DNA from: Mesonia aquimarina
GTDB lineage: Bacteria > Bacteroidota > Bacteroidia > Flavobacteriales > Flavobacteriaceae
DNA: 64,000 bases
Direction: 5' to 3'
Assembly (NCBI RefSeq): GCF_003667275.1
Contig: NZ_RCNV01000002.1
Span: 310,001-374,000 of the forward strand
Shown piece by piece: positions 1 through 64,000 of this stretch. The position numbers were made by a program, and so were the translations under genes. Within the stretch, counting starts at the first letter, position 1. Each line of letters opens with the position of its first letter. The notes beneath the pieces were generated by a model that did no database searches, had not been told where the DNA came from, and saw only the letters and a list, made by a program, of their open reading frames with translations.

Positions 1-1008
1 TTAGCAATCGATGAAAGTATTCATAATAATAAACGTATTGTTACCTTTACACCCGTACTTCGTGAACGCTTAGGGCATCATATTCACGGGGAAATTTGGG
101 CCGATAAAATAAAGCAAACCTTAGCAGAAAAAGGCTTACTAAATCGTGAAATTCATATCATTAGTGCCAATATGCATAGTGTTATGAATACGCTTTATGC
201 GCCTATAGCTTTAAAGGAAGAATTAAAAAATAAATCGAGAGAAGAACTTTACGAAGCCTTAAGTAACAGCGCCAACGGTAAGTTGCGAATGAAAGTTCAG
301 AAAACGGCTTTAGAAAATGGAATGGTTTATATAGAAGACCAGAGTGGTGCCAATATAAATGTGCAACTTTTTGATACTTCAAAAATAAATCATCCGGAAA
401 AACGATTTCAAGCAGATATTGAAAATGCTCCTGTTTTAATTGTGATGGACTATGCTTTTGGTGAGCAAGCTTACGAAACCATGGATGAATTGCTAAAACC
501 TTACGCAACCATCGAAGAAAAAGTTCATCTACCGGTTAACTCAATCTCAATTATGGGTAAAGCGGGAATTTTGGAAGGTAAAAAAGGAGATATTATGATT
601 CCGAATGCACATCTATTTGAGGGAACAGCAGATAACTATCCGTTTAAAAATAAGCTTAAAAAGAAACATTTAGCCGGCCATGGAATTCAAGTATATGATG
701 GAGCTATGATAACCGTCTTAGGAACATCACTTCAAAATAAAGATATTTTACGCTTTTTTCATGATTCTACCTGGAATGTTATTGGCTTAGAAATGGAAGG
801 AGCACATTACCAAAAAGCAATACAAGCAGCTTCACGCTTACGTGGAAATATAAAAAACAAAGTAAAGGTACGATACGCATATTACGCTAGTGATAACCCT
901 TTAGAAACCGGAAGCACATTAGCTTCAGGTGGATTAGGAACTACAGGTGTAAAACCAACCTATTTAATTACAGAAAAGATTTTAGAACAAATTTTTGAAA
1001 ACGAATGA
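1..1008 (+). CDS. Nucleoside-phosphorylase-like protein, 5'-truncated by window edge
   Basis: The reading frame is open from base 1, so the N-terminus lies outside the window; the first internal ATG at 172 is not the real start. The visible 335 residues end in a segment with the motif GLEMEGAHY, which resembles the substrate-binding EMEG stretch of purine nucleoside phosphorylases. A glycine-rich stretch near TGSTLASGGLGTTG follows. No signal peptide or membrane segment is visible. The stop overlaps the next start by 4 bases (ATGA), so it is cotranscribed with the Wzz-like gene. The exact substrate cannot be read, and the family may be an uncharacterised Bacteroidota group with a phosphorylase-like fold. 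Confidence 0.6.
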   Translation, partial: LAIDESIHNNKRIVTFTPVLRERLGHHIHGEIWADKIKQTLAEKGLLNREIHIISANMHSVMNTLYAPIALKEELKNKSREELYEALSNSANGKLRMKVQKTALENGMVYIEDQSGANINVQLFDTSKINHPEKRFQADIENAPVLIVMDYAFGEQAYETMDELLKPYATIEEKVHLPVNSISIMGKAGILEGKKGDIMIPNAHLFEGTADNYPFKNKLKKKHLAGHGIQVYDGAMITVLGTSLQNKDILRFFHDSTWNVIGLEMEGAHYQKAIQAASRLRGNIKNKVKVRYAYYASDNPLETGSTLASGGLGTTGVKPTYLITEKILEQIFENE

Positions 1009-1973
1009 GCACAAAACAAACAACCAAAGAAGAAACAGATGTAATTGATCTGTACGAACTTACTAAAAAAGTTTTTTATAAAACACTACAACTTTTTTTT
1101 AGGTTTATTAATTTCTTGATTAGGAATATAGTTATAATAGCAATATTAATTGCTATAGGTGGCGGCTTAGGCTATTTTCTAGATAAAAATAAACCTGATA
1201 TTTACAAAACAGAGTTTATTGTTGCAACAGATTTTGATGCCGCTGAATATTTATATAAGTCGATTGAAGAATTAAAATTTGGGCTTAAGCACTATAACGA
1301 TTCTTTTATGAACGAATTGGAAATACCTAAAGAGAAAGCTGCTAAAATAAACTTAGACATAGAGCCCATTGTCGTATTAAATGAACTTAATAAAGAAGAA
1401 CAAGCTTATGCAGAGTTTTTAGACGAAAACATTGAAATTGAACAGAAAGAAAGATTGTATATCAATAGTGTAAAACGTCATAAGCTTACATTATACCATC
1501 CTGATGATATTGATTCTAAAGAGTACTTGACAAAAATAATTAAATATCTTAGGAAAAATGATTATTACCAAGACCTTTATTCATTATATGAAAAAGAAGC
1601 AAATCGCCAATATAAAAGCACAACAAATCTTTTAAGTCAAATTGACTCATTAGTTATAAACTACTCAAACAGTTTTAGACAAGAAAAGTATACCACTCCA
1701 GGGGTTACCTATTTTAACTCTGGAACGGTTATGGATCTAGGAATGGTTCTAGAAAACAGAACGCTTATTCAAGACGATGTTAACCGTCTTTTAGAAAATA
1801 CAATAACAAGTACAGAGTTTTTAAAAATTATTGATAAGGGCTCTCCAAGAAACTTAGAGCATTTTAATCCATTTTCTCGTAAAATGTATTTTTATCCAGT
1901 TCTATTAGTTCTTATTTTTATTTTAATTAAATTAATTAGAGTGATTTATAGAAAGGCTAAAGCACTATCATAA
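1005..1973 (+). CDS. Wzz-like polysaccharide chain-length / export membrane protein
   Basis: This 322-residue protein has a membrane segment at about residues 37-58, a long charged and helical middle, and a second membrane segment at about 295-315 followed by a short basic tail. That layout matches Wzz-type polysaccharide co-polymerases, which set chain length in Wzx/Wzy pathways from the inner membrane. There is no cytoplasmic kinase domain, so it is not a full Wzc tyrosine autokinase. It starts inside the stop of the preceding gene and opens the polysaccharide locus. The assignment rests on topology and context rather than a strong motif. Confidence 0.6.
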   Translation: MSTKQTTKEETDVIDLYELTKKVFYKTLQLFFRFINFLIRNIVIIAILIAIGGGLGYFLDKNKPDIYKTEFIVATDFDAAEYLYKSIEELKFGLKHYNDSFMNELEIPKEKAAKINLDIEPIVVLNELNKEEQAYAEFLDENIEIEQKERLYINSVKRHKLTLYHPDDIDSKEYLTKIIKYLRKNDYYQDLYSLYEKEANRQYKSTTNLLSQIDSLVINYSNSFRQEKYTTPGVTYFNSGTVMDLGMVLENRTLIQDDVNRLLENTITSTEFLKIIDKGSPRNLEHFNPFSRKMYFYPVLLVLIFILIKLIRVIYRKAKALS

Positions 1974-2251
1974 AAGCTTTAATTTTTACAAAAAAATGCC
2001 TTAAAAATCACCAAAAAATTTTAATTAAGCATATATGAGAGGTAGCGTTTGTAAACACTTATAGTTTAACTACTATGAAGACGCTAAATAACTTCATAAC
2101 AGGATGTTAAATACTTCTAAAATTTAAATTAATTTGTGAGTAGAAACCTCAGACTAGCAAAAAAGTTTACTAGAATTGTATAAACTTAACAAACTCATTT
2201 TATCCAATACTAGATCTTTGTACTAGTAGTGATATTTAAAAGAAAATTATT
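1974..2251. other. Intergenic region with one stem-loop
   Basis: This 278-base AT-rich gap has no convincing small ORF. It holds a nested stem-loop at 2043-2086 (listed separately). A weak promoter-like GATCTTTG lies at 2213-2220, one base off the Bacteroidota -7 box at its first position, with no clear -33 element. Confidence 0.4.
2043..2086 (+). other. Nested stem-loop between Wzz-like gene and cysQ
   Basis: The outer arms TAGCGT (2043-2048) and ACGCTA (2081-2086) pair perfectly. The inner arms ATAGT (2061-2065) and ACTAT (2072-2076) also pair, extended by CTT/AAG across a one-base bulge. No T-run follows, so it is not a classical terminator. It could be a leader structure or an operator. 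Confidence 0.35.
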
Positions 2252-3010
2252 ATGGATTTAAACCAGTTCCTACCTTTAATTATTGATGCCAGCCGTGATG
2301 CCGGAATCAAAATCATGGAAGTCTACAATTCTGAAAGTTTTGATGTAGAACAAAAGCAAGATGACTCCCCTTTAACTCGCGCCGATAAATTAGCAAATCA
2401 AGCAATTACTAAGCGTTTACAAGAAACAGACTTCCCTATTCTTTCTGAGGAAGGAGCAAAAATCCCTTATGAAGAACGAAAAGATTGGGAATATTTTTGG
2501 ATGGTAGACCCCTTAGATGGAACTAAAGAATTTATTAAGCAAAATGGTGAGTTTACCGTGAATATTGCATTAATTCATAAAAATGAACCGATTTTAGGTG
2601 TCGTTTATGCACCGGCTTTAGATAAAATTTATTTCGGAGGAAAAGGACTTGGAGCCTATCGTTCAGAAAATATGGATCCACAAGACCAACTGAAGTTAAT
2701 TAAGCACGAAAAAGGGCCAACAAGAATAGTAGCTTCACGCTCGCATTTAAATAAAGATACAGAAGATTATATTAATCAATTTAAAGAGGCAGAAACGGTT
2801 TCTATGGGAAGCTCTTTAAAGTTTATGCTACTTGCCGATAGCGAAGCAGATATTTATCCACGTTTTGCGCCTACAATGGAATGGGATACTGCTGCTGCTC
2901 ATGCCGTTCTAAAAGGTTTAGATCTTGAAGTAATGAGTATGGAAGATGATAAACCTTTACGTTACAATAAAGAAAATCTTTTAAATCCGTATTTTTTAGT
3001 AAAACGATAA
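2252..3010 (+). CDS. cysQ: 3'(2'),5'-bisphosphate nucleotidase CysQ
   Basis: CysQ hydrolyses 3'-phosphoadenosine 5'-phosphate (PAP) to AMP and belongs to the inositol monophosphatase superfamily. The Mg-binding residues are visible: SEEG at about 65-68, the motif DPLDGTKEF at 86-94, and EWDTAAAHAV near 211-220. The 252-residue length fits CysQ. PAP is the by-product of sulfation with PAPS, so its place at the head of a polysaccharide locus could suggest sulfated products, but no sulfotransferase is visible here. The ATG at 2252 is the natural start. Confidence 0.9.
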   Translation: MDLNQFLPLIIDASRDAGIKIMEVYNSESFDVEQKQDDSPLTRADKLANQAITKRLQETDFPILSEEGAKIPYEERKDWEYFWMVDPLDGTKEFIKQNGEFTVNIALIHKNEPILGVVYAPALDKIYFGGKGLGAYRSENMDPQDQLKLIKHEKGPTRIVASRSHLNKDTEDYINQFKEAETVSMGSSLKFMLLADSEADIYPRFAPTMEWDTAAAHAVLKGLDLEVMSMEDDKPLRYNKENLLNPYFLVKR

Positions 3011-3032
3011 TTTAATTATTTTTTTGCGTGCT

Positions 3033-4493
3033 ATGTTGAACAAAATAAAATCATTTGCTTTTTCTTCAAAGGACGCAAAAGAGGTTACTATAAATTCATT
3101 TTGGTCTGTTATTGGAACAGTCATTTCTAAAGGATTGGCCTTTTTGGGATGGGTGGTTGTTGCTAATTTTTTGGGTAAAGAACTAAATGGTGAAATTGGT
3201 ATAGTGCGTTCAACCATTAACCTATTTCTTATTTTCGTTGGATCTGGATTAGGGCTCACAGCAACACGTTATATATCCAAATATAAAAATGAAACGAGAA
3301 CCAAAACAGCTAATATTGTAAGCTTAACACTTTTAACAACACTTATATTTGGACTATTTATTAGCTTACTGTTCTATTTTTTTTCATCTAGTCTTGCAAA
3401 AACTTTAAATGCTGTAGGTCTTACTGAAACTTTAAAACTCGGAGCATTTTTATTATTCTTTGGAGGTTTAAACGGTTCTTTAAAAGGATGTTTAGAAGGT
3501 TTTCAGTTATTTAAAGCAGCAGCAATCATTAATATTATATTTAGTGTGGCTTTATTTTTCGGCTTGTATTTTGGAGCAAAATTTAATAGCGTAGAAAGTA
3601 CATTTACAGGTTTTTTATTAGCTACAATTCTACACTTTATTCTTCAAAGTATTTTACTTTGGTTTGAGTTAAAAAGAAGAGCCATTAAACTTACAGTTCG
3701 TTTAAAAGAGGAAATACCAGTTCTTTCAAAATTTACAATTCCTGCAATTTTAAGTGGAGCAATGGTAGTGCCTTTTAAATGGTTAGCTGAAGCTTTGCTG
3801 GTAAATCAGCCCGAAGGATATATAGAAATGGGTTTATTTGCAGCTATTATCTTATTTCAGACTTTACTATATATGATTGCAAATACTCTAAACGCTCCTT
3901 TAATTACATTGATGGCTAAGAAAGGAGAAAATTTAAAAATTGATAAAATTAGTTTAATATTACCTTGGGCAATAGGTGTTTTTGGAGCTCTACCATTTAT
4001 CTGTTTTCCAGAACTATTTGGGTTAATTTTTGGTGACGAATATTTGAAGGATGCTAATTTTTTTAGTACCTATTTAATAGTTCTGCTGTTTACAATCGTA
4101 ATGCTTTACAAGCAAGGTATTGCTAGGATTATGGTTCTTAACGATCTAATGTGGTTTAGTTTTTTAAGTAACTTGATTTGGGGTTTAAGTCTTACAGGAA
4201 GTTTCTTTCTTTTAAAAGATAGTGGAGCTGTTGGTCTTGCTTGGGCATACTTAATAGCCTACACTATCAATGTAATTATTGTGATACCATTATACTTAAA
4301 GCGAAAAATTATACCAAGATTTTTGGTATTTTCTCCTTATGCTATTAGTTTATGGATAGGCGTTTTAGGTTTAGCTTTTATTTGTTTTTATTTTGAAATG
4401 AATTTATTCATAAAAGCGGCTGTAGCCTTAATAAGTAGTTTTATTTTTGTATTCTTATTTTACAAACTTTTCAACTTCTCTAAAAATGCTTAA
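3033..4493 (+). CDS. Wzx-type polysaccharide flippase
   Basis: About 486 residues with some 12-14 predicted membrane spans, typical of the MATE-like polysaccharide transporter superfamily (Wzx). It would flip undecaprenyl-linked repeat units across the inner membrane. I chose the ATG at 3033; an in-frame TTG at 3024 would add three residues. It sits 22 bases after cysQ and its 3' end overlaps the pyruvyl transferase start by 8 bases. It is one of two flippase-like proteins in the window; the other is at 42315. Confidence 0.85.
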   Translation: MLNKIKSFAFSSKDAKEVTINSFWSVIGTVISKGLAFLGWVVVANFLGKELNGEIGIVRSTINLFLIFVGSGLGLTATRYISKYKNETRTKTANIVSLTLLTTLIFGLFISLLFYFFSSSLAKTLNAVGLTETLKLGAFLLFFGGLNGSLKGCLEGFQLFKAAAIINIIFSVALFFGLYFGAKFNSVESTFTGFLLATILHFILQSILLWFELKRRAIKLTVRLKEEIPVLSKFTIPAILSGAMVVPFKWLAEALLVNQPEGYIEMGLFAAIILFQTLLYMIANTLNAPLITLMAKKGENLKIDKISLILPWAIGVFGALPFICFPELFGLIFGDEYLKDANFFSTYLIVLLFTIVMLYKQGIARIMVLNDLMWFSFLSNLIWGLSLTGSFFLLKDSGAVGLAWAYLIAYTINVIIVIPLYLKRKIIPRFLVFSPYAISLWIGVLGLAFICFYFEMNLFIKAAVALISSFIFVFLFYKLFNFSKNA

Positions 4494-5598
4494 AAAAGGA
4501 AGTATAGATATATTGGTAAAAGGAGCTTATGGTGCAAAAAATTTTGGGGATGATGCCCTTCAATTTTTTTTAACTGAATGGTTTAAAAAGAACCATTATA
4601 AAGTTGCTTTTATAACAAAAAAATCAAAATATTTAAAAAAAATGTTTCCTAATACTCGTCTTATTTCTCAAGACCAGGCATTTAATGTTGATGCTAAAAC
4701 ACTTATTTTAGGTGGAGGAACACAGTTTTTTGCTTTCAATAAAATTAGTTTTAAAGAAAAATTAGCTTTTTATATAAAGCACCTTTCCTTTAAAAAATTG
4801 CTTTTTACTTTTCAGAAAAGAGTTTTAAAACAAAAAATGCGAGCTAATAAAAGCATTGGTCTGGGTTTAGGCTTGGGACCATTTCAAGAAAACACACCAC
4901 AACTTACAGCAGCAAGCAATAGTATAGCAGCGTTAGATGAAGTATTCACAAGAGATCGTTTAAGTTTTGAGTTTGCTAAATCTTTAAATAGTAAAGCATT
5001 AAAATTTACCGATATTTGTTTTCTTCCAGGAATTATAGACTTTTCTAAATTTAAACAGCCCAAAACAAAGATAAAAAAAGTAGGGATAATTGTTAGAGAT
5101 TGGAACTTGTCCTCTGAAGGTAAACAATATTACAAAAAACTTCAGCAAGAAGTAGAGCGTTTAAAAAGCCTAGGTTACTTACCTACTTATATTTTATTTA
5201 AACCTGAATCTTATTGGCAAGAATATTTAGAAAATCAACAGGAAAAATACATTGTTTGGAATCCTGAAAAGATGAAAATAGTAGATTTTCTTAAAGAATT
5301 AATGGAATTTGATTTAATGATAAGCGCTCGTTTTCACGGAATTATTTTTGCTTCACTTTTAGGTATTCCAAGCATTAGTATAGGTATAGAGCAAAAATTA
5401 AAAGTTGTAGGTGAATTTTTTCCTAATTCTTTACAAGTTTGGCCCTATCCTTTTTCAGAAGATCTTATAGAAAAAGTAAATGACGTACAAAAGAACTATG
5501 CTCAAGTGCAGAAATCCCTTCAGCAAGAAACAAACAACAATCAAATTTTAGCTCAAAATATGTTTAACGAGCTAAAAAAAGTAATACAAAATAATTAA
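4486..5598 (+). CDS. Polysaccharide pyruvyl transferase family protein
   Basis: This 370-residue protein shows the family hallmarks: an N-terminal GAYGAKNFGDDA glycine-rich motif and a C-terminal SARFHGIIFASLLGIP segment with the conserved R-x-H-G. Members transfer pyruvate from phosphoenolpyruvate onto a sugar as a ketal, giving the polysaccharide negative charge. The ATG at 4486 overlaps the flippase stop by 8 bases and starts right at the conserved region. An upstream ATG at 4447 would add 13 residues inside the flippase gene and is less likely. Confidence 0.85.
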   Translation: MLKKGSIDILVKGAYGAKNFGDDALQFFLTEWFKKNHYKVAFITKKSKYLKKMFPNTRLISQDQAFNVDAKTLILGGGTQFFAFNKISFKEKLAFYIKHLSFKKLLFTFQKRVLKQKMRANKSIGLGLGLGPFQENTPQLTAASNSIAALDEVFTRDRLSFEFAKSLNSKALKFTDICFLPGIIDFSKFKQPKTKIKKVGIIVRDWNLSSEGKQYYKKLQQEVERLKSLGYLPTYILFKPESYWQEYLENQQEKYIVWNPEKMKIVDFLKELMEFDLMISARFHGIIFASLLGIPSISIGIEQKLKVVGEFFPNSLQVWPYPFSEDLIEKVNDVQKNYAQVQKSLQQETNNNQILAQNMFNELKKVIQNN

Positions 5599-5605
5599 TA
5601 AGCTT

Positions 5606-6595
5606 TTGAAACTTCTATTTTATATCACGCAATTTGATCAAGTAAAGGATGCTACACAGTTCTATTTAGAAACTATTTGTGAAGCGCTTACAGGTTCTGC
5701 TAAAATGCAAATGACTGATAAAATAAGTGATTTAAAAGATGCAGACTACGTAATGACTTTTACGGTAACCGATTTTTTTAGGCTAAAGTTAAAGAACCCA
5801 AAAATAAAGATAATTCATTGGTTTCAAGGAATTATCCCTGAAGAGGCGCGCTTAAAAACCAAAAATAGAAAGCAATACTTTGCATTTAGTATGTTAGAAC
5901 GTTTTACGTTAAAGTTTGCTATTTTTAACTTTTTTGTTTCTGATGCGATGAAGAATCATTACAGAAAAAAATACGCATATAAAAAGAAAAACTATTTTAT
6001 AATGCCCTGCTTCAATGGTAAACTTCAGCATAAAAGAGCTTTTTTCGAAAAAGATTATACAAACCCAGATTTTGTTTATATAGGCTCTATGGCTACTTGG
6101 CAATGTGTAGATACTGTTTTGAGTGTGTTTAAATCGGTAAAGGATAAAATTCCGAAAGCACGTTTAACACTATTAACAGGACAGCAAGAAAAAGCAGAAA
6201 AAAAATGTGCAAAGTATAATGTAGAAGCAAGTATAGGCTACGTGCCCTTAGAGAATATAGATCAGGAATTATTGAATTATAAATATGGTTTTCTATTGCG
6301 TGATGATATAAATGTAAACCGTGTGGCCACTCCCACAAAAATGAGTACTTACATGGCTAGTGGAGTTGTTCCTGTTTACACGGATGTTATTGAAGCTTTT
6401 TCGGTTTTTAATTCATTAAACTATCAAGTTAAAATTAACAATAGTACCGTTACAGATATAGCTGAAAAGATTATCAATTTTGAAAAACAAGCGATTGATA
6501 ATGAAATTTTATATGAAGAATATAAACAAGTTTTTGAGAATTATTATAGCAAAAAAAAATATATCAAAAATATAAAGGAAATTTTTAAAGCTTAA
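5606..6595 (+). CDS. Glycosyltransferase, GT4-like
   Basis: A 329-residue protein starting at TTG, 7 bases after the pyruvyl transferase. The second half is GT-B-like: FVYIGSMATWQ begins the C-terminal Rossmann domain, and KMSTYMASGVVPVYTD matches the nucleotide-sugar-binding region where GT4 enzymes keep an E-x7-E-like element, here weakly conserved. It probably adds one sugar of the repeat unit at the cytoplasmic face of the membrane. Donor and acceptor cannot be deduced. Its stop shares a base with the next start (TAATG). Confidence 0.75.
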   Translation: MKLLFYITQFDQVKDATQFYLETICEALTGSAKMQMTDKISDLKDADYVMTFTVTDFFRLKLKNPKIKIIHWFQGIIPEEARLKTKNRKQYFAFSMLERFTLKFAIFNFFVSDAMKNHYRKKYAYKKKNYFIMPCFNGKLQHKRAFFEKDYTNPDFVYIGSMATWQCVDTVLSVFKSVKDKIPKARLTLLTGQQEKAEKKCAKYNVEASIGYVPLENIDQELLNYKYGFLLRDDINVNRVATPTKMSTYMASGVVPVYTDVIEAFSVFNSLNYQVKINNSTVTDIAEKIINFEKQAIDNEILYEEYKQVFENYYSKKKYIKNIKEIFKA

Positions 6596-7809
6596 TGAAT
6601 TCAATATTATCAATAAAAAGAGATACTTTGGATAAAGCATTTTTGCTTTTTCCTGTTATTTTGATTTTCATTTCTGAGATTTTACACTTTATATTTCCTT
6701 CTATAGGAGTTGCAGTAAAGTTTTTGGGTCTAATTTCTATGGTTGGTATTAGTATTCTAAAAGGAAAATTTAATACTAATTCCCTAATAATTTTTGCCTT
6801 TTTAATTCCGGTTTTAATTTATCATTACTTTGTTTCGTTTAGCTATAAAGCAGCCACAGAAGAGTTAGTTCGCTACTGTTTCCCGATAGTTATTTTGTTT
6901 TATAGTTATACCTTAAAGGACCAGTTTAAATTGATTTTTAATTTTTTTCTTGTTTTCTTCTTTATAAATCTATTCGCACAAATAGTTAATTATATTTTAT
7001 GGCAAAAAGGCGTAGTTTTATGGTTTTTTGATACACATGAAAACGGATCATATACTATTCCTTCTGTATATGGTTTTATGCGGGCTACAGGAGTTTTAGG
7101 ATTCTTCAGTCTTTTTGGTTTTTTCTATTTATTAATGTTTTTTATTATAGAAACCTATTATAAAGGAAGGTTTAAGGTTGTTTTATTGTTACTTTCTTTA
7201 TCAGGGCTTTTTGCAAGTATATCTTATAAAGGAATTGTAACTTTTTTAGTATTGATTTTTGTGTTTTCTAAAAAGAAACTACAAATAATTAGTGGGTTTA
7301 TTTTTTTAGCTGCAATTCTCGTCTTCTCATTTCCTGATAAGGCTTTAGAGTTTTATGAAGGAGCTTTATTAAGAACTGAATTATACATTTCTGAAGGGAA
7401 TTCTGCCAGAGCAGAATCGTATAGAGTTATGGCAAACCATACGGGTTTATTAGGAGAGGGTTTAGGTAGTTTTGGCGGTCCGGCTTCTGTAGACTACGGA
7501 TCTCCATTTTATAGAGAAGTAAATTTTAATTGGTTTGGATTAAAATTAGGAACTACAGACACTTATTTTCCACATCTATTTATTGAAGTTGGTTTAATAG
7601 GAGCTTTGTTATATATACTTTTCTTAATGTCACCACTTTTAAAGAAGAGAATTTCTGTTCGTGCATTACGGATTTTAGGCATTATTTATTTTGCCTTATT
7701 TTTTGATGCTGCTTTTTCATATTCCTTAAATAATACGGGTTATTTAATGGTTGCCTTAATTTGGGTTTTTCCAGTAATTTATTATTCTCAACAAAATGAA
7801 AAAGCCTAA
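6595..7809 (+). CDS. Wzy-like polysaccharide polymerase, multi-spanning membrane protein
   Basis: This 404-residue protein is almost wholly hydrophobic with about 10-11 membrane spans. A large extracytoplasmic loop runs from about residue 255 to 320 and contains GEGLGSFGGPAS and NWFGLKLGTTDTYFPH. The layout fits Wzy O-unit polymerases, which join lipid-linked repeat units at the periplasmic face. Wzy proteins share little sequence, so this rests on topology and on its place between two glycosyltransferase genes. Confidence 0.7.
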   Translation: MNSILSIKRDTLDKAFLLFPVILIFISEILHFIFPSIGVAVKFLGLISMVGISILKGKFNTNSLIIFAFLIPVLIYHYFVSFSYKAATEELVRYCFPIVILFYSYTLKDQFKLIFNFFLVFFFINLFAQIVNYILWQKGVVLWFFDTHENGSYTIPSVYGFMRATGVLGFFSLFGFFYLLMFFIIETYYKGRFKVVLLLLSLSGLFASISYKGIVTFLVLIFVFSKKKLQIISGFIFLAAILVFSFPDKALEFYEGALLRTELYISEGNSARAESYRVMANHTGLLGEGLGSFGGPASVDYGSPFYREVNFNWFGLKLGTTDTYFPHLFIEVGLIGALLYILFLMSPLLKKRISVRALRILGIIYFALFFDAAFSYSLNNTGYLMVALIWVFPVIYYSQQNEKA

Positions 7810-8830
7810 AAAAATTTTAATGGTTGGTAATTTACCGACTGAAGACTCACGTTCTATTGGAGGAGCAACGGTTTTAACGCAACGTATTTTTGAGTTTATA
7901 AAAACCAAAGCAACAATAGATCTTTATTTTTTAACAATCAGGAAGCATTGGAAACCTAAAGCCCAAATTATAGACTACTTATGGTTTCCATTTCGGTTTC
8001 TGTGGTATCAAAAAAGTTATAATCATATAAGTTTTCATGCCTCAACAGATTTTCACCTTACCGTTGGACCTATCGCAACAGGATTTTGCAGGTTATTTAG
8101 AAAAAAATATAGCTATCATTTTTTTGGTGGAAATTTTCATAAAAAATTTCAGCAGTTACCTAAGTTTTATCAAAAATGGATAAGAGCTACTATTTTAAAA
8201 GCGGATACCGTTTTTATGGAAACCTTAGAAATGATTCGTTATTTTGAAGCTGATGATATCAACTTAGAATGGTTGCCTAATTCTAGAAAAACACCGCCGG
8301 TTAATACACCTCCTAAAAAGTTTGAAAAGCGTTTTGTTTTTATTTCTAGAGTTACACCAACCAAAGGTATAGATACAATTATTGAAGCAGTAAAAAACTT
8401 ACCACGAGACTATATAATTGATATTTACGGACCTTTAGATGAGCGTTTTTATAAGAAAGAGCATTTTGATAAGTTTAAAATAAATTATTACGGAAGTATT
8501 TCTGCAGATGAGGTTATTCCAACACTTTTAAGATATGATGTTTTACTTTTACCTACATTTCATCCAGGAGAAGGGTACCCGGGCATTGTTATTGAAGCTT
8601 TATCGGTTGGTTTACCGGTAATAAGTACAAAATGGAATGCTATAGAAGAATTAATTACAGATGAGATAAGCGGAAAAATAATTCCTATAAAATCCAGCCA
8701 AGCCTTAACCAAAGCTATACAAAGCTTTACACCAGAAAATTATCCCCTTTTTAGTAAAAATGCCTTAGATAGTTTTGCTAACTTTAATTCAGATTTGGTT
8801 TTTAAAAGAGTTGTTGAGAGTTATGATTAA
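7796..8830 (+). CDS. Glycosyltransferase family 4
   Basis: A 344-residue GT-B enzyme. The C-terminal domain opens with FVFISRVTPTKGIDTIIEA, and the donor-binding motif EGYPGIVIEALSVGLPVIS carries the two Glu of the E-x7-E signature. N-terminal residues such as GGATVLTQRIFEF form the usual glycine-rich acceptor loop. It overlaps the polymerase gene by 14 bases and the next gene by 8, so it is translationally coupled. It likely adds a hexose or pentose with retention of configuration. Confidence 0.88.
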   Translation: MKKPKKILMVGNLPTEDSRSIGGATVLTQRIFEFIKTKATIDLYFLTIRKHWKPKAQIIDYLWFPFRFLWYQKSYNHISFHASTDFHLTVGPIATGFCRLFRKKYSYHFFGGNFHKKFQQLPKFYQKWIRATILKADTVFMETLEMIRYFEADDINLEWLPNSRKTPPVNTPPKKFEKRFVFISRVTPTKGIDTIIEAVKNLPRDYIIDIYGPLDERFYKKEHFDKFKINYYGSISADEVIPTLLRYDVLLLPTFHPGEGYPGIVIEALSVGLPVISTKWNAIEELITDEISGKIIPIKSSQALTKAIQSFTPENYPLFSKNALDSFANFNSDLVFKRVVESYD

Positions 8831-9245
8831 TGCCTATTCTTTTTATCAAGTAGCACATAAGCTGTATCAAAAGAAAATTCCTATTCTTCCGAAGCTTATA
8901 AAATTACTTTGTTTTTTAATTTATAATTCGAGTATTCCGTACGAATGTGTGCTAGGAAAAGGAACGCGTTTTGCTTATAGCGGAATTGGAGTTGTACTTC
9001 ATAAAAGAACCGTAATGGGAAAAAACTGTATGATTGGTGCGCAAGTAACCGTTGGCGGAAAATCAGGCCATTATGAAGTTCCTACAATAGGAGATAATGT
9101 TTACTTGGCAACAGGTTCAAAAATTTTAGGACCTATAAAAATAGGCAATAATGTAACCGTTGGTGCTAACGCAGTAGTAATTAATGACATTCCCGATAAT
9201 TGTGTGGTTGCAGGAGTCCCGGCAAAAATCATTAAAAAAGGATGA
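8823..9245 (+). CDS. Hexapeptide-repeat O-acetyltransferase, serine-acetyltransferase-like
   Basis: A 140-residue left-handed beta-helix protein. Hexapeptide repeats run from about residue 50 (FAYSGIGVVLHKRTVMGKNC) to the terminal VAGVPAKIIKKG, as in CysE-like and capsule acetyltransferases. The short length and lack of the CysE N-terminal helical domain point to polysaccharide O-acetylation rather than cysteine synthesis. The ATG at 8823 overlaps the GT4 stop by 8 bases. An earlier ATG at 8775 would add 16 residues read through the GT4 gene and is unlikely. Confidence 0.85.
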   Translation: MINAYSFYQVAHKLYQKKIPILPKLIKLLCFLIYNSSIPYECVLGKGTRFAYSGIGVVLHKRTVMGKNCMIGAQVTVGGKSGHYEVPTIGDNVYLATGSKILGPIKIGNNVTVGANAVVINDIPDNCVVAGVPAKIIKKG

Positions 9246-10491
9246 TGAAGGATTTTTTGAAGTTTCATTTACGGCATAACTTTTTGTTAAAAAAAGAAAT
9301 AAAAAAAATAGACAGCCACTTTCAATTAGATGCTTTAGCAGAAAAACAAAACAAAGCTTTTTTAAAACTTATAAAGGCTGCAAAAAAACCAAGTTTTATC
9401 CAGAATTTTATGAAAAAAATGGAGTAGATATTTGTCAAATTCATTCGTTAGACGATTTAAAAAAATTACCTATTCTTCAGAAAAAGCATATAAAAGAAAA
9501 TCCTTCAGCCTTCTTAGCTCAAAAGAAATATCTAGCAAAAACAAAAGCTTACACTAGTGGAAGTACCGGTTCACCGTTAATGGTTTATCGCGATTTTAAA
9601 TCAATTTTAATAGAAAATGCTTACGTTTGGTGGTTCAGGCAACGAGCCGGATTAGCTATTCAAGATAGAAAAATTTCTTTGCGAGGAGATTTAGATAGAA
9701 GCAAGCTTTTCTATTTTGATAAAGTTGCAAATACACTTTTTATTTCAAGTTATCATTTAAATAGAGAAAAATTTCCGCAGATTGTAGAGAAAATAAATCA
9801 GTTTCAACCCAAAGCTTTATTGGCTTACCCAAGCTCTGTATTTACATTAGCGGGTTTGTTAGAGGAAACAAATAAAAAATTAACTATTCCGCTAGTTTTT
9901 ACAAGCTCTGAAAGCCTATTGGCTTTTCAGCAAGAAAAAATTCAGCAGTATTTTCAGTCAAGAATTTTTGATTGGTATGGGACTGCAGAACGTACAATTG
10001 CTTTATATTCAGAAAACGGAAAATATTATGAACCGCCTTTGTATTCTTTCAATGAATATCAGAAAGATAAAATAATTTCTACTGGTTTTATAAATACACT
10101 TTTTCCGATAATTCGCTATCAAGTAAATGATGTAATTCAGCATCAAAATAAATATGATGAAAATCATAAATCACTAGAGATTGAGGGAATTCACGGAAGG
10201 ATAGAAGATTATATTTTACTTCCTGATGGTTCAAAAATCGGCAGAATGGATGTAGCTTTTAAAAATATTAAAGGAATAAAAAAGGCACAACTTATTCAAC
10301 ATTCATTACAAAAAGTAGAGGTGTTATTAGTTACTGAAAATTTTACTTCCTCTGAGAAAATAAAACTTCAGCAAAACTTAACAAATAGATTAGGAAAACA
10401 AATAGAAATTTTTATTAACGAAGTTGATGAAAATAAACTACAACATGCTGAAAATAAAAAGTTTAAATTTGTAATCTCTAAATTGAGTTAA
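9242..10491 (+). pseudogene. PaaK/CapK-like adenylate-forming ligase, frameshifted at an A7 tract
   Basis: Two frames together make one protein of about 416 residues. Frame one (9242-9427) gives an N-terminus ending in LKLIKAAKK and then hits a stop. The -1 frame, entered at the run of seven A at 9382-9388, continues as TKFYPEFYEKNGVD and carries the AMP-binding motif YTSGSTGSP at about 9550-9577. It then stays open to 10491. The family joins carboxylates to CoA or acceptors through an adenylate and occurs in capsule loci as CapK. The tract could be a lesion, a phase-variable switch, a -1 slippery site (A AAA AAA in the correct frame) or a homopolymer sequencing error. The start overlaps the acetyltransferase stop (ATGA). 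Confidence 0.8.
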
Positions 10492-10501
10492 AAAAGATAA
10501 G

Positions 10502-11470
10502 TTGAAAAAAAAGCTTTTTTTATTAGTTTTAATTCTAACGCAATTTTTTATTTCTTGTGAAGATGATTATATGGAAAAAGAATTGCCCGAAGTAAAAGTA
10601 TTAAACTCATTAGGTGTTTTTTCTATAGCTATAGAAGATAATCAACTTATTTTAGCGCCAAAACACACAAAGATTACGGCTCCTTTATTGTACCAAGATG
10701 ATATAAATAATTTTAATTTCAATGCATTATATCGAATAAAAAATGAAGAGGGTGAAATGGGGTATTTTCGTTTTGGTTGGATAGAATATAAAGATTCTGA
10801 AAATATACTTTCTAATATAAATTGGTTTTACACAAATCCGCCTACAACTTGGGGTTTTGAAGATTTTACTATAGAAACTGTTGAGGTCGCTTCAACTCAG
10901 AAAGGAAATTTAAAAGTTTGTACGATTGGTGATAGTCAGACGTGGTGGAGTAAATCTTCACTTTTAAGAAAAAAGATGAATGATATTTATCCTGATCTTT
11001 ATTTCACCGGAAGCAACACAGATATTTATGGATTTCCTCATGAAGGAGAAGGAGGAAATGACACCAAAAAAGTACTCGAGCGAATGGGAAAAATTCCCGA
11101 AGCAGACTTCTATACCTTATTAATTGGAACAAATGATTGGAAAAACGATATTTATAAGAGTACAGAAAATATAAAAGAGATTATTAATTATCTTTTAAAA
11201 AAATATCCTTCATCAAAAATTATTTACCTTAGTCCCCTGCCTACAATAAATGGAGAAAGAGATCGCTTTAATCAAGCTTTAAAGTTAAATGTGATGAAAT
11301 TTGCAGAAAGAAATCCGAAAATATTATCATTTTCTTTAGGCGAAAAAATGCGTGAAAATAAAAATTGGGCAACAGATTATTTTAAAGAAGATGGTTTGCA
11401 CCCAAACGAAGAAGGGGTAAAGTTTATGGCAGAAAACATTACCTCTTTTATAAAACAAGAAACGGATTAA
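10502..11470 (+). CDS. SGNH/GDSL hydrolase lipoprotein
   Basis: A 322-residue protein with a lipoprotein signal peptide ending in FFISC (Cys19). The C-terminal domain has SGNH blocks: TIGDSQTWW with the nucleophile Ser145, LLIGTNDW with the block III Asn, and EDGLHPN with the Asp-x-x-His pair. Such enzymes remove or transfer acyl groups, often on surface glycans. The start is TTG at 10502, 10 bases after the ligase gene. The N-terminal 130 residues form an unassigned beta-rich domain shared with the next gene. It probably acts in the periplasm or at the outer membrane on the polysaccharide made here. Confidence 0.85.
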   Translation: MKKKLFLLVLILTQFFISCEDDYMEKELPEVKVLNSLGVFSIAIEDNQLILAPKHTKITAPLLYQDDINNFNFNALYRIKNEEGEMGYFRFGWIEYKDSENILSNINWFYTNPPTTWGFEDFTIETVEVASTQKGNLKVCTIGDSQTWWSKSSLLRKKMNDIYPDLYFTGSNTDIYGFPHEGEGGNDTKKVLERMGKIPEADFYTLLIGTNDWKNDIYKSTENIKEIINYLLKKYPSSKIIYLSPLPTINGERDRFNQALKLNVMKFAERNPKILSFSLGEKMRENKNWATDYFKEDGLHPNEEGVKFMAENITSFIKQETD

Positions 11471-11482
11471 TCTTTATAATCT

Positions 11483-12427
11483 ATGAAATTTATTTCAAAA
11501 AAATTAATCGGATTCACATTTTTAGGATTCCTTGTTTATCTAACCATAGACTTCCTTCAAAAGAAGGAAGAAAATTTTTGGCAATTTAATTACAATTGGG
11601 AGGAAATAGAAACTGTACAAAAACTTGGTAAAGTAAGCCTAGACTCTGTACAAGTTAACTATTTAGAAATTTCGACCGATAAAAATGTTTCTACTGAAAA
11701 TGTTCACACAATTGCCTTAGGAGAAGGGGCAAACAAGACCTATTTTAATTTTGAAAACTCCTATGTTAACAATCAAAAGATTAAGTTTACAGGTGGTTTT
11801 TGGGTGCTAAATGATCCTATAAAAAATAAAGAAAATGTTGAAGCAGAATTGATTAATTTACCTTTAAAACAAACCGGGGAACTAAAAATTAATATAATAA
11901 CAGATTCCCAGCTTTTATGGCGAGGGGGAAGAAGCTTCAGAAAATGGCTTAAAGAAAAAAATAGTAATCTTTATTTTGTAGGTGATAAAATAGACTTATT
12001 CGGATTTCCTTATAACGGTGAAATTGTAAACACTACAGAGAAAACTTTAAACAACAGAAGTAATATTCCTAAAGCAGATCTCTATGTAATTTCATTAGGA
12101 ACTCATGAGTCGCAAAGAACAATTCAAGAAAGTGTTAAGAATTATAAAAAGCTGATGAAAGAATTACAGCAAAAAAATAATTCAGCTACTATATTTATTG
12201 TTAATGCGCCGCCCTCTTTAGATAAAAGAAGAAACACATATAACAAAAAATTGAACAAAGCCTTAGCGACAATAGCAAATGCAGAACAAGTACAAATAAT
12301 AGATTTTTACAAATTAGTAGAAAATAATTATAAAAACTTGTTGGTTCAAGATCAAATTCATTACCAAAGCGAAGCCTATAAAATGTTGGTAAATCACATT
12401 AATAAGCAAATCCATGGAATTAAGTAA
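11483..12427 (+). CDS. Divergent SGNH hydrolase-like paralogue
   Basis: A 314-residue paralogue of the preceding protein with the same two-part layout, anchored by an N-terminal membrane segment (about residues 8-24) instead of a lipobox. The blocks have drifted: GDSQ is replaced by TDSQ, GTND by GTHE (the block III Asn is lost), while DQIHYQ retains Asp-x-x-His. It may be an acyltransferase-like variant or a non-catalytic partner. Pairs of related SGNH/AlgX-like proteins are known from acetylation systems of exported glycans, but the match is by analogy. It overlaps the next gene by 14 bases. Confidence 0.7.
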   Translation: MKFISKKLIGFTFLGFLVYLTIDFLQKKEENFWQFNYNWEEIETVQKLGKVSLDSVQVNYLEISTDKNVSTENVHTIALGEGANKTYFNFENSYVNNQKIKFTGGFWVLNDPIKNKENVEAELINLPLKQTGELKINIITDSQLLWRGGRSFRKWLKEKNSNLYFVGDKIDLFGFPYNGEIVNTTEKTLNNRSNIPKADLYVISLGTHESQRTIQESVKNYKKLMKELQQKNNSATIFIVNAPPSLDKRRNTYNKKLNKALATIANAEQVQIIDFYKLVENNYKNLLVQDQIHYQSEAYKMLVNHINKQIHGIK

Positions 12428-13631
12428 ATTAAAAATAAATTTTTTTAATTGGAGTTTAGTATTGCTTTTTATCACCTTGCCAATGCCCAAATATAGCTTG
12501 AGCACACAAGCTTTAATTGTATTGGCTATTTCATGGCTATTATTAAATTCATTTAAAGAAAAAGTTAGATTATTAAAAGAACATTCTTCGAGTATATTAT
12601 TATTAAGCTCACTTTATGGAGTAATGTTAGTTGGAATGATTTATACTGAGAATTTAGATCAGGGTCTTGAACAACTGAAAGACAAGCTTCCTTTTTTAAT
12701 TATTCCCATAATAATAGGGACTACACAAACATTAACCAGTGATAATAAATTTAAGTTCATTAAAATTTTCAGTATTTCTGTTGTATTAATGGCTTTGTTT
12801 GCCTTAGCAAAAGCTTGGTATATTCATGCATTAGGAATGGGTGATTATTTTGTATATGATAAACTATCCATTTTGTTAAATAAGCACACCACATACTATT
12901 CGCTGTATTGTGTAATCGCAATAAGCTATTTTTTATATGATTTACTTCAATTAAAAAAAACAAATCTGCTTTTTTCAATAGTAGCCATCATCATTTTGCT
13001 TTTTTTCATTTACTTGTTAAGTGCAAGAATTGCTATAATAGCACTAATTGTGGTTGCCATTTATTACATAAAAATGCGAATAACCCACCGTAAGCAAAAG
13101 GTCTTTTTAAGTCTGTTAGTTATAGGTATATTATCAAGTACATTACTTTTTAGTAGTAATTATACTGCACGTTTTGAGTCGATATCTAAAAACCCAAATG
13201 AATTAACAGAAAACAATGAATTTAATACAAGGCTAATACATTGGAAATCTGCTTTAGAAACATTAAATACATCAAGTTATATATTTGGTAAAGGTACTGG
13301 AGATGGTAAAGAAAACTTATATCAGCAATATTTGAAAAACGATTTTACTATCGGCTACCTTCAAAAATATAATGCGCACAATCAATATATAGAATTTTTA
13401 TTATCAAATGGTTTACTTATTATAATAGCGTATTTTTGCCTGCTATTAGCAGCATTAATTTATGCCATCAGATTTAACGATTTGTTTGGTGTTTTAGTGG
13501 TTTTATTATTTATGATGTATTCTATTACAGAATCCATTTTAGAACGGCAATCAGGTGTATTAATTGTAGCACTCTTGTGCAGCGTGATACATTTTAGTAA
13601 TAAAGAATTGTTGAATAAAAAAAATAGATAA
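12414..13631 (+). CDS. O-antigen ligase / Wzy_C family membrane protein
   Basis: A 405-residue protein with about 11-12 membrane spans and a periplasmic loop around residues 260-320 that includes FNTRLIHWKSALETL and the GKGTGDG and NAHNQYIEFLLSNG motifs. These match the O-antigen ligase/polymerase family, in which the loop carries conserved Arg and His. It could attach the chain to a lipid acceptor while the protein at 6595 polymerises it, or the reverse. Translation begins inside the 3' end of the SGNH-like gene. Confidence 0.85.
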   Translation: MELSKLKINFFNWSLVLLFITLPMPKYSLSTQALIVLAISWLLLNSFKEKVRLLKEHSSSILLLSSLYGVMLVGMIYTENLDQGLEQLKDKLPFLIIPIIIGTTQTLTSDNKFKFIKIFSISVVLMALFALAKAWYIHALGMGDYFVYDKLSILLNKHTTYYSLYCVIAISYFLYDLLQLKKTNLLFSIVAIIILLFFIYLLSARIAIIALIVVAIYYIKMRITHRKQKVFLSLLVIGILSSTLLFSSNYTARFESISKNPNELTENNEFNTRLIHWKSALETLNTSSYIFGKGTGDGKENLYQQYLKNDFTIGYLQKYNAHNQYIEFLLSNGLLIIIAYFCLLLAALIYAIRFNDLFGVLVVLLFMMYSITESILERQSGVLIVALLCSVIHFSNKELLNKKNR

Positions 13632-13637
13632 AGCATT

Positions 13638-14825
13638 TTGCATACTACAGATTTTAAACAAAGCTTTACAAACTTGAAGCACTTTTGTGAAGCAGAAGAC
13701 TTTAAGAGTTGGGATCCGTACGATGGACTTAACAGTAATTTATTTCAGCAATTACCAATTTTTAAAAACACTCGTTTCTTTCGATTAGCTTGGATTCAAC
13801 TTTTTAAGCGATCACCTATAAATGTTAGAAAAATAGTAGGCGTTAAAAAAACACATAACCCAAAAGGCTTGGCGCTTTTTTTAATAGGGTATTGTAATTT
13901 ATATAAGCAAGAGCCTAAACAAGAGTATTTAAATTATATTAAAAAATTAACTAAATTAATTTTAGTTAAAAAAACTAAAGGATATTCTGGATCTTGTTGG
14001 GGGTATAATTTTGATTGGCAGGCTCGTGCTTTTTTTCAACCAAAACATACACCAACAGTTGTTGCAACTTCTTTTGTCGCAGAAGCTTTAATCGCTTCAT
14101 ATAAGATAACGGGTGATTTAGAAGTATTAAGAACCTTAAAAAACATTGTAAAATTCATAACAGAAGATTTGAATAAAACCTATGATGATGATGGTAATTT
14201 TACGTTGTCCTATTCTCCATTAGATAACACGCAAGTTTTCAATGCTGGATTGTTGGGTGCAAAAACGTTGTGTTTATTATATGAATTTTTAAAAGAAGAA
14301 GATTTATTGGCTTTTTCAAAAAAAATAGTTCAATATGTGTGTAATAAACAACAGGAAAATGGAGCTTGGGCATATGGAACATTACCTTTTCATCAATGGA
14401 TAGATAACTTTCATACGGGCTACAATTTGGAGTGTATTCATATTTATCAAAAAGTATCTGGCGACTTATCATTTCAGGATAATTTAACGTCGGGAACAAA
14501 TTATTACCTTGAAACTTTTTTTACAAAAGAAGGAATGGCGAAATACTACAATAATCAGACATATCCCATAGATGTACATGCTCCTGCACAATTGATAATC
14601 ACGTTAAGTAAACTAAAAATCTTAAAAAAGCATAAAGCTTTGGCAGATCGAGTACTGAACTGGACAATAGAACACATGCAATCATCAAAAGGCTATTTTT
14701 ATTATCAAAAAAGAAAAGATATTTCCTCTAAAATTCCATATATGCGTTGGGCACAAGCGTGGATGTTTTACGCATTTTCTTATTATTTTTTAGATACTCC
14801 AGAAGCAAAACTTCATGATTCCTAG
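13638..14825 (+). CDS. Alpha/alpha-toroid protein of polysaccharide locus, function unknown
   Basis: A 395-residue soluble protein starting at TTG. Its helical repeats alternate with short conserved turns (WGYNFDWQAR, PTVVATSFVAEAL, GAWAYG, HTGYNLECI, RWAQAWMFYAFSYY), the pattern of six-hairpin or (alpha/alpha)6-toroid enzymes and of terpenoid-cyclase-like folds. Aromatic and acidic residues in the turns could bind a glycan. No signal peptide is visible, so a cytoplasmic role is likely. It might be a glycan-processing or epimerase-like enzyme; I cannot assign a reaction. It overlaps the next gene by 11 bases. Confidence 0.65.
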   Translation: MHTTDFKQSFTNLKHFCEAEDFKSWDPYDGLNSNLFQQLPIFKNTRFFRLAWIQLFKRSPINVRKIVGVKKTHNPKGLALFLIGYCNLYKQEPKQEYLNYIKKLTKLILVKKTKGYSGSCWGYNFDWQARAFFQPKHTPTVVATSFVAEALIASYKITGDLEVLRTLKNIVKFITEDLNKTYDDDGNFTLSYSPLDNTQVFNAGLLGAKTLCLLYEFLKEEDLLAFSKKIVQYVCNKQQENGAWAYGTLPFHQWIDNFHTGYNLECIHIYQKVSGDLSFQDNLTSGTNYYLETFFTKEGMAKYYNNQTYPIDVHAPAQLIITLSKLKILKKHKALADRVLNWTIEHMQSSKGYFYYQKRKDISSKIPYMRWAQAWMFYAFSYYFLDTPEAKLHDS

Positions 14826-15570
14826 CATTAACATCCTAAATACAAAAATACATAACCTTAGCATGCAAGAAACTTTGCAGTTAATAACTCAGTGTATTCA
14901 ACAGAAAGAACAAATTCACCATACCGTTGTTAATGCCGGAAAAATTGTAGCGCTTCAAAAAGATCTGGAGTTGCGGCAAAGTGTAAATGAAGCTGATTTA
15001 ATAAACGCCGATGGACAAGCTGTTATTTGGGCATCTAATGTATTAGGCAAACCCTTAAAAGAGCGTGTTGCCGGAATAGATCTGTTTACTAATTTATTAG
15101 CGCTAGCAAAAGAAAAAAAATACAAGGTTTATTTACTGGGAGCAAAGCAAGAAGTGTTGAATGAGCTCATAAAGACAATTAAAAATACCTATGGTTCAGA
15201 GATTATAGCGGGACAACATCACGGTTATTTTTCAACCGAAGAAGAAGCAGAGCTTGTAGAGAATATTTCAAAAAGTGGTGCAAATATGTTATTTGTAGCC
15301 ATGAGTTCCCCTAAAAAAGAGATATTTTTGCATAAACATAAAAAAGCTTTAAAAGCTGTTAACTTTATTATGGGTGTTGGTGGTAGTTTTGATGTAATCT
15401 CAGGGAAAACCAAAAGGGCACCTTTATGGATGCAGGATTCAGGTTTAGAGTGGTTCTATAGATTTATACAAGAACCACGCAGAATGTGGAAAAGATACCT
15501 TATAGGAAATACGAAGTTTATATCTTTGGTGCTCAAAGAGAAATTAGAATCTAAAGACGAGGCAAACTGA
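14815..15570 (+). CDS. WecG/TagA/CpsF family glycosyltransferase
   Basis: A 251-residue protein with the family core: [14 protein letters not shown] near the N-terminus, [24 protein letters not shown] and a later [19 protein letters not shown]. TagA/WecG (GT26) enzymes transfer the second sugar, often a ManNAc or uronic acid type, onto an undecaprenyl-PP-linked primer, so it likely acts right after the initiating enzyme at 18005. The ATG at 14815 overlaps the toroid gene, and its stop overlaps the next start by one base (TGATG). Confidence 0.9.
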
Positions 15571-16985
15571 TGGAAATAAAAAATATTTGTTGCATAGGCG
15601 CAGGTTATGTAGGGGGTCCAACAATGGCCGTTATTGCGCAAAAATGCCCGCATATCAACGTTACAGTGGTCGATATTAATGAAGCAAGAATTCAAGCCTG
15701 GAATAACGACGATTTATCGAAGTTGCCGGTCTATGAACCAGGTTTAGATCACGTGGTTAAAGAAGCAAGAAACAGAAACTTGTTTTTTTCTACTAAGGTA
15801 GATCAAGCTATTGATAAAGCAGATATGATTTTTATTTCTGTAAATACGCCAACCAAAACCTATGGTAAAGGTAAAGGAATGGCAGCAGATCTAAAGTATA
15901 TAGAACTTTGCGCTCGCCAAATTGCTCGTGTTTCAAAAAGTGACAAAATTGTTGTCGAAAAATCAACACTTCCGGTAAGAACAGCATCAGCTATAAAAAG
16001 CATCTTAGATAATACCGGAAACGGAACAGATGTAAAATTTCAGATATTATCTAACCCGGAGTTTTTAGCTGAAGGAACTGCAATTGAAGATTTGCTACAT
16101 CCGGATCGTGTATTAATAGGGGGCGATATTTCTACTGCTGAAGGAAAAGAGGCCATAGATGCCTTAGTGAATATTTACGCAACCTGGGTTCCTGAAAAAC
16201 AAATCTTAACAACCAATGTTTGGTCTTCAGAACTTTCTAAACTTACCGCAAACGCATTTTTAGCACAGCGTGTTTCTTCTATAAATTCTTTATCGGAATT
16301 ATGCGAAAAAACAGAAGCTGATATTAATGAAGTGGCCAAGGCTATCGGAATGGACTCTCGTATTGGGTCTAAATTTTTAAAAGCTTCAGTTGGCTTTGGT
16401 GGTTCTTGTTTTCAGAAAGACATTTTAAACCTTGTTTATATAGCCAAAACCTACGGATTAAATGAAGTAGCAGATTATTGGGAGCAAGTGCTGTTGATGA
16501 ATAATCACCAAAAAAGAAGGTTTGCTCATAATATTATCAGTACACTTTTTAACACCGTTTCTGGAAAGAAAATCGCTTTCTTGGGGTGGGCATTTAAAAA
16601 AGACACTAATGATACGCGAGAATCTGCTGCTATTTATGTTGCTGATGAATTATTAAATGAGCAATCAAAAGTTTCTGTATTCGATCCTAAAGTGCAAAAA
16701 GAGCAGATGTATACCGATTTAGATTATTTGAATACACGCTCTAGCGAAGAAAATAGAGCGGGATTAAGCGTATTTAAAGATCCTTATGAAGCTTGTAAAG
16801 ATGCACACGCTATTGCCATTTTAACGGAATGGGACGAATTTAAAACATACGATTGGCAGAAAATTTACGATACCATGCAAAAACCGGCTTTTCTTTTTGA
16901 CGGAAGAGGGATTCTCAATATTCCTGAATTAGAAAAAATAGGCTTTGTGTGTTATAAAATAGGAAGCAGTAAGCATAATTATTAA
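15570..16985 (+). CDS. ugd: UDP-glucose 6-dehydrogenase
   Basis: Oxidises UDP-glucose to UDP-glucuronate with two NAD+. The N-terminal Rossmann motif [18 protein letters not shown] is at 8-25, [11 protein letters not shown] at 161-171, and the catalytic Cys280 lies in [10 protein letters not shown]. At 471 residues and with the motif [18 protein letters not shown] it resembles the longer, eukaryote-like dehydrogenases rather than the 390-residue E. coli type. Its product feeds the UDP-xylose synthase 24 bases downstream. Confidence 0.95.
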
Positions 16986-17009
16986 AAAAGCGACAGCGAT
17001 TGCAAAAAA

Positions 17010-18002
17010 ATGGGTGTAAAACGAATTTTAATTACCGGTGCTGCGGGTTTTTTAGGCTCGCATTTGTGCGATAAGTTTATTGCAGAAGGCTACCATGTTA
17101 TTGGTATGGATAACCTAATTACCGGCGATTTAAAAAACATATCACATTTATTTAAGCATGCTTCATTTGAGTTTTATCATCATGATGTCACTACCTTTGT
17201 ACACGTTCCCGGACGTTTAGATTACATATTACATTTTGCTTCACCCGCGAGTCCAATCGATTATTTAAAAATACCGATTCAGACATTAAAAGTAGGTTCG
17301 TTAGGAACGCATAACTTATTAGGCTTGGCAAAAGAAAAAAACGCTCGAATTTTAATTGCAAGCACTTCTGAAGTTTACGGCGATCCGCAAGTTCATCCGC
17401 AAGATGAAAACTATTATGGTAATGTAAATACCATTGGTCCAAGAGGGGTTTACGATGAAGCGAAGCGTTTTCAAGAATCCATTACCATGGCCTATCATCG
17501 GTTCCATGGGTTAGAAACCAGAATAGCTCGAATTTTTAATACCTATGGTCCGCGTATGCGTTTAAATGATGGTCGGGTAATTCCGGCATTTATTGGTCAA
17601 GCGCTTCGTGGAGAAGATTTAACAGTTTTTGGTGATGGGAGTCAAACACGTTCTTTTTGTTATATAGACGATCAAGTTGAAGGAATTTTTCGTTTGTTGT
17701 TAAGCGACTATGTTTTACCCGTAAATATTGGTAATCCTGAAGAAATTAGCATTAAAGAGTTTGCTGAAGAAATAATAGCGCTAACAGGAACTTCACAAAA
17801 AATTGTGTATAAAGAATTGCCTAAAGACGATCCGCTGCAGCGTCAACCAAATATTGCTAAAGCTAGAGAAATATTAAATTGGAAACCAACTGTAGATCGT
17901 TCTGAAGGGATGAATAGTACCTATACGTATTTTAAAAACCTTTCTTTAGAAGAACTGCAAAAAAAGGAGCATAAAGATTTTACAGATCATATCAGAAAAT
18001 AA
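17010..18002 (+). CDS. uxs: UDP-glucuronate decarboxylase (UDP-xylose synthase)
   Basis: An extended short-chain dehydrogenase of 330 residues that turns UDP-glucuronate into UDP-xylose through a UDP-4-keto intermediate, keeping NAD bound. Visible are [11 protein letters not shown] (NAD loop), the catalytic region [10 protein letters not shown], the Tyr-x3-Lys pair in YDEAKR, and [10 protein letters not shown] with the substrate-binding Arg typical of Uxs. Its position after ugd makes the pathway explicit. A UDP-apiose or 4-keto-pentose variant is less likely. Confidence 0.92.
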
Positions 18003-18004
18003 AT

Positions 18005-19354
18005 ATGATACACAAACAAGGCAGATATTCTAGTTATTTACGTCCGTTGGCTTATCTTATAGATTTAGCCATTATTTTATTATTTGCCTTACAGTTTCAA
18101 TTTCAACTGGTAGATTATTTTAATTACGTAGTTTTTATTGCAGTAGGCTGGCTTTTGTTATCGATAAAATCTAATTTTTACGAAATTTATCGCTTCACAA
18201 AAGTGATTAGAATTATATCCTTAACCATTTTACAAGCCTTATTATTCGGATTAATTGTATTCTCCTTTTTTGGGATATTTAATGAATTAAGCAGACCCTA
18301 TCCACGAGTACTTTTATATATAGGAAAAGTATTTTCTTTTATTCTGTTAGCTAAATTGAGTGTTTTTTATTTGCTGAAAAAATACCGAAAAGATTTAGGA
18401 GGAAATTATCGTAAAACTGTAATTATAGGAAGAAATAGCAAAACGAGAATGCTTGCTAATTTTTTCACAAGAAATGTAGAGTATGGCTACCAATGTAAAA
18501 AAGTTTTTCACCTTTCAGAAAAAGTTAGTTTAGAAGATTGCCAAGCCTATATTTTAGAGAATGATATTGATGAAATTTATTGTTCGGTAGCCGAATTAGA
18601 AAACGAACAAATTAACCAATTAATAGATTTTGCAGATAACAACTTAAAGGTTCTTAAGTTTTTACCAGACAACAAAGATATCTATACCAAACAATTAAAA
18701 CTAGAATATTACGGCTATTTGCCTATTTTATCATTACGGAATATTCCAATAGAAGATCCATTAAACCAATTCATAAAGCGCGCTTTTGATATTTTGTTAT
18801 CTTTGTTTGTTATTGTTTGTATCTTATCTTGGCTGACACCTATTTTGGCAATATTTATAAAATTGGAATCTAAAGGACCTGTGTTTTTCAGACAAAAACG
18901 AAACGGATTAGATTACAAAGAGTTTTATTGCTACAAATACCGCTCAATGAAGGTGAACCCTAATGCTAATTTAGAGCAAGCTACAAAAAACGATGTACGC
19001 ATTACCAAAGTAGGTAAGTTTATCAGAAAAACGAGTATGGACGAACTTCCGCAGTTTATCAACGTTTTGTTGGGCGATATGTCGGTAGTAGGACCGCGTC
19101 CACATATGGTTAGCCACACACATATGTACGCTGAGCGAATCGATAAATTTATGGTGCGCCACTTTATAAAACCGGGCATTACAGGTTTGGCACAAACCAG
19201 CGGATTTAGAGGGGAGGTTGAAACCGATTTTGATATCATTAGTCGGGTAAAATACGATATTTTTTATCTTGAAAATTGGTCTATATTGTTAGACTTAAAA
19301 ATTATTTTCCAAACGGTTTATAATGCCTTAAAAGGTGAAGAGAAAGCCTATTAA
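18005..19354 (+). CDS. Initiating sugar-phosphate transferase, polyprenyl glycosylphosphotransferase
   Basis: A 449-residue membrane enzyme of the WbaP/WcaJ type: about four N-terminal spans, a CoA-binding-like middle domain (KTVIIGRNSKTRML), a further membrane segment near residue 265, and the catalytic C-terminal domain. There KLESKGPVFFRQKR, CYKYRSMKV, TSMDELPQFINVLLGDMSVV and GPRPH are clear. It transfers hexose-1-phosphate to undecaprenyl phosphate and so starts each repeat unit. It closes the polysaccharide operon. Confidence 0.93.
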   Translation: MIHKQGRYSSYLRPLAYLIDLAIILLFALQFQFQLVDYFNYVVFIAVGWLLLSIKSNFYEIYRFTKVIRIISLTILQALLFGLIVFSFFGIFNELSRPYPRVLLYIGKVFSFILLAKLSVFYLLKKYRKDLGGNYRKTVIIGRNSKTRMLANFFTRNVEYGYQCKKVFHLSEKVSLEDCQAYILENDIDEIYCSVAELENEQINQLIDFADNNLKVLKFLPDNKDIYTKQLKLEYYGYLPILSLRNIPIEDPLNQFIKRAFDILLSLFVIVCILSWLTPILAIFIKLESKGPVFFRQKRNGLDYKEFYCYKYRSMKVNPNANLEQATKNDVRITKVGKFIRKTSMDELPQFINVLLGDMSVVGPRPHMVSHTHMYAERIDKFMVRHFIKPGITGLAQTSGFRGEVETDFDIISRVKYDIFYLENWSILLDLKIIFQTVYNALKGEEKAY

Positions 19355-19399
19355 TTTTTCCGGGTTATTTTTGTTTTGTAAATTTCAAAAATTAGCGAA

Positions 19400-19594
19400 A
19401 TGAAAAAAAGAACGCTTATTTCTATTGGTATAAGAATTGCCATTATGATTACCGCTTTTATGTGGTTAGGATTTGATTTTAATCAGTTAAAAGAATTTGC
19501 TACTGATGATTACAATCAAACTATTTTAATTATTGGGTTACTTCTTTTGGTATTGAATTTTTTAAAAAATTGGAAATCAAATCCTGCAAAATAA
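19400..19594 (+). CDS. Small two-span membrane protein, unknown
   Basis: A 64-residue protein with hydrophobic segments at about 6-24 and 38-54 separated by an acidic stretch, and a basic C-terminus. I do not recognise a function. A TATTTTTG -7-like box lies at 19366-19373, so it may have its own promoter, but such boxes are common in AT-rich DNA. It sits between the polysaccharide operon and purD. Confidence 0.6.
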   Translation: MKKRTLISIGIRIAIMITAFMWLGFDFNQLKEFATDDYNQTILIIGLLLLVLNFLKNWKSNPAK

Positions 19595-19691
19595 TCTTAT
19601 TTCTCCTAATAATTAATTCAAATAAAATTTCATCACCTAAGATTTCCCTTTATTTTTCCTAAAAAAATTAGGGCTTCAGTCTACAAACAAT

Positions 19692-19699
19692 TATTTTTG
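19692..19699 (+). promoter_or_regulatory. Candidate -7 box upstream of purD
   Basis: TATTTTTG matches the Bacteroidota -7 consensus TAnnTTTG and lies 28 bases before the purD ATG. No good TTG -33 element is seen at the right distance. Confidence 0.3.
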
Positions 19700-19726
19700 A
19701 AGCTTCATTTATAAAACCCATTTTCA

Positions 19727-21001
19727 ATGAATATTCTTGTATTAGGCTCTGGCGGAAGAGAACACACATTTGCGTATAAACTTGCGCAAAGTACAAATTG
19801 TAGTCAACTTTATGTAGCACCTGGAAACGCTGGTACTTCGCAAATAGCTACAAATCTTAATGTAAATCCAAAAGATTTCCAAGAAGTAAAAACCTGCGTT
19901 TTAGAGAAAGATATTCAAATGGTAATTGTAGGTCCTGAAGATCCGTTGGTTGACGGAATTTACGATTTTTTTAAAGAAGATGAGGCTTTAGAAAACGTGA
20001 TGCTAATTGGGCCTTCAAAACGCGGCGCTTTGTTAGAAGGAAGTAAAGAGCGTGCAAAAGAGTTTATGGCGATGTACGATATTCCTACAGCAGCTTACGA
20101 GAGTTTTAAAGCAGAAAGTATAGAGGCAGGAAAAACGTTTTTAGAAAGCTTAAAACCGCCTTACGTTTTAAAAGCAGATGGTTTAGCAGCAGGAAAAGGC
20201 GTGTTGATTTTAAATGATTTAGCTGAAGCAAAACAAGAGTTAGAAAATATGCTAACCAACAAAAAGTTTGGAGAAGCAAGCGAAACAGTGGTTATTGAAG
20301 AATTTTTAGACGGAATTGAGTTGAGCGTTTTTGTATTAACCGATGGCAAAAACTACCTAACCTTACCTACAGCAAAAGACTACAAACGCATTGGCGAAGG
20401 AGATACAGGCTTAAATACGGGCGGAATGGGAGCTATTTCTCCGGTTCCTTTTGCAGATGAAGCATTTATGGTGAAAATCGAAAATCGAATTATTAAGCCA
20501 ACAGTAAATGGTTTAGCAAAAGAAGAGATCGATTACAAAGGTTTTATTTTTATCGGCTTGATAAAAGTAAATGATAACCCGTACGTAATTGAATATAATG
20601 TACGTATGGGCGATCCAGAAACGGAAGTGGTTTTACCACGCGTAAAAAATGATCTAGTTGAGGTGTTTGAAAAATTAAGCAACGGACAATTAAACGAAAT
20701 AAGCCTTGAATTAGATCAACGTTCTGCAGCTACAGTAATGGCAGTTTCAGGCGGTTATCCTGAAGCTTACGAAAAAGGAAAAGAAATTAGCGGGTATAAC
20801 ACTATTAAAGATTCTATTGTCTTTCACGCAGGAACCAAAGAAGATAATGGAAAAGTAGTTACAAGCGGAGGACGCGTAATTGCCATAACTTCTTTTGGAA
20901 ATGATTTTAATGAGGCACTAAAAAAATCTTACCAAAATATAGAAAAACTACATTTTGATAAGATGTATTATAGAAAAGACTTAGGAAAAGACCTGAATTA
21001 A
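19727..21001 (+). CDS. purD: Phosphoribosylamine--glycine ligase
   Basis: Second step of purine synthesis: joins 5-phosphoribosylamine and glycine with ATP. A 424-residue ATP-grasp enzyme with the N-terminal motif [18 protein letters not shown], the ATP-grasp segment [14 protein letters not shown] and the late [16 protein letters not shown] metal-binding motif. Length and order are canonical. It converges with the - strand gene at 20998 and the two share a TTAA, each using it for its stop. Confidence 0.97.
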
Positions 21002-21243
21002 ATTTCAGCGTTTTTTCCTAAAAATCCGTGTGCTTTTGCATCACGATTTTCTTCATTATTGTCATTAAACTTTTTAAGCTGCTTCATCCAGTAAACAAAA
21101 GCAACAGCGGCAATTAACATAAAAATCCAGTTAAGTGCGTTGGCTGCAAACCAGTTTTCTAATTCTAGTTTTCTAAGCGCGTGAAACGGGATAAATAATA
21201 CATCTTCAAATAAAGTCTGTATAAGTTCTAAAAAATCTTTCAT
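20998..21243 (-). CDS. Small membrane protein, DUF6341-like
   Basis: An 81-residue protein with one clear membrane segment at about 35-53 ([18 protein letters not shown]) followed by a charged tail. Its length, the start [20 protein letters not shown] and its position beside purD and a DUF6427-like gene match a family I recall from Flavobacteriia; the name is from memory. Function unknown. A strong inverted repeat sits in its leader. Confidence 0.65.
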
Positions 21244-21265
21244 GAGTTTAGCTTATTATCTTATG

Positions 21266-21291
21266 CTGCAAAATTAAGTAAAATTTTGCAG
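21266..21291. repeat. Perfect 10-base inverted repeat in divergent intergenic region
   Basis: CTGCAAAATT (21266-21275) and AATTTTGCAG (21282-21291) are perfect complements around a 6-base loop. Read on the - strand, the left arm includes TAATTTTG (21269-21276), which fits the -7 consensus for the gene starting at 21243. A partial third copy (tgctgcaaa) lies at 21303-21311. It could be an operator over the promoter or a hairpin in the leader. Confidence 0.4.
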
Positions 21292-21409
21292 TTATTTTTT
21301 GATGCTGCAAAGATGAAAAAAAATTATCGTATTTCTGCTCGCAAATCCTAAATTAGTATTGTATATTTTCATCAATTGAATTAAAATGATTTTTAGTTAG
21401 AAAAATTAT

Positions 21410-22339
21410 ATGATGCTGACCAGTTTTTTTAGGAAATCCAAACCGATACATTTTTTGTTGGTGGGAATATTAATGACTGTTTTTTTCTGTATCGATAATT
21501 TTTTTCTGATTAATGATAAGCTAGATTTTATTGCTATTTTAAAAAATGTAGCTTATTTATTAGTGTATTTAGGCTTAATGCTCATCATTAATTTTATTGT
21601 AAAACGTAGTGGAGTAACTAAACGAAACACCTTTACCATTATTCTTTTTGCGCTATTCAGCTTAAGTTTTGTAACTGTTTTACAAGCCGAGCAATTATTA
21701 TTAAGTGCCTTTTTTTTGTTGTTGGCTTTACGTAGAATTATAAGCTTACAAACCGGAATGCACCAAAAACAAAAAATTTTTGATACAACTTTTTGGCTTG
21801 GTATAGCAACAATTTTATATCCGCCTTGCGCCATTTTTTTATTGATTCCTTTTGTGGGTATTCTTTTTTATACGGCAGAAAATGTAAAAACTTGGCTAAT
21901 TCCTTTTGTGGCTTTAACTTGTGTTTTTATTTTAAATACGGCAGTTCAGTTGTTGTTGAAAAATCAATTTTTTGAGCTAAGTGATTTGTCTTTTACACCG
22001 GCTTTACAATTTGATTTGTACCGAAAGCTTGAAATATTAATTCCGTTAAGTGTTTTACTGACCTTTTCTTTATGGACACTTTTTAATTACCTCAACCAAA
22101 CGCAAAAATCTATTAAAAAACAAAAAAAGGGACGCTATTTAGTTTTTGTCACGTGGATGCTTTCTATTTTAGTAGTTGCTGCCAGCCCACAAAATAGTGG
22201 AGCAGAAATATTGTTCTACATTTTACCTGTTAGTATTATTGGCGCAAGTTATTTTGAACAAAAAGGCGAAAAATGGTTTAAAGAAATTTTACTGATTAGC
22301 TTGGTTTTCATGTCTTTATGCTTACCTTTTCTTGTTTGA
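21410..22339 (+). CDS. Polytopic membrane protein, DUF6427-like
   Basis: A 309-residue protein with about nine hydrophobic spans from residue 14 to the C-terminus and few polar loops. It looks like a family I recall as DUF6427 in Flavobacteriia near purD. No catalytic motif is visible. The divergent small gene at 20998 belongs to the same conserved neighbourhood. Its 3' end overlaps the start of the endonuclease-like gene. Confidence 0.65.
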   Translation: MMLTSFFRKSKPIHFLLVGILMTVFFCIDNFFLINDKLDFIAILKNVAYLLVYLGLMLIINFIVKRSGVTKRNTFTIILFALFSLSFVTVLQAEQLLLSAFFLLLALRRIISLQTGMHQKQKIFDTTFWLGIATILYPPCAIFLLIPFVGILFYTAENVKTWLIPFVALTCVFILNTAVQLLLKNQFFELSDLSFTPALQFDLYRKLEILIPLSVLLTFSLWTLFNYLNQTQKSIKKQKKGRYLVFVTWMLSILVVAASPQNSGAEILFYILPVSIIGASYFEQKGEKWFKEILLISLVFMSLCLPFLV

Positions 22340-22977
22340 AATATGATTTAGAACAAATAGAAACCGAATTAAAAAAACGCCTGCCTTTTTCTTATCAATG
22401 GGGAGTTAAACAAAATGATGAGTGGGATCGTTACACAAACTTTATTTATAGATTTCAATCCTGGGAAGCAGTGGTAACTGCCATGAAAGCTACTGCAGAA
22501 GGCTACAACTTAGATAAAAGAAAGTTGTTTAATTATGCCGCAAATCGCTGGTTTAATTTTTGGAGCGCTATAGCCATCGAGCAAATTTTTACTGAAGTTA
22601 ATGGAATAATACCTGCATTAAATTCAAAAAACCGACTGGTAGATTTTAATATCTTCGGAATTAATTTTGACCATAAAACATCTAAATTTCCACAAGGCTT
22701 TCAGCAAACCTTCTATTACGCACAGCGTCACGAAGAAGAATTGTTGTATTGGTTCTATAAAAACCAAAGTCAACAACAACGCAAACATTTCGGCAACAGA
22801 TTGTTTATAATTGTCTATGCAGAAAACGGAGAGCATTGGAAATTAAAAGCAGAAATTAGCTGGCTAAAACAAGTCATTTTAAAATATGTAGCTACCTTTG
22901 ATGCATCAAAATTGAAAAAGTTGGAATTCGATAATCAACAATCCGCTTTGGCAACAATAATTTGGGCACATCAATGA
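22318..22977 (+). CDS. Putative type II restriction endonuclease partner
   Basis: A 219-residue soluble protein. Residues around 105-125 read VDFNIFGINFDHKTSKFP, which fits a PD-(D/E)xK nuclease core: an Asp, then a beta-hairpin, then Asp-x-Lys. It precedes a DNA adenine methyltransferase and overlaps its start by 4 bases (ATGA), the usual arrangement for a restriction pair. Either the ATG at 22318 or the TTG at 22336 (4-base overlap with the upstream stop) could start it; the latter gives 213 residues. The nuclease call is an inference from motif plus neighbour. Recognition site unknown. Confidence 0.55.
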   Translation: MLTFSCLKYDLEQIETELKKRLPFSYQWGVKQNDEWDRYTNFIYRFQSWEAVVTAMKATAEGYNLDKRKLFNYAANRWFNFWSAIAIEQIFTEVNGIIPALNSKNRLVDFNIFGINFDHKTSKFPQGFQQTFYYAQRHEEELLYWFYKNQSQQQRKHFGNRLFIIVYAENGEHWKLKAEISWLKQVILKYVATFDASKLKKLEFDNQQSALATIIWAHQ

Positions 22978-23972
22978 ATTACATCGGTTCTAAAAATAAA
23001 CTTTCGGAGTGGATTAAAACAACGGTAGAAAACACAATCGCTATGCCGTTAGAAGATATTGTTTTTTGCGATCTTTTTGCGGGAACCGGAATTATTGGTA
23101 GAAAATTTAAACCCTTTGTAAAACAAGTTATTGCTAACGATGTAGAGTTTTATAGTTACATTTTGCTGAAAAATTACATTGGGAATCATCAAGATATTTC
23201 TTCCGCAGTAAATTATATTCAACAGCTGAATGAATTAAAAGGAAAAAAAGGATTCATTGCTGAAGAATACGGTGAAAAAGGAAAAGCCAACCGACTTTTT
23301 TTTTCTGAAGAAAACGCCCAAAAAATAGATGCGTGTCGCCAACAAATAGAGAAATGGAAAAACGAAGGCGAAATTTCAAAAAACACCTATTATTTTTTAT
23401 TGGCTTCTTTGCTAGAAAGCGCCGATAAAATTGCGAATACAGCTTCGGTTTATGGCGCTTTTTTAAAAAAGATAAAAACATCGGCTTCCAAAAAAATTAG
23501 TATAAAACCTGCAGAATTTTCGCTTACTAAACATGAACATCACGTTTTTCAGCAAGACGGAAATCAATTAATTCAGCAAATAAAAGGCGATGTGTTATAT
23601 TTAGATCCGCCTTACAACGCAAGGCAATACGGTGCAAATTATCATTTGCTCAATACTATTGCAAAATATGATACCTTTGTACCCAAAGGAAAAACCGGAT
23701 TGCCCGATTATTATAAATCGGCTTATTGCAAAAAAAATGAAGTCGCAAAAGCTTTTGAAAGGCTGATAGAAAATGCGCAATTTTCGTATATTTTCCTGAG
23801 TTATAATAATGAAGGTTTAATGCCGCCGGAAACGATTAAAGAAATTATGCAGCAATATGGAAAGTATAGCCTGCAAACCAAAAACTATCAACGTTTTAAG
23901 GCAGATAAAACCGAAAAGAGAAATCATAAGGCAAACGCCACAGTAGAATATTTACACATTTTAGAAAAATAA
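22974..23972 (+). CDS. D12-class DNA N6-adenine methyltransferase
   Basis: A 332-residue enzyme beginning MNYIGSKNKLSEWI, the typical N-terminus of D12-class adenine methylases. Motif I is FCDLFAGTGIIGRKF (AdoMet binding) and motif IV is LDPPYNARQYGANYH (catalytic DPPY). The order I then IV defines the alpha class. I prefer the ATG at 22974, which overlaps the nuclease stop, over the TTG at 22962. It would protect host DNA from the adjacent nuclease. An orphan regulatory methylase is the alternative. Confidence 0.9.
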   Translation: MNYIGSKNKLSEWIKTTVENTIAMPLEDIVFCDLFAGTGIIGRKFKPFVKQVIANDVEFYSYILLKNYIGNHQDISSAVNYIQQLNELKGKKGFIAEEYGEKGKANRLFFSEENAQKIDACRQQIEKWKNEGEISKNTYYFLLASLLESADKIANTASVYGAFLKKIKTSASKKISIKPAEFSLTKHEHHVFQQDGNQLIQQIKGDVLYLDPPYNARQYGANYHLLNTIAKYDTFVPKGKTGLPDYYKSAYCKKNEVAKAFERLIENAQFSYIFLSYNNEGLMPPETIKEIMQQYGKYSLQTKNYQRFKADKTEKRNHKANATVEYLHILEK

Positions 23973-23977
23973 AGACT

Positions 23978-24586
23978 ATGTTTTCAGACAAAGCCAACAA
24001 AATATTTCAAGAAGTCATTGAAAAATACCACGAGATAAATACAGTAGACCAACCTTTTAAAAATCCGTATGACGAGAATGATCAGCTTTTAGAGCATTTA
24101 TTATACAGAAAATGTTGGATAGACACCGTACAATGGCATTATGAAGATATTATTCGCGATCCGCAAATTGATCCGGTTTCAGCCTTAAAATTAAAGCGCC
24201 AAATCGATACTTCTAATCAAGACAGAACTGATATGGTAGAATATATCGATAGCTATTTTCTCGATAAATTTAAAGATGTTGTAGCAAAAGATAATGCGAC
24301 AATTAATACCGAAAGTCCGGCTTGGGGAATTGATCGTTTATCGATTTTAGCTTTAAAAATTTACCATATGGATGAAGAAGCAAATCGTGAAGACGCTTCT
24401 CAAAAACACAAAATGGCTTGCCAAGCAAAGTTGGATATTTTGCTAGAACAACGTGTAGATCTGTCAACTGCCATTAATCAATTACTGACCGATATTGAAA
24501 ATGGCGATAAATACATGAAAGTCTACAAACAGATGAAAATGTATAATGATGAGGAGTTAAATCCTGTATTGCGGAATAAAAAGTAG
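23978..24586 (+). CDS. DUF4254-type protein
   Basis: A 202-residue, largely helical soluble protein. Conserved-looking segments include LLYRKCWIDTVQWHYEDIIRDP, KRQIDTSNQDRTDMVEYID and WGIDRLSILALKIYHM. I recognise the pattern as DUF4254, a Bacteroidota family usually beside a family 9 glycosyltransferase, as here. The role is unknown; context suggests lipopolysaccharide assembly. It begins 5 bases after the methylase stop, so the restriction pair lies within one transcription unit with it. Confidence 0.8.
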   Translation: MFSDKANKIFQEVIEKYHEINTVDQPFKNPYDENDQLLEHLLYRKCWIDTVQWHYEDIIRDPQIDPVSALKLKRQIDTSNQDRTDMVEYIDSYFLDKFKDVVAKDNATINTESPAWGIDRLSILALKIYHMDEEANREDASQKHKMACQAKLDILLEQRVDLSTAINQLLTDIENGDKYMKVYKQMKMYNDEELNPVLRNKK

Positions 24587-24629
24587 AACAGAAATAAACA
24601 GCGTATTCCTGAAAGGTTTTTAAGAGAGC

Positions 24630-24756
24630 GTCATTCTGAATTTATTTCAGAATCACATAACAATTATTGGCATCGCCGAAGGCTTTAATACTTCGAGGCT
24701 TGCCCCGAGCTAGTTGATTAAATGATGATGAGAACCTGAAACAAGTTCAGGTTGAC
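24630..24756. repeat. REP/MITE-like palindromic element, copy 1
   Basis: About 127 bases bounded by related ends in inverted orientation: a left hairpin ATTCTGAA/TTCAGAAT (24633-24653) and a right hairpin AACCTGAA/TTCAGGTT inside agaacctgaaacaagttcag (from 24731) ending in gttgac. Between them lies a C/G-richer stretch with a short cgaggcttgccccgag palindrome. No ORF. A shorter relative is at 32932-33020. Such elements are commonly dispersed between genes in Flavobacteriia. Confidence 0.6.
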
Positions 24757-24789
24757 GAAATCAATTTTTCGTGCAGTATTAACAAAATA

Positions 24790-25881
24790 ATGAAAAAAGC
24801 TTTTAAAAGAAATTCTATTTCTTCCCCTTTGGGGGAGATGCCGAAGGCAGAGAAGGATTTACATATTTTAGTGATCCGTTTGTCGGCGATGGGAGACGTG
24901 GCAATGTGTGTTCCGGTTCTACGCAGATTGGTAAAGCAATATCCGACGCTAAAAATTACGGTCTTAACCAAAGCTTTTTTTACGCCGTTTTTTGATGATA
25001 TTCCGAATGTTGAAGTTCTTGTAGCTGATGTAAAAAATAAACACAAAGGTTTTTTAGGCTTAGCAAAACTCGCTTTTCAACTTCGGGAATTTAATTTTGA
25101 TGTCGTAGCCGATTTACACAATGTTTTACGAACCAAAATTCTAGGTTTTTTCTTCTTTTTCTTCGGAATAAAATGGAAGAGTATTGATAAAGAGCGTGCA
25201 GAAAAGAAGGAATTAACAAAACTAGAACCCAAAACAATTCAGCCTTTAAAAACTACGCATCAACGTTATGCAGCCATTTTTGCCAATTTAGGTTTTCCGG
25301 TAGATTTAAATCAAAAAATAGAAATTCCGAAATATTCAGTTCCTAAAAAAGCACAGGAAATTTTAGGTAAAACACCTAGAAAGTGGTTAGGAATTGCACC
25401 ATTTGCTGCACACGAAGCTAAAATGTATCCCTTAGATTTAATGGAAAAAGTCATCGCCGAAATCGATAGAAGTGATGCGTACGAAATTATCTTATTTGGT
25501 GGCGGAAAAAAAGAAACCGAAATTTTAAATAACCTCGCTTCAAAATATAAAAACGTAGAAAGTTTAGCTGGAAAGCTCAGTTTTAAAGAAGAATTGCAAG
25601 TAATTTCTAATTTAGATGCGATGCTTTCTATGGACAGCGGTAACGGACATATGGCGGCGTTATTTCAAATTCCGGTGATTACCATTTGGGGCGCGACGCA
25701 TCCATTTGCTGGGTTTGCGCCTTTTCAGCAACCAAAAGAAAATCAATTGTTACCCGATTTAGAAAAGTATCCGTTATTACCGACTTCAATTTACGGCAAT
25801 AAATCGGTTGAAGGTTATGAAAACGTGATGCGGAGTATAAACCCAATACAAATAACAAAACAAATTAAAGAAATTGCGTAA
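24790..25881 (+). CDS. Glycosyltransferase family 9 (heptosyltransferase-like)
   Basis: A GT-B enzyme with the GT9 N-terminus LHILVIRLSAMGDVAMCVPV, in which Asp binds the acceptor, and the C-terminal donor site SMDSGNGHMAALFQIPVITIWGATHP in two parts. It likely adds heptose or another sugar to the lipopolysaccharide core. The first 16 residues are encoded by a hairpin-rich stretch (24821-24855) like dispersed repeats, so the true start may be the ATG at 24838. Upstream lies the REP-like element. Confidence 0.88.
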   Translation: MKKAFKRNSISSPLGEMPKAEKDLHILVIRLSAMGDVAMCVPVLRRLVKQYPTLKITVLTKAFFTPFFDDIPNVEVLVADVKNKHKGFLGLAKLAFQLREFNFDVVADLHNVLRTKILGFFFFFFGIKWKSIDKERAEKKELTKLEPKTIQPLKTTHQRYAAIFANLGFPVDLNQKIEIPKYSVPKKAQEILGKTPRKWLGIAPFAAHEAKMYPLDLMEKVIAEIDRSDAYEIILFGGGKKETEILNNLASKYKNVESLAGKLSFKEELQVISNLDAMLSMDSGNGHMAALFQIPVITIWGATHPFAGFAPFQQPKENQLLPDLEKYPLLPTSIYGNKSVEGYENVMRSINPIQITKQIKEIA

Positions 25882-26064
25882 ATGGATTTTAGTTCAACTT
25901 CTTGGTTAACCTATATTATACTCGGTTTAGTAGCAGCTTATGTTATTTTTCGCTTGGTTCAATTTAAAAGCTTAGACGACAATCAAAAACGCCGGGTATA
26001 TCTTATGATTTTAATGCTCGCTATTTATGCAGGAGCAAAATTGTATGAAGTATTATTTAGATAA
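25882..26064 (+). CDS. Small two-span membrane protein, unknown
   Basis: A 60-residue protein starting on the base after the GT9 stop, with hydrophobic segments at about 9-26 and 41-57 joined by a basic loop (FKSLDDNQKRR). No recognised domain. Close spacing implies cotranscription with the glycosyltransferase. Confidence 0.65.
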   Translation: MDFSSTSWLTYIILGLVAAYVIFRLVQFKSLDDNQKRRVYLMILMLAIYAGAKLYEVLFR

Positions 26065-26104
26065 GTTAAAGAAGTTAGATTGACCTATTATGTTTGCATT
26101 TGCT

Positions 26105-26329
26105 ATGGAAAAATTGATCAGTATTATAAATCACTATAAAAAAGGAAAGTGGATGTATTTATTTAATGCACTTATCTTACTTTTATTTAGTGGTTATTTT
26201 CTATTAGAAAACACCCGTCAAAATGAAAAATATTCCAATTTTTGGATGTTGTTTTTTGCCGGCTTTGTATGGCTGGGTATTTTTATTTATAAACGCGTTC
26301 AATTGGCAGAAAAGGAGAGAAGTAGTTAA
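26105..26329 (+). CDS. Small membrane protein, unknown
   Basis: A 74-residue protein with two hydrophobic segments (about 16-33 and 45-62) and a charged C-terminus. An upstream in-frame ATG at 26090 overlaps TATGTTTG (26089-26096), an exact match to the -7 promoter consensus, so I prefer the ATG at 26105. Function unknown. Confidence 0.5.
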   Translation: MEKLISIINHYKKGKWMYLFNALILLLFSGYFLLENTRQNEKYSNFWMLFFAGFVWLGIFIYKRVQLAEKERSS

Positions 26330-26393
26330 TTCAACTCACTTCTAATTAGGCTTTACTACAACTGCTCAATTCTAACTACTAATTACTAATAAA

Positions 26394-27446
26394 CTACACG
26401 TCGTCGTAGTCAATTTTTATGTTTGGCGTAGTTGGGTGCGCTTGGCAGGTTAAGGTTAAACCTTCGGCAACTTCCTCATCGGTTAAGATTTGATTTTTTG
26501 CCATTTCAGCTTTTCCTTCGGTTATTTTAGCGATACAAGAACTGCAAATTCCGCCTTGGCAAGAATAAGGTGCGTCAAGATCTTTTTCGAGAACTGCATC
26601 GAGAATAGTCGATTTCTGGTCCATTTCAAACGTAGTTTCTTCGTCGTCAACGATTACCGTAATTTGCGTTTTCCCTTCTAAAACAGCTTCAATTTCGCCT
26701 TCTTCAGTAGAGTTGAATAATTCAAAATGAATTTTTTCTTCTACAACATTATTTTCTTGCAAGACTTCGCTCACTAAATCTATCATTTGCTCAGGTCCAC
26801 ACAAGTAAAAGGCTTCAAATTTATGCCCTTTAAAGCGGTTCTTTAAAATATAATTTACGGTGCTGCGCTCAATTCTTCCAAAAAACGATTTGTCTTCTTT
26901 TGCTTTACTGTAGACAAATTCAGCAAAAAAACGATCAGGAAATTTTGATTGTAGTTCTAATAATTCTTTAAAAAAGATGGTTTCTTCGGGCGATTTATTT
27001 CCGTAAACCAGCACAAATTTGCTGTGTTCTTCTTCGTGAAGCGCCGTTTTTATGATTGATAAAACCGGTGTAATTCCACTTCCGGCAGCAAATGCCGCGT
27101 AGTAATGATGCGCAGAATCTTCAACAGGGGTAAAAATGAATTTTCCTTCGGGCGGAAAAACGCAAAGCGTATCGCCAATTTGCAATTTATTGTTTGCAAA
27201 AGCAGAAAATAAACCACCATCAACTTCTTTTACCGTAACTTTTAATTCGCCACTTTTAGGGGTAGAGCAAAGTGAATACGAACGACGAATTTCTTTTCCA
27301 TCAAATTCTTTTTTTATGGTAATATATTGCCCGGCCTTAAATTTAAATTCTGGCGTTAAGCTTTTAGGAAGCTCAAAAACTAAACTAACCGCTTTTGGCG
27401 TTTCTCTGATGATATTTTTTATAGCGAGTTGATGAAAATTCTGCAT
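26394..27446 (-). CDS. PaaE-like ferredoxin/flavin reductase with C-terminal 2Fe-2S domain
   Basis: A 350-residue modular oxidoreductase. The FAD-binding domain shows RRSYSLCSTP (about 55-64). The NAD(P)-binding domain shows AAFAAGSGITPVLSII and a later YLCGPEQMIDLV. The C-terminal plant-type ferredoxin domain has the cysteines of APYSCQGGICSSC and TLTCQAHP. It passes electrons from NAD(P)H through FAD to the iron-sulfur centre and on to an oxygenase or other acceptor. No paaABCD genes are nearby, so it is probably a general reductase. It is transcribed divergently from the PadR gene. Confidence 0.9.
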   Translation of the reverse strand: MQNFHQLAIKNIIRETPKAVSLVFELPKSLTPEFKFKAGQYITIKKEFDGKEIRRSYSLCSTPKSGELKVTVKEVDGGLFSAFANNKLQIGDTLCVFPPEGKFIFTPVEDSAHHYYAAFAAGSGITPVLSIIKTALHEEEHSKFVLVYGNKSPEETIFFKELLELQSKFPDRFFAEFVYSKAKEDKSFFGRIERSTVNYILKNRFKGHKFEAFYLCGPEQMIDLVSEVLQENNVVEEKIHFELFNSTEEGEIEAVLEGKTQITVIVDDEETTFEMDQKSTILDAVLEKDLDAPYSCQGGICSSCIAKITEGKAEMAKNQILTDEEVAEGLTLTCQAHPTTPNIKIDYDDV

Positions 27447-27572
27447 CGAAATATTTTTTCAACAAAAATACAAAGTAGTAGATTATTTTAAAGCTTTTCT
27501 ATTGAAATTGTTCAGTAATAGTTCATCTTTTGTCTAAAAATAAAGCAATCTGATACTTCTAATATAAAAAGC

Positions 27573-27608
27573 ATACCTAAGATTTTGATGCATAAGAAAA
27601 TTAGGTAT
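27573..27608. promoter_or_regulatory. Candidate PadR operator: inverted repeat around the promoter
   Basis: ATACCTAA (27573-27580) and TTAGGTAT (27601-27608) are perfect complements 20 bases apart. They bracket the TTG -33 element, and the right arm overlaps the -7 box, so a dimer bound here would block RNA polymerase. PadR proteins often autoregulate. Confidence 0.5.
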
Positions 27609-27613
27609 ATTTG
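27585..27613 (+). promoter_or_regulatory. Promoter of the PadR operon
   Basis: TTG (27585-27587), an 18-base spacer, then TATATTTG (27606-27613) match the Bacteroidota -33/-7 consensus. The predicted start lies about 15 bases before the PadR ATG at 27635. Confidence 0.6.
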
Positions 27614-27634
27614 TGCTGAATTAATTCTGTCGAA

Positions 27635-27973
27635 ATGTCGAATGCAAAATTATACAAAGGAAGTCTAAGTACCATCATTTTAAAACTTTTAGCTGAAGGT
27701 GATAAAATGTATGGCTACGAAATAACGCAGAAAGTAAAAAAGATGACGCAAGGTGAATTAAAAATTACCGAAGGCGCGTTATATCCGGCTTTGCACAAAT
27801 TAGAAGCCGACGGTTTGTTAGATGTTGAGGTTAAAAAAGTTGACAATCGTTTGCGTAAATATTATAAACTTACCGAAAAAGGCACGAAAGAAAGCATAAA
27901 TAAATTGGCAGAATTAGAGCGTTTTATTGAAACTATTCAAGGAATTGTAAACCCAAAACCGAGTTTAGGATGA
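27635..27973 (+). CDS. PadR family transcriptional regulator
   Basis: A 112-residue winged-helix protein. The N-terminal half carries LYKGSLSTIILKLLAEGDKMYGYEI and ITEGALYPALHKLEADGLL, the classic PadR recognition segments, and a short C-terminal dimerisation helix follows. It probably represses its own operon through the inverted repeat at 27573-27608. The stop overlaps the next start (ATGA), so it is coupled to three paralogous membrane proteins, a common PadR/HAAS arrangement. Confidence 0.93.
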   Translation: MSNAKLYKGSLSTIILKLLAEGDKMYGYEITQKVKKMTQGELKITEGALYPALHKLEADGLLDVEVKKVDNRLRKYYKLTEKGTKESINKLAELERFIETIQGIVNPKPSLG

Positions 27974-28584
27974 GAACGTTAAGTGCAGAAAATATTCAGT
28001 TTATACGGAATTACTTAAAAAATTCTGATGTCTTTTTTATTGATGTTCGTTTAGAGATGACCGATCACGTTGCGAGTGCAATAGAAGAAAAGCTCAATAA
28101 AAATCCTGACTTAGAATTTTATGATGCCTTTAAAACCTATATGCTAAATCATAAACAAGAATTGCTAAAAAGCACCTCAAAACACCGATGGGATTTAGAT
28201 AAAAAAGCACTGAAAGTTGTCGGTAAAAATATGTTTCATCCATTAATTGCTGGAATTTTTCTATTGGTTTTGGGTGTTTTTTATTTTGCTGATTTTTCAT
28301 CAATTAACGTGGAGTACATTTTATTTCCCCAAGCTTTATTGGGAAGCTGTGCAATTCTTCCGCTTTTAATTTACCGCTATTTAAAAGTTTCGTTTGTTCA
28401 TCATTTAGTTTTTCTAATTTATATGTACAATTCTTTTCTAGTCCATTTTGTAATTAAGGCTACAGAAAATAATGCATTTGTTTTTACGATTATTGCACTC
28501 ATCTCACTTTGGATAAATATGAGCGCGCTAAAAACCATTATTGAAAGCTTTCGCTACTACAAGACAAAATTTAAGGAAGCATGA
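27970..28584 (+). CDS. HAAS-like membrane protein, paralogue 1
   Basis: A 204-residue protein: a cytoplasmic helical domain of about 70 residues with VRLEMTDHVASAIEEKL, then about four membrane spans. The N-terminal domain resembles the HAAS/DUF1700-type domain found with PadR regulators. It may sense membrane state or hold the regulator. First of three tandem copies, joined by ATGA overlaps. Confidence 0.65.
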   Translation: MRTLSAENIQFIRNYLKNSDVFFIDVRLEMTDHVASAIEEKLNKNPDLEFYDAFKTYMLNHKQELLKSTSKHRWDLDKKALKVVGKNMFHPLIAGIFLLVLGVFYFADFSSINVEYILFPQALLGSCAILPLLIYRYLKVSFVHHLVFLIYMYNSFLVHFVIKATENNAFVFTIIALISLWINMSALKTIIESFRYYKTKFKEA

Positions 28585-29204
28585 AAAAATTAACGGAAGA
28601 AAACATTCAGTTTATACAAAATTACCTAAAAAATTCTGCGATTGAATATGATGATGTATTAACCGAAATGACAGATCATGTTGCTAGCGAATTAGAAACA
28701 CGTTTAGCCCAAAAAGACAATCAAGGTTTTTATGAAGAGTTTAAACAATATATGGTTCAGCATAAAAAAAGCTTGTTAGATAATGTTGGTAAATTCCGTA
28801 AGAAAGCATTTAAAAGAGTTGCAGTTTTACTATTAAAGAACTTGCTAACTCCAACAGTTTTAATTTCCAGTTTTATAATCGGATTAATCTTATTTTTTAT
28901 TCCTATTTCCTTAGCTAAAAATATGATGTATATTTTATTAGGATTAATGATTTTGGAAGTAATATTATTTATAGGCTTATATTGGAAAATTAAAATAAAA
29001 AAAGGAAAAAAGTACTCATGTTTAGTAAGCTTGGCATTAGTAATAGGTTGGTTTAATCAATTTTATTTTCAACTTTTTAATAAGGTTGCACTTGATAAAA
29101 ATGCATTTATTTTGTTGATGGTTTTTGTTTTGTTGAACGCTTCATTTCTAGTTTCCTCTATACAATTGGCAAAATATTATCGTAAAAATTATCAATTGTC
29201 ATGA
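28581..29204 (+). CDS. HAAS-like membrane protein, paralogue 2
   Basis: A 207-residue paralogue with the same layout. Its N-terminus ENIQFIQNYLKNSAIEYDD is nearly the same as that of copy 1, and the core VLTEMTDHVASELETRL is conserved. The membrane half is far more diverged, about four spans with a basic loop (KIKIKKGKKY). Both junctions are 4-base overlaps. This points to tandem duplication followed by change in the membrane half. Confidence 0.65.
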   Translation: MKKLTEENIQFIQNYLKNSAIEYDDVLTEMTDHVASELETRLAQKDNQGFYEEFKQYMVQHKKSLLDNVGKFRKKAFKRVAVLLLKNLLTPTVLISSFIIGLILFFIPISLAKNMMYILLGLMILEVILFIGLYWKIKIKKGKKYSCLVSLALVIGWFNQFYFQLFNKVALDKNAFILLMVFVLLNASFLVSSIQLAKYYRKNYQLS

Positions 29205-29908
29205 AAAAAGTAAACAAACAACAAATCGATCGTTTATACGAATTTACGCGGCAGCATTATGTTGAATATTACGATGTGCAAACCGAATTAGTAGATCATT
29301 TAGCCAACGCGATTGAAGAATATTGGGAAGAAAATCCCGATCAAGATTTTGAAGAATTACTCCAAAAAGAATTTAAGAAATTTGGTGTTTTTGGGTTTAT
29401 GGAAGTGGTTGAAAAACGGCAAAATGCAATGACCAAAAAATACTATAAAATGATTTTGGAAGAAGTAAAGTGTTTTTTGAAATTACCAAAAGTCATTATC
29501 AGTATTGTATTGAGTTGGATTTGTTTTTTTATAGTGTCAAACTTTAATTATGGTTTAAGAATTCTGGCAGTTGGAGTCGTGATTCTTATTTTTTCGAGTG
29601 TGTTTTATTCTGGATTTAACTTAAGGCGATTAAAAAAAAGAGTTAAATCTGGAAATAAAAAATTGTATCTACTAGAAGAAACTCTTTTGACATCGGGAGG
29701 TTTGCTTACAGTTTTATTTTTTCCGTATTATGTTCTTAATTTTGGAAACTTTTTTGATACTTCAGAAACCATCAGTTTACAAGGGCAAATCTTTGTAAGC
29801 TTTGTTTTTACTGCGGAATTTTTATTGCTCTATATTTCGGTATTTGTAATTCCTGGTAAAAAAGAAGAAATTTTAAAAAAGGCTTATCCAGAAATGGAAT
29901 TATCATAA
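29201..29908 (+). CDS. HAAS-like membrane protein, paralogue 3
   Basis: A 235-residue member, the most diverged: QQIDRLYEFTRQHYVEYYD and VQTELVDHLANAIEEYW replace the motifs of copies 1 and 2, and an extra acidic and helical segment precedes the spans. About four to five membrane spans follow. The D-V-x-T-E-x-x-D-H core is kept in all, so that is likely the interaction surface. Confidence 0.62.
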   Translation: MKKVNKQQIDRLYEFTRQHYVEYYDVQTELVDHLANAIEEYWEENPDQDFEELLQKEFKKFGVFGFMEVVEKRQNAMTKKYYKMILEEVKCFLKLPKVIISIVLSWICFFIVSNFNYGLRILAVGVVILIFSSVFYSGFNLRRLKKRVKSGNKKLYLLEETLLTSGGLLTVLFFPYYVLNFGNFFDTSETISLQGQIFVSFVFTAEFLLLYISVFVIPGKKEEILKKAYPEMELS

Positions 29909-29939
29909 TTTAGCGCTTCATTTTAAAAAAAAAACAGGA

Positions 29940-30569
29940 ATGAGAAAAAACGTTTTATTCAGTAAAAAACAGTTTTGCGCTCTTATTTTTTGCTTAAGCT
30001 GTAGCCTATCTTTTGCTCAAGATTTTTCTTATGGATTTTTATTAGGCGGTGTAGCGAAAAATATAACAAGTACGAATGAAGATTTTAAAACTTATAGCTC
30101 TAGAACTTGGCCGAAGGTGACAAAATTTCCATTAAGCATCGGTTTGTATGGCGATTATAAATTTTCAGAAAAAGCAGGTTTACTTACCAACCTTTTTTAT
30201 TCAGAAACAGCAGATGGATATGAAAATTACACTTCAAGAAAAGCAAGTATAAATCTACAACCGCTTATTAAGTTTGATGTTAACGGAGAGTACAATAAAG
30301 GTTTTTATGTACTTGGCGGAGCAAGAAGCACGTATGTTTTAAACAGAGATTTAGAAGATAATTGGAAACCGGACGAGCGAGATGAGGTGATCAGCGATTT
30401 TTATAAGCCTCTTAATTTTGGTGTAAATCTTGGTTTCGGTTTTTCTATTGGTAAATATATAGGCTTTCAAGTAATAGGAGATTATGGCTTTGCCATGTTA
30501 GAAGAGTATAAAACCAATACCATTGGTGCCTACGGAAATATTTACTTAAAACTGGATCAACTATTTTAG
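29940..30569 (+). CDS. Outer-membrane beta-barrel protein
   Basis: A 209-residue protein with a signal peptide ending near SLSFAQ (residue 27). After it come alternating amphipathic strands (YGFLLGGVAKNITS, LSIGLYGDYKFSEKAGLL, GVNLGFGFSIGKYIGFQV), the pattern of the small PorT-like outer-membrane barrels of Bacteroidota. The role is unknown; it lies between the PadR set and an ABC exporter. Confidence 0.75.
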   Translation: MRKNVLFSKKQFCALIFCLSCSLSFAQDFSYGFLLGGVAKNITSTNEDFKTYSSRTWPKVTKFPLSIGLYGDYKFSEKAGLLTNLFYSETADGYENYTSRKASINLQPLIKFDVNGEYNKGFYVLGGARSTYVLNRDLEDNWKPDERDEVISDFYKPLNFGVNLGFGFSIGKYIGFQVIGDYGFAMLEEYKTNTIGAYGNIYLKLDQLF

Positions 30570-30627
30570 TAAAGCTTGTAACAAAATCATAAAAATATAT
30601 ACTAACCCGGTAACCTAATCTAACAGT

Positions 30628-32100
30628 ATGTTTAAACGATTTTTATCTTTAGAGTGGAAACAGTTCTCGCGTTCCTCCTATTTTCAGAAAGGCCTAGCTA
30701 TAAAAATTTTACTCATTTTTGCCGCACTTTATTTTGGCGGAAGCTTTCTAGTATTAGGGACTACTGCATTTTTTATTTTAGAAGATGTTTTTCCGGGGCA
30801 AGATCCGCTTAATGTAGTTAATAATTACTTGATATTTTGGTTTTTAATCGATATGGCGTACCGGTATTTTATGCAGCAATTGCCGGTCATGAATATAAAA
30901 CCTTATATGATTATCCCCATAAAAAGAGAAACCGTTATTCATTATTTATTAGGAAAAACTACGGTCTCTTTTTTTAATTTTTTACCGCTATTTTTCTTTC
31001 TTCCATTTAGCATCGTATTGTTATTTCAAGGATATGCACCAATACAAGTAATTGCTTGGTTTTTTTCGATGTTGTTTTTTACCTTATCTATAAACTACCT
31101 TAATTTCTTATTGAATAAAAACGACAAGATTTTCTATACAATTTTGACGATTTTGGTTGCCGGAGTAGCCATAGAATATTATAACATTTATCCATTAGCC
31201 GAAAAAGCCGGAATATTTTTCAATACCATTTACGAAAAGTGGTATGCGGTTTTAATTCCTCTGTTGCTGATGGTTTTATTATACCGAAAAACCTATAGTT
31301 TTATTAGAAAAGGATTTTATTTGGATGCTGAAATATCTAAAAAAACCGAAACCGTAAAAACCTCAGAGTTGAATTGGTTAAATCGTTTTGGTAGAATAGC
31401 ACCATTTCTTAAAAATGATGTCCGGATGATCATGCGGAATAAACGCCCAAAACAAGTGCTTTTCATGTCTGGTTTATTTCTTTTTTATGGATTAATTTTC
31501 TATACCCAAGAAACTTACCAAAATATGCCTGCATTTTTAGCCTTTGCATCTATGTTTGTAACCGGTGGTTTTTTAATGTCCTTTGGGCAATTGGTGCCGT
31601 CTTGGGATAGCGAATATTATAAATTATTAATGAGTCAAAATATTCCTTACCGAGAATATTTAGAATCAAAATGGTTGCTTATGGTGGTTGCGGTGCTCAT
31701 TTCTTTTGTATTAAGCACGCCTTATATTTATTTTGGCTGGGATATTTTTGGAATGATCGCTGCCGGAGCTTTATTTAATGTTGGTTTAAATTCATTTATA
31801 ACATTGTATGGAGGCGTTTTAAACCGCGTGCCGATGGAATTAAACGTAAAAGCAAAAGCCTTTAGCAATACACAAGGTTTTAATCCTACACAATTACTTA
31901 TTGCTTTGCCTAAAATCTTTGGGCCAATGCTTATTTTCTACATTCCTTACAAACTTATCAATTTTGAAGCTGGAATTATTTTCCTAGCCTTGTGTGGACT
32001 TGCAGGAATAGTTTTCAAAAACTTTTTCCTGAATAAAATTGAAAAGATTTATCAAAAAAATAAGTACAAAACCATCGCCGCTTTTGATGAAAAAGCCTAA
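30628..32100 (+). CDS. ABC transporter permease, DUF5687-like
   Basis: A 490-residue membrane protein with about 12 spans and cytoplasmic charged loops, one near residues 230-270 (KKTETVKTSELNWLNRFGR). It resembles the ABC-2-like permeases annotated as DUF5687 in Bacteroidota. The ATPase gene follows 19 bases downstream, so together they form an exporter. Substrate unknown. The preceding PadR operon may control it, as PadR proteins often regulate efflux. Confidence 0.75.
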   Translation: MFKRFLSLEWKQFSRSSYFQKGLAIKILLIFAALYFGGSFLVLGTTAFFILEDVFPGQDPLNVVNNYLIFWFLIDMAYRYFMQQLPVMNIKPYMIIPIKRETVIHYLLGKTTVSFFNFLPLFFFLPFSIVLLFQGYAPIQVIAWFFSMLFFTLSINYLNFLLNKNDKIFYTILTILVAGVAIEYYNIYPLAEKAGIFFNTIYEKWYAVLIPLLLMVLLYRKTYSFIRKGFYLDAEISKKTETVKTSELNWLNRFGRIAPFLKNDVRMIMRNKRPKQVLFMSGLFLFYGLIFYTQETYQNMPAFLAFASMFVTGGFLMSFGQLVPSWDSEYYKLLMSQNIPYREYLESKWLLMVVAVLISFVLSTPYIYFGWDIFGMIAAGALFNVGLNSFITLYGGVLNRVPMELNVKAKAFSNTQGFNPTQLLIALPKIFGPMLIFYIPYKLINFEAGIIFLALCGLAGIVFKNFFLNKIEKIYQKNKYKTIAAFDEKA

Positions 32101-32119
32101 TTCAACTAAAACAAGAAAA

Positions 32120-32815
32120 ATGATTCACGTAAATAATCTTAGCAAATCTTATAACGGGACCACGGTTCTTCATATAGACAATTTAGAAATTCCAAAAGGA
32201 CAAAGTTTTGGATTGGTTGGAAATAATGGGGCCGGAAAAACAACATTTTTCAGCTTATTGCTAGATCTTATTCAGCCTTCTTCAGGAAATATTACCAATA
32301 ATGAAGTCATTGTAAATGAAAGCGAAGCCTGGAAACCCTTTACCTCTTCTTTTATTGATGAAAGTTTTTTAATAGGTTATTTAACGGCCGAAGAATATTT
32401 CTATTTTATTGGCGAATTACGGGGTCAGAACAAATCTGATGTAGATAAATTACTGGCAAAATTTGAAGACTTTTTTCATGGAGAAATTCTTCAGCAAAAA
32501 AAATACCTGAGAGATTTATCAAAAGGAAATCAGAAAAAAGCAGGAATCGTAGCCGCACTTATCGGTAATCCAGACGTAATTATTTTAGACGAACCTTTTG
32601 CCAATTTAGACCCAACCACACAAATCCGCTTAAAGCAACTTATTAAAGAATTAGCAAGCGAAAAAAATATCACTATACTTATTTCTAGTCACGACTTAAT
32701 TCACGTAACCGAAGTTTGCGAGCGTATTGTGGTTTTAGATAAAGGCGAAACCGTAAAAGACATCAAAACCAGCGAAGCAACTTTACAAGAATTAGAAGCT
32801 TATTTTTCGAGGTAA
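32120..32815 (+). CDS. ABC transporter ATP-binding protein
   Basis: A 231-residue ATPase with Walker A GNNGAGKTT, signature LSKGNQKKAG, Walker B VIILDEPFANLDP and the switch His in SSHDLIH. The signature is LSKGN rather than LSGGQ, as often in ABC-2 exporters. I chose the ATG at 32120 because the domain starts there (MIHVNNLSKSY); the frame is open upstream to 32039 within the permease gene. Confidence 0.92.
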   Translation: MIHVNNLSKSYNGTTVLHIDNLEIPKGQSFGLVGNNGAGKTTFFSLLLDLIQPSSGNITNNEVIVNESEAWKPFTSSFIDESFLIGYLTAEEYFYFIGELRGQNKSDVDKLLAKFEDFFHGEILQQKKYLRDLSKGNQKKAGIVAALIGNPDVIILDEPFANLDPTTQIRLKQLIKELASEKNITILISSHDLIHVTEVCERIVVLDKGETVKDIKTSEATLQELEAYFSR

Positions 32816-33285
32816 TTCATTATTCATGATCGATTAAAATAATAGAATACTACGCTCTTAGAAAATAGATTTTTGGTTATTATAATTTAAAAGCTAATAA
32901 AAAAGGGGTTGTTTAGAAATATTAATAAAACGTAATTCTGAATATATTCCGATAACTAAAGAATCTCACCTCATTGAAATACAAATCAATAGGAGAACCT
33001 GAATCAAAGTTCAGGTTGACAGCTTTAGACATTTAAGATAGCCTCAACAAATTTTAGCCATCATAAAATTACTGCAAACCAATCTAAAACTCAAAGTTTT
33101 CAGCTAGTTATTTTTAGTCCTACTTCTTGTTTCATACAGCGCAGCGGTCTTGATTCTTTAATTAGACATTAATGATACAAAAATCCTATTTTATCGTATT
33201 TTTTAAGCGCTTTTTCTTAAAAGAAATGTATTTTTACCCGCAATCATACTAAAAAAAGGATTACGCAGTTATTCTTTACAAGAAG
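32816..33285. other. Intergenic region with repeat element and unclear promoter
   Basis: 470 bases, AT-rich. Holds the second REP-like copy (32932-33020), a near-palindrome of TTTTTCTTAAAAGAAA type around 33210-33225 and, 3' of it, TATTTTTA as a weak -7 candidate for the PorW-like gene. No small ORF or structured RNA gene could be supported. Confidence 0.4.
32932..33020. repeat. REP/MITE-like element, copy 2 (shorter)
   Basis: Starts gtaattctgaatatattcc and ends agaacctgaatcaaagttca then ggttgac. The right end matches copy 1 at 24731-24756 with few changes; the left hairpin is decayed. Length is about 89 bases against 127 in copy 1. Confidence 0.55.
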
Positions 33286-35865
33286 ATGTTAATGAGTTTG
33301 AAGAATTACAAATCAGCTACTTACGCAAAAATAATACTTATCTTTGTTGCTATACTTTCTATTGCGGCTTGCTCCAGAAAGAAAAACAAATGGGTAAATC
33401 GTAACTTTCACGCCATGGGGGCTTATTATAATATCATTTATAATGGGCAATTAGCGCTAGAAGAAGGGCAGGCACAGTTACAGCAAGATTATCAAGATAA
33501 TTATTGGGAGATTCTTCCGGTAGAGCGCATGCAAATTACCAAAAAAGACCCTACCGATACCACGCAGCAAAACCCAAAATTTCAACGTGCCGAAGAAAAA
33601 GCAACCAAAGCAATTCAAAAACACAATATGCTTATTGCGGGAACCGAATATAATCCGCAAATGGATAAAGCTTTTATTTTATTAGGAAAAGCGCGCTATT
33701 TCGATCAACGTTTTTTTCCGGCTTTAGAATCCTTTAATTATATTTTAACCAATTATAAAGAAAGTGATCAATTGGTTACGGCAAAAATATGGCGCGAAAA
33801 AACCTATATGCGCATGGATAATAATGAGTTGGCGCTGCAAAACTTAAAAGAATTATTCAAACAAAATTTAGACTTTGAAGAAAAAGACCGCGTTGAAGCG
33901 AACGCTGCAATGGCACAAGCCTATTTAAATCTAGGGGAAATTGAAATGGCAATTCCTAACCTCGATACGGCTATAAAGTATACGCGCTCTAATGAACAAA
34001 AAGGACGCCTTTTATTTATTAAAGGACAAATTTATGATCGCTTAGATCAACAGGATAGTGCCAATGTTTCATTTGACAGAGTTATAGAGCTCAACCGAAA
34101 ATCGCCGCGCGTTTATATGATAAACGCTTATATGGAAAAGGCGAAAAATTTTGATATTGATGAAGGAGATCATATCGCTTTTCAAGAGTTGATGACCGAA
34201 ATGAAGGAAGATCGTGAAAACCGACCATTTTTAGACATCATTTATTATCAATTTGGGCAGTATTACAAAAAGACAGATACCGTACCAAAAGCAGTATATT
34301 ATTACAATAAGTCACTTCGTACCAATACACAAGATGAGTATTTGCGTTCTCGAAATTACCTTACCTTAGGCAATATCAATTTTGATTATGCAGAATATAA
34401 AGAAGCTGGTGCTTATTATGATAGTACGCTTACCAATTTACCGGAAAATACACGAGAATACCGTGCTATTCGTAAAAAAAGACAAAATTTAGACGATGTA
34501 ATTTTATATGAGGATATAGCGCAAAAAAACGATAGTATTCTTCGTTTAGTTGCCATGCCAGAAGCCGAGCGTCAAGCTTATTTCGGAAAAATAGCAGACA
34601 GTCTTAAAACCATTGCTATAACCGAAGCTGAAAAAGCAGATAAAGGCGTAGCACAAAATACCGGAACGGGAAATTTATTTGGAAAACAACAAAGTCAGAT
34701 AGGAAGTCAGCAATCTGCAGGAGAGTTTTATTTTTATAATAAAACACAAGCCGACTATGGGGTACAAGAGTTTAGATCGCTTTGGGGAAATATAGAATTA
34801 GCAGATAATTGGCGTTATGATCCCAAATCTAAAAATGGAAGTGACGAAGAAGCAGCTCCTAAAAAGAATGATTTAATTGCAAAGATTAATCAAGACCCCA
34901 AGTATGATCCACAAACTTATATTGATGAAATCCCGACAGATCAGCAATTAATTGACAGTCTTTCGGATGAGCGAAATTTCGCTTATTATCAATTGGGAAT
35001 TATTTATAAGGAAAAATTCAAGGAGTACGATTTGGCGACAGATAAGCTGGAAAAACTACTAAAAAATGATCCTGAAGAACGTTTAATTCTTCCTTCAAAA
35101 TATAACTTATATAAAATTTACACGACTACAGGAAATACAGAAAAAGCCAACCAGTGGAAACAAAATATCTTAACCAATCATCCGGATTCGCGTTATGCCA
35201 CAATTCTTAAAAATCCGCGGGGTTTACTAAACCAAGAAAACAGTCCCGAGGCTGTGTACACCAGCATTTATCGTAAATTTCAACAAGAGCAATACCAAGA
35301 AGTTATTGCTGATAGTAAAAAATACATTACAGAATTTACCGGCTTAGATATTGTACCAAAATTTGAATTGTTAAAAGCTACTGCAGAAGGGCGTTATTAT
35401 GGGTTTGAAGCATATAAAAAAGGCTTAAATTATGTTGCGTTAAATTATCCGCAAAGTGAAGAAGGAAAGCGTGCCGAAGATATTGTTTCCAATTCGTTAC
35501 CCGATTTAGAGCAAAAGCAATTTCAACCGGATACACCAGAAGACAGCTATAAATTAGTCTATCCGTTTTCTTTAGAAAATAAAGAGGAAATGAAACTTGT
35601 GAAACAAAAAGTAGATACCGCTTTAGTAGATTTCGGCTTTGAAAATTTACGAAGCTCTATCGATTTTTATACGCCTGAAAAAACCTTTATAACCATTCAC
35701 GGGTTCTCTTCAAAACTAGGAGCTATAGGATTTGGTGATAAGTTAAAGGAGGAAGAGGAGTATGAAATTGAACACGATAATTTTGGAATTTCCATGACAA
35801 ATTACGAAATTATACAAGTTCATAAAAATTTAGCCGAATACCTAAAACAAGAAAAAGTAGAATAA
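33286..35865 (+). CDS. sprE: T9SS lipoprotein PorW/SprE, TPR-rich
   Basis: An 859-residue lipoprotein: signal peptide with lipobox SIAAC (Cys at about residue 29), then many tetratricopeptide-type helical repeats (for example AEEKATKAIQKHNMLIAGTEY and QLGIIYKEKFKEYDLATDKL). Length, layout and position before bactofilin and the ATP synthase genes match PorW/SprE, which supports type IX secretion and gliding in Bacteroidota. It should sit in the periplasm or on the outer membrane. The T9SS-sorted protein at 57284 is a plausible client. Confidence 0.85.
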   Translation: MLMSLKNYKSATYAKIILIFVAILSIAACSRKKNKWVNRNFHAMGAYYNIIYNGQLALEEGQAQLQQDYQDNYWEILPVERMQITKKDPTDTTQQNPKFQRAEEKATKAIQKHNMLIAGTEYNPQMDKAFILLGKARYFDQRFFPALESFNYILTNYKESDQLVTAKIWREKTYMRMDNNELALQNLKELFKQNLDFEEKDRVEANAAMAQAYLNLGEIEMAIPNLDTAIKYTRSNEQKGRLLFIKGQIYDRLDQQDSANVSFDRVIELNRKSPRVYMINAYMEKAKNFDIDEGDHIAFQELMTEMKEDRENRPFLDIIYYQFGQYYKKTDTVPKAVYYYNKSLRTNTQDEYLRSRNYLTLGNINFDYAEYKEAGAYYDSTLTNLPENTREYRAIRKKRQNLDDVILYEDIAQKNDSILRLVAMPEAERQAYFGKIADSLKTIAITEAEKADKGVAQNTGTGNLFGKQQSQIGSQQSAGEFYFYNKTQADYGVQEFRSLWGNIELADNWRYDPKSKNGSDEEAAPKKNDLIAKINQDPKYDPQTYIDEIPTDQQLIDSLSDERNFAYYQLGIIYKEKFKEYDLATDKLEKLLKNDPEERLILPSKYNLYKIYTTTGNTEKANQWKQNILTNHPDSRYATILKNPRGLLNQENSPEAVYTSIYRKFQQEQYQEVIADSKKYITEFTGLDIVPKFELLKATAEGRYYGFEAYKKGLNYVALNYPQSEEGKRAEDIVSNSLPDLEQKQFQPDTPEDSYKLVYPFSLENKEEMKLVKQKVDTALVDFGFENLRSSIDFYTPEKTFITIHGFSSKLGAIGFGDKLKEEEEYEIEHDNFGISMTNYEIIQVHKNLAEYLKQEKVE

Positions 35866-35875
35866 AATTTACGCA

Positions 35876-36301
35876 ATGTTTTCAGAAAATAAAAAAAGTC
35901 GTCAGTCAGGAGAAGCGAGTAAAGAACAGAATAAAATTTCTCAAGGAACTTTAATAAAGGGAGATATAGAGGCAAAGGGTAGCTTTAGAATAGAAGGTAC
36001 AATTGAAGGTACCTTAAAAACCCCAGGGAAAGTAGTTCTAGGGAAAACAGGAGTTATAAAAGGAGATGTAGAATGCGAACATGCCGATTTTGAAGGAAGT
36101 TTCTCTGGAAATTTAACCGTCAAAGAAACCTTGAGCTTACGAAGTTCTGCGCATATTGAAGGCGAGGTAATTACCGGTAAATTAGCAATAGAACCCGGAG
36201 CAACATTTAATGCAACTTGCCAGATGAAAGGTGGCGTAAAATCGCTAAAAGATGAGCGAAGAAAAGAAAAACAACAATCCCAAGAAGGACAAACCGCTTA
36301 A
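35876..36301 (+). CDS. Bactofilin (polymer-forming cytoskeletal protein)
   Basis: A 141-residue protein with a right-handed beta-helix of repeated short strands (GTLIKGDIEAKGSFRIEGTI, GKVVLGKTGVIKGDVE, SLRSSAHIEGEVITGKLAIE). The ends are charged and disordered. Bactofilins self-assemble into filaments that localise envelope enzymes. It begins 10 bases after the PorW-like gene and its 3' end overlaps atpZ by 50 bases. Confidence 0.92.
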   Translation: MFSENKKSRQSGEASKEQNKISQGTLIKGDIEAKGSFRIEGTIEGTLKTPGKVVLGKTGVIKGDVECEHADFEGSFSGNLTVKETLSLRSSAHIEGEVITGKLAIEPGATFNATCQMKGGVKSLKDERRKEKQQSQEGQTA

Positions 36302-36491
36302 AAATTGGGCGGTATTATCGGGTATCGCCATTCAAATGGGGGTAACTATTTTTCTATTTGCTTGGGGCGGAAAAAAGATAGATGAAAAATACCCGCATGA
36401 AAATGATTGGTTTACTATTTTAGGAGTAATTTTTGGGGTCGCTATCTCACTTTATGCCGTGTTAAAACAACTCAAACAACTTAATAAATGA
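36252..36491 (+). CDS. AtpZ/AtpI family protein
   Basis: A 79-residue protein with a basic N-terminus and two membrane spans (NWAVLSGIAIQMGVTIFLFA; WFTILGVIFGVAISLYAVL). The family precedes F1Fo ATP synthase genes and is implicated in c-ring assembly or ion supply. It starts within the bactofilin gene, in another frame, and overlaps the next gene by 4 bases. Confidence 0.82.
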   Translation: MSEEKKNNNPKKDKPLKNWAVLSGIAIQMGVTIFLFAWGGKKIDEKYPHENDWFTILGVIFGVAISLYAVLKQLKQLNK

Positions 36492-36883
36492 AGATAAAAC
36501 AGGTTGCCTTCCAATTTACGGGAGTTCTTTTTTTATTAACAGGCTTAACTTATCTCGGACATCAATATCTTATCAATAAAGATGATCAAGTTCTGCAAAA
36601 GCTGATTGATTTCAGTTATAAATTTAACGTCGGGATTACTTTACTTTTTACAATCACCATATTTTTATTAAGTCAAAAACTTAAAGATCAGCTTGGTTTT
36701 GTATTTATGGTGGGAAGTTTTATTAAAATAGCCCTTTTCTTATTATGGCTAAAGACCTCCGCAATTTCAGTTGATAAATCAACTTATATGCATTTTTTTA
36801 TTCCTTATTTTCTTTGTTTAATTGTTGAAATATTTTATGTGAGTAAAATTTTAAGGAATATTAATTTCCAGAATGACAATTAA
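36488..36883 (+). CDS. Small four-span membrane protein, DUF6168-like
   Basis: A 131-residue protein with four hydrophobic segments and few conserved polar residues. Its position between atpZ and atpB matches a family I recall as DUF6168; it replaces the AtpI-type second gene seen in other bacteria. A role in ATP synthase assembly is likely by context only. Confidence 0.65.
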   Translation: MKIKQVAFQFTGVLFLLTGLTYLGHQYLINKDDQVLQKLIDFSYKFNVGITLLFTITIFLLSQKLKDQLGFVFMVGSFIKIALFLLWLKTSAISVDKSTYMHFFIPYFLCLIVEIFYVSKILRNINFQNDN

Positions 36884-36950
36884 TTAGGCTTCTTTTCAAT
36901 AAAAAAAAACTTATTAACCAATTCGTGTTATTTTTTAAGTTTTAATTATG

Positions 36951-36958
36951 TACATTTG
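36951..36958 (+). promoter_or_regulatory. Candidate -7 promoter box of atpB
   Basis: TACATTTG matches TAnnTTTG and is followed by c-a, the favoured TTTGCA context. It lies 34 bases before the atpB ATG. A -33 TTG is not obvious. This would give atpB-G a promoter separate from the upstream genes. Confidence 0.55.
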
Positions 36959-36991
36959 CACCGAAATTTAAAGACTGAAATTTTACCTGAA

Positions 36992-38104
36992 ATGCAAAAG
37001 GGAAACATAGTTAAGATTTTATTATTCTGTTTAGTTGCGTCAATTTCTTTTTCGGGGAATGCAAACGACCCACAAGAACATCAAGCAGAAGGTGGGACTC
37101 CTCACATCGATACCAAAACCGAAGTTCAAAATTATATCGATCATCACTTGCAAGATGCTTACGATTTTACATTATGGACAGATAGTGAAACTGGAGAGCA
37201 TGTTGGTTTTCCGTTACCGGTAATTTTAATTGATGAAGGTTTGAAAATTTTCTCTTCTTCTCGTTTTCACCACGGAGAAAGTGTAGCTGAGGTTGAAGGA
37301 AATTATTATAAAATCCACCATAATACTATTTACAAAACAAACGTTGCTGGCGATTTAAGTTTTGATGAAGAGCATCACGCTACAAATGAGAAACCGTTAG
37401 ATTTTTCAATCACTAAAAACGTATTCACAATTTTACTTACGTGTATATTGTTGTTTTTATTGTTTGGTTCATTAGCCAGATCGTATAGACATAAAGAAAT
37501 TCCCACTGGAATAGGTAGAGTTTTAGAACCATTGGTTTTGTATGTTCGCGACGATATTGCAATTCCTAATATCGGGGAGAAAAAGTACAGAAAGTTTATG
37601 GGCTTTTTGTTAACCGTATTCTTCTTTGTGTGGGTTTTAAACCTTTTAGGAATGACACCACTTGGGGTAAATGTTACAGGTAATATTGCTATTACAGCTT
37701 GTTTAGCATTATTCACTTATTTAATTACACAATTTAGTGGAACTAAAGATTATTGGAAGCATATTTTTTGGATGCCTGGTGTGCCAATCCTTATGAAAAT
37801 TATTCTTATTCCAATAGAATTATTAGGAACCTTAACAAAGCCATTTGCACTTATGGTACGTTTGTTTGCTAATATTACCGCTGGTCACGTTGTTATTATG
37901 AGCTTAATCGCTTTAATATTTGTGACTGACAATTTAGTAATGGATGGACCTATTTCAATATTTTTGACATTATTTATTTCAGTTATAGAATTATTAGTCG
38001 CCTTTTTACAGGCATATATATTTACTATGTTATCTGCGTTATTCATCGGTCTTGCAGTAGAAGAGCACGATCACGAACATTCAGAAACAAACGAAATTGT
38101 TTAA
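36992..38104 (+). CDS. atpB: F1Fo ATP synthase subunit a
   Basis: A 370-residue subunit with a signal-like N-terminus (LLFCLVASISFSGNA), a long periplasmic domain as in other Bacteroidota, then about six spans. The proton channel helix includes KPFALMVRLFANITAGHVVI, with the essential Arg in MVRLFANI. A TTG at 36956 is in frame but falls within the promoter box, so I use the ATG at 36992. Confidence 0.95.
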   Translation: MQKGNIVKILLFCLVASISFSGNANDPQEHQAEGGTPHIDTKTEVQNYIDHHLQDAYDFTLWTDSETGEHVGFPLPVILIDEGLKIFSSSRFHHGESVAEVEGNYYKIHHNTIYKTNVAGDLSFDEEHHATNEKPLDFSITKNVFTILLTCILLFLLFGSLARSYRHKEIPTGIGRVLEPLVLYVRDDIAIPNIGEKKYRKFMGFLLTVFFFVWVLNLLGMTPLGVNVTGNIAITACLALFTYLITQFSGTKDYWKHIFWMPGVPILMKIILIPIELLGTLTKPFALMVRLFANITAGHVVIMSLIALIFVTDNLVMDGPISIFLTLFISVIELLVAFLQAYIFTMLSALFIGLAVEEHDHEHSETNEIV

Positions 38105-38124
38105 TTATTAATTATAAATTTTAG

Positions 38125-38325
<201 letters not shown>

Positions 38326-38344
38326 GAATTAAACAAAAACAAAA

Positions 38345-38378
38345 CCCTGTAGCGGTTGGCTACAGGGAATTGTTTTTT
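38345..38378 (+). terminator. Hairpin with T-rich tail between atpE and atpF
   Basis: CCCTGTAGC (38345-38353), loop GGTTG and GCTACAGGG (38359-38367) form a perfect 9-base stem, followed by AATTGTTTTTT. It looks like a partial terminator or 3' stabiliser that would raise atpE message over downstream genes, in line with the many c copies per complex. Confidence 0.6.
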
Positions 38379-38414
38379 CATTTGAAAATTTATAGTTAAG
38401 AAAGAAATCAACTG

Positions 38415-38915
38415 ATGGAAAAGTTAATTCAAGATTTTGCATACGGACTGTTTTTTTGGCAAGCTTTAATATTATTAGTTTTAATATTTTTGCTTAGAAA
38501 ATATGCTTGGAGACCCGTATTAGATTCATTAGACAAACGTGAAGAAGGGATAAAAGATGCTTTACAATCTGCAGAAAATGCACGTAAAGAGATGGAGAAC
38601 CTTCAAGCAGATAATGAAAAGCTTTTAAGAGAAGCTCGCGAAGAGCGTGATAGCATTATCAAAGAAGCACGTCAAATCAAAGAAAAAATGATTTCCGATG
38701 CCTCTACGGAAGCAGAAGAAAAAGCTAATAACATTATTGTCAAAGCTCAAGAAACAATTAAAACAGAAAAGCAAGCTGCCGTTGCTGAAATTAAAGCACA
38801 AGTAGCAAACTTATCTATTGAAATTGCTGAAAAAGTAGTTCAAAAAGAGCTTGATAATAAAGAAGACCAAATGAAATTGGTCGATGGAATGCTGGATAAC
38901 GTTAAGTTAAACTAA
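38415..38915 (+). CDS. atpF: F1Fo ATP synthase subunit b
   Basis: A 166-residue protein with one N-terminal span (about 12-30), then a long charged helix (EEGIKDALQSAENARKEMEN and on) that forms the peripheral stalk. Length and place are canonical. Confidence 0.95.
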   Translation: MEKLIQDFAYGLFFWQALILLVLIFLLRKYAWRPVLDSLDKREEGIKDALQSAENARKEMENLQADNEKLLREAREERDSIIKEARQIKEKMISDASTEAEEKANNIIVKAQETIKTEKQAAVAEIKAQVANLSIEIAEKVVQKELDNKEDQMKLVDGMLDNVKLN

Positions 38916-38918
38916 ACC

Positions 38919-39464
38919 ATGGCAAACACAAGAGCAGCAAATCGTTACGCAAAAGCATTGCTTGATTTAGCACAAGAGCAAAATCAGGCAGAAGCCGTTT
39001 TTGCTGATATAAAGCAAATACATGCAACACTTACACAAAGTAAAGACTTGCGTAATGTTTTAAAAAGTCCGGTGATTAAGCCTACTGCAAAACACAATGT
39101 TGTAAAAGCTATTTTTACAGAGGCAAATCCGGTAACTCAAAATTTATTTAGAATATTAATTGAAAACAATCGAATTAATATTTTAGAAACAGTTGTAGCA
39201 AGTTACGTAGCACATTACAATAAGCTAAATAACATTAAAGCTGCTACTGTTACTACAGCCGAAGCTTTAACACCGGCAATGGAGGAAAAAGTTCTGGCTA
39301 AAGTAAAAGAATTAACAGGAAGCAAAGCAAGCTTAAAAAATATAGTAGATCAATCTATTTTAGGTGGGTTTATTTTACGTGTAGACGATGTGCAATATGA
39401 TGCAAGCGTTTCGGGTAAATTAAATGACTTACGCAATAGATTTAAGAATAACGCATACGTTTAA
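38919..39464 (+). CDS. atpH: F1Fo ATP synthase subunit delta
   Basis: A 181-residue protein starting ANTRAANRYAKALLDLA, the typical delta/OSCP N-terminus, and ending in the VDDVQYDASVSGKL region. It links the b stalk to the alpha/beta head. It begins 3 bases after atpF. Confidence 0.95.
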   Translation: MANTRAANRYAKALLDLAQEQNQAEAVFADIKQIHATLTQSKDLRNVLKSPVIKPTAKHNVVKAIFTEANPVTQNLFRILIENNRINILETVVASYVAHYNKLNNIKAATVTTAEALTPAMEEKVLAKVKELTGSKASLKNIVDQSILGGFILRVDDVQYDASVSGKLNDLRNRFKNNAYV

Positions 39465-39477
39465 TTTAAATAAAAAC

Positions 39478-39494
39478 GACACGCTAAACGTGTC
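39478..39494 (+). other. Hairpin between atpH and atpA
   Basis: GACACG (39478-39483) and CGTGTC (39489-39494) pair perfectly around a 5-base loop. No T-run follows, so a role in message processing or stability is more likely than termination. Confidence 0.4.
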
Positions 39495-39512
39495 ACTTTA
39501 TAATAACTAATT

Positions 39513-41093
39513 ATGGCAGAAGTGAATCCTGCTGAAGTTTCAGCAATTTTAAAGCAACAACTATCAGGTTTTGAAGCTAAAGCTTCATTAGACGAAGTAG
39601 GTACAGTATTAAGCGTAGGAGATGGTATCGCGAGTGTATACGGTCTTTCTAACGCAGAGTACGGAGAACTTGTTGAATTTGAAGGCGGTCTTCAAGGAAT
39701 GGTTCTTAACTTAGAAGAAGACAACGTTGGAGTTGTATTGTTAGGACCTTCAAAAGGCATTAAGGAAGGTGATACCGCTAAACGTACGCAACAAATTGCA
39801 TCTATCAATGTAGGTGAAGGAATTGTTGGGCGTGTAGTAAATACATTAGGTCAACCAATCGATGGTAAAGGAGCAATTTCTGGAGAGACAATTGCTATGC
39901 CACTAGAGCGTAAAGCTCCTGGGGTTATTTATCGTGAGCCTGTTGCTCAGCCACTTCAGACCGGAATTAAATCTATTGATGCCTTAGTACCGGTAGGTAG
40001 AGGGCAACGTGAGTTGGTAATTGGTGACCGTCAAACAGGGAAAACAACTGTTTGTATTGATACGATTCTTAATCAAAAAGAATTTTATGACAGAGGAGAA
40101 CCGGTTTACTGTATTTACGTAGCAATTGGGCAAAAAGCCTCTACAGTTGCAGGAATCGCAAAAACTTTAGAAGATAAAGGTGCTTTAGATTATACTACTA
40201 TTGTTGCGGCTAACGCATCAGATCCTGCACCAATGCAGGTATATGCGCCGTTTGCCGGAGCTGCTATTGGAGAATATTTTAGAGATACTGGACGTCCTGC
40301 ATTAATTATTTATGATGATTTATCCAAACAAGCGGTAGCTTACCGTGAGGTTTCATTGTTATTACGTCGTCCACCGGGTCGTGAAGCATATCCTGGAGAT
40401 GTATTCTACTTACACTCAAGATTATTAGAACGTTCTGCAAAAGTTATCAATGACGATACGATTGCAAAAGATATGAACGACCTTCCAGATTCGTTGAAGG
40501 ATAAAGTTAAAGGTGGTGGTTCATTAACGGCATTACCAATTATTGAAACACAAGCGGGAGACGTTTCAGCATATATCCCAACCAACGTAATTTCTATTAC
40601 TGATGGTCAGATTTTCTTAACGTCAGATTTATTTAACTCAGGGGTTCGTCCGGCAATTAACGTAGGTATTTCGGTATCGCGTGTGGGTGGATCTGCACAG
40701 ATTAAATCGATGAAGAAAGTTGCGGGTACCTTGAAGTTAGATCAAGCACAATTCCGTGAATTAGAAGCGTTTGCAAAGTTTGGTTCAGATTTAGATGCAG
40801 CAACCTTGAGTACCATTGAAAAAGGTAAACGTAATGTTGAAATTTTGAAACAAGCACAAAACGATCCATATCCGGTAGAAAACCAAATTGCGATTGTTTA
40901 TGCAGGTTCTAAAAACTTATTGAGAGATGTTCCTGTTAATAAAGTTAAAGAATTTGAAGCTGATTATTTAGAATATTTAAATGCAAAGCATAGAGATACC
41001 TTAGATACGTTAAAGTCAGGAAAATTAACTGATGATAGTTTAGAGGTGTTAACTAATGCAGCAAAAGAAATTTCAGCAAAATATAAAAAATAG
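39513..41093 (+). CDS. atpA: F1Fo ATP synthase subunit alpha
   Basis: A 526-residue protein with Walker [10 protein letters not shown] (about residues 169-177), the conserved [20 protein letters not shown] and RVGGSAQ segments. The non-catalytic nucleotide-binding subunit of F1. The gene for beta does not follow; atpD and atpC must lie elsewhere, as is common in this phylum. Confidence 0.98.
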
Positions 41094-41104
41094 ATTTGAG
41101 AGAT

Positions 41105-41135
41105 AAGTAGTGAGAAGGACTTCTTCTTACTACTT
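41105..41135 (+). other. Long hairpin between atpA and atpG
   Basis: AAGTAGTGAGAAG (41105-41117) pairs with CTTCTTACTACTT (41123-41135) with one G-U pair and a 5-base loop. No T-run follows directly. Likely an intercistronic stability or processing element. Confidence 0.5.
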
Positions 41136-41161
41136 AATTCTCATTACTCATTACTAACAAC

Positions 41162-42028
41162 ATGGCAAACTTAAAAGAATTACGAAGCAGAATTACATCG
41201 GTTTCTTCAACCATGCAGATTACCAGTGCCATGAAAATGGTTTCTGCTGCGAAGTTGAGTAAAGCACAAGATGCAATTACTGCTATGCGTCCTTATTCTG
41301 AAAAATTAAGTGAACTTCTTCAGAATTTAAGTGCCACTTTAGAAGAAGGAAGTGAAAGTAAACTTGCAGAACAACGAGAAGTAAATAACGTACTTGTAGT
41401 TGCAATTTCTTCAAACCGTGGATTAGCCGGTGCCTTTAATACTAATATTATTAAAGGAGTAAAAAAAGCGGTTAATGAGCGTTTTGCCGGAAAAAATATC
41501 TCGCTGTATACCATTGGAAAGAAGGCAGATGATATTTTGAAAAAAGATTTTACGGTTGCAAAAAACAACAATGAAATTTTTGATAAGCTTGAGTTTGATG
41601 AAGTAGCTGCTATTGCAGAAGATATCATGAAAGCTTTTATGGAGGGTAAATATGATAAAGTAATGTTAGTGTATAACAGCTTTAGAAATGCTGCCACACA
41701 AATAGTTACCACAGAGCAATTTTTACCTATCGTACCAATCGATAATGATGGTGATTCTGAGGTGAGCTTAGATTATGATTTTGAACCTGAAAAAGATCAA
41801 ATTGTAGAAGAGTTAATTCCAAAGTCGTTAAAAATTCAGTTGTTTAAGGCTTTAAGAGACTCTTTTGCTTCTGAACACGGTGCACGTATGACCGCAATGC
41901 ATAAAGCAACTGATAATGCTACAGAATTGCGCGACAATTTAAAATTACAATACAACAAAGCAAGACAAGCCTCTATTACCAACGAAATCTTAGAAATTGT
42001 TGGAGGAGCTGAAGCGTTGAACAATTAG
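41162..42028 (+). CDS. atpG: F1Fo ATP synthase subunit gamma
   Basis: A 288-residue central-stalk protein. The N-terminus LKELRSRITSVSSTMQITSA and the C-terminus TNEILEIVGGAEALNN are characteristic. The last six codons, including the stop, form the start of a 52-base unit repeated downstream (see repeat). It ends the operon. Confidence 0.97.
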   Translation: MANLKELRSRITSVSSTMQITSAMKMVSAAKLSKAQDAITAMRPYSEKLSELLQNLSATLEEGSESKLAEQREVNNVLVVAISSNRGLAGAFNTNIIKGVKKAVNERFAGKNISLYTIGKKADDILKKDFTVAKNNNEIFDKLEFDEVAAIAEDIMKAFMEGKYDKVMLVYNSFRNAATQIVTTEQFLPIVPIDNDGDSEVSLDYDFEPEKDQIVEELIPKSLKIQLFKALRDSFASEHGARMTAMHKATDNATELRDNLKLQYNKARQASITNEILEIVGGAEALNN

Positions 42029-42184
42029 ACGAAGCGGTAGCGAAGTCAAATTTCTTCAATTCGAAGCGTTGAACAATTAGACGAAGCGGTAGCGAAGTCA
42101 AATTTCTTCAATTCGAAGCGTTGAACAATTAGACGAAGCGGTAGCGAAGTCAAATTTCTTCAATTCGAAGCGTTAAACAATTAG
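42011..42184. repeat. 52-base tandem repeat, 3.3 copies, from the atpG 3' end
   Basis: Three identical copies (42011-42062, 42063-42114, 42115-42166) and a partial fourth (42167-42184, one change) of a unit that begins gaagcgttgaacaattag, the terminal codons and stop of atpG. 52 is not a multiple of 3 and only the first copy is coding. There are no spacers, so this is not CRISPR. The identity of copies suggests recent slippage or active homogenisation. Confidence 0.95.
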
Positions 42185-42247
42185 CGACCATCGGGAGCAA
42201 ATTTTCCCAAAGCGGAAGTTTTGAGGAAAGCGTATTAATTATAATTT

Positions 42248-42278
42248 AAAAAGCCTTACAATTTGTGGGGCTTTTTTT
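42248..42278 (+). terminator. Rho-independent terminator of the atp operon
   Basis: AAAAAGCC (42248-42255) pairs with GGCTTTTT (42269-42276); the 3' arm runs into the T-run. It lies after the tandem repeat and before the flippase gene. Confidence 0.75.
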
Positions 42279-42314
42279 TGTTGTGTACTTTTATAACTTA
42301 ATCACGAAAATAGA

Positions 42315-43742
42315 TTGGCAGCACTAAAAAAATTCTTTAAAGACACGGTTATTTATGGGCTAGCAACTGTGCTGCCTAGATTGATGAATATTATTTTGGT
42401 GAACTTGCATACCGATACTTTAGAACGAGCAAGCTATTCTGATAACACTTATTTTTATGTATATGCAGCCTTTTTTAATGTATTGTTAACCTATGGAATG
42501 GAAACCGCTTTTTTTCGATTTTTCAGTAAATCAGAAAAAAAGGATAGGGTTTTTTCCACTGCATTTATCAGTATTTGTGCTACTACAATTGTTTTAATTG
42601 GATTTGCCTTTTTGTTTAATGATGATATCGCTTCCTTTGTAAACTTAAAGCTACACTATTTTAACCTCTTAATCTCTTTACTCGCTTTAGATACCTTGGT
42701 GGTTATTCCATTTGCTTATCTACGAGCCACCGGAAGACCCCTAAAATTTATGAGCATAAAGCTTGTTAATTTAGGCATTTATGTAGGCTTAAACTTTTTC
42801 TTTCTATGGTTTATTCCTACCTATAAAATTTCTTTTAGTTTTTATCAGCCCACAGATTTGGTTCAATATATTTTTATAGCCAATCTAGCCGCCAGCTTAG
42901 TAACATTTTTATTGTTATTGCCCTACTTTTTTAGATTAAAAATACAATTTGATACGGAAATTTTTAAACAGTTATTTAACTATGGGTGGCCCGTTATGGT
43001 AGCAGGATTAGCGTATGTGGTTAATGAAAATTTTGATAAATGGCTGTTGCCAGAAATGCTCAATAAAGATATTAATGGAGCTTATAGTGCGTGTTACAAA
43101 ATAGCCGTATTTATGACTATTTTTATACAGGGCTTTCGCTTAGGAGCCGAACCTTTCTTTTTTAATCACGCGGCAGAAAAAAATGCAAAGGAAACCTATG
43201 CGTTTATCATGAAATATTTCGTGATTTTAGGAAGTATAATACTCATCGTTATTAGTGTTTACTTAGACTTTTTTAAACAATTGCTAGTCGATAATCCGGA
43301 TTATTGGATCGCCATCAACATTGTTCCCATAGTTTTATTGGCTAATTTATGCTTAGGAATTTATTTTAACCTTGCAATTTGGTATAAACTGACCGATAAA
43401 ACGCGTTACGGAATGTATATTTCTGTAATTGGAGCCTTAGTAACAATTGCTTTTAATTACTTCATGATTCCTAAGATAGGCTTTATGGCTTCCGCTTGGG
43501 CTACATTAATTGCTTATGTGGTAATGATGACAATTTCGTATGGACTAGGAAGAAAACATTATCCGGTTCCCTATCCTGTAAAAAGCATTCTGATGTATTT
43601 AAGTATTGCTATTTTTATGAGCTTTTTTTCTTATTATCAACTTGACAACAATTTAGTGATCGGAACTGTCTTTCTTTTTATATTTTTGGGGATAATCTAT
43701 CTGAAGGAAAGAAAAGAAATTATCAAATTGCTACAACCTTAA
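42315..43742 (+). CDS. Lipopolysaccharide/polysaccharide flippase, MATE-like
   Basis: A 475-residue protein with about 12-14 membrane spans and a polysaccharide-transporter-like pattern ([12 protein letters not shown] near the start, [20 protein letters not shown] in the middle). It starts at TTG. It could export a lipid-linked glycan or act as a MurJ-like flippase. The gene order with dut and a nucleotidyltransferase suggests a core envelope function. Confidence 0.8.
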
Positions 43743-43746
43743 AAAT

Positions 43747-44178
43747 ATGACGATTAAAATCATCAATAAATCCAAGCACGAATTACCGAGTTATGAAACT
43801 ATTGCTTCAGCCGGTATGGATCTTCGTGCTAACCTAGAAGACAAAATTATCTTAAGTCCGTTAGATCGCGTTATTGTAAAAACAGGTCTTTTTATGGAGC
43901 TTCCTGTAGGCTTCGAAGCGCAAGTGAGACCAAGAAGCGGCTTGGCTGCCAAAAAAGGAATCACGGTTTTAAACGCACCGGGAACAATTGATGCCGATTA
44001 TCGTGGAGAAATCGGAGTTATCTTAGTCAACTTGTCAAAAGAGGCTTTTACCATAAATGATGGCGAACGTATTGCGCAAATGGTGATTGCAAAACACGAA
44101 CGTGTCGAGTGGCAAGAAGTAGAAACGCTTGAAGAAACCGAACGAGGGGAAGGTGGTTTTGGAAGCACCGGAAAATAA
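43747..44178 (+). CDS. dut: dUTP diphosphatase
   Basis: A 143-residue trimeric-type dUTPase with all five motifs: [41 protein letters not shown] and the C-terminal [10 protein letters not shown] that closes over the substrate. It removes dUTP and makes dUMP for thymidylate synthesis. Confidence 0.97.
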
Positions 44179-44215
44179 AAAACCAAAAAATTAATGCCTA
44201 AAAATTGCTAATCAT

Positions 44216-45232
44216 ATGAAAATTATAGTCCCAATGGCGGGTCGTGGTTCTCGACTTCGTCCACATACGTTAACCGTGCCTAAACCTTTAATTCCGGTTG
44301 CTGGAGAGCCTATCGTTCATCGCTTGGTAAAAGATATTGCTAGCGTACTAAATCAACCGATAGATGAAGTTGCTTTTATCTTAGGAGATCCTGCATTTTT
44401 TGGAGATGATATTGTAGAGAGCTTAAAAGGCTTAGCTAAAAGTTTAAATGCCAAAGTTTCAATTTATCGTCAAGATAAACCTTTGGGTACCGGACACGCA
44501 ATTATGAGTGCTAAAGAATCACTTTCTGGTCCTGCGGTTGTGGCTTATGCCGACACGCTAATTAAGGCGAATTTCACCTTGGATGAGGAAGCCGATGCGG
44601 TAATTTGGACTAAAAAAGTAGCCAATCCCGAAGCTTATGGGGTGGTCAATTTAAATGAAAAAGAAGAAATAATTGAATTGGTTGAAAAACCCACAGAATT
44701 TGTAAGCGATCAAGCCGTTATCGGTATATACTATTTTAAAGATATTGCAGTTTTAAAAGAGAAGTTGCAAGAAGTATTAGAAGAAAATTTAATGCATGGC
44801 GGCGAATATCAAATTAATGATGGTATTAAAAAAATGATGGCCGACGGTAAAATTTTTACTACAGGAACGGTAGATGAATGGATGGATTGTGGGAATAAAA
44901 ATGTAACCGTAGAAACCAATGGGAAAATGCTGAATTTCTTAAAGGCTGATGGTGAAAAAACCGTTTCAGATTCTGTAAAGCTGGAGAATTCTGAAATTAT
45001 TGAGCCTTGCTATATCGGCGAAAATGTAGTGCTAAAAAATTCAACCGTTGGACCAAATGTTTCTATTGGCGATGATAGCATTATTGAAAACAGCAGGTTA
45101 AAAAACAGTTTGATTCAAACCAACGCAAGCATTAAAAATGCAACATTAGATAATTCTATGATTGGAAATCACGCTAAATATGATGGCGATTTCAAACAAA
45201 TAAGCATCGGAGATTATTCTGTTTTGGAATAA
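44216..45232 (+). CDS. Sugar-1-phosphate nucleotidyltransferase
   Basis: A 338-residue enzyme. The N-terminal NTP-transferase domain has IVPMAGRGSRLRPHTLTVPK and LGTGHAIMSA; the C-terminal part (from about 255) has left-handed beta-helix repeats (IGENVVLKNSTVGPNVSIGD). It couples a sugar-1-phosphate with NTP to make an NDP-sugar, likely glucose or N-acetylglucosamine type. The substrate is not clear from sequence alone. Confidence 0.87.
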   Translation: MKIIVPMAGRGSRLRPHTLTVPKPLIPVAGEPIVHRLVKDIASVLNQPIDEVAFILGDPAFFGDDIVESLKGLAKSLNAKVSIYRQDKPLGTGHAIMSAKESLSGPAVVAYADTLIKANFTLDEEADAVIWTKKVANPEAYGVVNLNEKEEIIELVEKPTEFVSDQAVIGIYYFKDIAVLKEKLQEVLEENLMHGGEYQINDGIKKMMADGKIFTTGTVDEWMDCGNKNVTVETNGKMLNFLKADGEKTVSDSVKLENSEIIEPCYIGENVVLKNSTVGPNVSIGDDSIIENSRLKNSLIQTNASIKNATLDNSMIGNHAKYDGDFKQISIGDYSVLE

Positions 45233-45268
45233 AAATTGAACACGGTAAATTGTAATTATACATATTAG

Positions 45269-46642
45269 TTGAAAAAAAATCAATTCCATAGCATCCTTTT
45301 TTGCTTCTTGCTGTTTGCGGGAAGCAAAAGTTTTTTGTTTGCGCAAGAGCAAGATTCCCTAGCCATTGCTAAAAACGAAGTAAGCAAAGATGATTTAGGA
45401 AATGTAACCGATAAATTTCAGACCTATTTTTTTGAAGCTTTAAAGCAAAAGGCAATAGAAAATTACGAAAAAGCAATTTCAGCTTTAGAAAAATGTCAAA
45501 ACTTGCGTCCAGATGAACCCGTTGTTTGGTTTGAGCTCGGTAAAAATTATAAAGCTTTAGAAGATTATACGCAAGCGGCTAATTACTTAACCCGCACCTT
45601 AAAAGCAAAACCTTCAGATCAGCAGGTGTTGGTAGAATTATTTGATGTTTATTTTCAAACGCAAAACTATACAGAAGCTATTCAAATAGCTAAAAAGCTG
45701 AGCAGTTTTGATGTTAACTATTACGAAGATCTTGCCAATCTTTATTTACTTACCAAAGACTATAAAAATGCGTTAGAAGCCTTAGATGTTATTGATAAAA
45801 AACAAGGGCCGAGTGAATACCGTGAAAATTTACGTAGAAAAATTTATGTAGAATCTGACGATGAAAAAGGGCAGATAGCCTATTTAGAAAACAAGATAGA
45901 AACCGATCCTGACAATAAGCAAAACTACCTGAACCTGATTTATTTTTACAGTCAAACGGGAAATGTAAAACAAGCCTATCAAGTAGCACAAAAATTGCAA
46001 CAAATTCATCCGGAAGCTGCGGAAGCACATTTGGCGCTTTATAAGATTTATACAGAGGAGGACAAACTGGAAGAAGCGGTAAACTCCATGGAAATCGTGC
46101 TGAACAGCGAAACAATTTCGGCTGACATCAAACAAAAAGTAGTCAAAGACTTTATGGTTTTTGTGCAAAAAAACCCACAATTTGAAGGGCAGTTGGTCAA
46201 TGTGTTGGGAGAAGAATTAAATTACGGAGAACAATCAAATAAGCAATTGGCAGAGTATTATATTGGAAAAGATAATACAAAAGCCATTCAGTATTTTGAA
46301 AAAGCCTTACAAGAAAATTCTTCAGATTTTGAAAGCATAAAAAAACTCTTGTTGCTGCAAATACAGGAACAAAAATATAAAGACGCACTTGCTTTAAGTG
46401 AGCGAACGCTGGCGGTTTATCCTACCCAGCCTATAATTTACTTATTGCAAGGTGTTTCTTTTAATAATACAGAACAATATAAAAAAGCTGAAGAAAGTTT
46501 GCTAACCGGACTCGATTTTTTAATTGAAAACCCGCAAATGGAAGCCGACTTTTATCAGCAATTAATCATTGCTTTAAAGGCCTTACAAAAAACAGAGGCC
46601 TTAAAAAAGTACCAACAAAAAGCAGAAAGTCTAAAAAAATAA
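45269..46642 (+). CDS. Exported tetratricopeptide-repeat protein
   Basis: A 457-residue protein starting at TTG with a signal peptide ending near SFLFAQ. It contains about ten TPR units from residue 50 on (for example AISALEKCQNLRPDEPVVWFELG). A periplasmic scaffold in the envelope cluster; its exact partner is not known. Confidence 0.82.
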   Translation: MKKNQFHSILFCFLLFAGSKSFLFAQEQDSLAIAKNEVSKDDLGNVTDKFQTYFFEALKQKAIENYEKAISALEKCQNLRPDEPVVWFELGKNYKALEDYTQAANYLTRTLKAKPSDQQVLVELFDVYFQTQNYTEAIQIAKKLSSFDVNYYEDLANLYLLTKDYKNALEALDVIDKKQGPSEYRENLRRKIYVESDDEKGQIAYLENKIETDPDNKQNYLNLIYFYSQTGNVKQAYQVAQKLQQIHPEAAEAHLALYKIYTEEDKLEEAVNSMEIVLNSETISADIKQKVVKDFMVFVQKNPQFEGQLVNVLGEELNYGEQSNKQLAEYYIGKDNTKAIQYFEKALQENSSDFESIKKLLLLQIQEQKYKDALALSERTLAVYPTQPIIYLLQGVSFNNTEQYKKAEESLLTGLDFLIENPQMEADFYQQLIIALKALQKTEALKKYQQKAESLKK

Positions 46643-46643
46643 A

Positions 46644-47432
46644 GTGCAGTTGAAAAAACAATTTTTATCATACCTGGGAAGTGTACTATTAATTTTCGTT
46701 TTGATTTCTTGCGGAAGTAAAAAAGCAGTTACCGAAAACATAAGAAGCGATGCTAATGCAGCTTCTTTAATTAAGAAGCATCAAAATTCTGAGGTTGATT
46801 TTGAAACCTTACAAGGGCGCTTACGCGGAAGTTATGCTACCAAAGACGAAGAGCAATCTATTTCGGTAAGTTTACGCATGGAAAAAGATAAAGTTATCTG
46901 GTTAAGCGCAAAACTTGCGGGAATAATTCCGTTAGCAAAAGTAAAAATTACTCCTGAACGTGTACAGTATTATGAAAAAATAAACGGAACTTTTTTTGAC
47001 GGGGATTTTAGCTTATTGAGCAAATGGTTAGGAACGGCCTTAGATTTTGAAAAAGTACAAAACTTATTAATAGGTCAGGCTATTTACCCACTCTCAGAAG
47101 AACCTTATCGCTTAGAAAAAAGTGAACAAGGATTTCGTTTAGCTTCAAAAAATAACGCAGAAATTACAAAATACGTATTGCTAAACCCGATCAATTTTAG
47201 GGCAAATGCACAACAATTGGTACGAGAAAAAGAGCAACAAAGTGTGACAATTACCTATCCGGAATATCAGGACATCAATCAAAAAATATTCCCTAAAGAA
47301 ATTAATATTGTAGTCAATCAGGAAGCAAAAAATACTAACATTACCATTAGTTATAGAAGCTTAGCTTTTAATGAGCCGGTTAGTTTTCCTTTTGAAATTC
47401 CTTCTGGCTACAAAGAAATTATTATGGAATGA
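46644..47432 (+). CDS. DUF4292-type lipoprotein
   Basis: A 262-residue lipoprotein with lipobox VLISC (Cys at about residue 23). The rest is beta-rich (SISVSLRMEKDKVIWLSAKL, GIIPLAKVKITPERVQYYEK), like LolA/LolB-type folds and the DUF4292 family. It may help lipid or lipoprotein transport to the outer membrane. The start is GTG at 46644 or TTG at 46650. It overlaps the EnvC-like gene by 4 bases. Confidence 0.78.
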   Translation: MQLKKQFLSYLGSVLLIFVLISCGSKKAVTENIRSDANAASLIKKHQNSEVDFETLQGRLRGSYATKDEEQSISVSLRMEKDKVIWLSAKLAGIIPLAKVKITPERVQYYEKINGTFFDGDFSLLSKWLGTALDFEKVQNLLIGQAIYPLSEEPYRLEKSEQGFRLASKNNAEITKYVLLNPINFRANAQQLVREKEQQSVTITYPEYQDINQKIFPKEINIVVNQEAKNTNITISYRSLAFNEPVSFPFEIPSGYKEIIME

Positions 47433-48652
47433 ATATATTAAAACCTCTGCATATTCTACTGGTTTTCCTTTGCTTAGGAATAAGTGCCGTTGGTTTTTCG
47501 CAAGTTAAAGAGCGTGAAAAACTAGAACAGGAGCGCATAAGATTACAAAAGCAGATTAAGGAAATCAATACCTTATTAACAAATACCCAAAATAAAGAAA
47601 AATCGGTTATTAACGAGGTAGAAGATTTGGATAGGCGTATTCGTACTACCGAAAATTTGATTAAAGTGACTAATCAAGAAGCTAATTTACTAACTCGTGA
47701 AATTAACACCAATTTAAATAAGGTTCAAAAGCTCCGCAAGGATCTAGAAAATTTAAAAGAAGATTATGCGAAGATGATTCAGAAATCATACAAAAGCAAA
47801 TCACAACAAAGTAGAATAATGTTCTTGTTTTCTTCCGAAAGCTTCTTGCAAGCCTATAAGCGCTTGCAATACATGAAGCAGTACACAAATTATAGAAAGG
47901 AACAAGGAGAAGAAATAAAAAAGCAAACCCTCGCTTTACAACAGCTCAACAAAGATTTAGCCGAACAGAAAAAAGCTAAAGAACAATTACTTGCAGAAAA
48001 CAGGGAAACGCGAGAAAAGTTACGAAAAGATAAAGAGCAACAGCAAGAATTAATCGCTTCCATTCAAATCAAAGAAGGGGAAATAGAGCAACAGTTAAAA
48101 GCAAAACAAGCTGAAATTGACAAAGTAAATCGTCAGATTGAAGAAGTTATTAGAGCTGCCATTGCCGAAGAGAATAAAAAACGAGGCTCTACGTCTAAAA
48201 CAGAATTTGCCTTAACTCCCGAAGCTAAAGCATTAGCGGCAGACTTTACAGCTAATAAAGGAAAATTGCCTTGGCCGGTTAGATCTGGGGTATTAACTAT
48301 GAAATATGGTAGAAACCCTAACCCAATCAGAAAGTCTATTTCCATTATGAGTAACGGCGTTCGTATTCAGACAAATGAGAGCGAGCCGGTAAAAGCTGTT
48401 TTTAAAGGTGAAGTTTATAAAATTCAAATCATAAAAGGAGCCAATAAACTTGTTTACATCCGCCATGGAGACTATATGACGGTTTACGGGAATTTAAGCG
48501 AAGTAAACGTAAAAGCAGGCGACCCCATAAGTACTGGTCAAATTGTAGGTCGAGTAGGTATTAGTTACTCTACTAAACGCCCTACCCTTAAATTTGTAAT
48601 TTATAAAAATGCACAAACCTTAGATCCCGCATTATGGATTTATAAAATGTAG
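47429..48652 (+). CDS. EnvC-like murein hydrolase activator with degenerate LytM domain
   Basis: A 407-residue exported protein with a signal peptide ending near AVGFSQ, a long coiled coil (about 25-250) and a C-terminal M23/LytM domain. The zinc ligands are missing: the HGxGxxTxYxHL motif reads HGDYMTVYGNL (second His lost), and the first His-x3-Asp site reads GVRIQTNESEPV. This matches EnvC-type activators that switch on amidases for cell separation rather than cut peptidoglycan. Confidence 0.88.
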   Translation: MNILKPLHILLVFLCLGISAVGFSQVKEREKLEQERIRLQKQIKEINTLLTNTQNKEKSVINEVEDLDRRIRTTENLIKVTNQEANLLTREINTNLNKVQKLRKDLENLKEDYAKMIQKSYKSKSQQSRIMFLFSSESFLQAYKRLQYMKQYTNYRKEQGEEIKKQTLALQQLNKDLAEQKKAKEQLLAENRETREKLRKDKEQQQELIASIQIKEGEIEQQLKAKQAEIDKVNRQIEEVIRAAIAEENKKRGSTSKTEFALTPEAKALAADFTANKGKLPWPVRSGVLTMKYGRNPNPIRKSISIMSNGVRIQTNESEPVKAVFKGEVYKIQIIKGANKLVYIRHGDYMTVYGNLSEVNVKAGDPISTGQIVGRVGISYSTKRPTLKFVIYKNAQTLDPALWIYKM

Positions 48653-48766
48653 ACTGAAGATTACGGAATTGTGATTATTGATGCAATCGTTAATTCATAA
48701 AATTGATCAGAAGCGGATCATTATCTAACAAATAATTAAGAGCTACTGTTATAGTTTGTTAAGTGC

Positions 48767-48798
48767 TTTTGAATTATTTTTTTTAGCTATTATCTTTC
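48767..48798 (+). promoter_or_regulatory. Candidate promoter of the alpha/beta hydrolase gene
   Basis: TTTTG (48767-48771), a 19-base spacer and TATCTTTC (48791-48798), one base off the -7 consensus. The ATG follows 15 bases later. A small ATCTTT/AAAGAT inverted repeat overlaps the box. Confidence 0.45.
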
Positions 48799-48813
48799 TA
48801 AAAAAAAGATATT

Positions 48814-49641
48814 ATGCCATTTATTACTACCGAAAAAGAGAAAAAAGTTGATATTTTTTATCAAGACCATGGCAAAGGGCAACCTGTGATTTTAATACAT
48901 GGTTGGCCATTAAGCCATAAAGCATGGGAAGCACAAACCGCAACCTTAGTAGATTCCGGCTACCGGGTAATTTCTTACGATCGAAGAGGTTTTGGTTCTT
49001 CTTCTGCGCCTTGGGGCAATTTTGATTATTCTACACTAGCAAAAGATTTGAGAACCCTCATCGTAGAACTTGATTTAAACAATTGCATTATCGTTGGTTT
49101 CTCCATGGGTGGAGGAGAAGTTGTTCGTTATTTTACTGACTATGGGAACGACCGTATCGCTAAAGCCGCATTAATTAGTTCCATCATTCCGTTAGTAAAG
49201 AAAAAAGAAGATAATCCAAAAGGTGTTCCGGAAGAAGATTTAAAGGGTATTATGAAATCGCTTAAAAGTGATCGAATAGGCTTTTTAAAAGACTTTCATA
49301 AAAATTTCTATAATTGCGATCAGCAAAAGGATAACTTGAGTGAAGCGCAGCTAGCATACGATTGGTCTATTGCCGCTCATGCTTCTCCAAATGCAACCAT
49401 AAAGTGTGCAGAAGCTTGGGCAGAAACCGACTTTAGGTCAGAATTGAAAAATGTCAATGTACCGACCTTAATTGTGCATGGTGCAGCAGACAACATTGTT
49501 CCTATTGAAACTGCCGGAGATCAAGCTGCAGAAGGTATTAAAAATAACAGCTATGAAGTCATCGCCAATGCACCTCACGGTTTGAATATTACCCATAAAA
49601 TAAGCCTTAACGAAAAGCTATTGCATTTTTTTAAAGAATAA
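48814..49641 (+). CDS. Alpha/beta hydrolase, chloroperoxidase/esterase-like
   Basis: A 275-residue enzyme of the cofactor-free haloperoxidase/esterase group. The nucleophile is Ser97 in GFSMGG; the oxyanion region is IHGWPLSH; the acid lies in VHGAADNIVP and the His in APHGLNITHK. No signal peptide, so cytoplasmic. Monocistronic: own promoter and a strong terminator downstream. Confidence 0.88.
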   Translation: MPFITTEKEKKVDIFYQDHGKGQPVILIHGWPLSHKAWEAQTATLVDSGYRVISYDRRGFGSSSAPWGNFDYSTLAKDLRTLIVELDLNNCIIVGFSMGGGEVVRYFTDYGNDRIAKAALISSIIPLVKKKEDNPKGVPEEDLKGIMKSLKSDRIGFLKDFHKNFYNCDQQKDNLSEAQLAYDWSIAAHASPNATIKCAEAWAETDFRSELKNVNVPTLIVHGAADNIVPIETAGDQAAEGIKNNSYEVIANAPHGLNITHKISLNEKLLHFFKE

Positions 49642-49714
49642 TGCTACCAAATGAATAGCATCATAATTTTAGGCTGAATAATTATGTAAAAGCATTCGCA
49701 AAATAATAGGAAAG

Positions 49715-49788
49715 TTGAATTTTAAGTTTCTGCACTACTTTTTCTCAGAAAGGAATAACTGAAGTGGAAGCTTAAAATTCAATTTTTT
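49715..49788. terminator. Strong bidirectional terminator
   Basis: TTGAATTTTAAG (49715-49726) and CTTAAAATTCAA (49771-49782) pair perfectly, and the stem extends inward with wobble pairs. TTTTTT follows on the + strand and A-rich sequence precedes it, so it can serve both the hydrolase and the convergent protease gene. Confidence 0.75.
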
Positions 49789-49806
49789 ATGTTTTTTTGG
49801 TTGGCT

Positions 49807-52020
49807 TCATCGGTTGATTAGTTCAATCGCCTTTTCCAACACCTCATCTTTTCCTTTTTTAATGCCTTCTATTGTGGGGGTAATTATCCTATCGGGGACA
49901 ATTCCTACGCGTTGGGTTGGCGTTGCATCCGGATAGTATACTCCAATTCCTGAGATCATAGTGCGTAAACCTCCCGGCAATAAAATAGGAGAAATATTTC
50001 CATCGGCTCCTGCAGTGGTGCTCCCTACAATTTTGGCGTCTTCAACAGCTCTAAATGCCATTGCCGTATATTCTGCTTGACTCTGTGTTTTTTCATTAAC
50101 CAAAACCACCAATTTTCCTTTATAGGTTTTTCCTCGACTCTTAATTCTAGTGCCTTTTCTAAAGGTAAATTCTCCTGGATTATGGATATTTCCTTGAGTA
50201 AACTTTACAAAATGGGTAGGCTTAGAAACAAAATACGACCCTAATCGAAAAGGAACAAAGGTGGAAGGGTAATTTCGAATATCGATAATTATCCCTTTTG
50301 TGTCTCTAAAGGATTTTTTTATTTCAGGAATATCTTCTTTCTTAATATTCGCCAGGCTAATGTAACCAATGTCTCCATTTATTCGTTTAAAACTTTTTTC
50401 CTCTTTATTCACTTTGTACCAATGATACATATCTAGCTTATCACTTTCATATAGTGGTAATTTGTGTTGGTAGGCTTTGCCTTCAGAAATATATTGAATT
50501 GAAAGCTGATTCTTTGGCGAACGCAACAAGTCGATTGAGATATCGCGTAACATAGCTGCTTTATTGGAATGCGGATAATAGGCTTCTAAACTATCTACTA
50601 AGGTATTGATAGGTTTGCCTTGGATGTGTGTAATAATATCTCCAATTTTTAATTTACTTTCTTCTAAAAGTTCAGGATTGTAATAATCAACTACTACAAA
50701 CTTATCTTCAATAAATTCAGCCCTACAAACGGCATAGTTGTTTCCTCGTGCTTCTGCTAATTTATCACCTCCGCCCCATAAATTGGCGTGGGTGTCATGT
50801 ACTTCTCCAATTAATTGCAGGGCTGCCAATTCATAAGTTAATTCGTTTTCTGCTTCTATAAACTTTGGGATATACTCCGTAAGAATCTGTCCCCAGTCTT
50901 TATCGGTTAAGTGTTTGTTGGGGTAAAAATATTCAATCATATTCCAGTATCGGTAAAGCGACAATAGTCGAAAACCAGAATCTGGATAAGTCATTTCCTG
51001 ATAAGCATTTTCGTGGGTAAACTCAGGATTCTTTACTCCTGGACGAAGGGAAATATAATAATGATCTTTTTGATTTCTACACTCATAAACTTTTTTTAAT
51101 GCGGCTTTTACCTCAACGGATAAGTCAGACTTTGCTATCCAAGATAAATCAGGTTGTAGAACTGCATCGGCCGCTGTTTGCTTACAAGTTTTGCACGGAG
51201 GAATTGTGCCATATTTGTTTATCCAATTGAGGAGCACTTTATTGCGTTGTTGCTTATCTGCTTTCAAGTAATCAGGTAAAATTCGAAATAATTCATAATC
51301 CCAGTTGTAATTTCCCGCGGCAATGTTGGGATGATGATACTTTAAAAACCCCCAAATTTTTCCTAATAGGGCTAAGTTATCAATACGTTCGGGACTTAGA
51401 TCAGGAATTACAATTGTAGAACCTTTATCGAATTCATGATCCTTTTCGGCAGGGAACTTTTTTCTTTGGTAGGTTTTAAGCTTAGGATCTTCTAGTTTTT
51501 TGCCATCGATGGACACCTCCAACTTATCTAGCCACATTTTACCATTTCCGACCAATAAACCTCCGAGTACAATTTTATCGGTTTCTTTAGGGTTTAACTG
51601 AAGCGTTATTTCATATTTTTTCCAATCGGTTGTTCCGGTAATTCCTCGGTCTTTCATATTATCGAAACCAATATTTGGATCAATACGCATCCATAGACCT
51701 GCGTAGCCCGCTGTTACCTTTTCAGTTTTTATGTAGCCGGACAAGCGAATTTTTTTACCTTTATAATTATCAGGTAACGTAAAAGCTAAGGCTTTAAAGT
51801 CTTTTCCTTTTCCGGTGTTTTCAATTACGGCCGAAAATTTTCCGTGTTTTGCGGTGGTAGAATCGATGTAGATCTTATATCCTGAACCTCCAAAATCACT
51901 CCAAGATCTAGTATTATCATGTTTTGGTTGTTCAAAGTCCAAGTCGAGTTTTCTACTGCCCGTGTTTTGAGCACAACTCATGATTGAACACAGGAAGCAT
52001 AGTAAAAGTAATTTCTTCAT
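49807..52020 (-). CDS. S41 family peptidase lipoprotein
   Basis: A 737-residue lipoprotein with lipobox CSIMSC (Cys at about 16). An N-terminal jelly-roll-like domain (about 25-180) may bind carbohydrate or peptide. A PDZ-like segment (LEESKLKIGDIITHIQGKPI) and the S41 core follow, with the catalytic Ser in NEKTQSQAEYTAMAF. It acts in the periplasm or on the cell surface as a C-terminal-processing-type protease. Target unknown. Confidence 0.85.
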   Translation of the reverse strand: MKKLLLLCFLCSIMSCAQNTGSRKLDLDFEQPKHDNTRSWSDFGGSGYKIYIDSTTAKHGKFSAVIENTGKGKDFKALAFTLPDNYKGKKIRLSGYIKTEKVTAGYAGLWMRIDPNIGFDNMKDRGITGTTDWKKYEITLQLNPKETDKIVLGGLLVGNGKMWLDKLEVSIDGKKLEDPKLKTYQRKKFPAEKDHEFDKGSTIVIPDLSPERIDNLALLGKIWGFLKYHHPNIAAGNYNWDYELFRILPDYLKADKQQRNKVLLNWINKYGTIPPCKTCKQTAADAVLQPDLSWIAKSDLSVEVKAALKKVYECRNQKDHYYISLRPGVKNPEFTHENAYQEMTYPDSGFRLLSLYRYWNMIEYFYPNKHLTDKDWGQILTEYIPKFIEAENELTYELAALQLIGEVHDTHANLWGGGDKLAEARGNNYAVCRAEFIEDKFVVVDYYNPELLEESKLKIGDIITHIQGKPINTLVDSLEAYYPHSNKAAMLRDISIDLLRSPKNQLSIQYISEGKAYQHKLPLYESDKLDMYHWYKVNKEEKSFKRINGDIGYISLANIKKEDIPEIKKSFRDTKGIIIDIRNYPSTFVPFRLGSYFVSKPTHFVKFTQGNIHNPGEFTFRKGTRIKSRGKTYKGKLVVLVNEKTQSQAEYTAMAFRAVEDAKIVGSTTAGADGNISPILLPGGLRTMISGIGVYYPDATPTQRVGIVPDRIITPTIEGIKKGKDEVLEKAIELINR

Positions 52021-52160
52021 GTCGACTGATTTGCTTCAGGAAATTATTTTCCCGAGACGAGTTCCATTTAATTTTATAAAGTTAGTCTAAGGACCTATTT
52101 TTAAAGTGCTTGTTACATTTATTTTTAGAAAAGCAGTTTTAATAATCTAAAGCAAGTTGA

Positions 52161-52173
52161 CTAGAAAGTCTAG
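52161..52173. other. Short palindrome upstream of the S41 gene
   Basis: CTAGA-aag-TCTAG is a perfect 5-base inverted repeat with a 3-base centre. It lies in the region between the predicted start of transcription and the S41 start codon, so it could be a leader hairpin or an operator. Confidence 0.25.
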
Positions 52174-52221
52174 ATTGTTAGTTGATGTAATTCTTTTTGA
52201 CTCTTTGCAAACGATTGTCAG

Positions 52222-52229
52222 CAAAGATA
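52222..52229 (-). promoter_or_regulatory. Candidate -7 box upstream of the S41 gene
   Basis: Read on the - strand this is TATCTTTG followed by c, an exact match to TAnnTTTG in its favoured TTTGC context. It would give a leader of about 195 bases. No -33 TTG is visible. Confidence 0.4.
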
Positions 52230-52264
52230 TATTGTATTTAAAAAACCATTATGGCGGGCTTTAT

Positions 52265-52729
52265 TCAGATTTTTTTTAACTGCCCTATTTTTTCAGAATT
52301 TTCATCGATGTTCAAGCTTATTTTTATAAATAATTTCTCTCCTTTTGTCGTATAGGTGGTTCCGTTTTTTAGGTTACCATTGACTTTTTCTGGTTTTAAT
52401 TTGTGAATGGCTCCAGTTATTGGGTCAATTAAAATCCCGATTAATCCACCAAAAGCGATGTTTCCAATATACCAAGCGTTAAATTTTCTCTCTAACTTTG
52501 TCGTATAGGTTTCATACCCGTCTAATTTTAAAATAAGGCTATATTCTTGATTTCTTTTTAGGTTCTTTTCTACAGGTGTATTTCCAACCTCAATTTCATT
52601 TATATAAACTTTTGCCTCACTCGGTTCAGAAGTTATTTTTACTTCTTGTCTAGAACCGGAAATAATGGTAGCGCAGCTCGAGAACAACAATATAGCAGAT
52701 AACAGAATGTATTTCATTATGCTTTTCAT
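52265..52729 (-). CDS. PEGA-domain lipoprotein
   Basis: A 154-residue lipoprotein with lipobox LFSSC. The middle part (ITSEPSEAKVYINEIEVG, then GNTPVEKNL and LILKLDGYET) is a PEGA repeat, a surface-exposed beta domain. A hydrophobic glycine-rich hairpin (IAFGGLIGILIDPITG) follows. Function unknown. A start at the second Met (52717) is also possible. Confidence 0.78.
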   Translation of the reverse strand: MKSIMKYILLSAILLFSSCATIISGSRQEVKITSEPSEAKVYINEIEVGNTPVEKNLKRNQEYSLILKLDGYETYTTKLERKFNAWYIGNIAFGGLIGILIDPITGAIHKLKPEKVNGNLKNGTTYTTKGEKLFIKISLNIDENSEKIGQLKKI

Positions 52730-52745
52730 GAGTTACTTTTGAATA

Positions 52746-53138
52746 TTAGCCAAGTTTTAATTCGTATTGGGGTAATGAGGAAACATTTCCATCATATTTG
52801 TATAACTCAATTTTCAGGCGGTAGCAAGTGCTCCATATACCTGGTTCTTTTTTATCGACCACTTTTACAATATTAGCTCCATTTGCTCTTGCCTTGTTTC
52901 TCGCTTGCGTCAATAGGCTATTAAAGCTGCAATCTGTTGAAAATCCTGAATCTTGAAATCTTAAATCACCGATTTTTACAGTGTTTTCCGGTATCTCGTG
53001 TTCTATGTCCAAAAAAGCTACCTCATCATTTATTGATAATTTGGGTTGGGGGTTGGTGAAATTTGAAGATATTTTTGGAGTACAGCTAGTCAATGCGATT
53101 ATAGTTAGCAATACTAGCGTATTAATGATGTGCTTCAT
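52746..53138 (-). CDS. Small lipoprotein, unknown
   Basis: A 130-residue lipoprotein with lipobox IALTSC. The mature part has FSTDCSFNSLLTQARNKARANGANIVKV, an alpha/beta stretch resembling small periplasmic domains that bind surface partners, and two cysteines that could pair (DCSF and WSTCYR). Located 16 bases before the PEGA gene, so the two are cotranscribed. Confidence 0.68.
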   Translation of the reverse strand: MKHIINTLVLLTIIALTSCTPKISSNFTNPQPKLSINDEVAFLDIEHEIPENTVKIGDLRFQDSGFSTDCSFNSLLTQARNKARANGANIVKVVDKKEPGIWSTCYRLKIELYKYDGNVSSLPQYELKLG

Positions 53139-53187
53139 GTTGATTGAAATTGTTTATAGGGATCCTCCAATGCTAATTTTAGAGCGG

Positions 53188-53195
53188 CAAATATA
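53188..53195 (-). promoter_or_regulatory. Candidate -7 box for the small lipoprotein pair
   Basis: On the - strand this is TATATTTG followed by cc, an exact TAnnTTTG match, 50 bases before the start at 53138. No clear -33 TTG. Confidence 0.45.
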
Positions 53196-53251
53196 TCATT
53201 TTACATGGTTCTTAACGGAATTACATAAAAAAATAACCATTCGTTTTTATT

Positions 53252-54292
53252 TCAAAAGAGTTTATGGAATGATTTTCCATCAAATTGATAAATGTTTCCA
53301 TGGGCCGTTCCAAAAAGCAAATTGTGATGATCATCCTTATAGATACACCAAACCATTGGGGAGCTAAGCTTTTTATCAATAGTGTAGTTTTTTAGTGATT
53401 TGCCATTGTATTTCCACGCTCCAGTATCTCTGTCGCCAAACCAAATGTTACCTTCACTATCTTCCTCAATCGCAAAAACATGTTCAAGTGTGCCTGGCGG
53501 CGATGGATCTCCTTTTTTTGAACTTTCCGGATGAATTAGCTTGTGTTTTTTTGAAAAATTAATAATGCTGTCTCCTTCTTTTAGTAGTACCCCAATTCCA
53601 TTATTCCCCATCCATAACCTTCCTTTTGAATCTTCCAAGAGGCTTCTAATATGAAGGGTTCCGTTTTCTTTTGTTAATCCTAAACTTTTATCATCAATGA
53701 TGCTGAAGTTTCGGCCATTATATCCAAAAACACCGGCATATGTGCCCATCCAAAGCATATTATTTTTTCCTGTTGCAAAACCTGTTACATGATATGTTTT
53801 GTCAAACTGAATATTTGGTGATAGCGGAAAGGCTAAATAATTTAGGTGTTGACCATCGTACCTGATAACGCCTGCTCGATTTCCGGCATGAAACCAAAGA
53901 TCGTGAGTTGTTTTTTGCCACGGGTGGTGTTCCTCATCTTTAACGGGTTGAGGATGAGTTGTGATGTTTTTTCCATCATAACGACTAATAGCATTTGCTG
54001 TAGCTATCCAAATATTTCCTTTGCTGTCTTGTTGAATAGAGCGGATTTGATTATCGGCTAAGCCATCATTAACGCTTATGTATTTAAAGAATTTTCCGTC
54101 AAAACGGGCTAGCCCTTCTTGATGACTGCCAATCCAGTAATTACCATTCCGATCTTGAAAAATTGCTCCAATTCCCGAAGTAAATTTTAAGGAGTCTATT
54201 GTTGAAGATGTTAGCTGAGCTTTAGTAAAACGGCTTGTTTCTTTTTTACAACTTAAGCAAAGTATTACGAGCAAACTCAAAAAATATTTCAT
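53252..54292 (-). CDS. Two-component-regulator-type propeller lipoprotein without kinase
   Basis: A 346-residue lipoprotein with lipobox ILCLSC. It consists of about seven propeller repeats, each with a pattern like DRNGNYWIGSHQEGLARFDG or DSKGNIWIATANAISRYDGK. Such propellers form the sensor part of hybrid two-component systems in Bacteroidota, but here there is no membrane span, kinase or DNA-binding domain. It may be a free surface or periplasmic ligand binder. Confidence 0.85.
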   Translation of the reverse strand: MKYFLSLLVILCLSCKKETSRFTKAQLTSSTIDSLKFTSGIGAIFQDRNGNYWIGSHQEGLARFDGKFFKYISVNDGLADNQIRSIQQDSKGNIWIATANAISRYDGKNITTHPQPVKDEEHHPWQKTTHDLWFHAGNRAGVIRYDGQHLNYLAFPLSPNIQFDKTYHVTGFATGKNNMLWMGTYAGVFGYNGRNFSIIDDKSLGLTKENGTLHIRSLLEDSKGRLWMGNNGIGVLLKEGDSIINFSKKHKLIHPESSKKGDPSPPGTLEHVFAIEEDSEGNIWFGDRDTGAWKYNGKSLKNYTIDKKLSSPMVWCIYKDDHHNLLFGTAHGNIYQFDGKSFHKLF

Positions 54293-54330
54293 ACGTATTT
54301 GTATTAGTTTTCTTACGGCTAGCGGTTCAA

Positions 54331-54783
54331 TTAAAAGCTATAAGAATACATCGCTAAAGAACCAATGCTGTAGCTTATGATGTTTACTATTAAGGTCGTC
54401 TTTATGATTTTTGATGTCTTATAATTATTTTTTAACATAAGGTAATTAACTAATCCTTCAATCAGTAAGGTTAATACAAAAGCAATAGCGTAAAAAAAGG
54501 CTAGGGAATTAAATCCTTCTTCTCCATTAACTTCATTGGCACTTACCCAAGGAAACCAAACCACTAACCACCAGCCTCCATTTAGAGCCATCGATCCGAT
54601 AAACCCGATGATTCCACTAATCAGGTTAGACAAACAAGCGGTTTTGTAAGCTTTTTTGTCGCCATATTTTTTAGTCAACATATAGCTTAGCACTACGCAT
54701 TCGATTAGGATGATAGCAATCATAAATATCCATCCTTGCGGAAGGAATGCGTAAATTCCAAAACTCACATTTAGTGTAATCAT
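54331..54783 (-). CDS. Four-span membrane protein, unknown
   Basis: A 150-residue protein with four hydrophobic segments and a glycine-tryptophan-rich loop (GGWWLVVWFPWVSANEVNGEEG) between the second and third. No domain recognised. The start is in the same group of small - strand genes. Confidence 0.6.
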   Translation of the reverse strand: MITLNVSFGIYAFLPQGWIFMIAIILIECVVLSYMLTKKYGDKKAYKTACLSNLISGIIGFIGSMALNGGWWLVVWFPWVSANEVNGEEGFNSLAFFYAIAFVLTLLIEGLVNYLMLKNNYKTSKIIKTTLIVNIISYSIGSLAMYSYSF

Positions 54784-54813
54784 TTAGCTTATATGCATGT
54801 TTTAAGGTAAAAG

Positions 54814-55293
54814 CTACAGAGATTCATTTTTGTGCTTCCATTTTATTTTTACAGCTGATATTTTCTTAAGTTCAAGCCTATTATGTGTTATGAGTTCGAA
54901 CCCGTTTTTTAAATAAAAGTCAAGAGGAGAATTATAGTGTTCTCCGTTTTTCTTCCGGTCATTGTTATGGTCAATTACCCAAGCGTTTAATTCTGGTTCT
55001 TTTTCTTTTGCTCGATTTAATAATTTAGTCCCGAGTCCTTTTCCCTGAAAGCTAGAATCTAAAATAAGGGCAAACCATTTTTCATTCTCACGAGTAAAAC
55101 AAACATACCAAATCTTAACTTTTGAATTATGATCTAGCATTAAAATATGAGATGGAGCAGTCAATTCCGCGAGGTATTTTTCAAATTCCGCTATATGCTG
55201 AAAACCTAATTTCTCCGGGTATTCATTATTCCACAGCTTAAGTATTTCTCGCTTATTGCTTTCTGACAAAATACTTACTTCAATGAATTTCAT
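54814..55293 (-). CDS. GNAT family N-acetyltransferase
   Basis: A 159-residue enzyme. The acetyl-CoA-binding motif A is LDSSFQGKGLGTKLLNRAKE (R/Q-x2-G-x-G/A variant as QGKGLG). The C-terminal motif SPLDFYLKNGFELITHNR is typical of the GNAT fold. Substrate unknown. Confidence 0.85.
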   Translation of the reverse strand: MKFIEVSILSESNKREILKLWNNEYPEKLGFQHIAEFEKYLAELTAPSHILMLDHNSKVKIWYVCFTRENEKWFALILDSSFQGKGLGTKLLNRAKEKEPELNAWVIDHNNDRKKNGEHYNSPLDFYLKNGFELITHNRLELKKISAVKIKWKHKNESL

Positions 55294-55425
55294 TTGAAAT
55301 ATGCTTGATTAAAATAAGAATTTTTTTGTTCAGTTGTTCTTACAATTAAACTAAGATAGCTAAAATTATTGGCTTTTGTGTTTCATCTTCAGTGTTTCGG
55401 GATCTAATTGCTATTGCTCATCCTT

Positions 55426-56082
55426 CTATTTTGATTTTAATGAATCGAATGAAGGCGGCGGTGGTGGAGGTGGTGGAGGCGGAGGAAAAAAGTTTGAAGA
55501 GATTATTCTCCAGTTAACAGTTGAGTCTAGTTCATCTTTATGTTTCTTGTTTAATTCTGAATAATCAAGACAAAAAATTTCATTTGCTAAATAGTACTTA
55601 TAATCGGCTATTCCTCTCGCTATTTCTTTAAATAGATGAAGCACATTGTTGTTTATTTCCTGATCATAAGTTACAAATACTAAACCCGTCGATACCGGAT
55701 ACTTTTTTCCATTGCTAAAATGCTGTACTCTTGCATCAGATTTAGTGGTCTCTTGGCTTGGATTCAATAGGAAGTTGAACACTTCTTTTCTTAAGTTTTC
55801 AAGTTTTGCGCGCTCATATTCGATTAATACGTCTTTATTATTTTCAAATTTTACATCTAAGCAATTTCTTCTACAATGCCAAAGCGGTAAATTTTGATTT
55901 TCCCAAACACTATCTAATTTTAAAGCGTATTGTTCTAAAAGGTATTTTATATCAGCATTTTCAGGGTCTTTTATAATTTTTCCAATGAATTCTTTTCGTA
56001 ATAAAAATTCTCCATTTTGTCCATAAGCCTTACCAAAGAGAAGGTTAAAACTGATCAGGATGATTAGAAGGCTTGTTTTCAT
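55426..56082 (-). CDS. Exported protein with an 11-proline C-terminal tract
   Basis: A 218-residue protein with a signal peptide ending near KAYGQ. The body is helical with two cysteines (PLWHCRRNCLD). It ends in 11 consecutive prolines (codons at 55453-55485) and then SFDSLKSK. Proline runs stall ribosomes and need EF-P, and a polyproline arm can span the periplasm or bind an SH3-like partner. I do not recognise the family. Confidence 0.7.
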   Translation of the reverse strand: MKTSLLIILISFNLLFGKAYGQNGEFLLRKEFIGKIIKDPENADIKYLLEQYALKLDSVWENQNLPLWHCRRNCLDVKFENNKDVLIEYERAKLENLRKEVFNFLLNPSQETTKSDARVQHFSNGKKYPVSTGLVFVTYDQEINNNVLHLFKEIARGIADYKYYLANEIFCLDYSELNKKHKDELDSTVNWRIISSNFFPPPPPPPPPPPSFDSLKSK

Positions 56083-56123
56083 TTTTAAACTATAAAGGCA
56101 TTTGTTATTCTACGATATTGTTT

Positions 56124-56963
56124 TTAATCAATACTGATTTCTATTGGAATTTGTGATTTAACTTCCTTTGTTTGTTCACAGGCAGGAGACCACCTTGTTA
56201 ACTCAACCAATAAGTTAGTTATTTTACGTTTAACCTCATTATCCAGTTGACCGGCATAGCGTATGGGTTCTTTTTCAATTTTACCTTCTTCGTTAATAAT
56301 GACATAGGCTTTTATAGTATGGGGGATATGTCCTTTTATTTTTTTTATTTCTTGGATCAGTAGTTTGCTGTCGGACTGTAAGCTAGGTAATCGGGAAGGG
56401 TTTAAATAAACACCATCCGAATTTGTTTTTGCATAATTATATTTATTTTGCTCTAGTACCCATTTGTAAGCAGCAGCTTGTTCGTCTATTCCCTTAAATG
56501 TTTTGAATTTACCTTTAAAGGTTTGGGTTTTAATTAAACAATCATTTTTGTAGTGACCTATTTCCAAGTGATAAGCTCCGCGCAATCCTTTTGTGCTGTT
56601 AAATGGATTTTGGTTGAGCAGCAAATCAGCCTTGTTTACTTTATAAGTAGTTGGGTTATCTATATTTATGTTGTCGGTCCAATAATTATAGCTAAGCTCT
56701 TTAATTTCTAGGACGCTGTTAATTGTAAATGAAATTTCATACCCTCCAAAACCTGTATGATAAGTGTTTATTATTTGGAACAAAGCAGCAGATTCAGCAT
56801 TTAAAATTAATTCTTTAAAATCTTGTTCAGGTTTTTCGATATCATCAAAGCGCTCAAAATCATCATTAATTTCATATTTCTCAAGATTTTTGTCAATGGA
56901 GATCTTCTGTTGTCCAAAAGCAACATTTATTAATAAAATTAGGATTACAACTAACGCTTTCAA
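56124..56963 (-). CDS. TonB C-terminal-like exported protein
   Basis: A 279-residue protein starting at TTG with a signal peptide ending in VAFGQ. The C-terminal 80 residues (HTIKAYVIINEEGKIEKEPI and the following LTRWSPACEQ) resemble the TonB C-terminal fold of Bacteroidota proteins, where W-x-P-A is common. It lacks an inner-membrane anchor after cleavage, so it is not a complete TonB. Function unknown. Confidence 0.68.
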   Translation of the reverse strand: MKALVVILILLINVAFGQQKISIDKNLEKYEINDDFERFDDIEKPEQDFKELILNAESAALFQIINTYHTGFGGYEISFTINSVLEIKELSYNYWTDNINIDNPTTYKVNKADLLLNQNPFNSTKGLRGAYHLEIGHYKNDCLIKTQTFKGKFKTFKGIDEQAAAYKWVLEQNKYNYAKTNSDGVYLNPSRLPSLQSDSKLLIQEIKKIKGHIPHTIKAYVIINEEGKIEKEPIRYAGQLDNEVKRKITNLLVELTRWSPACEQTKEVKSQIPIEISID

Positions 56964-57283
56964 TCGTTGTTTATTGGTTCAAACAAAATAATTATCAAGA
57001 AGTGTACCTAACAGCTGTATTTAAAAACGGCTTTCTTTTTTTACCTTTCCCTCAACTCTGACGGGTGCTAAGTGTAATTATAAATAATCTTTTTTACAGT
57101 ACTCATTCCAAAATAGCAATAGAGTCAAGGGGGTATTCAATAACTTACCGCTTATAGCAATAGAATATAGGTTTTAGAACATGTTGAAATAAAACTAAAG
57201 TGTCTGTTGTGCTCAAATATCATAAAAAACAAAGCCCCCCTGATTAGGGAGGCCTTATAAAAAGTTTTAAAAATCGTATAGAA
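56964..57283. other. Intergenic region
   Basis: 320 bases between the TonB-like and the metallophosphatase genes. The only clear element is the terminator of the latter at 57232-57256. An imperfect direct repeat of atagcaatag lies near 57113 and 57161. No small ORF seems credible. Confidence 0.35.
57232..57256 (-). terminator. Terminator downstream of the metallophosphatase gene
   Basis: The arms around GCCCCCCT and AGGGAGGC pair with one mismatch and a GATT loop. On the - strand the hairpin is followed by a T-rich run, as expected for the gene ending at 57284. Confidence 0.65.
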
Positions 57284-59557
57284 CTATTTTACTGCCTTAA
57301 TTACTTTTGTATTACCGTTATCTAAAATGACGTTTACAAAAAATAATCCTGAAGAAATAGTACTTGAATTAACTCGATAGTTTTTGGCATTTACGATTTC
57401 ATTGCGAATTAATTTCCCGTTAGAACTTATAATTTCTATAGCCTTAATTTGTGTTGACGAGTTGATGGTAAATGTATCGCCTTTTATTGGATTCGGGTAC
57501 AATACTACTTTGGTGCTTATACCTGTGATATCTGAAACGCTCAAATTAGCGTCACCAATTACAATTCTAGTATCTTGATCTTGATCTGTTTCTGCAATAT
57601 TGTAGGCAGAAGCATTGTCTGGGTAGAAGCTAGACATATATTCGGCCACGGCATCCTGCTCTCCACCTGTATAACTGAAGGAGTTGTTGTTGTCCGGATC
57701 ATTAGCAAGGTCCCCATCAGGGTAGTCTACTGTTTCACCAAAACCAAGACCGCTGTAATAATTTAGACGGTTTGGTGCGCTTAACTGATCAAAAGGATAG
57801 CTGTCACCACCCTCGGCTAAAAAGTTTAGCGTTACCATATTAAAAGTAATCCCGTTTGGAGCAACATTTACACCATCTTCCATCACCACAACATCATTGG
57901 TCGCATCTGTATCGCCTTTGTCTACTACTAAGCCTATAAGTCTGCTCCCTGCCGGTTCATCGGGATCGTATACAAAGCTCATACCTCCTACCTGTGGAAA
58001 CTGTCCGGGCTCGGCACCAGGAGCTACAGCCGCAAGGCCATGCTCAACAATATCGATTAGTTCGTCAGCGGTTAGCGTTAATCTAACAAGACCATTGTCA
58101 AAGCGAAGCGTTGCTTTTAGATGGCCTTCGGAAACTCCGTTATCAGCCGGAGGAGAAAATATGATATCATCAGGATCATTAGAACCGCTTGGAATGACTG
58201 CCGAACCAATTTCTGTTCTCAATCCGCCCCCGTTTTTAAGAGAAATATCTACGTCTGCATCTGCAGCAGGATTGAGAAGATTAGCATACCAGAGGTTAGC
58301 GTCAGCGGTTAGGTTTCCTAAATTGGTTTCTTGAGTTCTTACTTGTGACCTTCTTCCGTCAAGATAAACACTCGAATAACCTACAACGTTGTTATATTGC
58401 GCACTAATAACTCCCTGTATAGCATTTCTAAGTGCTACTACTGAAGGATTTGGCGTGGCGTTCAATGAGTTTACCAAGGATTCGTTAGCCGGATAAGCAC
58501 CATTAATGGTATTATCAAGTTCGTTTAGGTCTATAACCCCATTGTTATCAAATTCTACTACCAATCTTCCAAGATACTTATAATCGCCATCTACGTTTAC
58601 GACCAGTACAGGATCGCCAGCAGCGTCTGTAGTTTGAAATGGATAAGACTCGTCAAATGCAGGATCTGTTACCAAAGAATTGCTAAAAAGCACGTCATTG
58701 CTATCGCCCATTCTTGTATTAGAACCTCCGGCAACGATGATATCTACCCCATCTAAAAGAGTCGCTAATTGTTTTTCGATACTGATGGTCTGCATGTGGG
58801 CTATCAGAATAATTTTATTTACTCCGGCCATTTTAAGTGCATCAACGCTTGACTGTATTTCTGTTGCCAGTTGGGTAACACTTGAGCCCGGAGCAGGAGT
58901 TATGCTTAGATCACCAATTGAGGTAATGTCCGGAAAGCTTGGAGCAACAGCACCAATAAGCCCTATGCTTTCACCGTTTATGGTTTTAACGGCGTATTTA
59001 GCAACCTGATTGTTAAGTGTGTTTATATTGTTACCATCCGTACCAACGATTCCGGAAAAATCTCCGTCAGCGGAGAAGTCCATGTTTGTGGCAAGCCATG
59101 GAAAGCTGGAGCCGGGAAAGTTGACGTTATTAAATGATTCGCTACTGAAAGCGGCATCAAAAAATTCACCGGGTCCTTGATCTAATTCATGATTCCCGAT
59201 ACAGGCAGCTTCAACGCCAAAAGCATTTGCAAAGGCGATGTCTAAATGACCGGGCTCATTGCTACCTGAAAGCGATCTTACGGCATCGTTTTCAGCAGCA
59301 TAAAAGCGAGGACCGGGAATGATAAGATCACCAGAGGTTAGGGTCAGCGTGTTGTTAGTATAGTTAGGATCATTTTGAAAAAGATCAACCAAGGCAGAGA
59401 ACTCATCTACTGCGTCAAGGGCATTTTCTTCGTTGCCGTCTACATCAGAGTAGTGCAATAATTGTAACTCAAAGTTCTGGGCAAATAAAGTAGCTCCAGA
59501 AAACATAAAAAAGGCTAATGTTAAAACCTTAATTGTTTTAAAGTAAAGAAGTTTCAT
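57284..59557 (-). CDS. T9SS-sorted metallophosphatase / 5'-nucleotidase-like protein
   Basis: A 757-residue secreted protein. Signal peptide ends near TLFAQ. The N-terminal metallophosphatase domain has HYSDVDGNE, GDLIIPG, GNHELDQGP and VAGGSNTRMG; the 5'-nucleotidase C-terminal domain follows (GNLTADANLWYANLL; FDNGLVRLTLTADELIDIVE). The last 80 residues are a type A T9SS sorting domain (VVLYPNPIKGDTFTIN then NGNTKVIKAVK). Two expected histidine ligands are changed (DVDG for DxH, GGSN for GHSH). It is probably exported through the T9SS to which the protein at 33286 contributes. Confidence 0.9.
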   Translation of the reverse strand: MKLLYFKTIKVLTLAFFMFSGATLFAQNFELQLLHYSDVDGNEENALDAVDEFSALVDLFQNDPNYTNNTLTLTSGDLIIPGPRFYAAENDAVRSLSGSNEPGHLDIAFANAFGVEAACIGNHELDQGPGEFFDAAFSSESFNNVNFPGSSFPWLATNMDFSADGDFSGIVGTDGNNINTLNNQVAKYAVKTINGESIGLIGAVAPSFPDITSIGDLSITPAPGSSVTQLATEIQSSVDALKMAGVNKIILIAHMQTISIEKQLATLLDGVDIIVAGGSNTRMGDSNDVLFSNSLVTDPAFDESYPFQTTDAAGDPVLVVNVDGDYKYLGRLVVEFDNNGVIDLNELDNTINGAYPANESLVNSLNATPNPSVVALRNAIQGVISAQYNNVVGYSSVYLDGRRSQVRTQETNLGNLTADANLWYANLLNPAADADVDISLKNGGGLRTEIGSAVIPSGSNDPDDIIFSPPADNGVSEGHLKATLRFDNGLVRLTLTADELIDIVEHGLAAVAPGAEPGQFPQVGGMSFVYDPDEPAGSRLIGLVVDKGDTDATNDVVVMEDGVNVAPNGITFNMVTLNFLAEGGDSYPFDQLSAPNRLNYYSGLGFGETVDYPDGDLANDPDNNNSFSYTGGEQDAVAEYMSSFYPDNASAYNIAETDQDQDTRIVIGDANLSVSDITGISTKVVLYPNPIKGDTFTINSSTQIKAIEIISSNGKLIRNEIVNAKNYRVNSSTISSGLFFVNVILDNGNTKVIKAVK

Positions 59558-59776
59558 AGGAAATTATTTTGTTTGATGTAAAACTATTCCTAATGTATTG
59601 TAAACGAGTTAATTTAACTTGAAATGATTGTTATATAGGTGAAAATAAATATCGTTAAGGTTTCTAAATTGTTAGTAGTGAAAGGACAAGATAATTATAC
59701 CTTAAATAAATAAAGCTGTACGCTATATGCTTTAAGCACGATTTACTTGGATTTAACCCATCAGCAAATTAAATTT

Positions 59777-59820
59777 AAACCATAAAACTTGAGGTGTTTA
59801 GCTCCCAAGCTTTATGGTTT
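59777..59820. terminator. Long inverted repeat, likely bidirectional terminator
   Basis: AAACCATAAA (59777-59786) and TTTATGGTTT (59811-59820) pair perfectly, and the inner CTTG/CAAG and GG/CC extend the stem. It lies just after the end of the - strand gene at 59840. Confidence 0.6.
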
Positions 59821-59839
59821 TCTTTACTATATATGTATC

Positions 59840-60265
59840 TCAATTATTTTTTTCTAAGAAGTTAAAAATAATCAATTTTAAATTCCTTACTTTTTCTAAA
59901 TGTTTATTTAGTTTATTGTGAAACTCAAAATGTTCGTTGAAGAAATAAGCTTCACAATGCATATCTTCACATTCCCTAATTTCCAAAGTTTTATTGGTAA
60001 AATTAATTGTTCTATTATAAAACATTTTATTGTTCTCAAGTACTTTTTTTAAGGTGTTATGTAAATAAGATTTATCTTCCTTATTTTTATTGAGAGATTT
60101 AGCAAGTGTTGATTCTAATAAACTCCTCAGAAAAATTAATTCTTTTTCAATAAAGTCTAGATTTTTTTTCCAGTCTTTTAATTCTTTATTTAAGGTTAGA
60201 ATAAGGATGCTCTCATCATCATCGTGTAATTTTACTGTGTTTTCCATTGTATAATGTATTTTCAT
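59840..60265 (-). CDS. Helical protein, unknown
   Basis: A 141-residue, highly charged helical protein with coiled-coil-like heptads (LKDWKKNLDFIEKELIFLRSLL). No cysteine zinc site (single CEDMHCEAYF pair). The start may be 60265 or the ATG at 60250; both overlap the 3' end of the Rnk/GreA-like gene, so the two are coupled. Function unknown; it belongs to the gdh set by position. Confidence 0.6.
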   Translation of the reverse strand: MKIHYTMENTVKLHDDDESILILTLNKELKDWKKNLDFIEKELIFLRSLLESTLAKSLNKNKEDKSYLHNTLKKVLENNKMFYNRTINFTNKTLEIRECEDMHCEAYFFNEHFEFHNKLNKHLEKVRNLKLIIFNFLEKNN

Positions 60266-60644
60266 GGGTTACATCAATAATTTTTATAGTTCCTTTTCCT
60301 GTGGGAAAATCCCAAGTAAGCTCATCTCCTTTAGCATATCCAAATAGTGCTAAGCCCATTGGGGCTAATATGGAGATTTTATCATGTGCAATACTACTTT
60401 TATCAGGAGTAACGATCTGATATTTTTTAGTCAGAAAAGGGGTCTCGATATGTACAATAGAATTAAATCGGATAACGTCAACAGGTAATTCTTTATTTTT
60501 TACAATTTCAGCTTGAGTCATTTCTTTTTTTAGAGCAGAAATAGCAAGGCGATAAGAATCACTTTTGTCGTGTTGCGCTAACGAAATAATTCGTTTTAAC
60601 AAGTCAAATTCATTCTCTTCTATTAATAATTTTTTATATTTCAT
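60219..60644 (-). CDS. Rnk/GreA-type transcription factor
   Basis: A 141-residue protein: a short helical N-terminus of about 50 residues, too short for the full GreA coiled coil, then a GreA/B C-terminal FKBP-like domain (ISILAPMGLALFGYAKGDEL and FPTGKGTIKIIDV). This matches the Rnk/short-GreA group that binds RNA polymerase. It could adjust elongation or compete with GreA in the secondary channel. Confidence 0.82.
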   Translation of the reverse strand: MKYKKLLIEENEFDLLKRIISLAQHDKSDSYRLAISALKKEMTQAEIVKNKELPVDVIRFNSIVHIETPFLTKKYQIVTPDKSSIAHDKISILAPMGLALFGYAKGDELTWDFPTGKGTIKIIDVTHENTLYNGKHSKITR

Positions 60645-60760
60645 TTTAGTTATCTAAAATAAAGGGGAACCCGAAGACAGATTAACACCAAGTAGCACTA
60701 GTTGACTTTTATTGCACAAATCATGGAAAAACTCTTCTGGGTTCACCCTATTAAATGTTA

Positions 60761-62041
60761 TTAAGGAAAAATACCGCGTTGTCTGTAAGCTGTTTCTATT
60801 CTGGAAATAGCTAATATATAAGAAGCGGTTCGCCAATCGGTTTGATGTTCTTCTACCGCTTTAGCCACTTTGGAGAAGTTTTCTGAAAACTTCTTTTCTA
60901 TTTTTCGCATGACTTCTTCCAGTTGCCATAGTTCTCCATTTCTATTTTGAAGCCATTCGAAATAACTGCCAATAACACCACCGGAATTGCATAAAATATC
61001 AGGGATAATAGTTATCCCTTTTTCTAAAATAATATTCTCTCCTTCTCCTGTTATAGGACCGTTAGCGCCTTCAGCAATAATGTTTGCTTTTATGTCATAA
61101 GCATTTTGCTGGTTGATTTGATTCCCTAAAGCTGCTGGAATTAAAATATCACAATCTAAACCAAAAAAACGCTTAGGTTCAATTTCTTCTGCTCCTATAA
61201 AGCCTTGAATAGAGCCTTTTCTAGGTTTAGTATGTTCAATTAATTGGTCTACATCAATTCCATTTTCATTTATTAAACTAGCGTGTGCATCTTGTACTGC
61301 AAGTAGTTTAGCTCCCTCTTGTATCATAAAATGTGAAACCCATTGCCCTACATTACCAAAACCTTGTACAATAAAACGTTTTCCTTTTAAGGATTTTCCT
61401 TGCTCCGCTAGCAATAATTTGATGGATAAATAAACTCCAAATCCGGTAGCTCTATCTCTTCCTTCCAATCCTCCGGCCCCAACAGGCTTTCCTGTAACCA
61501 CATGTTGATTATGAGAACGTTGTGAAGACGATTTGGTAGACATATAAGTGTCTAAAATCCAAGCCATGGTTTGCTCATTGGTATTTACATCCGGTGCGGG
61601 TATATCTTGTTCTGGTCCAATATTCTCTCCAAGGGCAAATGTAAAACGCCTTGTTATTCGTTCTAATTCAGCTAAAGAATGATCTCTAGGATCTAACTGT
61701 ATTCCTCCTTTGGCCCCACCAAAAGGGAGACCGGCCAAAGAAGTTTTCCAAGTCATCCACATAGCTAATGCCTTTGCGTCAGATACATCTATAGAAGGGT
61801 GGTAACGGAGTCCACCTTTATAGGGACCTAAAGCATTATTATGTTGTACACGATAGCCCGTAAATATCTTAACATCACCATTATCCATTTTTACCGGAAA
61901 ATGAATAATGATTTCGTTATTGGTGATTGCCAGTATTTTTTTTATATTTTCATTGAGATTGATGCGCTCTGCAACTTTATAATATTGTTGCATTACATTA
62001 TCATACATTGATGCGGGTTTCTTTTCTTGAATAGTGCTCAT
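60761..62041 (-). CDS. gdhA: Glutamate dehydrogenase (Glu/Leu/Phe/Val dehydrogenase)
   Basis: A 426-residue enzyme that interconverts glutamate with 2-oxoglutarate and ammonia. Catalytic lysines sit in GPYKGGLRYHP (Lys75), TWKTSLAG (Lys99) and PFGGAKGG (Lys111); the Rossmann motif is VQGFGNVGQWVS. Length and form match the NAD(P) hexameric type. It begins 2 bases after the four-cysteine small protein, so both should be on one transcript from the sigma-54-like promoter. Confidence 0.95.
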   Translation of the reverse strand: MSTIQEKKPASMYDNVMQQYYKVAERINLNENIKKILAITNNEIIIHFPVKMDNGDVKIFTGYRVQHNNALGPYKGGLRYHPSIDVSDAKALAMWMTWKTSLAGLPFGGAKGGIQLDPRDHSLAELERITRRFTFALGENIGPEQDIPAPDVNTNEQTMAWILDTYMSTKSSSQRSHNQHVVTGKPVGAGGLEGRDRATGFGVYLSIKLLLAEQGKSLKGKRFIVQGFGNVGQWVSHFMIQEGAKLLAVQDAHASLINENGIDVDQLIEHTKPRKGSIQGFIGAEEIEPKRFFGLDCDILIPAALGNQINQQNAYDIKANIIAEGANGPITGEGENIILEKGITIIPDILCNSGGVIGSYFEWLQNRNGELWQLEEVMRKIEKKFSENFSKVAKAVEEHQTDWRTASYILAISRIETAYRQRGIFP

Positions 62042-62043
62042 AA

Positions 62044-62187
62044 TTATTGGTGATTTTCACAATAAAGTTTATTAGTATGTTTCCAAGTGCAAGTTTTTAT
62101 ATGGTTGCAATTGATGCATAAGCCTTGCAGTGGCTTATTTTTTTTTGAGGCTTGATTAAAAGCTAGTATGGGTTCCAGTATTTCCAT
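62044..62187 (-). CDS. Four-cysteine zinc-ribbon-like microprotein (47 residues)
   Basis: A 47-residue ORF from ATG at 62187 to TAA at 62044. Its C-terminal half has Cys24, Cys27, Cys33 and Cys43 (C-x2-C-x5-C-x9-C; start QGLCINCNHIKTC), a likely zinc or iron site. Similar small proteins with an LC-x2-C-x5-C core occur in Bacteroidota, as I recall them. Its stop lies 2 bases before the glutamate dehydrogenase start. The sigma-54-like element ends 26 bases before its ATG. Confidence 0.72.
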   Translation of the reverse strand: MEILEPILAFNQASKKNKPLQGLCINCNHIKTCTWKHTNKLYCENHQ

Positions 62188-62212
62188 AATTAATTTAAAT
62201 TTCTTTTATAAT

Positions 62213-62228
62213 GGCAATTGATATACCA
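62213..62228 (-). promoter_or_regulatory. Candidate sigma-54 (-24/-12) promoter
   Basis: On the - strand this reads TGGTATATCAATTGCC. It keeps the invariant GG-N10-GC spacing of the -24/-12 consensus TGGCACG-N4-TTGCA, with T-G-G, A5 and T-T-G-C matched. Predicted start near 62202, about 15 bases before the microprotein ATG. An NtrC-type activator gene lies directly upstream. Confidence 0.6.
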
Positions 62229-62314
62229 GTAATAATATTTTTAACTTAATTATGTTTAAACTGCTATAAATCAAACTATTATAAATTAATTTTGTAAGAT
62301 TAATTAATAGGGGG

Positions 62315-62333
62315 TCGGGTATATTTTACCCGA
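62315..62333. promoter_or_regulatory. Inverted repeat, possible enhancer (UAS) site 1
   Basis: TCGGGTA and TACCCGA pair perfectly around a 5-base centre. Its middle lies about 120 bases upstream of the predicted start near 62202, a normal place for an NtrC-type activator site. Confidence 0.5.
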
Positions 62334-62347
62334 TAGGTGAAAAATGG

Positions 62348-62359
62348 ACCAAGCTTGGT
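62348..62359. promoter_or_regulatory. Perfect 12-base palindrome, possible enhancer site 2
   Basis: ACCAAGCTTGGT is self-complementary. Its centre is about 150 bases upstream of the predicted start. Unlike site 1 in sequence, so the two may bind different proteins. Confidence 0.4.
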
Positions 62360-62433
62360 TTAGCCAAATTGATTACAGAAAAGATTTATTTTTATAAATA
62401 GCAGGAAATCAATACCGTTTCGTATGTCTAAAA

Positions 62434-63777
62434 CTAGCTTTCTAATTTGTTTCGTAGAGTTTTACGGTCTATTTGTAATAATTTAGCAGCTTTAGTTTTG
62501 TTATTTCCTACAGAAGCCAATACTTTTTGAATATATTTTTTTTCCATGACCGAAAGTGGTAAAAAAATATCGTCTGTAGGTTTAGATGTTATTTTATATT
62601 TAAAATGATCCGGAAGTTGTTCTACACCTATTTCTCCATCGTTCATAATGGTTAATTTCTGAATGCAGTTTTCCAGTTCTCGCACATTTCCCGGCCAGGG
62701 ATATCGCTGAAAAACGCTCATTACTTGTGCACTCAGTTGTAATTCTTTTTTAGCATACTCTTTAGCATACTTTTTTAAAAATCGATCACACAGCAAGGGG
62801 ATGTCTTCACTTCGCTTATGTAAAGGCGGGACATTAATATCGACTACATTTAAACGGTAGTACAGATCTTCTCTAAAGGTTTGCTGCTGTACTTGTTGAT
62901 AAAGATTTTCGTTGGTTGCAGCTATCACCCGGACTTGAATTTTTTCAGCTTTAGTAGCTCCAACTTGAAGTACTTCTTTTTCTTGAAGAACACGTAGTAG
63001 TCGTACTTGAACTGATGCAGGTGCTGTACCTATTTCATCGAGAAAAATCGTACCCGTATGGGCAGCTTGAAAAAAACCTTGTTTATGTTGATTTGCTCCC
63101 GTAAATGCTCCTTTAACATATCCAAACAATTCAGATTCCAAAAGATTTTCGGGAATTGCTCCACAATTTACCGTAATAAAAGGGTTAGCTGCAAAAGCGC
63201 CTTTATAATGAATTGCTCTTGCGATAAGTTCTTTACCGGTTCCGCTTTCTCCTTGAATAAGTATAGTGGCTCTATTATTTTTAACCCGTTCAATTTGTTC
63301 TACCAAATCTGCAATTTCTGGAGACTTTCCTATAATTCCGGCATACACTTGATGCTGAAGAAATTCACTTTTAGCTTCGTTATGAAAACGCAAGGGACTT
63401 GCTTTTCGGTTCTCCAAAGATTTTTCAATCGCTTTCTTTAACTCTGCATTGGTAAAAGGTTTAACCAGGTAATCTGTAGCGCCTGACTTTATCGCATCTA
63501 CAGCAGAGTTTACTGAAGGAAATCCTGTTATAACCAATTTAGGCATATATGGATAATGCTCGTCTGCATACTTCAGTAATTCTAAGCCATTAATTTCGGG
63601 CATTTGTAAATCGGAAATCAACAAATCAATTGTAGTTAATTTTAAAATATCTAATGCTTCCTTAACAGAACTTGCTTTAAAAACGTGAAATTCAAGTGCT
63701 TTCAAGTTCCGTTGTAAAACCTCTAACATGTCATAGTTATCGTCTACAATAAGAATGTTCTCTTTTTTTAAGCTCAT
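62434..63777 (-). CDS. NtrC-type sigma-54-dependent response regulator
   Basis: A 447-residue activator with three domains. The receiver (1-120) has the phosphoacceptor Asp56 in LLISDLQMPEING. The AAA+ domain has Walker A GESGTGKE, the sigma-54 contact loop GAFTGA and Walker B GTIFLDEIG. The C-terminal Fis-type helix-turn-helix is NKTKAAKLLQIDRKTLRNKL. It should hydrolyse ATP to open promoters bound by sigma-54. It overlaps the histidine kinase by 4 bases. Confidence 0.96.
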   Translation of the reverse strand: MSLKKENILIVDDNYDMLEVLQRNLKALEFHVFKASSVKEALDILKLTTIDLLISDLQMPEINGLELLKYADEHYPYMPKLVITGFPSVNSAVDAIKSGATDYLVKPFTNAELKKAIEKSLENRKASPLRFHNEAKSEFLQHQVYAGIIGKSPEIADLVEQIERVKNNRATILIQGESGTGKELIARAIHYKGAFAANPFITVNCGAIPENLLESELFGYVKGAFTGANQHKQGFFQAAHTGTIFLDEIGTAPASVQVRLLRVLQEKEVLQVGATKAEKIQVRVIAATNENLYQQVQQQTFREDLYYRLNVVDINVPPLHKRSEDIPLLCDRFLKKYAKEYAKKELQLSAQVMSVFQRYPWPGNVRELENCIQKLTIMNDGEIGVEQLPDHFKYKITSKPTDDIFLPLSVMEKKYIQKVLASVGNNKTKAAKLLQIDRKTLRNKLES

Positions 63778-64000
63778 AGACTTGTTTTTTTGGGTATACT
63801 GATATGAAAAATGGTTCCTCGAGGTATATTTTCAGTAAAACTGATATCTCCTTTGTGACTTTTTATAATTCCGTGAACGACGCTAAGTCCCAGACCGGAA
63901 CCTTCTCCTACAGGTTTTGTTGTAAAAAACGGATCAAAAATTTTACGTTTATTTTCAGGAGCTATACCTACTCCTTGATCGGCTATAGTGATATAAAATT
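63774..64000 (-). CDS. Sensor histidine kinase, C-terminal part (cut by window end)
   Basis: The last 75 residues of a kinase. The ATPase boxes G1 (DQGVGIAPENK), F (DPFFTTKP) and G2 (GEGSGLGLSVVHGIIKSHKG) are visible, so it is an NtrB-type HATPase_c domain. Its stop and the response regulator start share TCAT/ATGA. It is the likely phosphate donor for the activator; the sensory part is outside the window. Confidence 0.9.
   Translation of the reverse strand, partial: FYITIADQGVGIAPENKRKIFDPFFTTKPVGEGSGLGLSVVHGIIKSHKGDISFTENIPRGTIFHISIPKKTSL

Follow-up and report, generated by a model that had tools for sequence, protein, structure and literature searches.

Losses of a single base from runs of A have been reported in surface-polysaccharide genes of other bacteria. 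In Vibrio cholerae O1 a change from A8 to A7 at nucleotide 108 of wbeL was phage-selected, the tract being reportedly conserved in 37 O1 strains, and since the remaining O antigen disappeared when the A7 tract was altered silently, the authors conclude that the tract is decoded leakily (PMC3441752). Phage-escape mutants of Acinetobacter baumannii carry poly-A losses in gtr6, both A9 to A8 and A8 to A7, which result in frameshifts (PMC10249906). During transcription, insertions have been found to prevail in A/T runs and to rise steeply with run length; the available part of that account states that no case of a transcription error restoring a frame was observed (PMC5574713).

The gene considered here lies in a stretch of 64,000 nt (G000:C18:310001-374000), hereafter called the window, from the draft genome (3.28 Mb, 25 contigs) of a marine bacterium of the Mesonia group. 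From ORFs and Pfam matches we delimited a polysaccharide gene cluster at 1005..19354 (+), which holds genes for a flippase, a pyruvyl transferase, glycosyltransferases, an O-antigen ligase-like protein, WecG, UDP-sugar enzymes and a sugar transferase; the cluster ORFs at 1005-1973 and 6595-7809 gave no Pfam match. Within the cluster a PaaK-like ligase gene is directly preceded by a hexapeptide acyl/acetyltransferase gene (8823..9245, +, PF00132), the stop of which overlaps the ligase start, and directly followed by a GDSL-type esterase-like gene (10502..11470, +, PF13472) that is 59 and 58% identical to the corresponding genes of L003 and L004. The order of transferase, ligase and GDSL-like gene recurs in the three nearest relatives, L003, L004 and L005 (in L005 the GDSL-like gene was judged by eye), while L006 has a glycosyltransferase-like gene upstream of the ligase instead of the transferase. 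Two GDSL-type esterase-like genes are adjacent after the ligase, at 10502-12427 of the window, and a similar gene adjoins the ligase in L003 and L004 as well. A DUF6909 gene at 172-1008 of the window was suspected to be a second split gene, its match beginning at profile position 288, but the frame continues leftward without a stop and the gene is simply cut by the window edge.

The ligase gene itself is split over two frames by a one-base shift. The first frame (9242..9427, +) comprises 61 codons and ends with a TAG at 9425-9427; it may start at 9242 or at 9245, the second ATG, at which the homologues of the two nearest relatives begin. The frames meet in a tract of seven A at 9382..9388 (+), where the zero frame reads GCA AAA AAA CCA, and the second frame (9388..10491, +) holds the remainder of the ligase, 367 aa, with no further stop between 9388 and the TAA at 10489-10491. 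The motif TSGSTGSP, which we take to be of the AMP-binding type, is located at 9553..9576 (+), and the ORF counted from the first ATG, GTG or TTG of the second frame (9580..10491, +) starts past it. The first-pass annotation had joined frame 2 up to 9388 and frame 1 from 9388 into one protein, had seen TSGSTGSP intact in the second part and had read the seven A in frame as A AAA AAA. We confirmed these observations, the coordinates being exact, and together the two frames align to one protein, which is 415-417 aa long in L003, L004 and L005. The N part is 83, 77 and 69% identical to L003, L004 and L005 over 48 aa, and the C part, encoded by the second frame, is 77, 73, 54 and 43% identical to four Mesonia-group homologues, the first three values being those of the three nearest. 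As both parts are conserved, the break is not explained by chance.

PaaK/CapK-like adenylate-forming ligases are marked by a Ser/Thr/Gly-rich ATP-binding motif. Such a motif is present as TSGSTGSP, and S105, G106 and G109 of L013, an intact orthologue, are invariant in an alignment of 29 rows, made up of 28 of the 33 full-length homologues and the window row. By curated profile cut-offs the second frame is not assigned to the PaaK/CapK-like ligases; NCBIfam PaaK-type and related models matched it with E from 1.2e-12 to 7.7e-5, far below their cut-offs, and PF00501 with E 0.0017 and 17.7 bits against a cut-off of 29.9. The fold does point to this family. A model of L013 (pLDDT 88.1, pTM 0.82) was used in a fold search, where the top 18 PDB matches were BT_0428 and PaaK chains, the best being 4r1m (E 9.3e-22, TM 0.65, rmsd 7.3); the best sequence-profile match, 4r1l (E 6.2e-19), agrees with this. 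Judging from the family and the gene order, the intact enzyme is likely to activate a carboxylic acid which the adjoining acyltransferase would add to the polysaccharide. A literature search joining CapK, phenylacetate-CoA ligase and polysaccharide found no paper. Records of Mesonia, Bizionia, Labilibaculum, Marinifilum and Chitinophagaceae contain homologues of the ligase, yet the second part in the window is matched by Pfam AMP-binding only below the cut-off of that profile.

Further we read the site of the junction in 35 homologues, and all 35 pass it in one frame, so a frameshift is not conserved among them. These were taken from 40 loci, where L028, L045 and L050 were left out as not extending to the site and L051 and L052 as remote; it should be noted that L013, L014, L015 and L047 denote the genes also labelled L003-L006. 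Full length, 415-431 aa, was found in each of the 33 homologues measured. Within the genus 9 of 16 genomes, our own included, had a match, and of the eight others four are close, with 44-78% identity, and uninterrupted, and the remainder are remote. Within the family three of 397 sampled genomes, again with our own included, reached E 1e-60, and the two others are without an internal stop. A first scan of genome contigs with a single protein as query gave no match. Where the window has GCA AAA AAA CCA, the three nearest relatives have GCT AAA AAA ACT (L003), GCA AAA AAT ACA and GCG CAA AAA ACA. As these codons differ from each other and from those of the window, the A tract is not kept in relatives, though L003 also has seven A at the site, in frame. 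A kept tract, as expected of a phase-variable gene, was thus seen neither in the codons of the nearest relatives nor in the DNA at the site of the 35 homologues.

The first-pass annotation had regarded a run of seven A in such a gene as a typical place for on/off switching. We do not find this borne out, as the length of the tract is ordinary here and one genome of the species was compared. On the sense strand of 455.5 kb of compared coding DNA, runs of six to nine bases number 1,517 for A and 634 for T, and with 430 A7, 128 A8 and 11 A9 runs among them the A7 of the ligase is not unusually long for the genome. We counted 282 in-frame copies of the heptamer A_AAA_AAA over 148,583 distinct codons in matched, stop-free stretches, roughly one in every 530 codons, and 45 of these copies are followed by C. 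The pattern GCAAAAAAAC is found 74 times in the genome vs 43 times for a control, the same pattern read backwards. An A7 or an A_AAA_AAA heptamer alone is unremarkable in this genome, and in such A/T-rich genomes an A-run heptamer alone must not be taken as a switch.

To judge decay we counted, in the 367 aligned codons that follow the junction, the changes unique to each sequence. Unique amino acids number 27 in the window vs 26 and 41 in the two nearest relatives. By codon position (1, 2 and 3) the unique changes number 28, 13 and 44 in the window, and 23, 20 and 55 and 42, 19 and 87 in the nearest relatives; the third-position share is 52% in the window, slightly below the 56 and 59% of the relatives. 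There is no excess of changes after the junction, which speaks against an old pseudogene, and therefore the break is recent, or an error, or the gene is still used by means of leaky decoding or switching.

The frequency of such breaks was estimated by a frameshift scan of 1.597 Mb of the own genome against about 1.2 Mb of relatives, with relative ORFs of at least 120 aa, at least 40% identity (45% in one run) and a best match covering at least 40% of the ORF. Matches were obtained for 561 of 986 relative ORFs, covering 455.5 kb of own coding DNA, of which 268.8 kb lie in this contig. The scan flagged three frameshift rows, where two were judged true and one was a start-extension artefact, along with seven in-frame-stop rows, six near alignment ends and one a weak partial match. 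The breaks judged true are those of the ligase and of a gene for an outer-membrane beta-barrel; in each, an A/T run falls one base short of the frame. This second broken gene, with PF14905 in both halves, is located outside the window at G000:C18 about 254058-256465 (L068:14058-16465, -), on the same contig as the ligase; the short run, of T, lies at about C18:254.46 kb, and the gene of a relative reads on. The reverse scan, which took in 440 of 1,320 own ORFs and 457 kb of relatives, revealed no true break; its five frameshift rows were two upstream extensions and three in one repeat gene beside an N gap, and its 14 stop rows were near alignment ends except for two weak matches below 47% identity. 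It should be noted that the base rate is not blind, because the stretch of a relative that revealed the break of the ligase (G012:C45) was chosen for holding the ligase orthologue. The scan rules out a genome full of homopolymer errors and is compatible with a low error rate. Two breaks against none in the relatives are too few to conclude from, though the difference leans slightly to an error or an unusual isolate.

From these results we suggest that the ligase carries a real and recent loss of one base in its A run, making it an off or leaky allele; we favour this over the other readings and put its probability at roughly one half. Slipped-strand mispairing at replication would have removed one base from the run near the 5' end of this gene of the exopolysaccharide cluster. 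Ribosomes would then read the 61 codons and stop at the TAG, both of which are seen in the DNA, releasing a short peptide without the ATP-binding loop. As the junction falls after residue 48 of the L013 model, just past its third helix (residues 31-47), this product should be without nearly all of the enzyme, and its conserved part would correspond to the first three helices of the model. The allele would be off, or else slightly leaky on account of its A AAA AAA tract, where occasional -1 ribosomal slippage or an A added by RNA polymerase would restore the frame; such leakage is plausible.

The recent loss accords with the unshifted frame of all 35 homologues and the full length of all 33 measured, with the single open frame after the junction and its lack of excess changes, and with the scan, in which two breaks were judged true against the 1,517 A and 634 T runs counted above. 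It also has precedents, as one-base losses from A8 and A9 in surface-polysaccharide genes are reported for wbeL (PMC3441752) and gtr6 (PMC10249906). The first-pass annotation had offered phase variation, slippage or a lesion; the split gene and the tract were rightly recognised, and of the three a lesion (or else a base-calling error) fits best, programmed slippage being unsupported and phase variation not demonstrated.

The strongest rival is a sequencing or assembly error, where the genome is truly intact and one A was dropped in base calling. We regard this as possible but distinctly less probable than a recent loss. In the assembled sequence such an error would look identical to a real loss, and the absence of decay suits it equally, the C part being as constrained as in the relatives. 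The break is found in one draft genome and in none of the 35 homologues, and the second A/T run one base short, in the same contig and with no counterpart in the 457 kb of relatives, counts for an error and against a recent loss. In addition, Antonov et al., in the part of their study available, expect unclustered frame transitions validated by BLASTp to be sequencing errors and not genuine indels (PMC3711429). On the other hand, among the 430 A7, 128 A8 and 11 A9 sense runs the A7 of the ligase is the sole one at a break, which makes frequent undercalling of such runs by the sequencing technology improbable.

More doubtful is an evolved contingency locus, in which slipped-strand switching between A8 and A7 would turn the ligase on and off and thereby alter the surface polysaccharide. 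The kind of gene would suit this, as would the tract near the 5' end and the otherwise intact reading, and Antonov et al. count an A/T run of at least 7 close to a frame transition among the possible signs of phase variation (PMC3711429). The tract is however not kept in the three nearest relatives, even with the in-frame A7 of L003, and runs as long as this one are common in the A/T-rich DNA compared. We keep switching as an outside chance because of the good published parallel in V. cholerae, where phage selected the wbeL change from A8 to A7, although the authors report, in the part of the paper available, that they could not demonstrate reversion of the A7 allele (PMC3441752). By analogy with that allele we speculate, with equally little confidence, that phage or another selection on the surface might favour A7 clones, in which leaky decoding of A AAA AAA would give a low level of ligase and a polysaccharide that is sparsely modified and not absent. 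The second gene with a one-base-short run encodes an outer-membrane barrel, which would fit selection on the cell surface if the contingency reading were true.

It seems very improbable that the junction is a site of programmed recoding, at which -1 ribosomal frameshifting or transcriptional slippage would yield a short and a long product. The first-pass annotation had proposed the heptamer as a -1 slippage site, and a heptamer of the type X_XXY_YYZ is indeed in the right phase at the junction, GC[A AAA AAA]C, with the shifted frame giving the conserved protein; moreover, A_AAA_AAA is a proven -1 motif together with a stem-loop in an insertion-sequence family (PMC4066793). The comparison does not support the proposal, as none of the 35 homologues needs a shift, the tract is unkept in the nearest relatives and the heptamer is common in the genome (282 in-frame copies, 45 of them then C). 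Pseudoknots apart, folding of the 82 bases after the tract (9389-9470) gave a z of -0.35, with 67 of 200 shuffles as good, hence no downstream stimulator stood out there. Judged by eye, the Shine-Dalgarno-like motifs described in the accessible part of PMC4066793 are absent at the distance used there, and that source gives about 0.3% shifting for its three best V_VVA_AAG heptamers. The slippage case of tssM1 in Citrobacter rodentium has a run of A11 (PMC4256274).

Two separate genes, the second translated independently by re-initiation, are scarcely credible. Conceivable starts in the second frame are an ATG at 9580 and ATT, a rare start, at 9430, 9439 and 9472. Between 9388 and 9580, however, this frame has no ATG, GTG or TTG, and 9580 itself is some 150 bases downstream of the stop; translation from 9580 would leave out TSGSTGSP, and the homologues are single proteins.

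A real A7 allele, as implied by a recent loss, would be a natural case of a one-base homopolymer loss in a surface-sugar gene of a marine flavobacterium, and would make it simple to test whether leakage through A AAA AAA yields enough enzyme to matter in Bacteroidota. Should the shift be a base-calling error, the ligase gene is intact and its annotation needs correcting.

Compared with known systems, the closest solved fold to the model of the intact orthologue is that of the putative acyl-CoA ligase BT_0428 (PDB 4r1l/4r1m) and of PaaK (2y27/2y4o), from which the ligase differs with an identity of about 20%. Like the ligase, tssM1 of C. rodentium has an A run before the stop of an interrupted gene, where slippage restores the frame, but its run is A11 and not A7 and its transcriptional frameshifting was proven by experiment (PMC4256274). 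Among the slipped-strand capsule mutants of A. baumannii, those of gtr6 share the one-base poly-A loss in a surface-polysaccharide locus; the difference is that these are phage-escape laboratory mutants, in a glycosyltransferase (gtr6) and a flippase (wzx), where the wzx change is a gain from T9 to T10 (PMC10249906). The wbeL allele was established by phage selection, an LPS phenotype and a locked tract, whereas the ligase is known from one genome and its tract is unkept in relatives (PMC3441752). As far as the available part of that report describes wbeL, an O-antigen modification gene with a putative ATP-binding domain, the ligase nevertheless appears closely analogous to it, both being surface-polysaccharide genes with one A lost near the 5' end, and in both an early stop leaves a short peptide, of 42 aa in wbeL and 61 in the ligase (PMC3441752).
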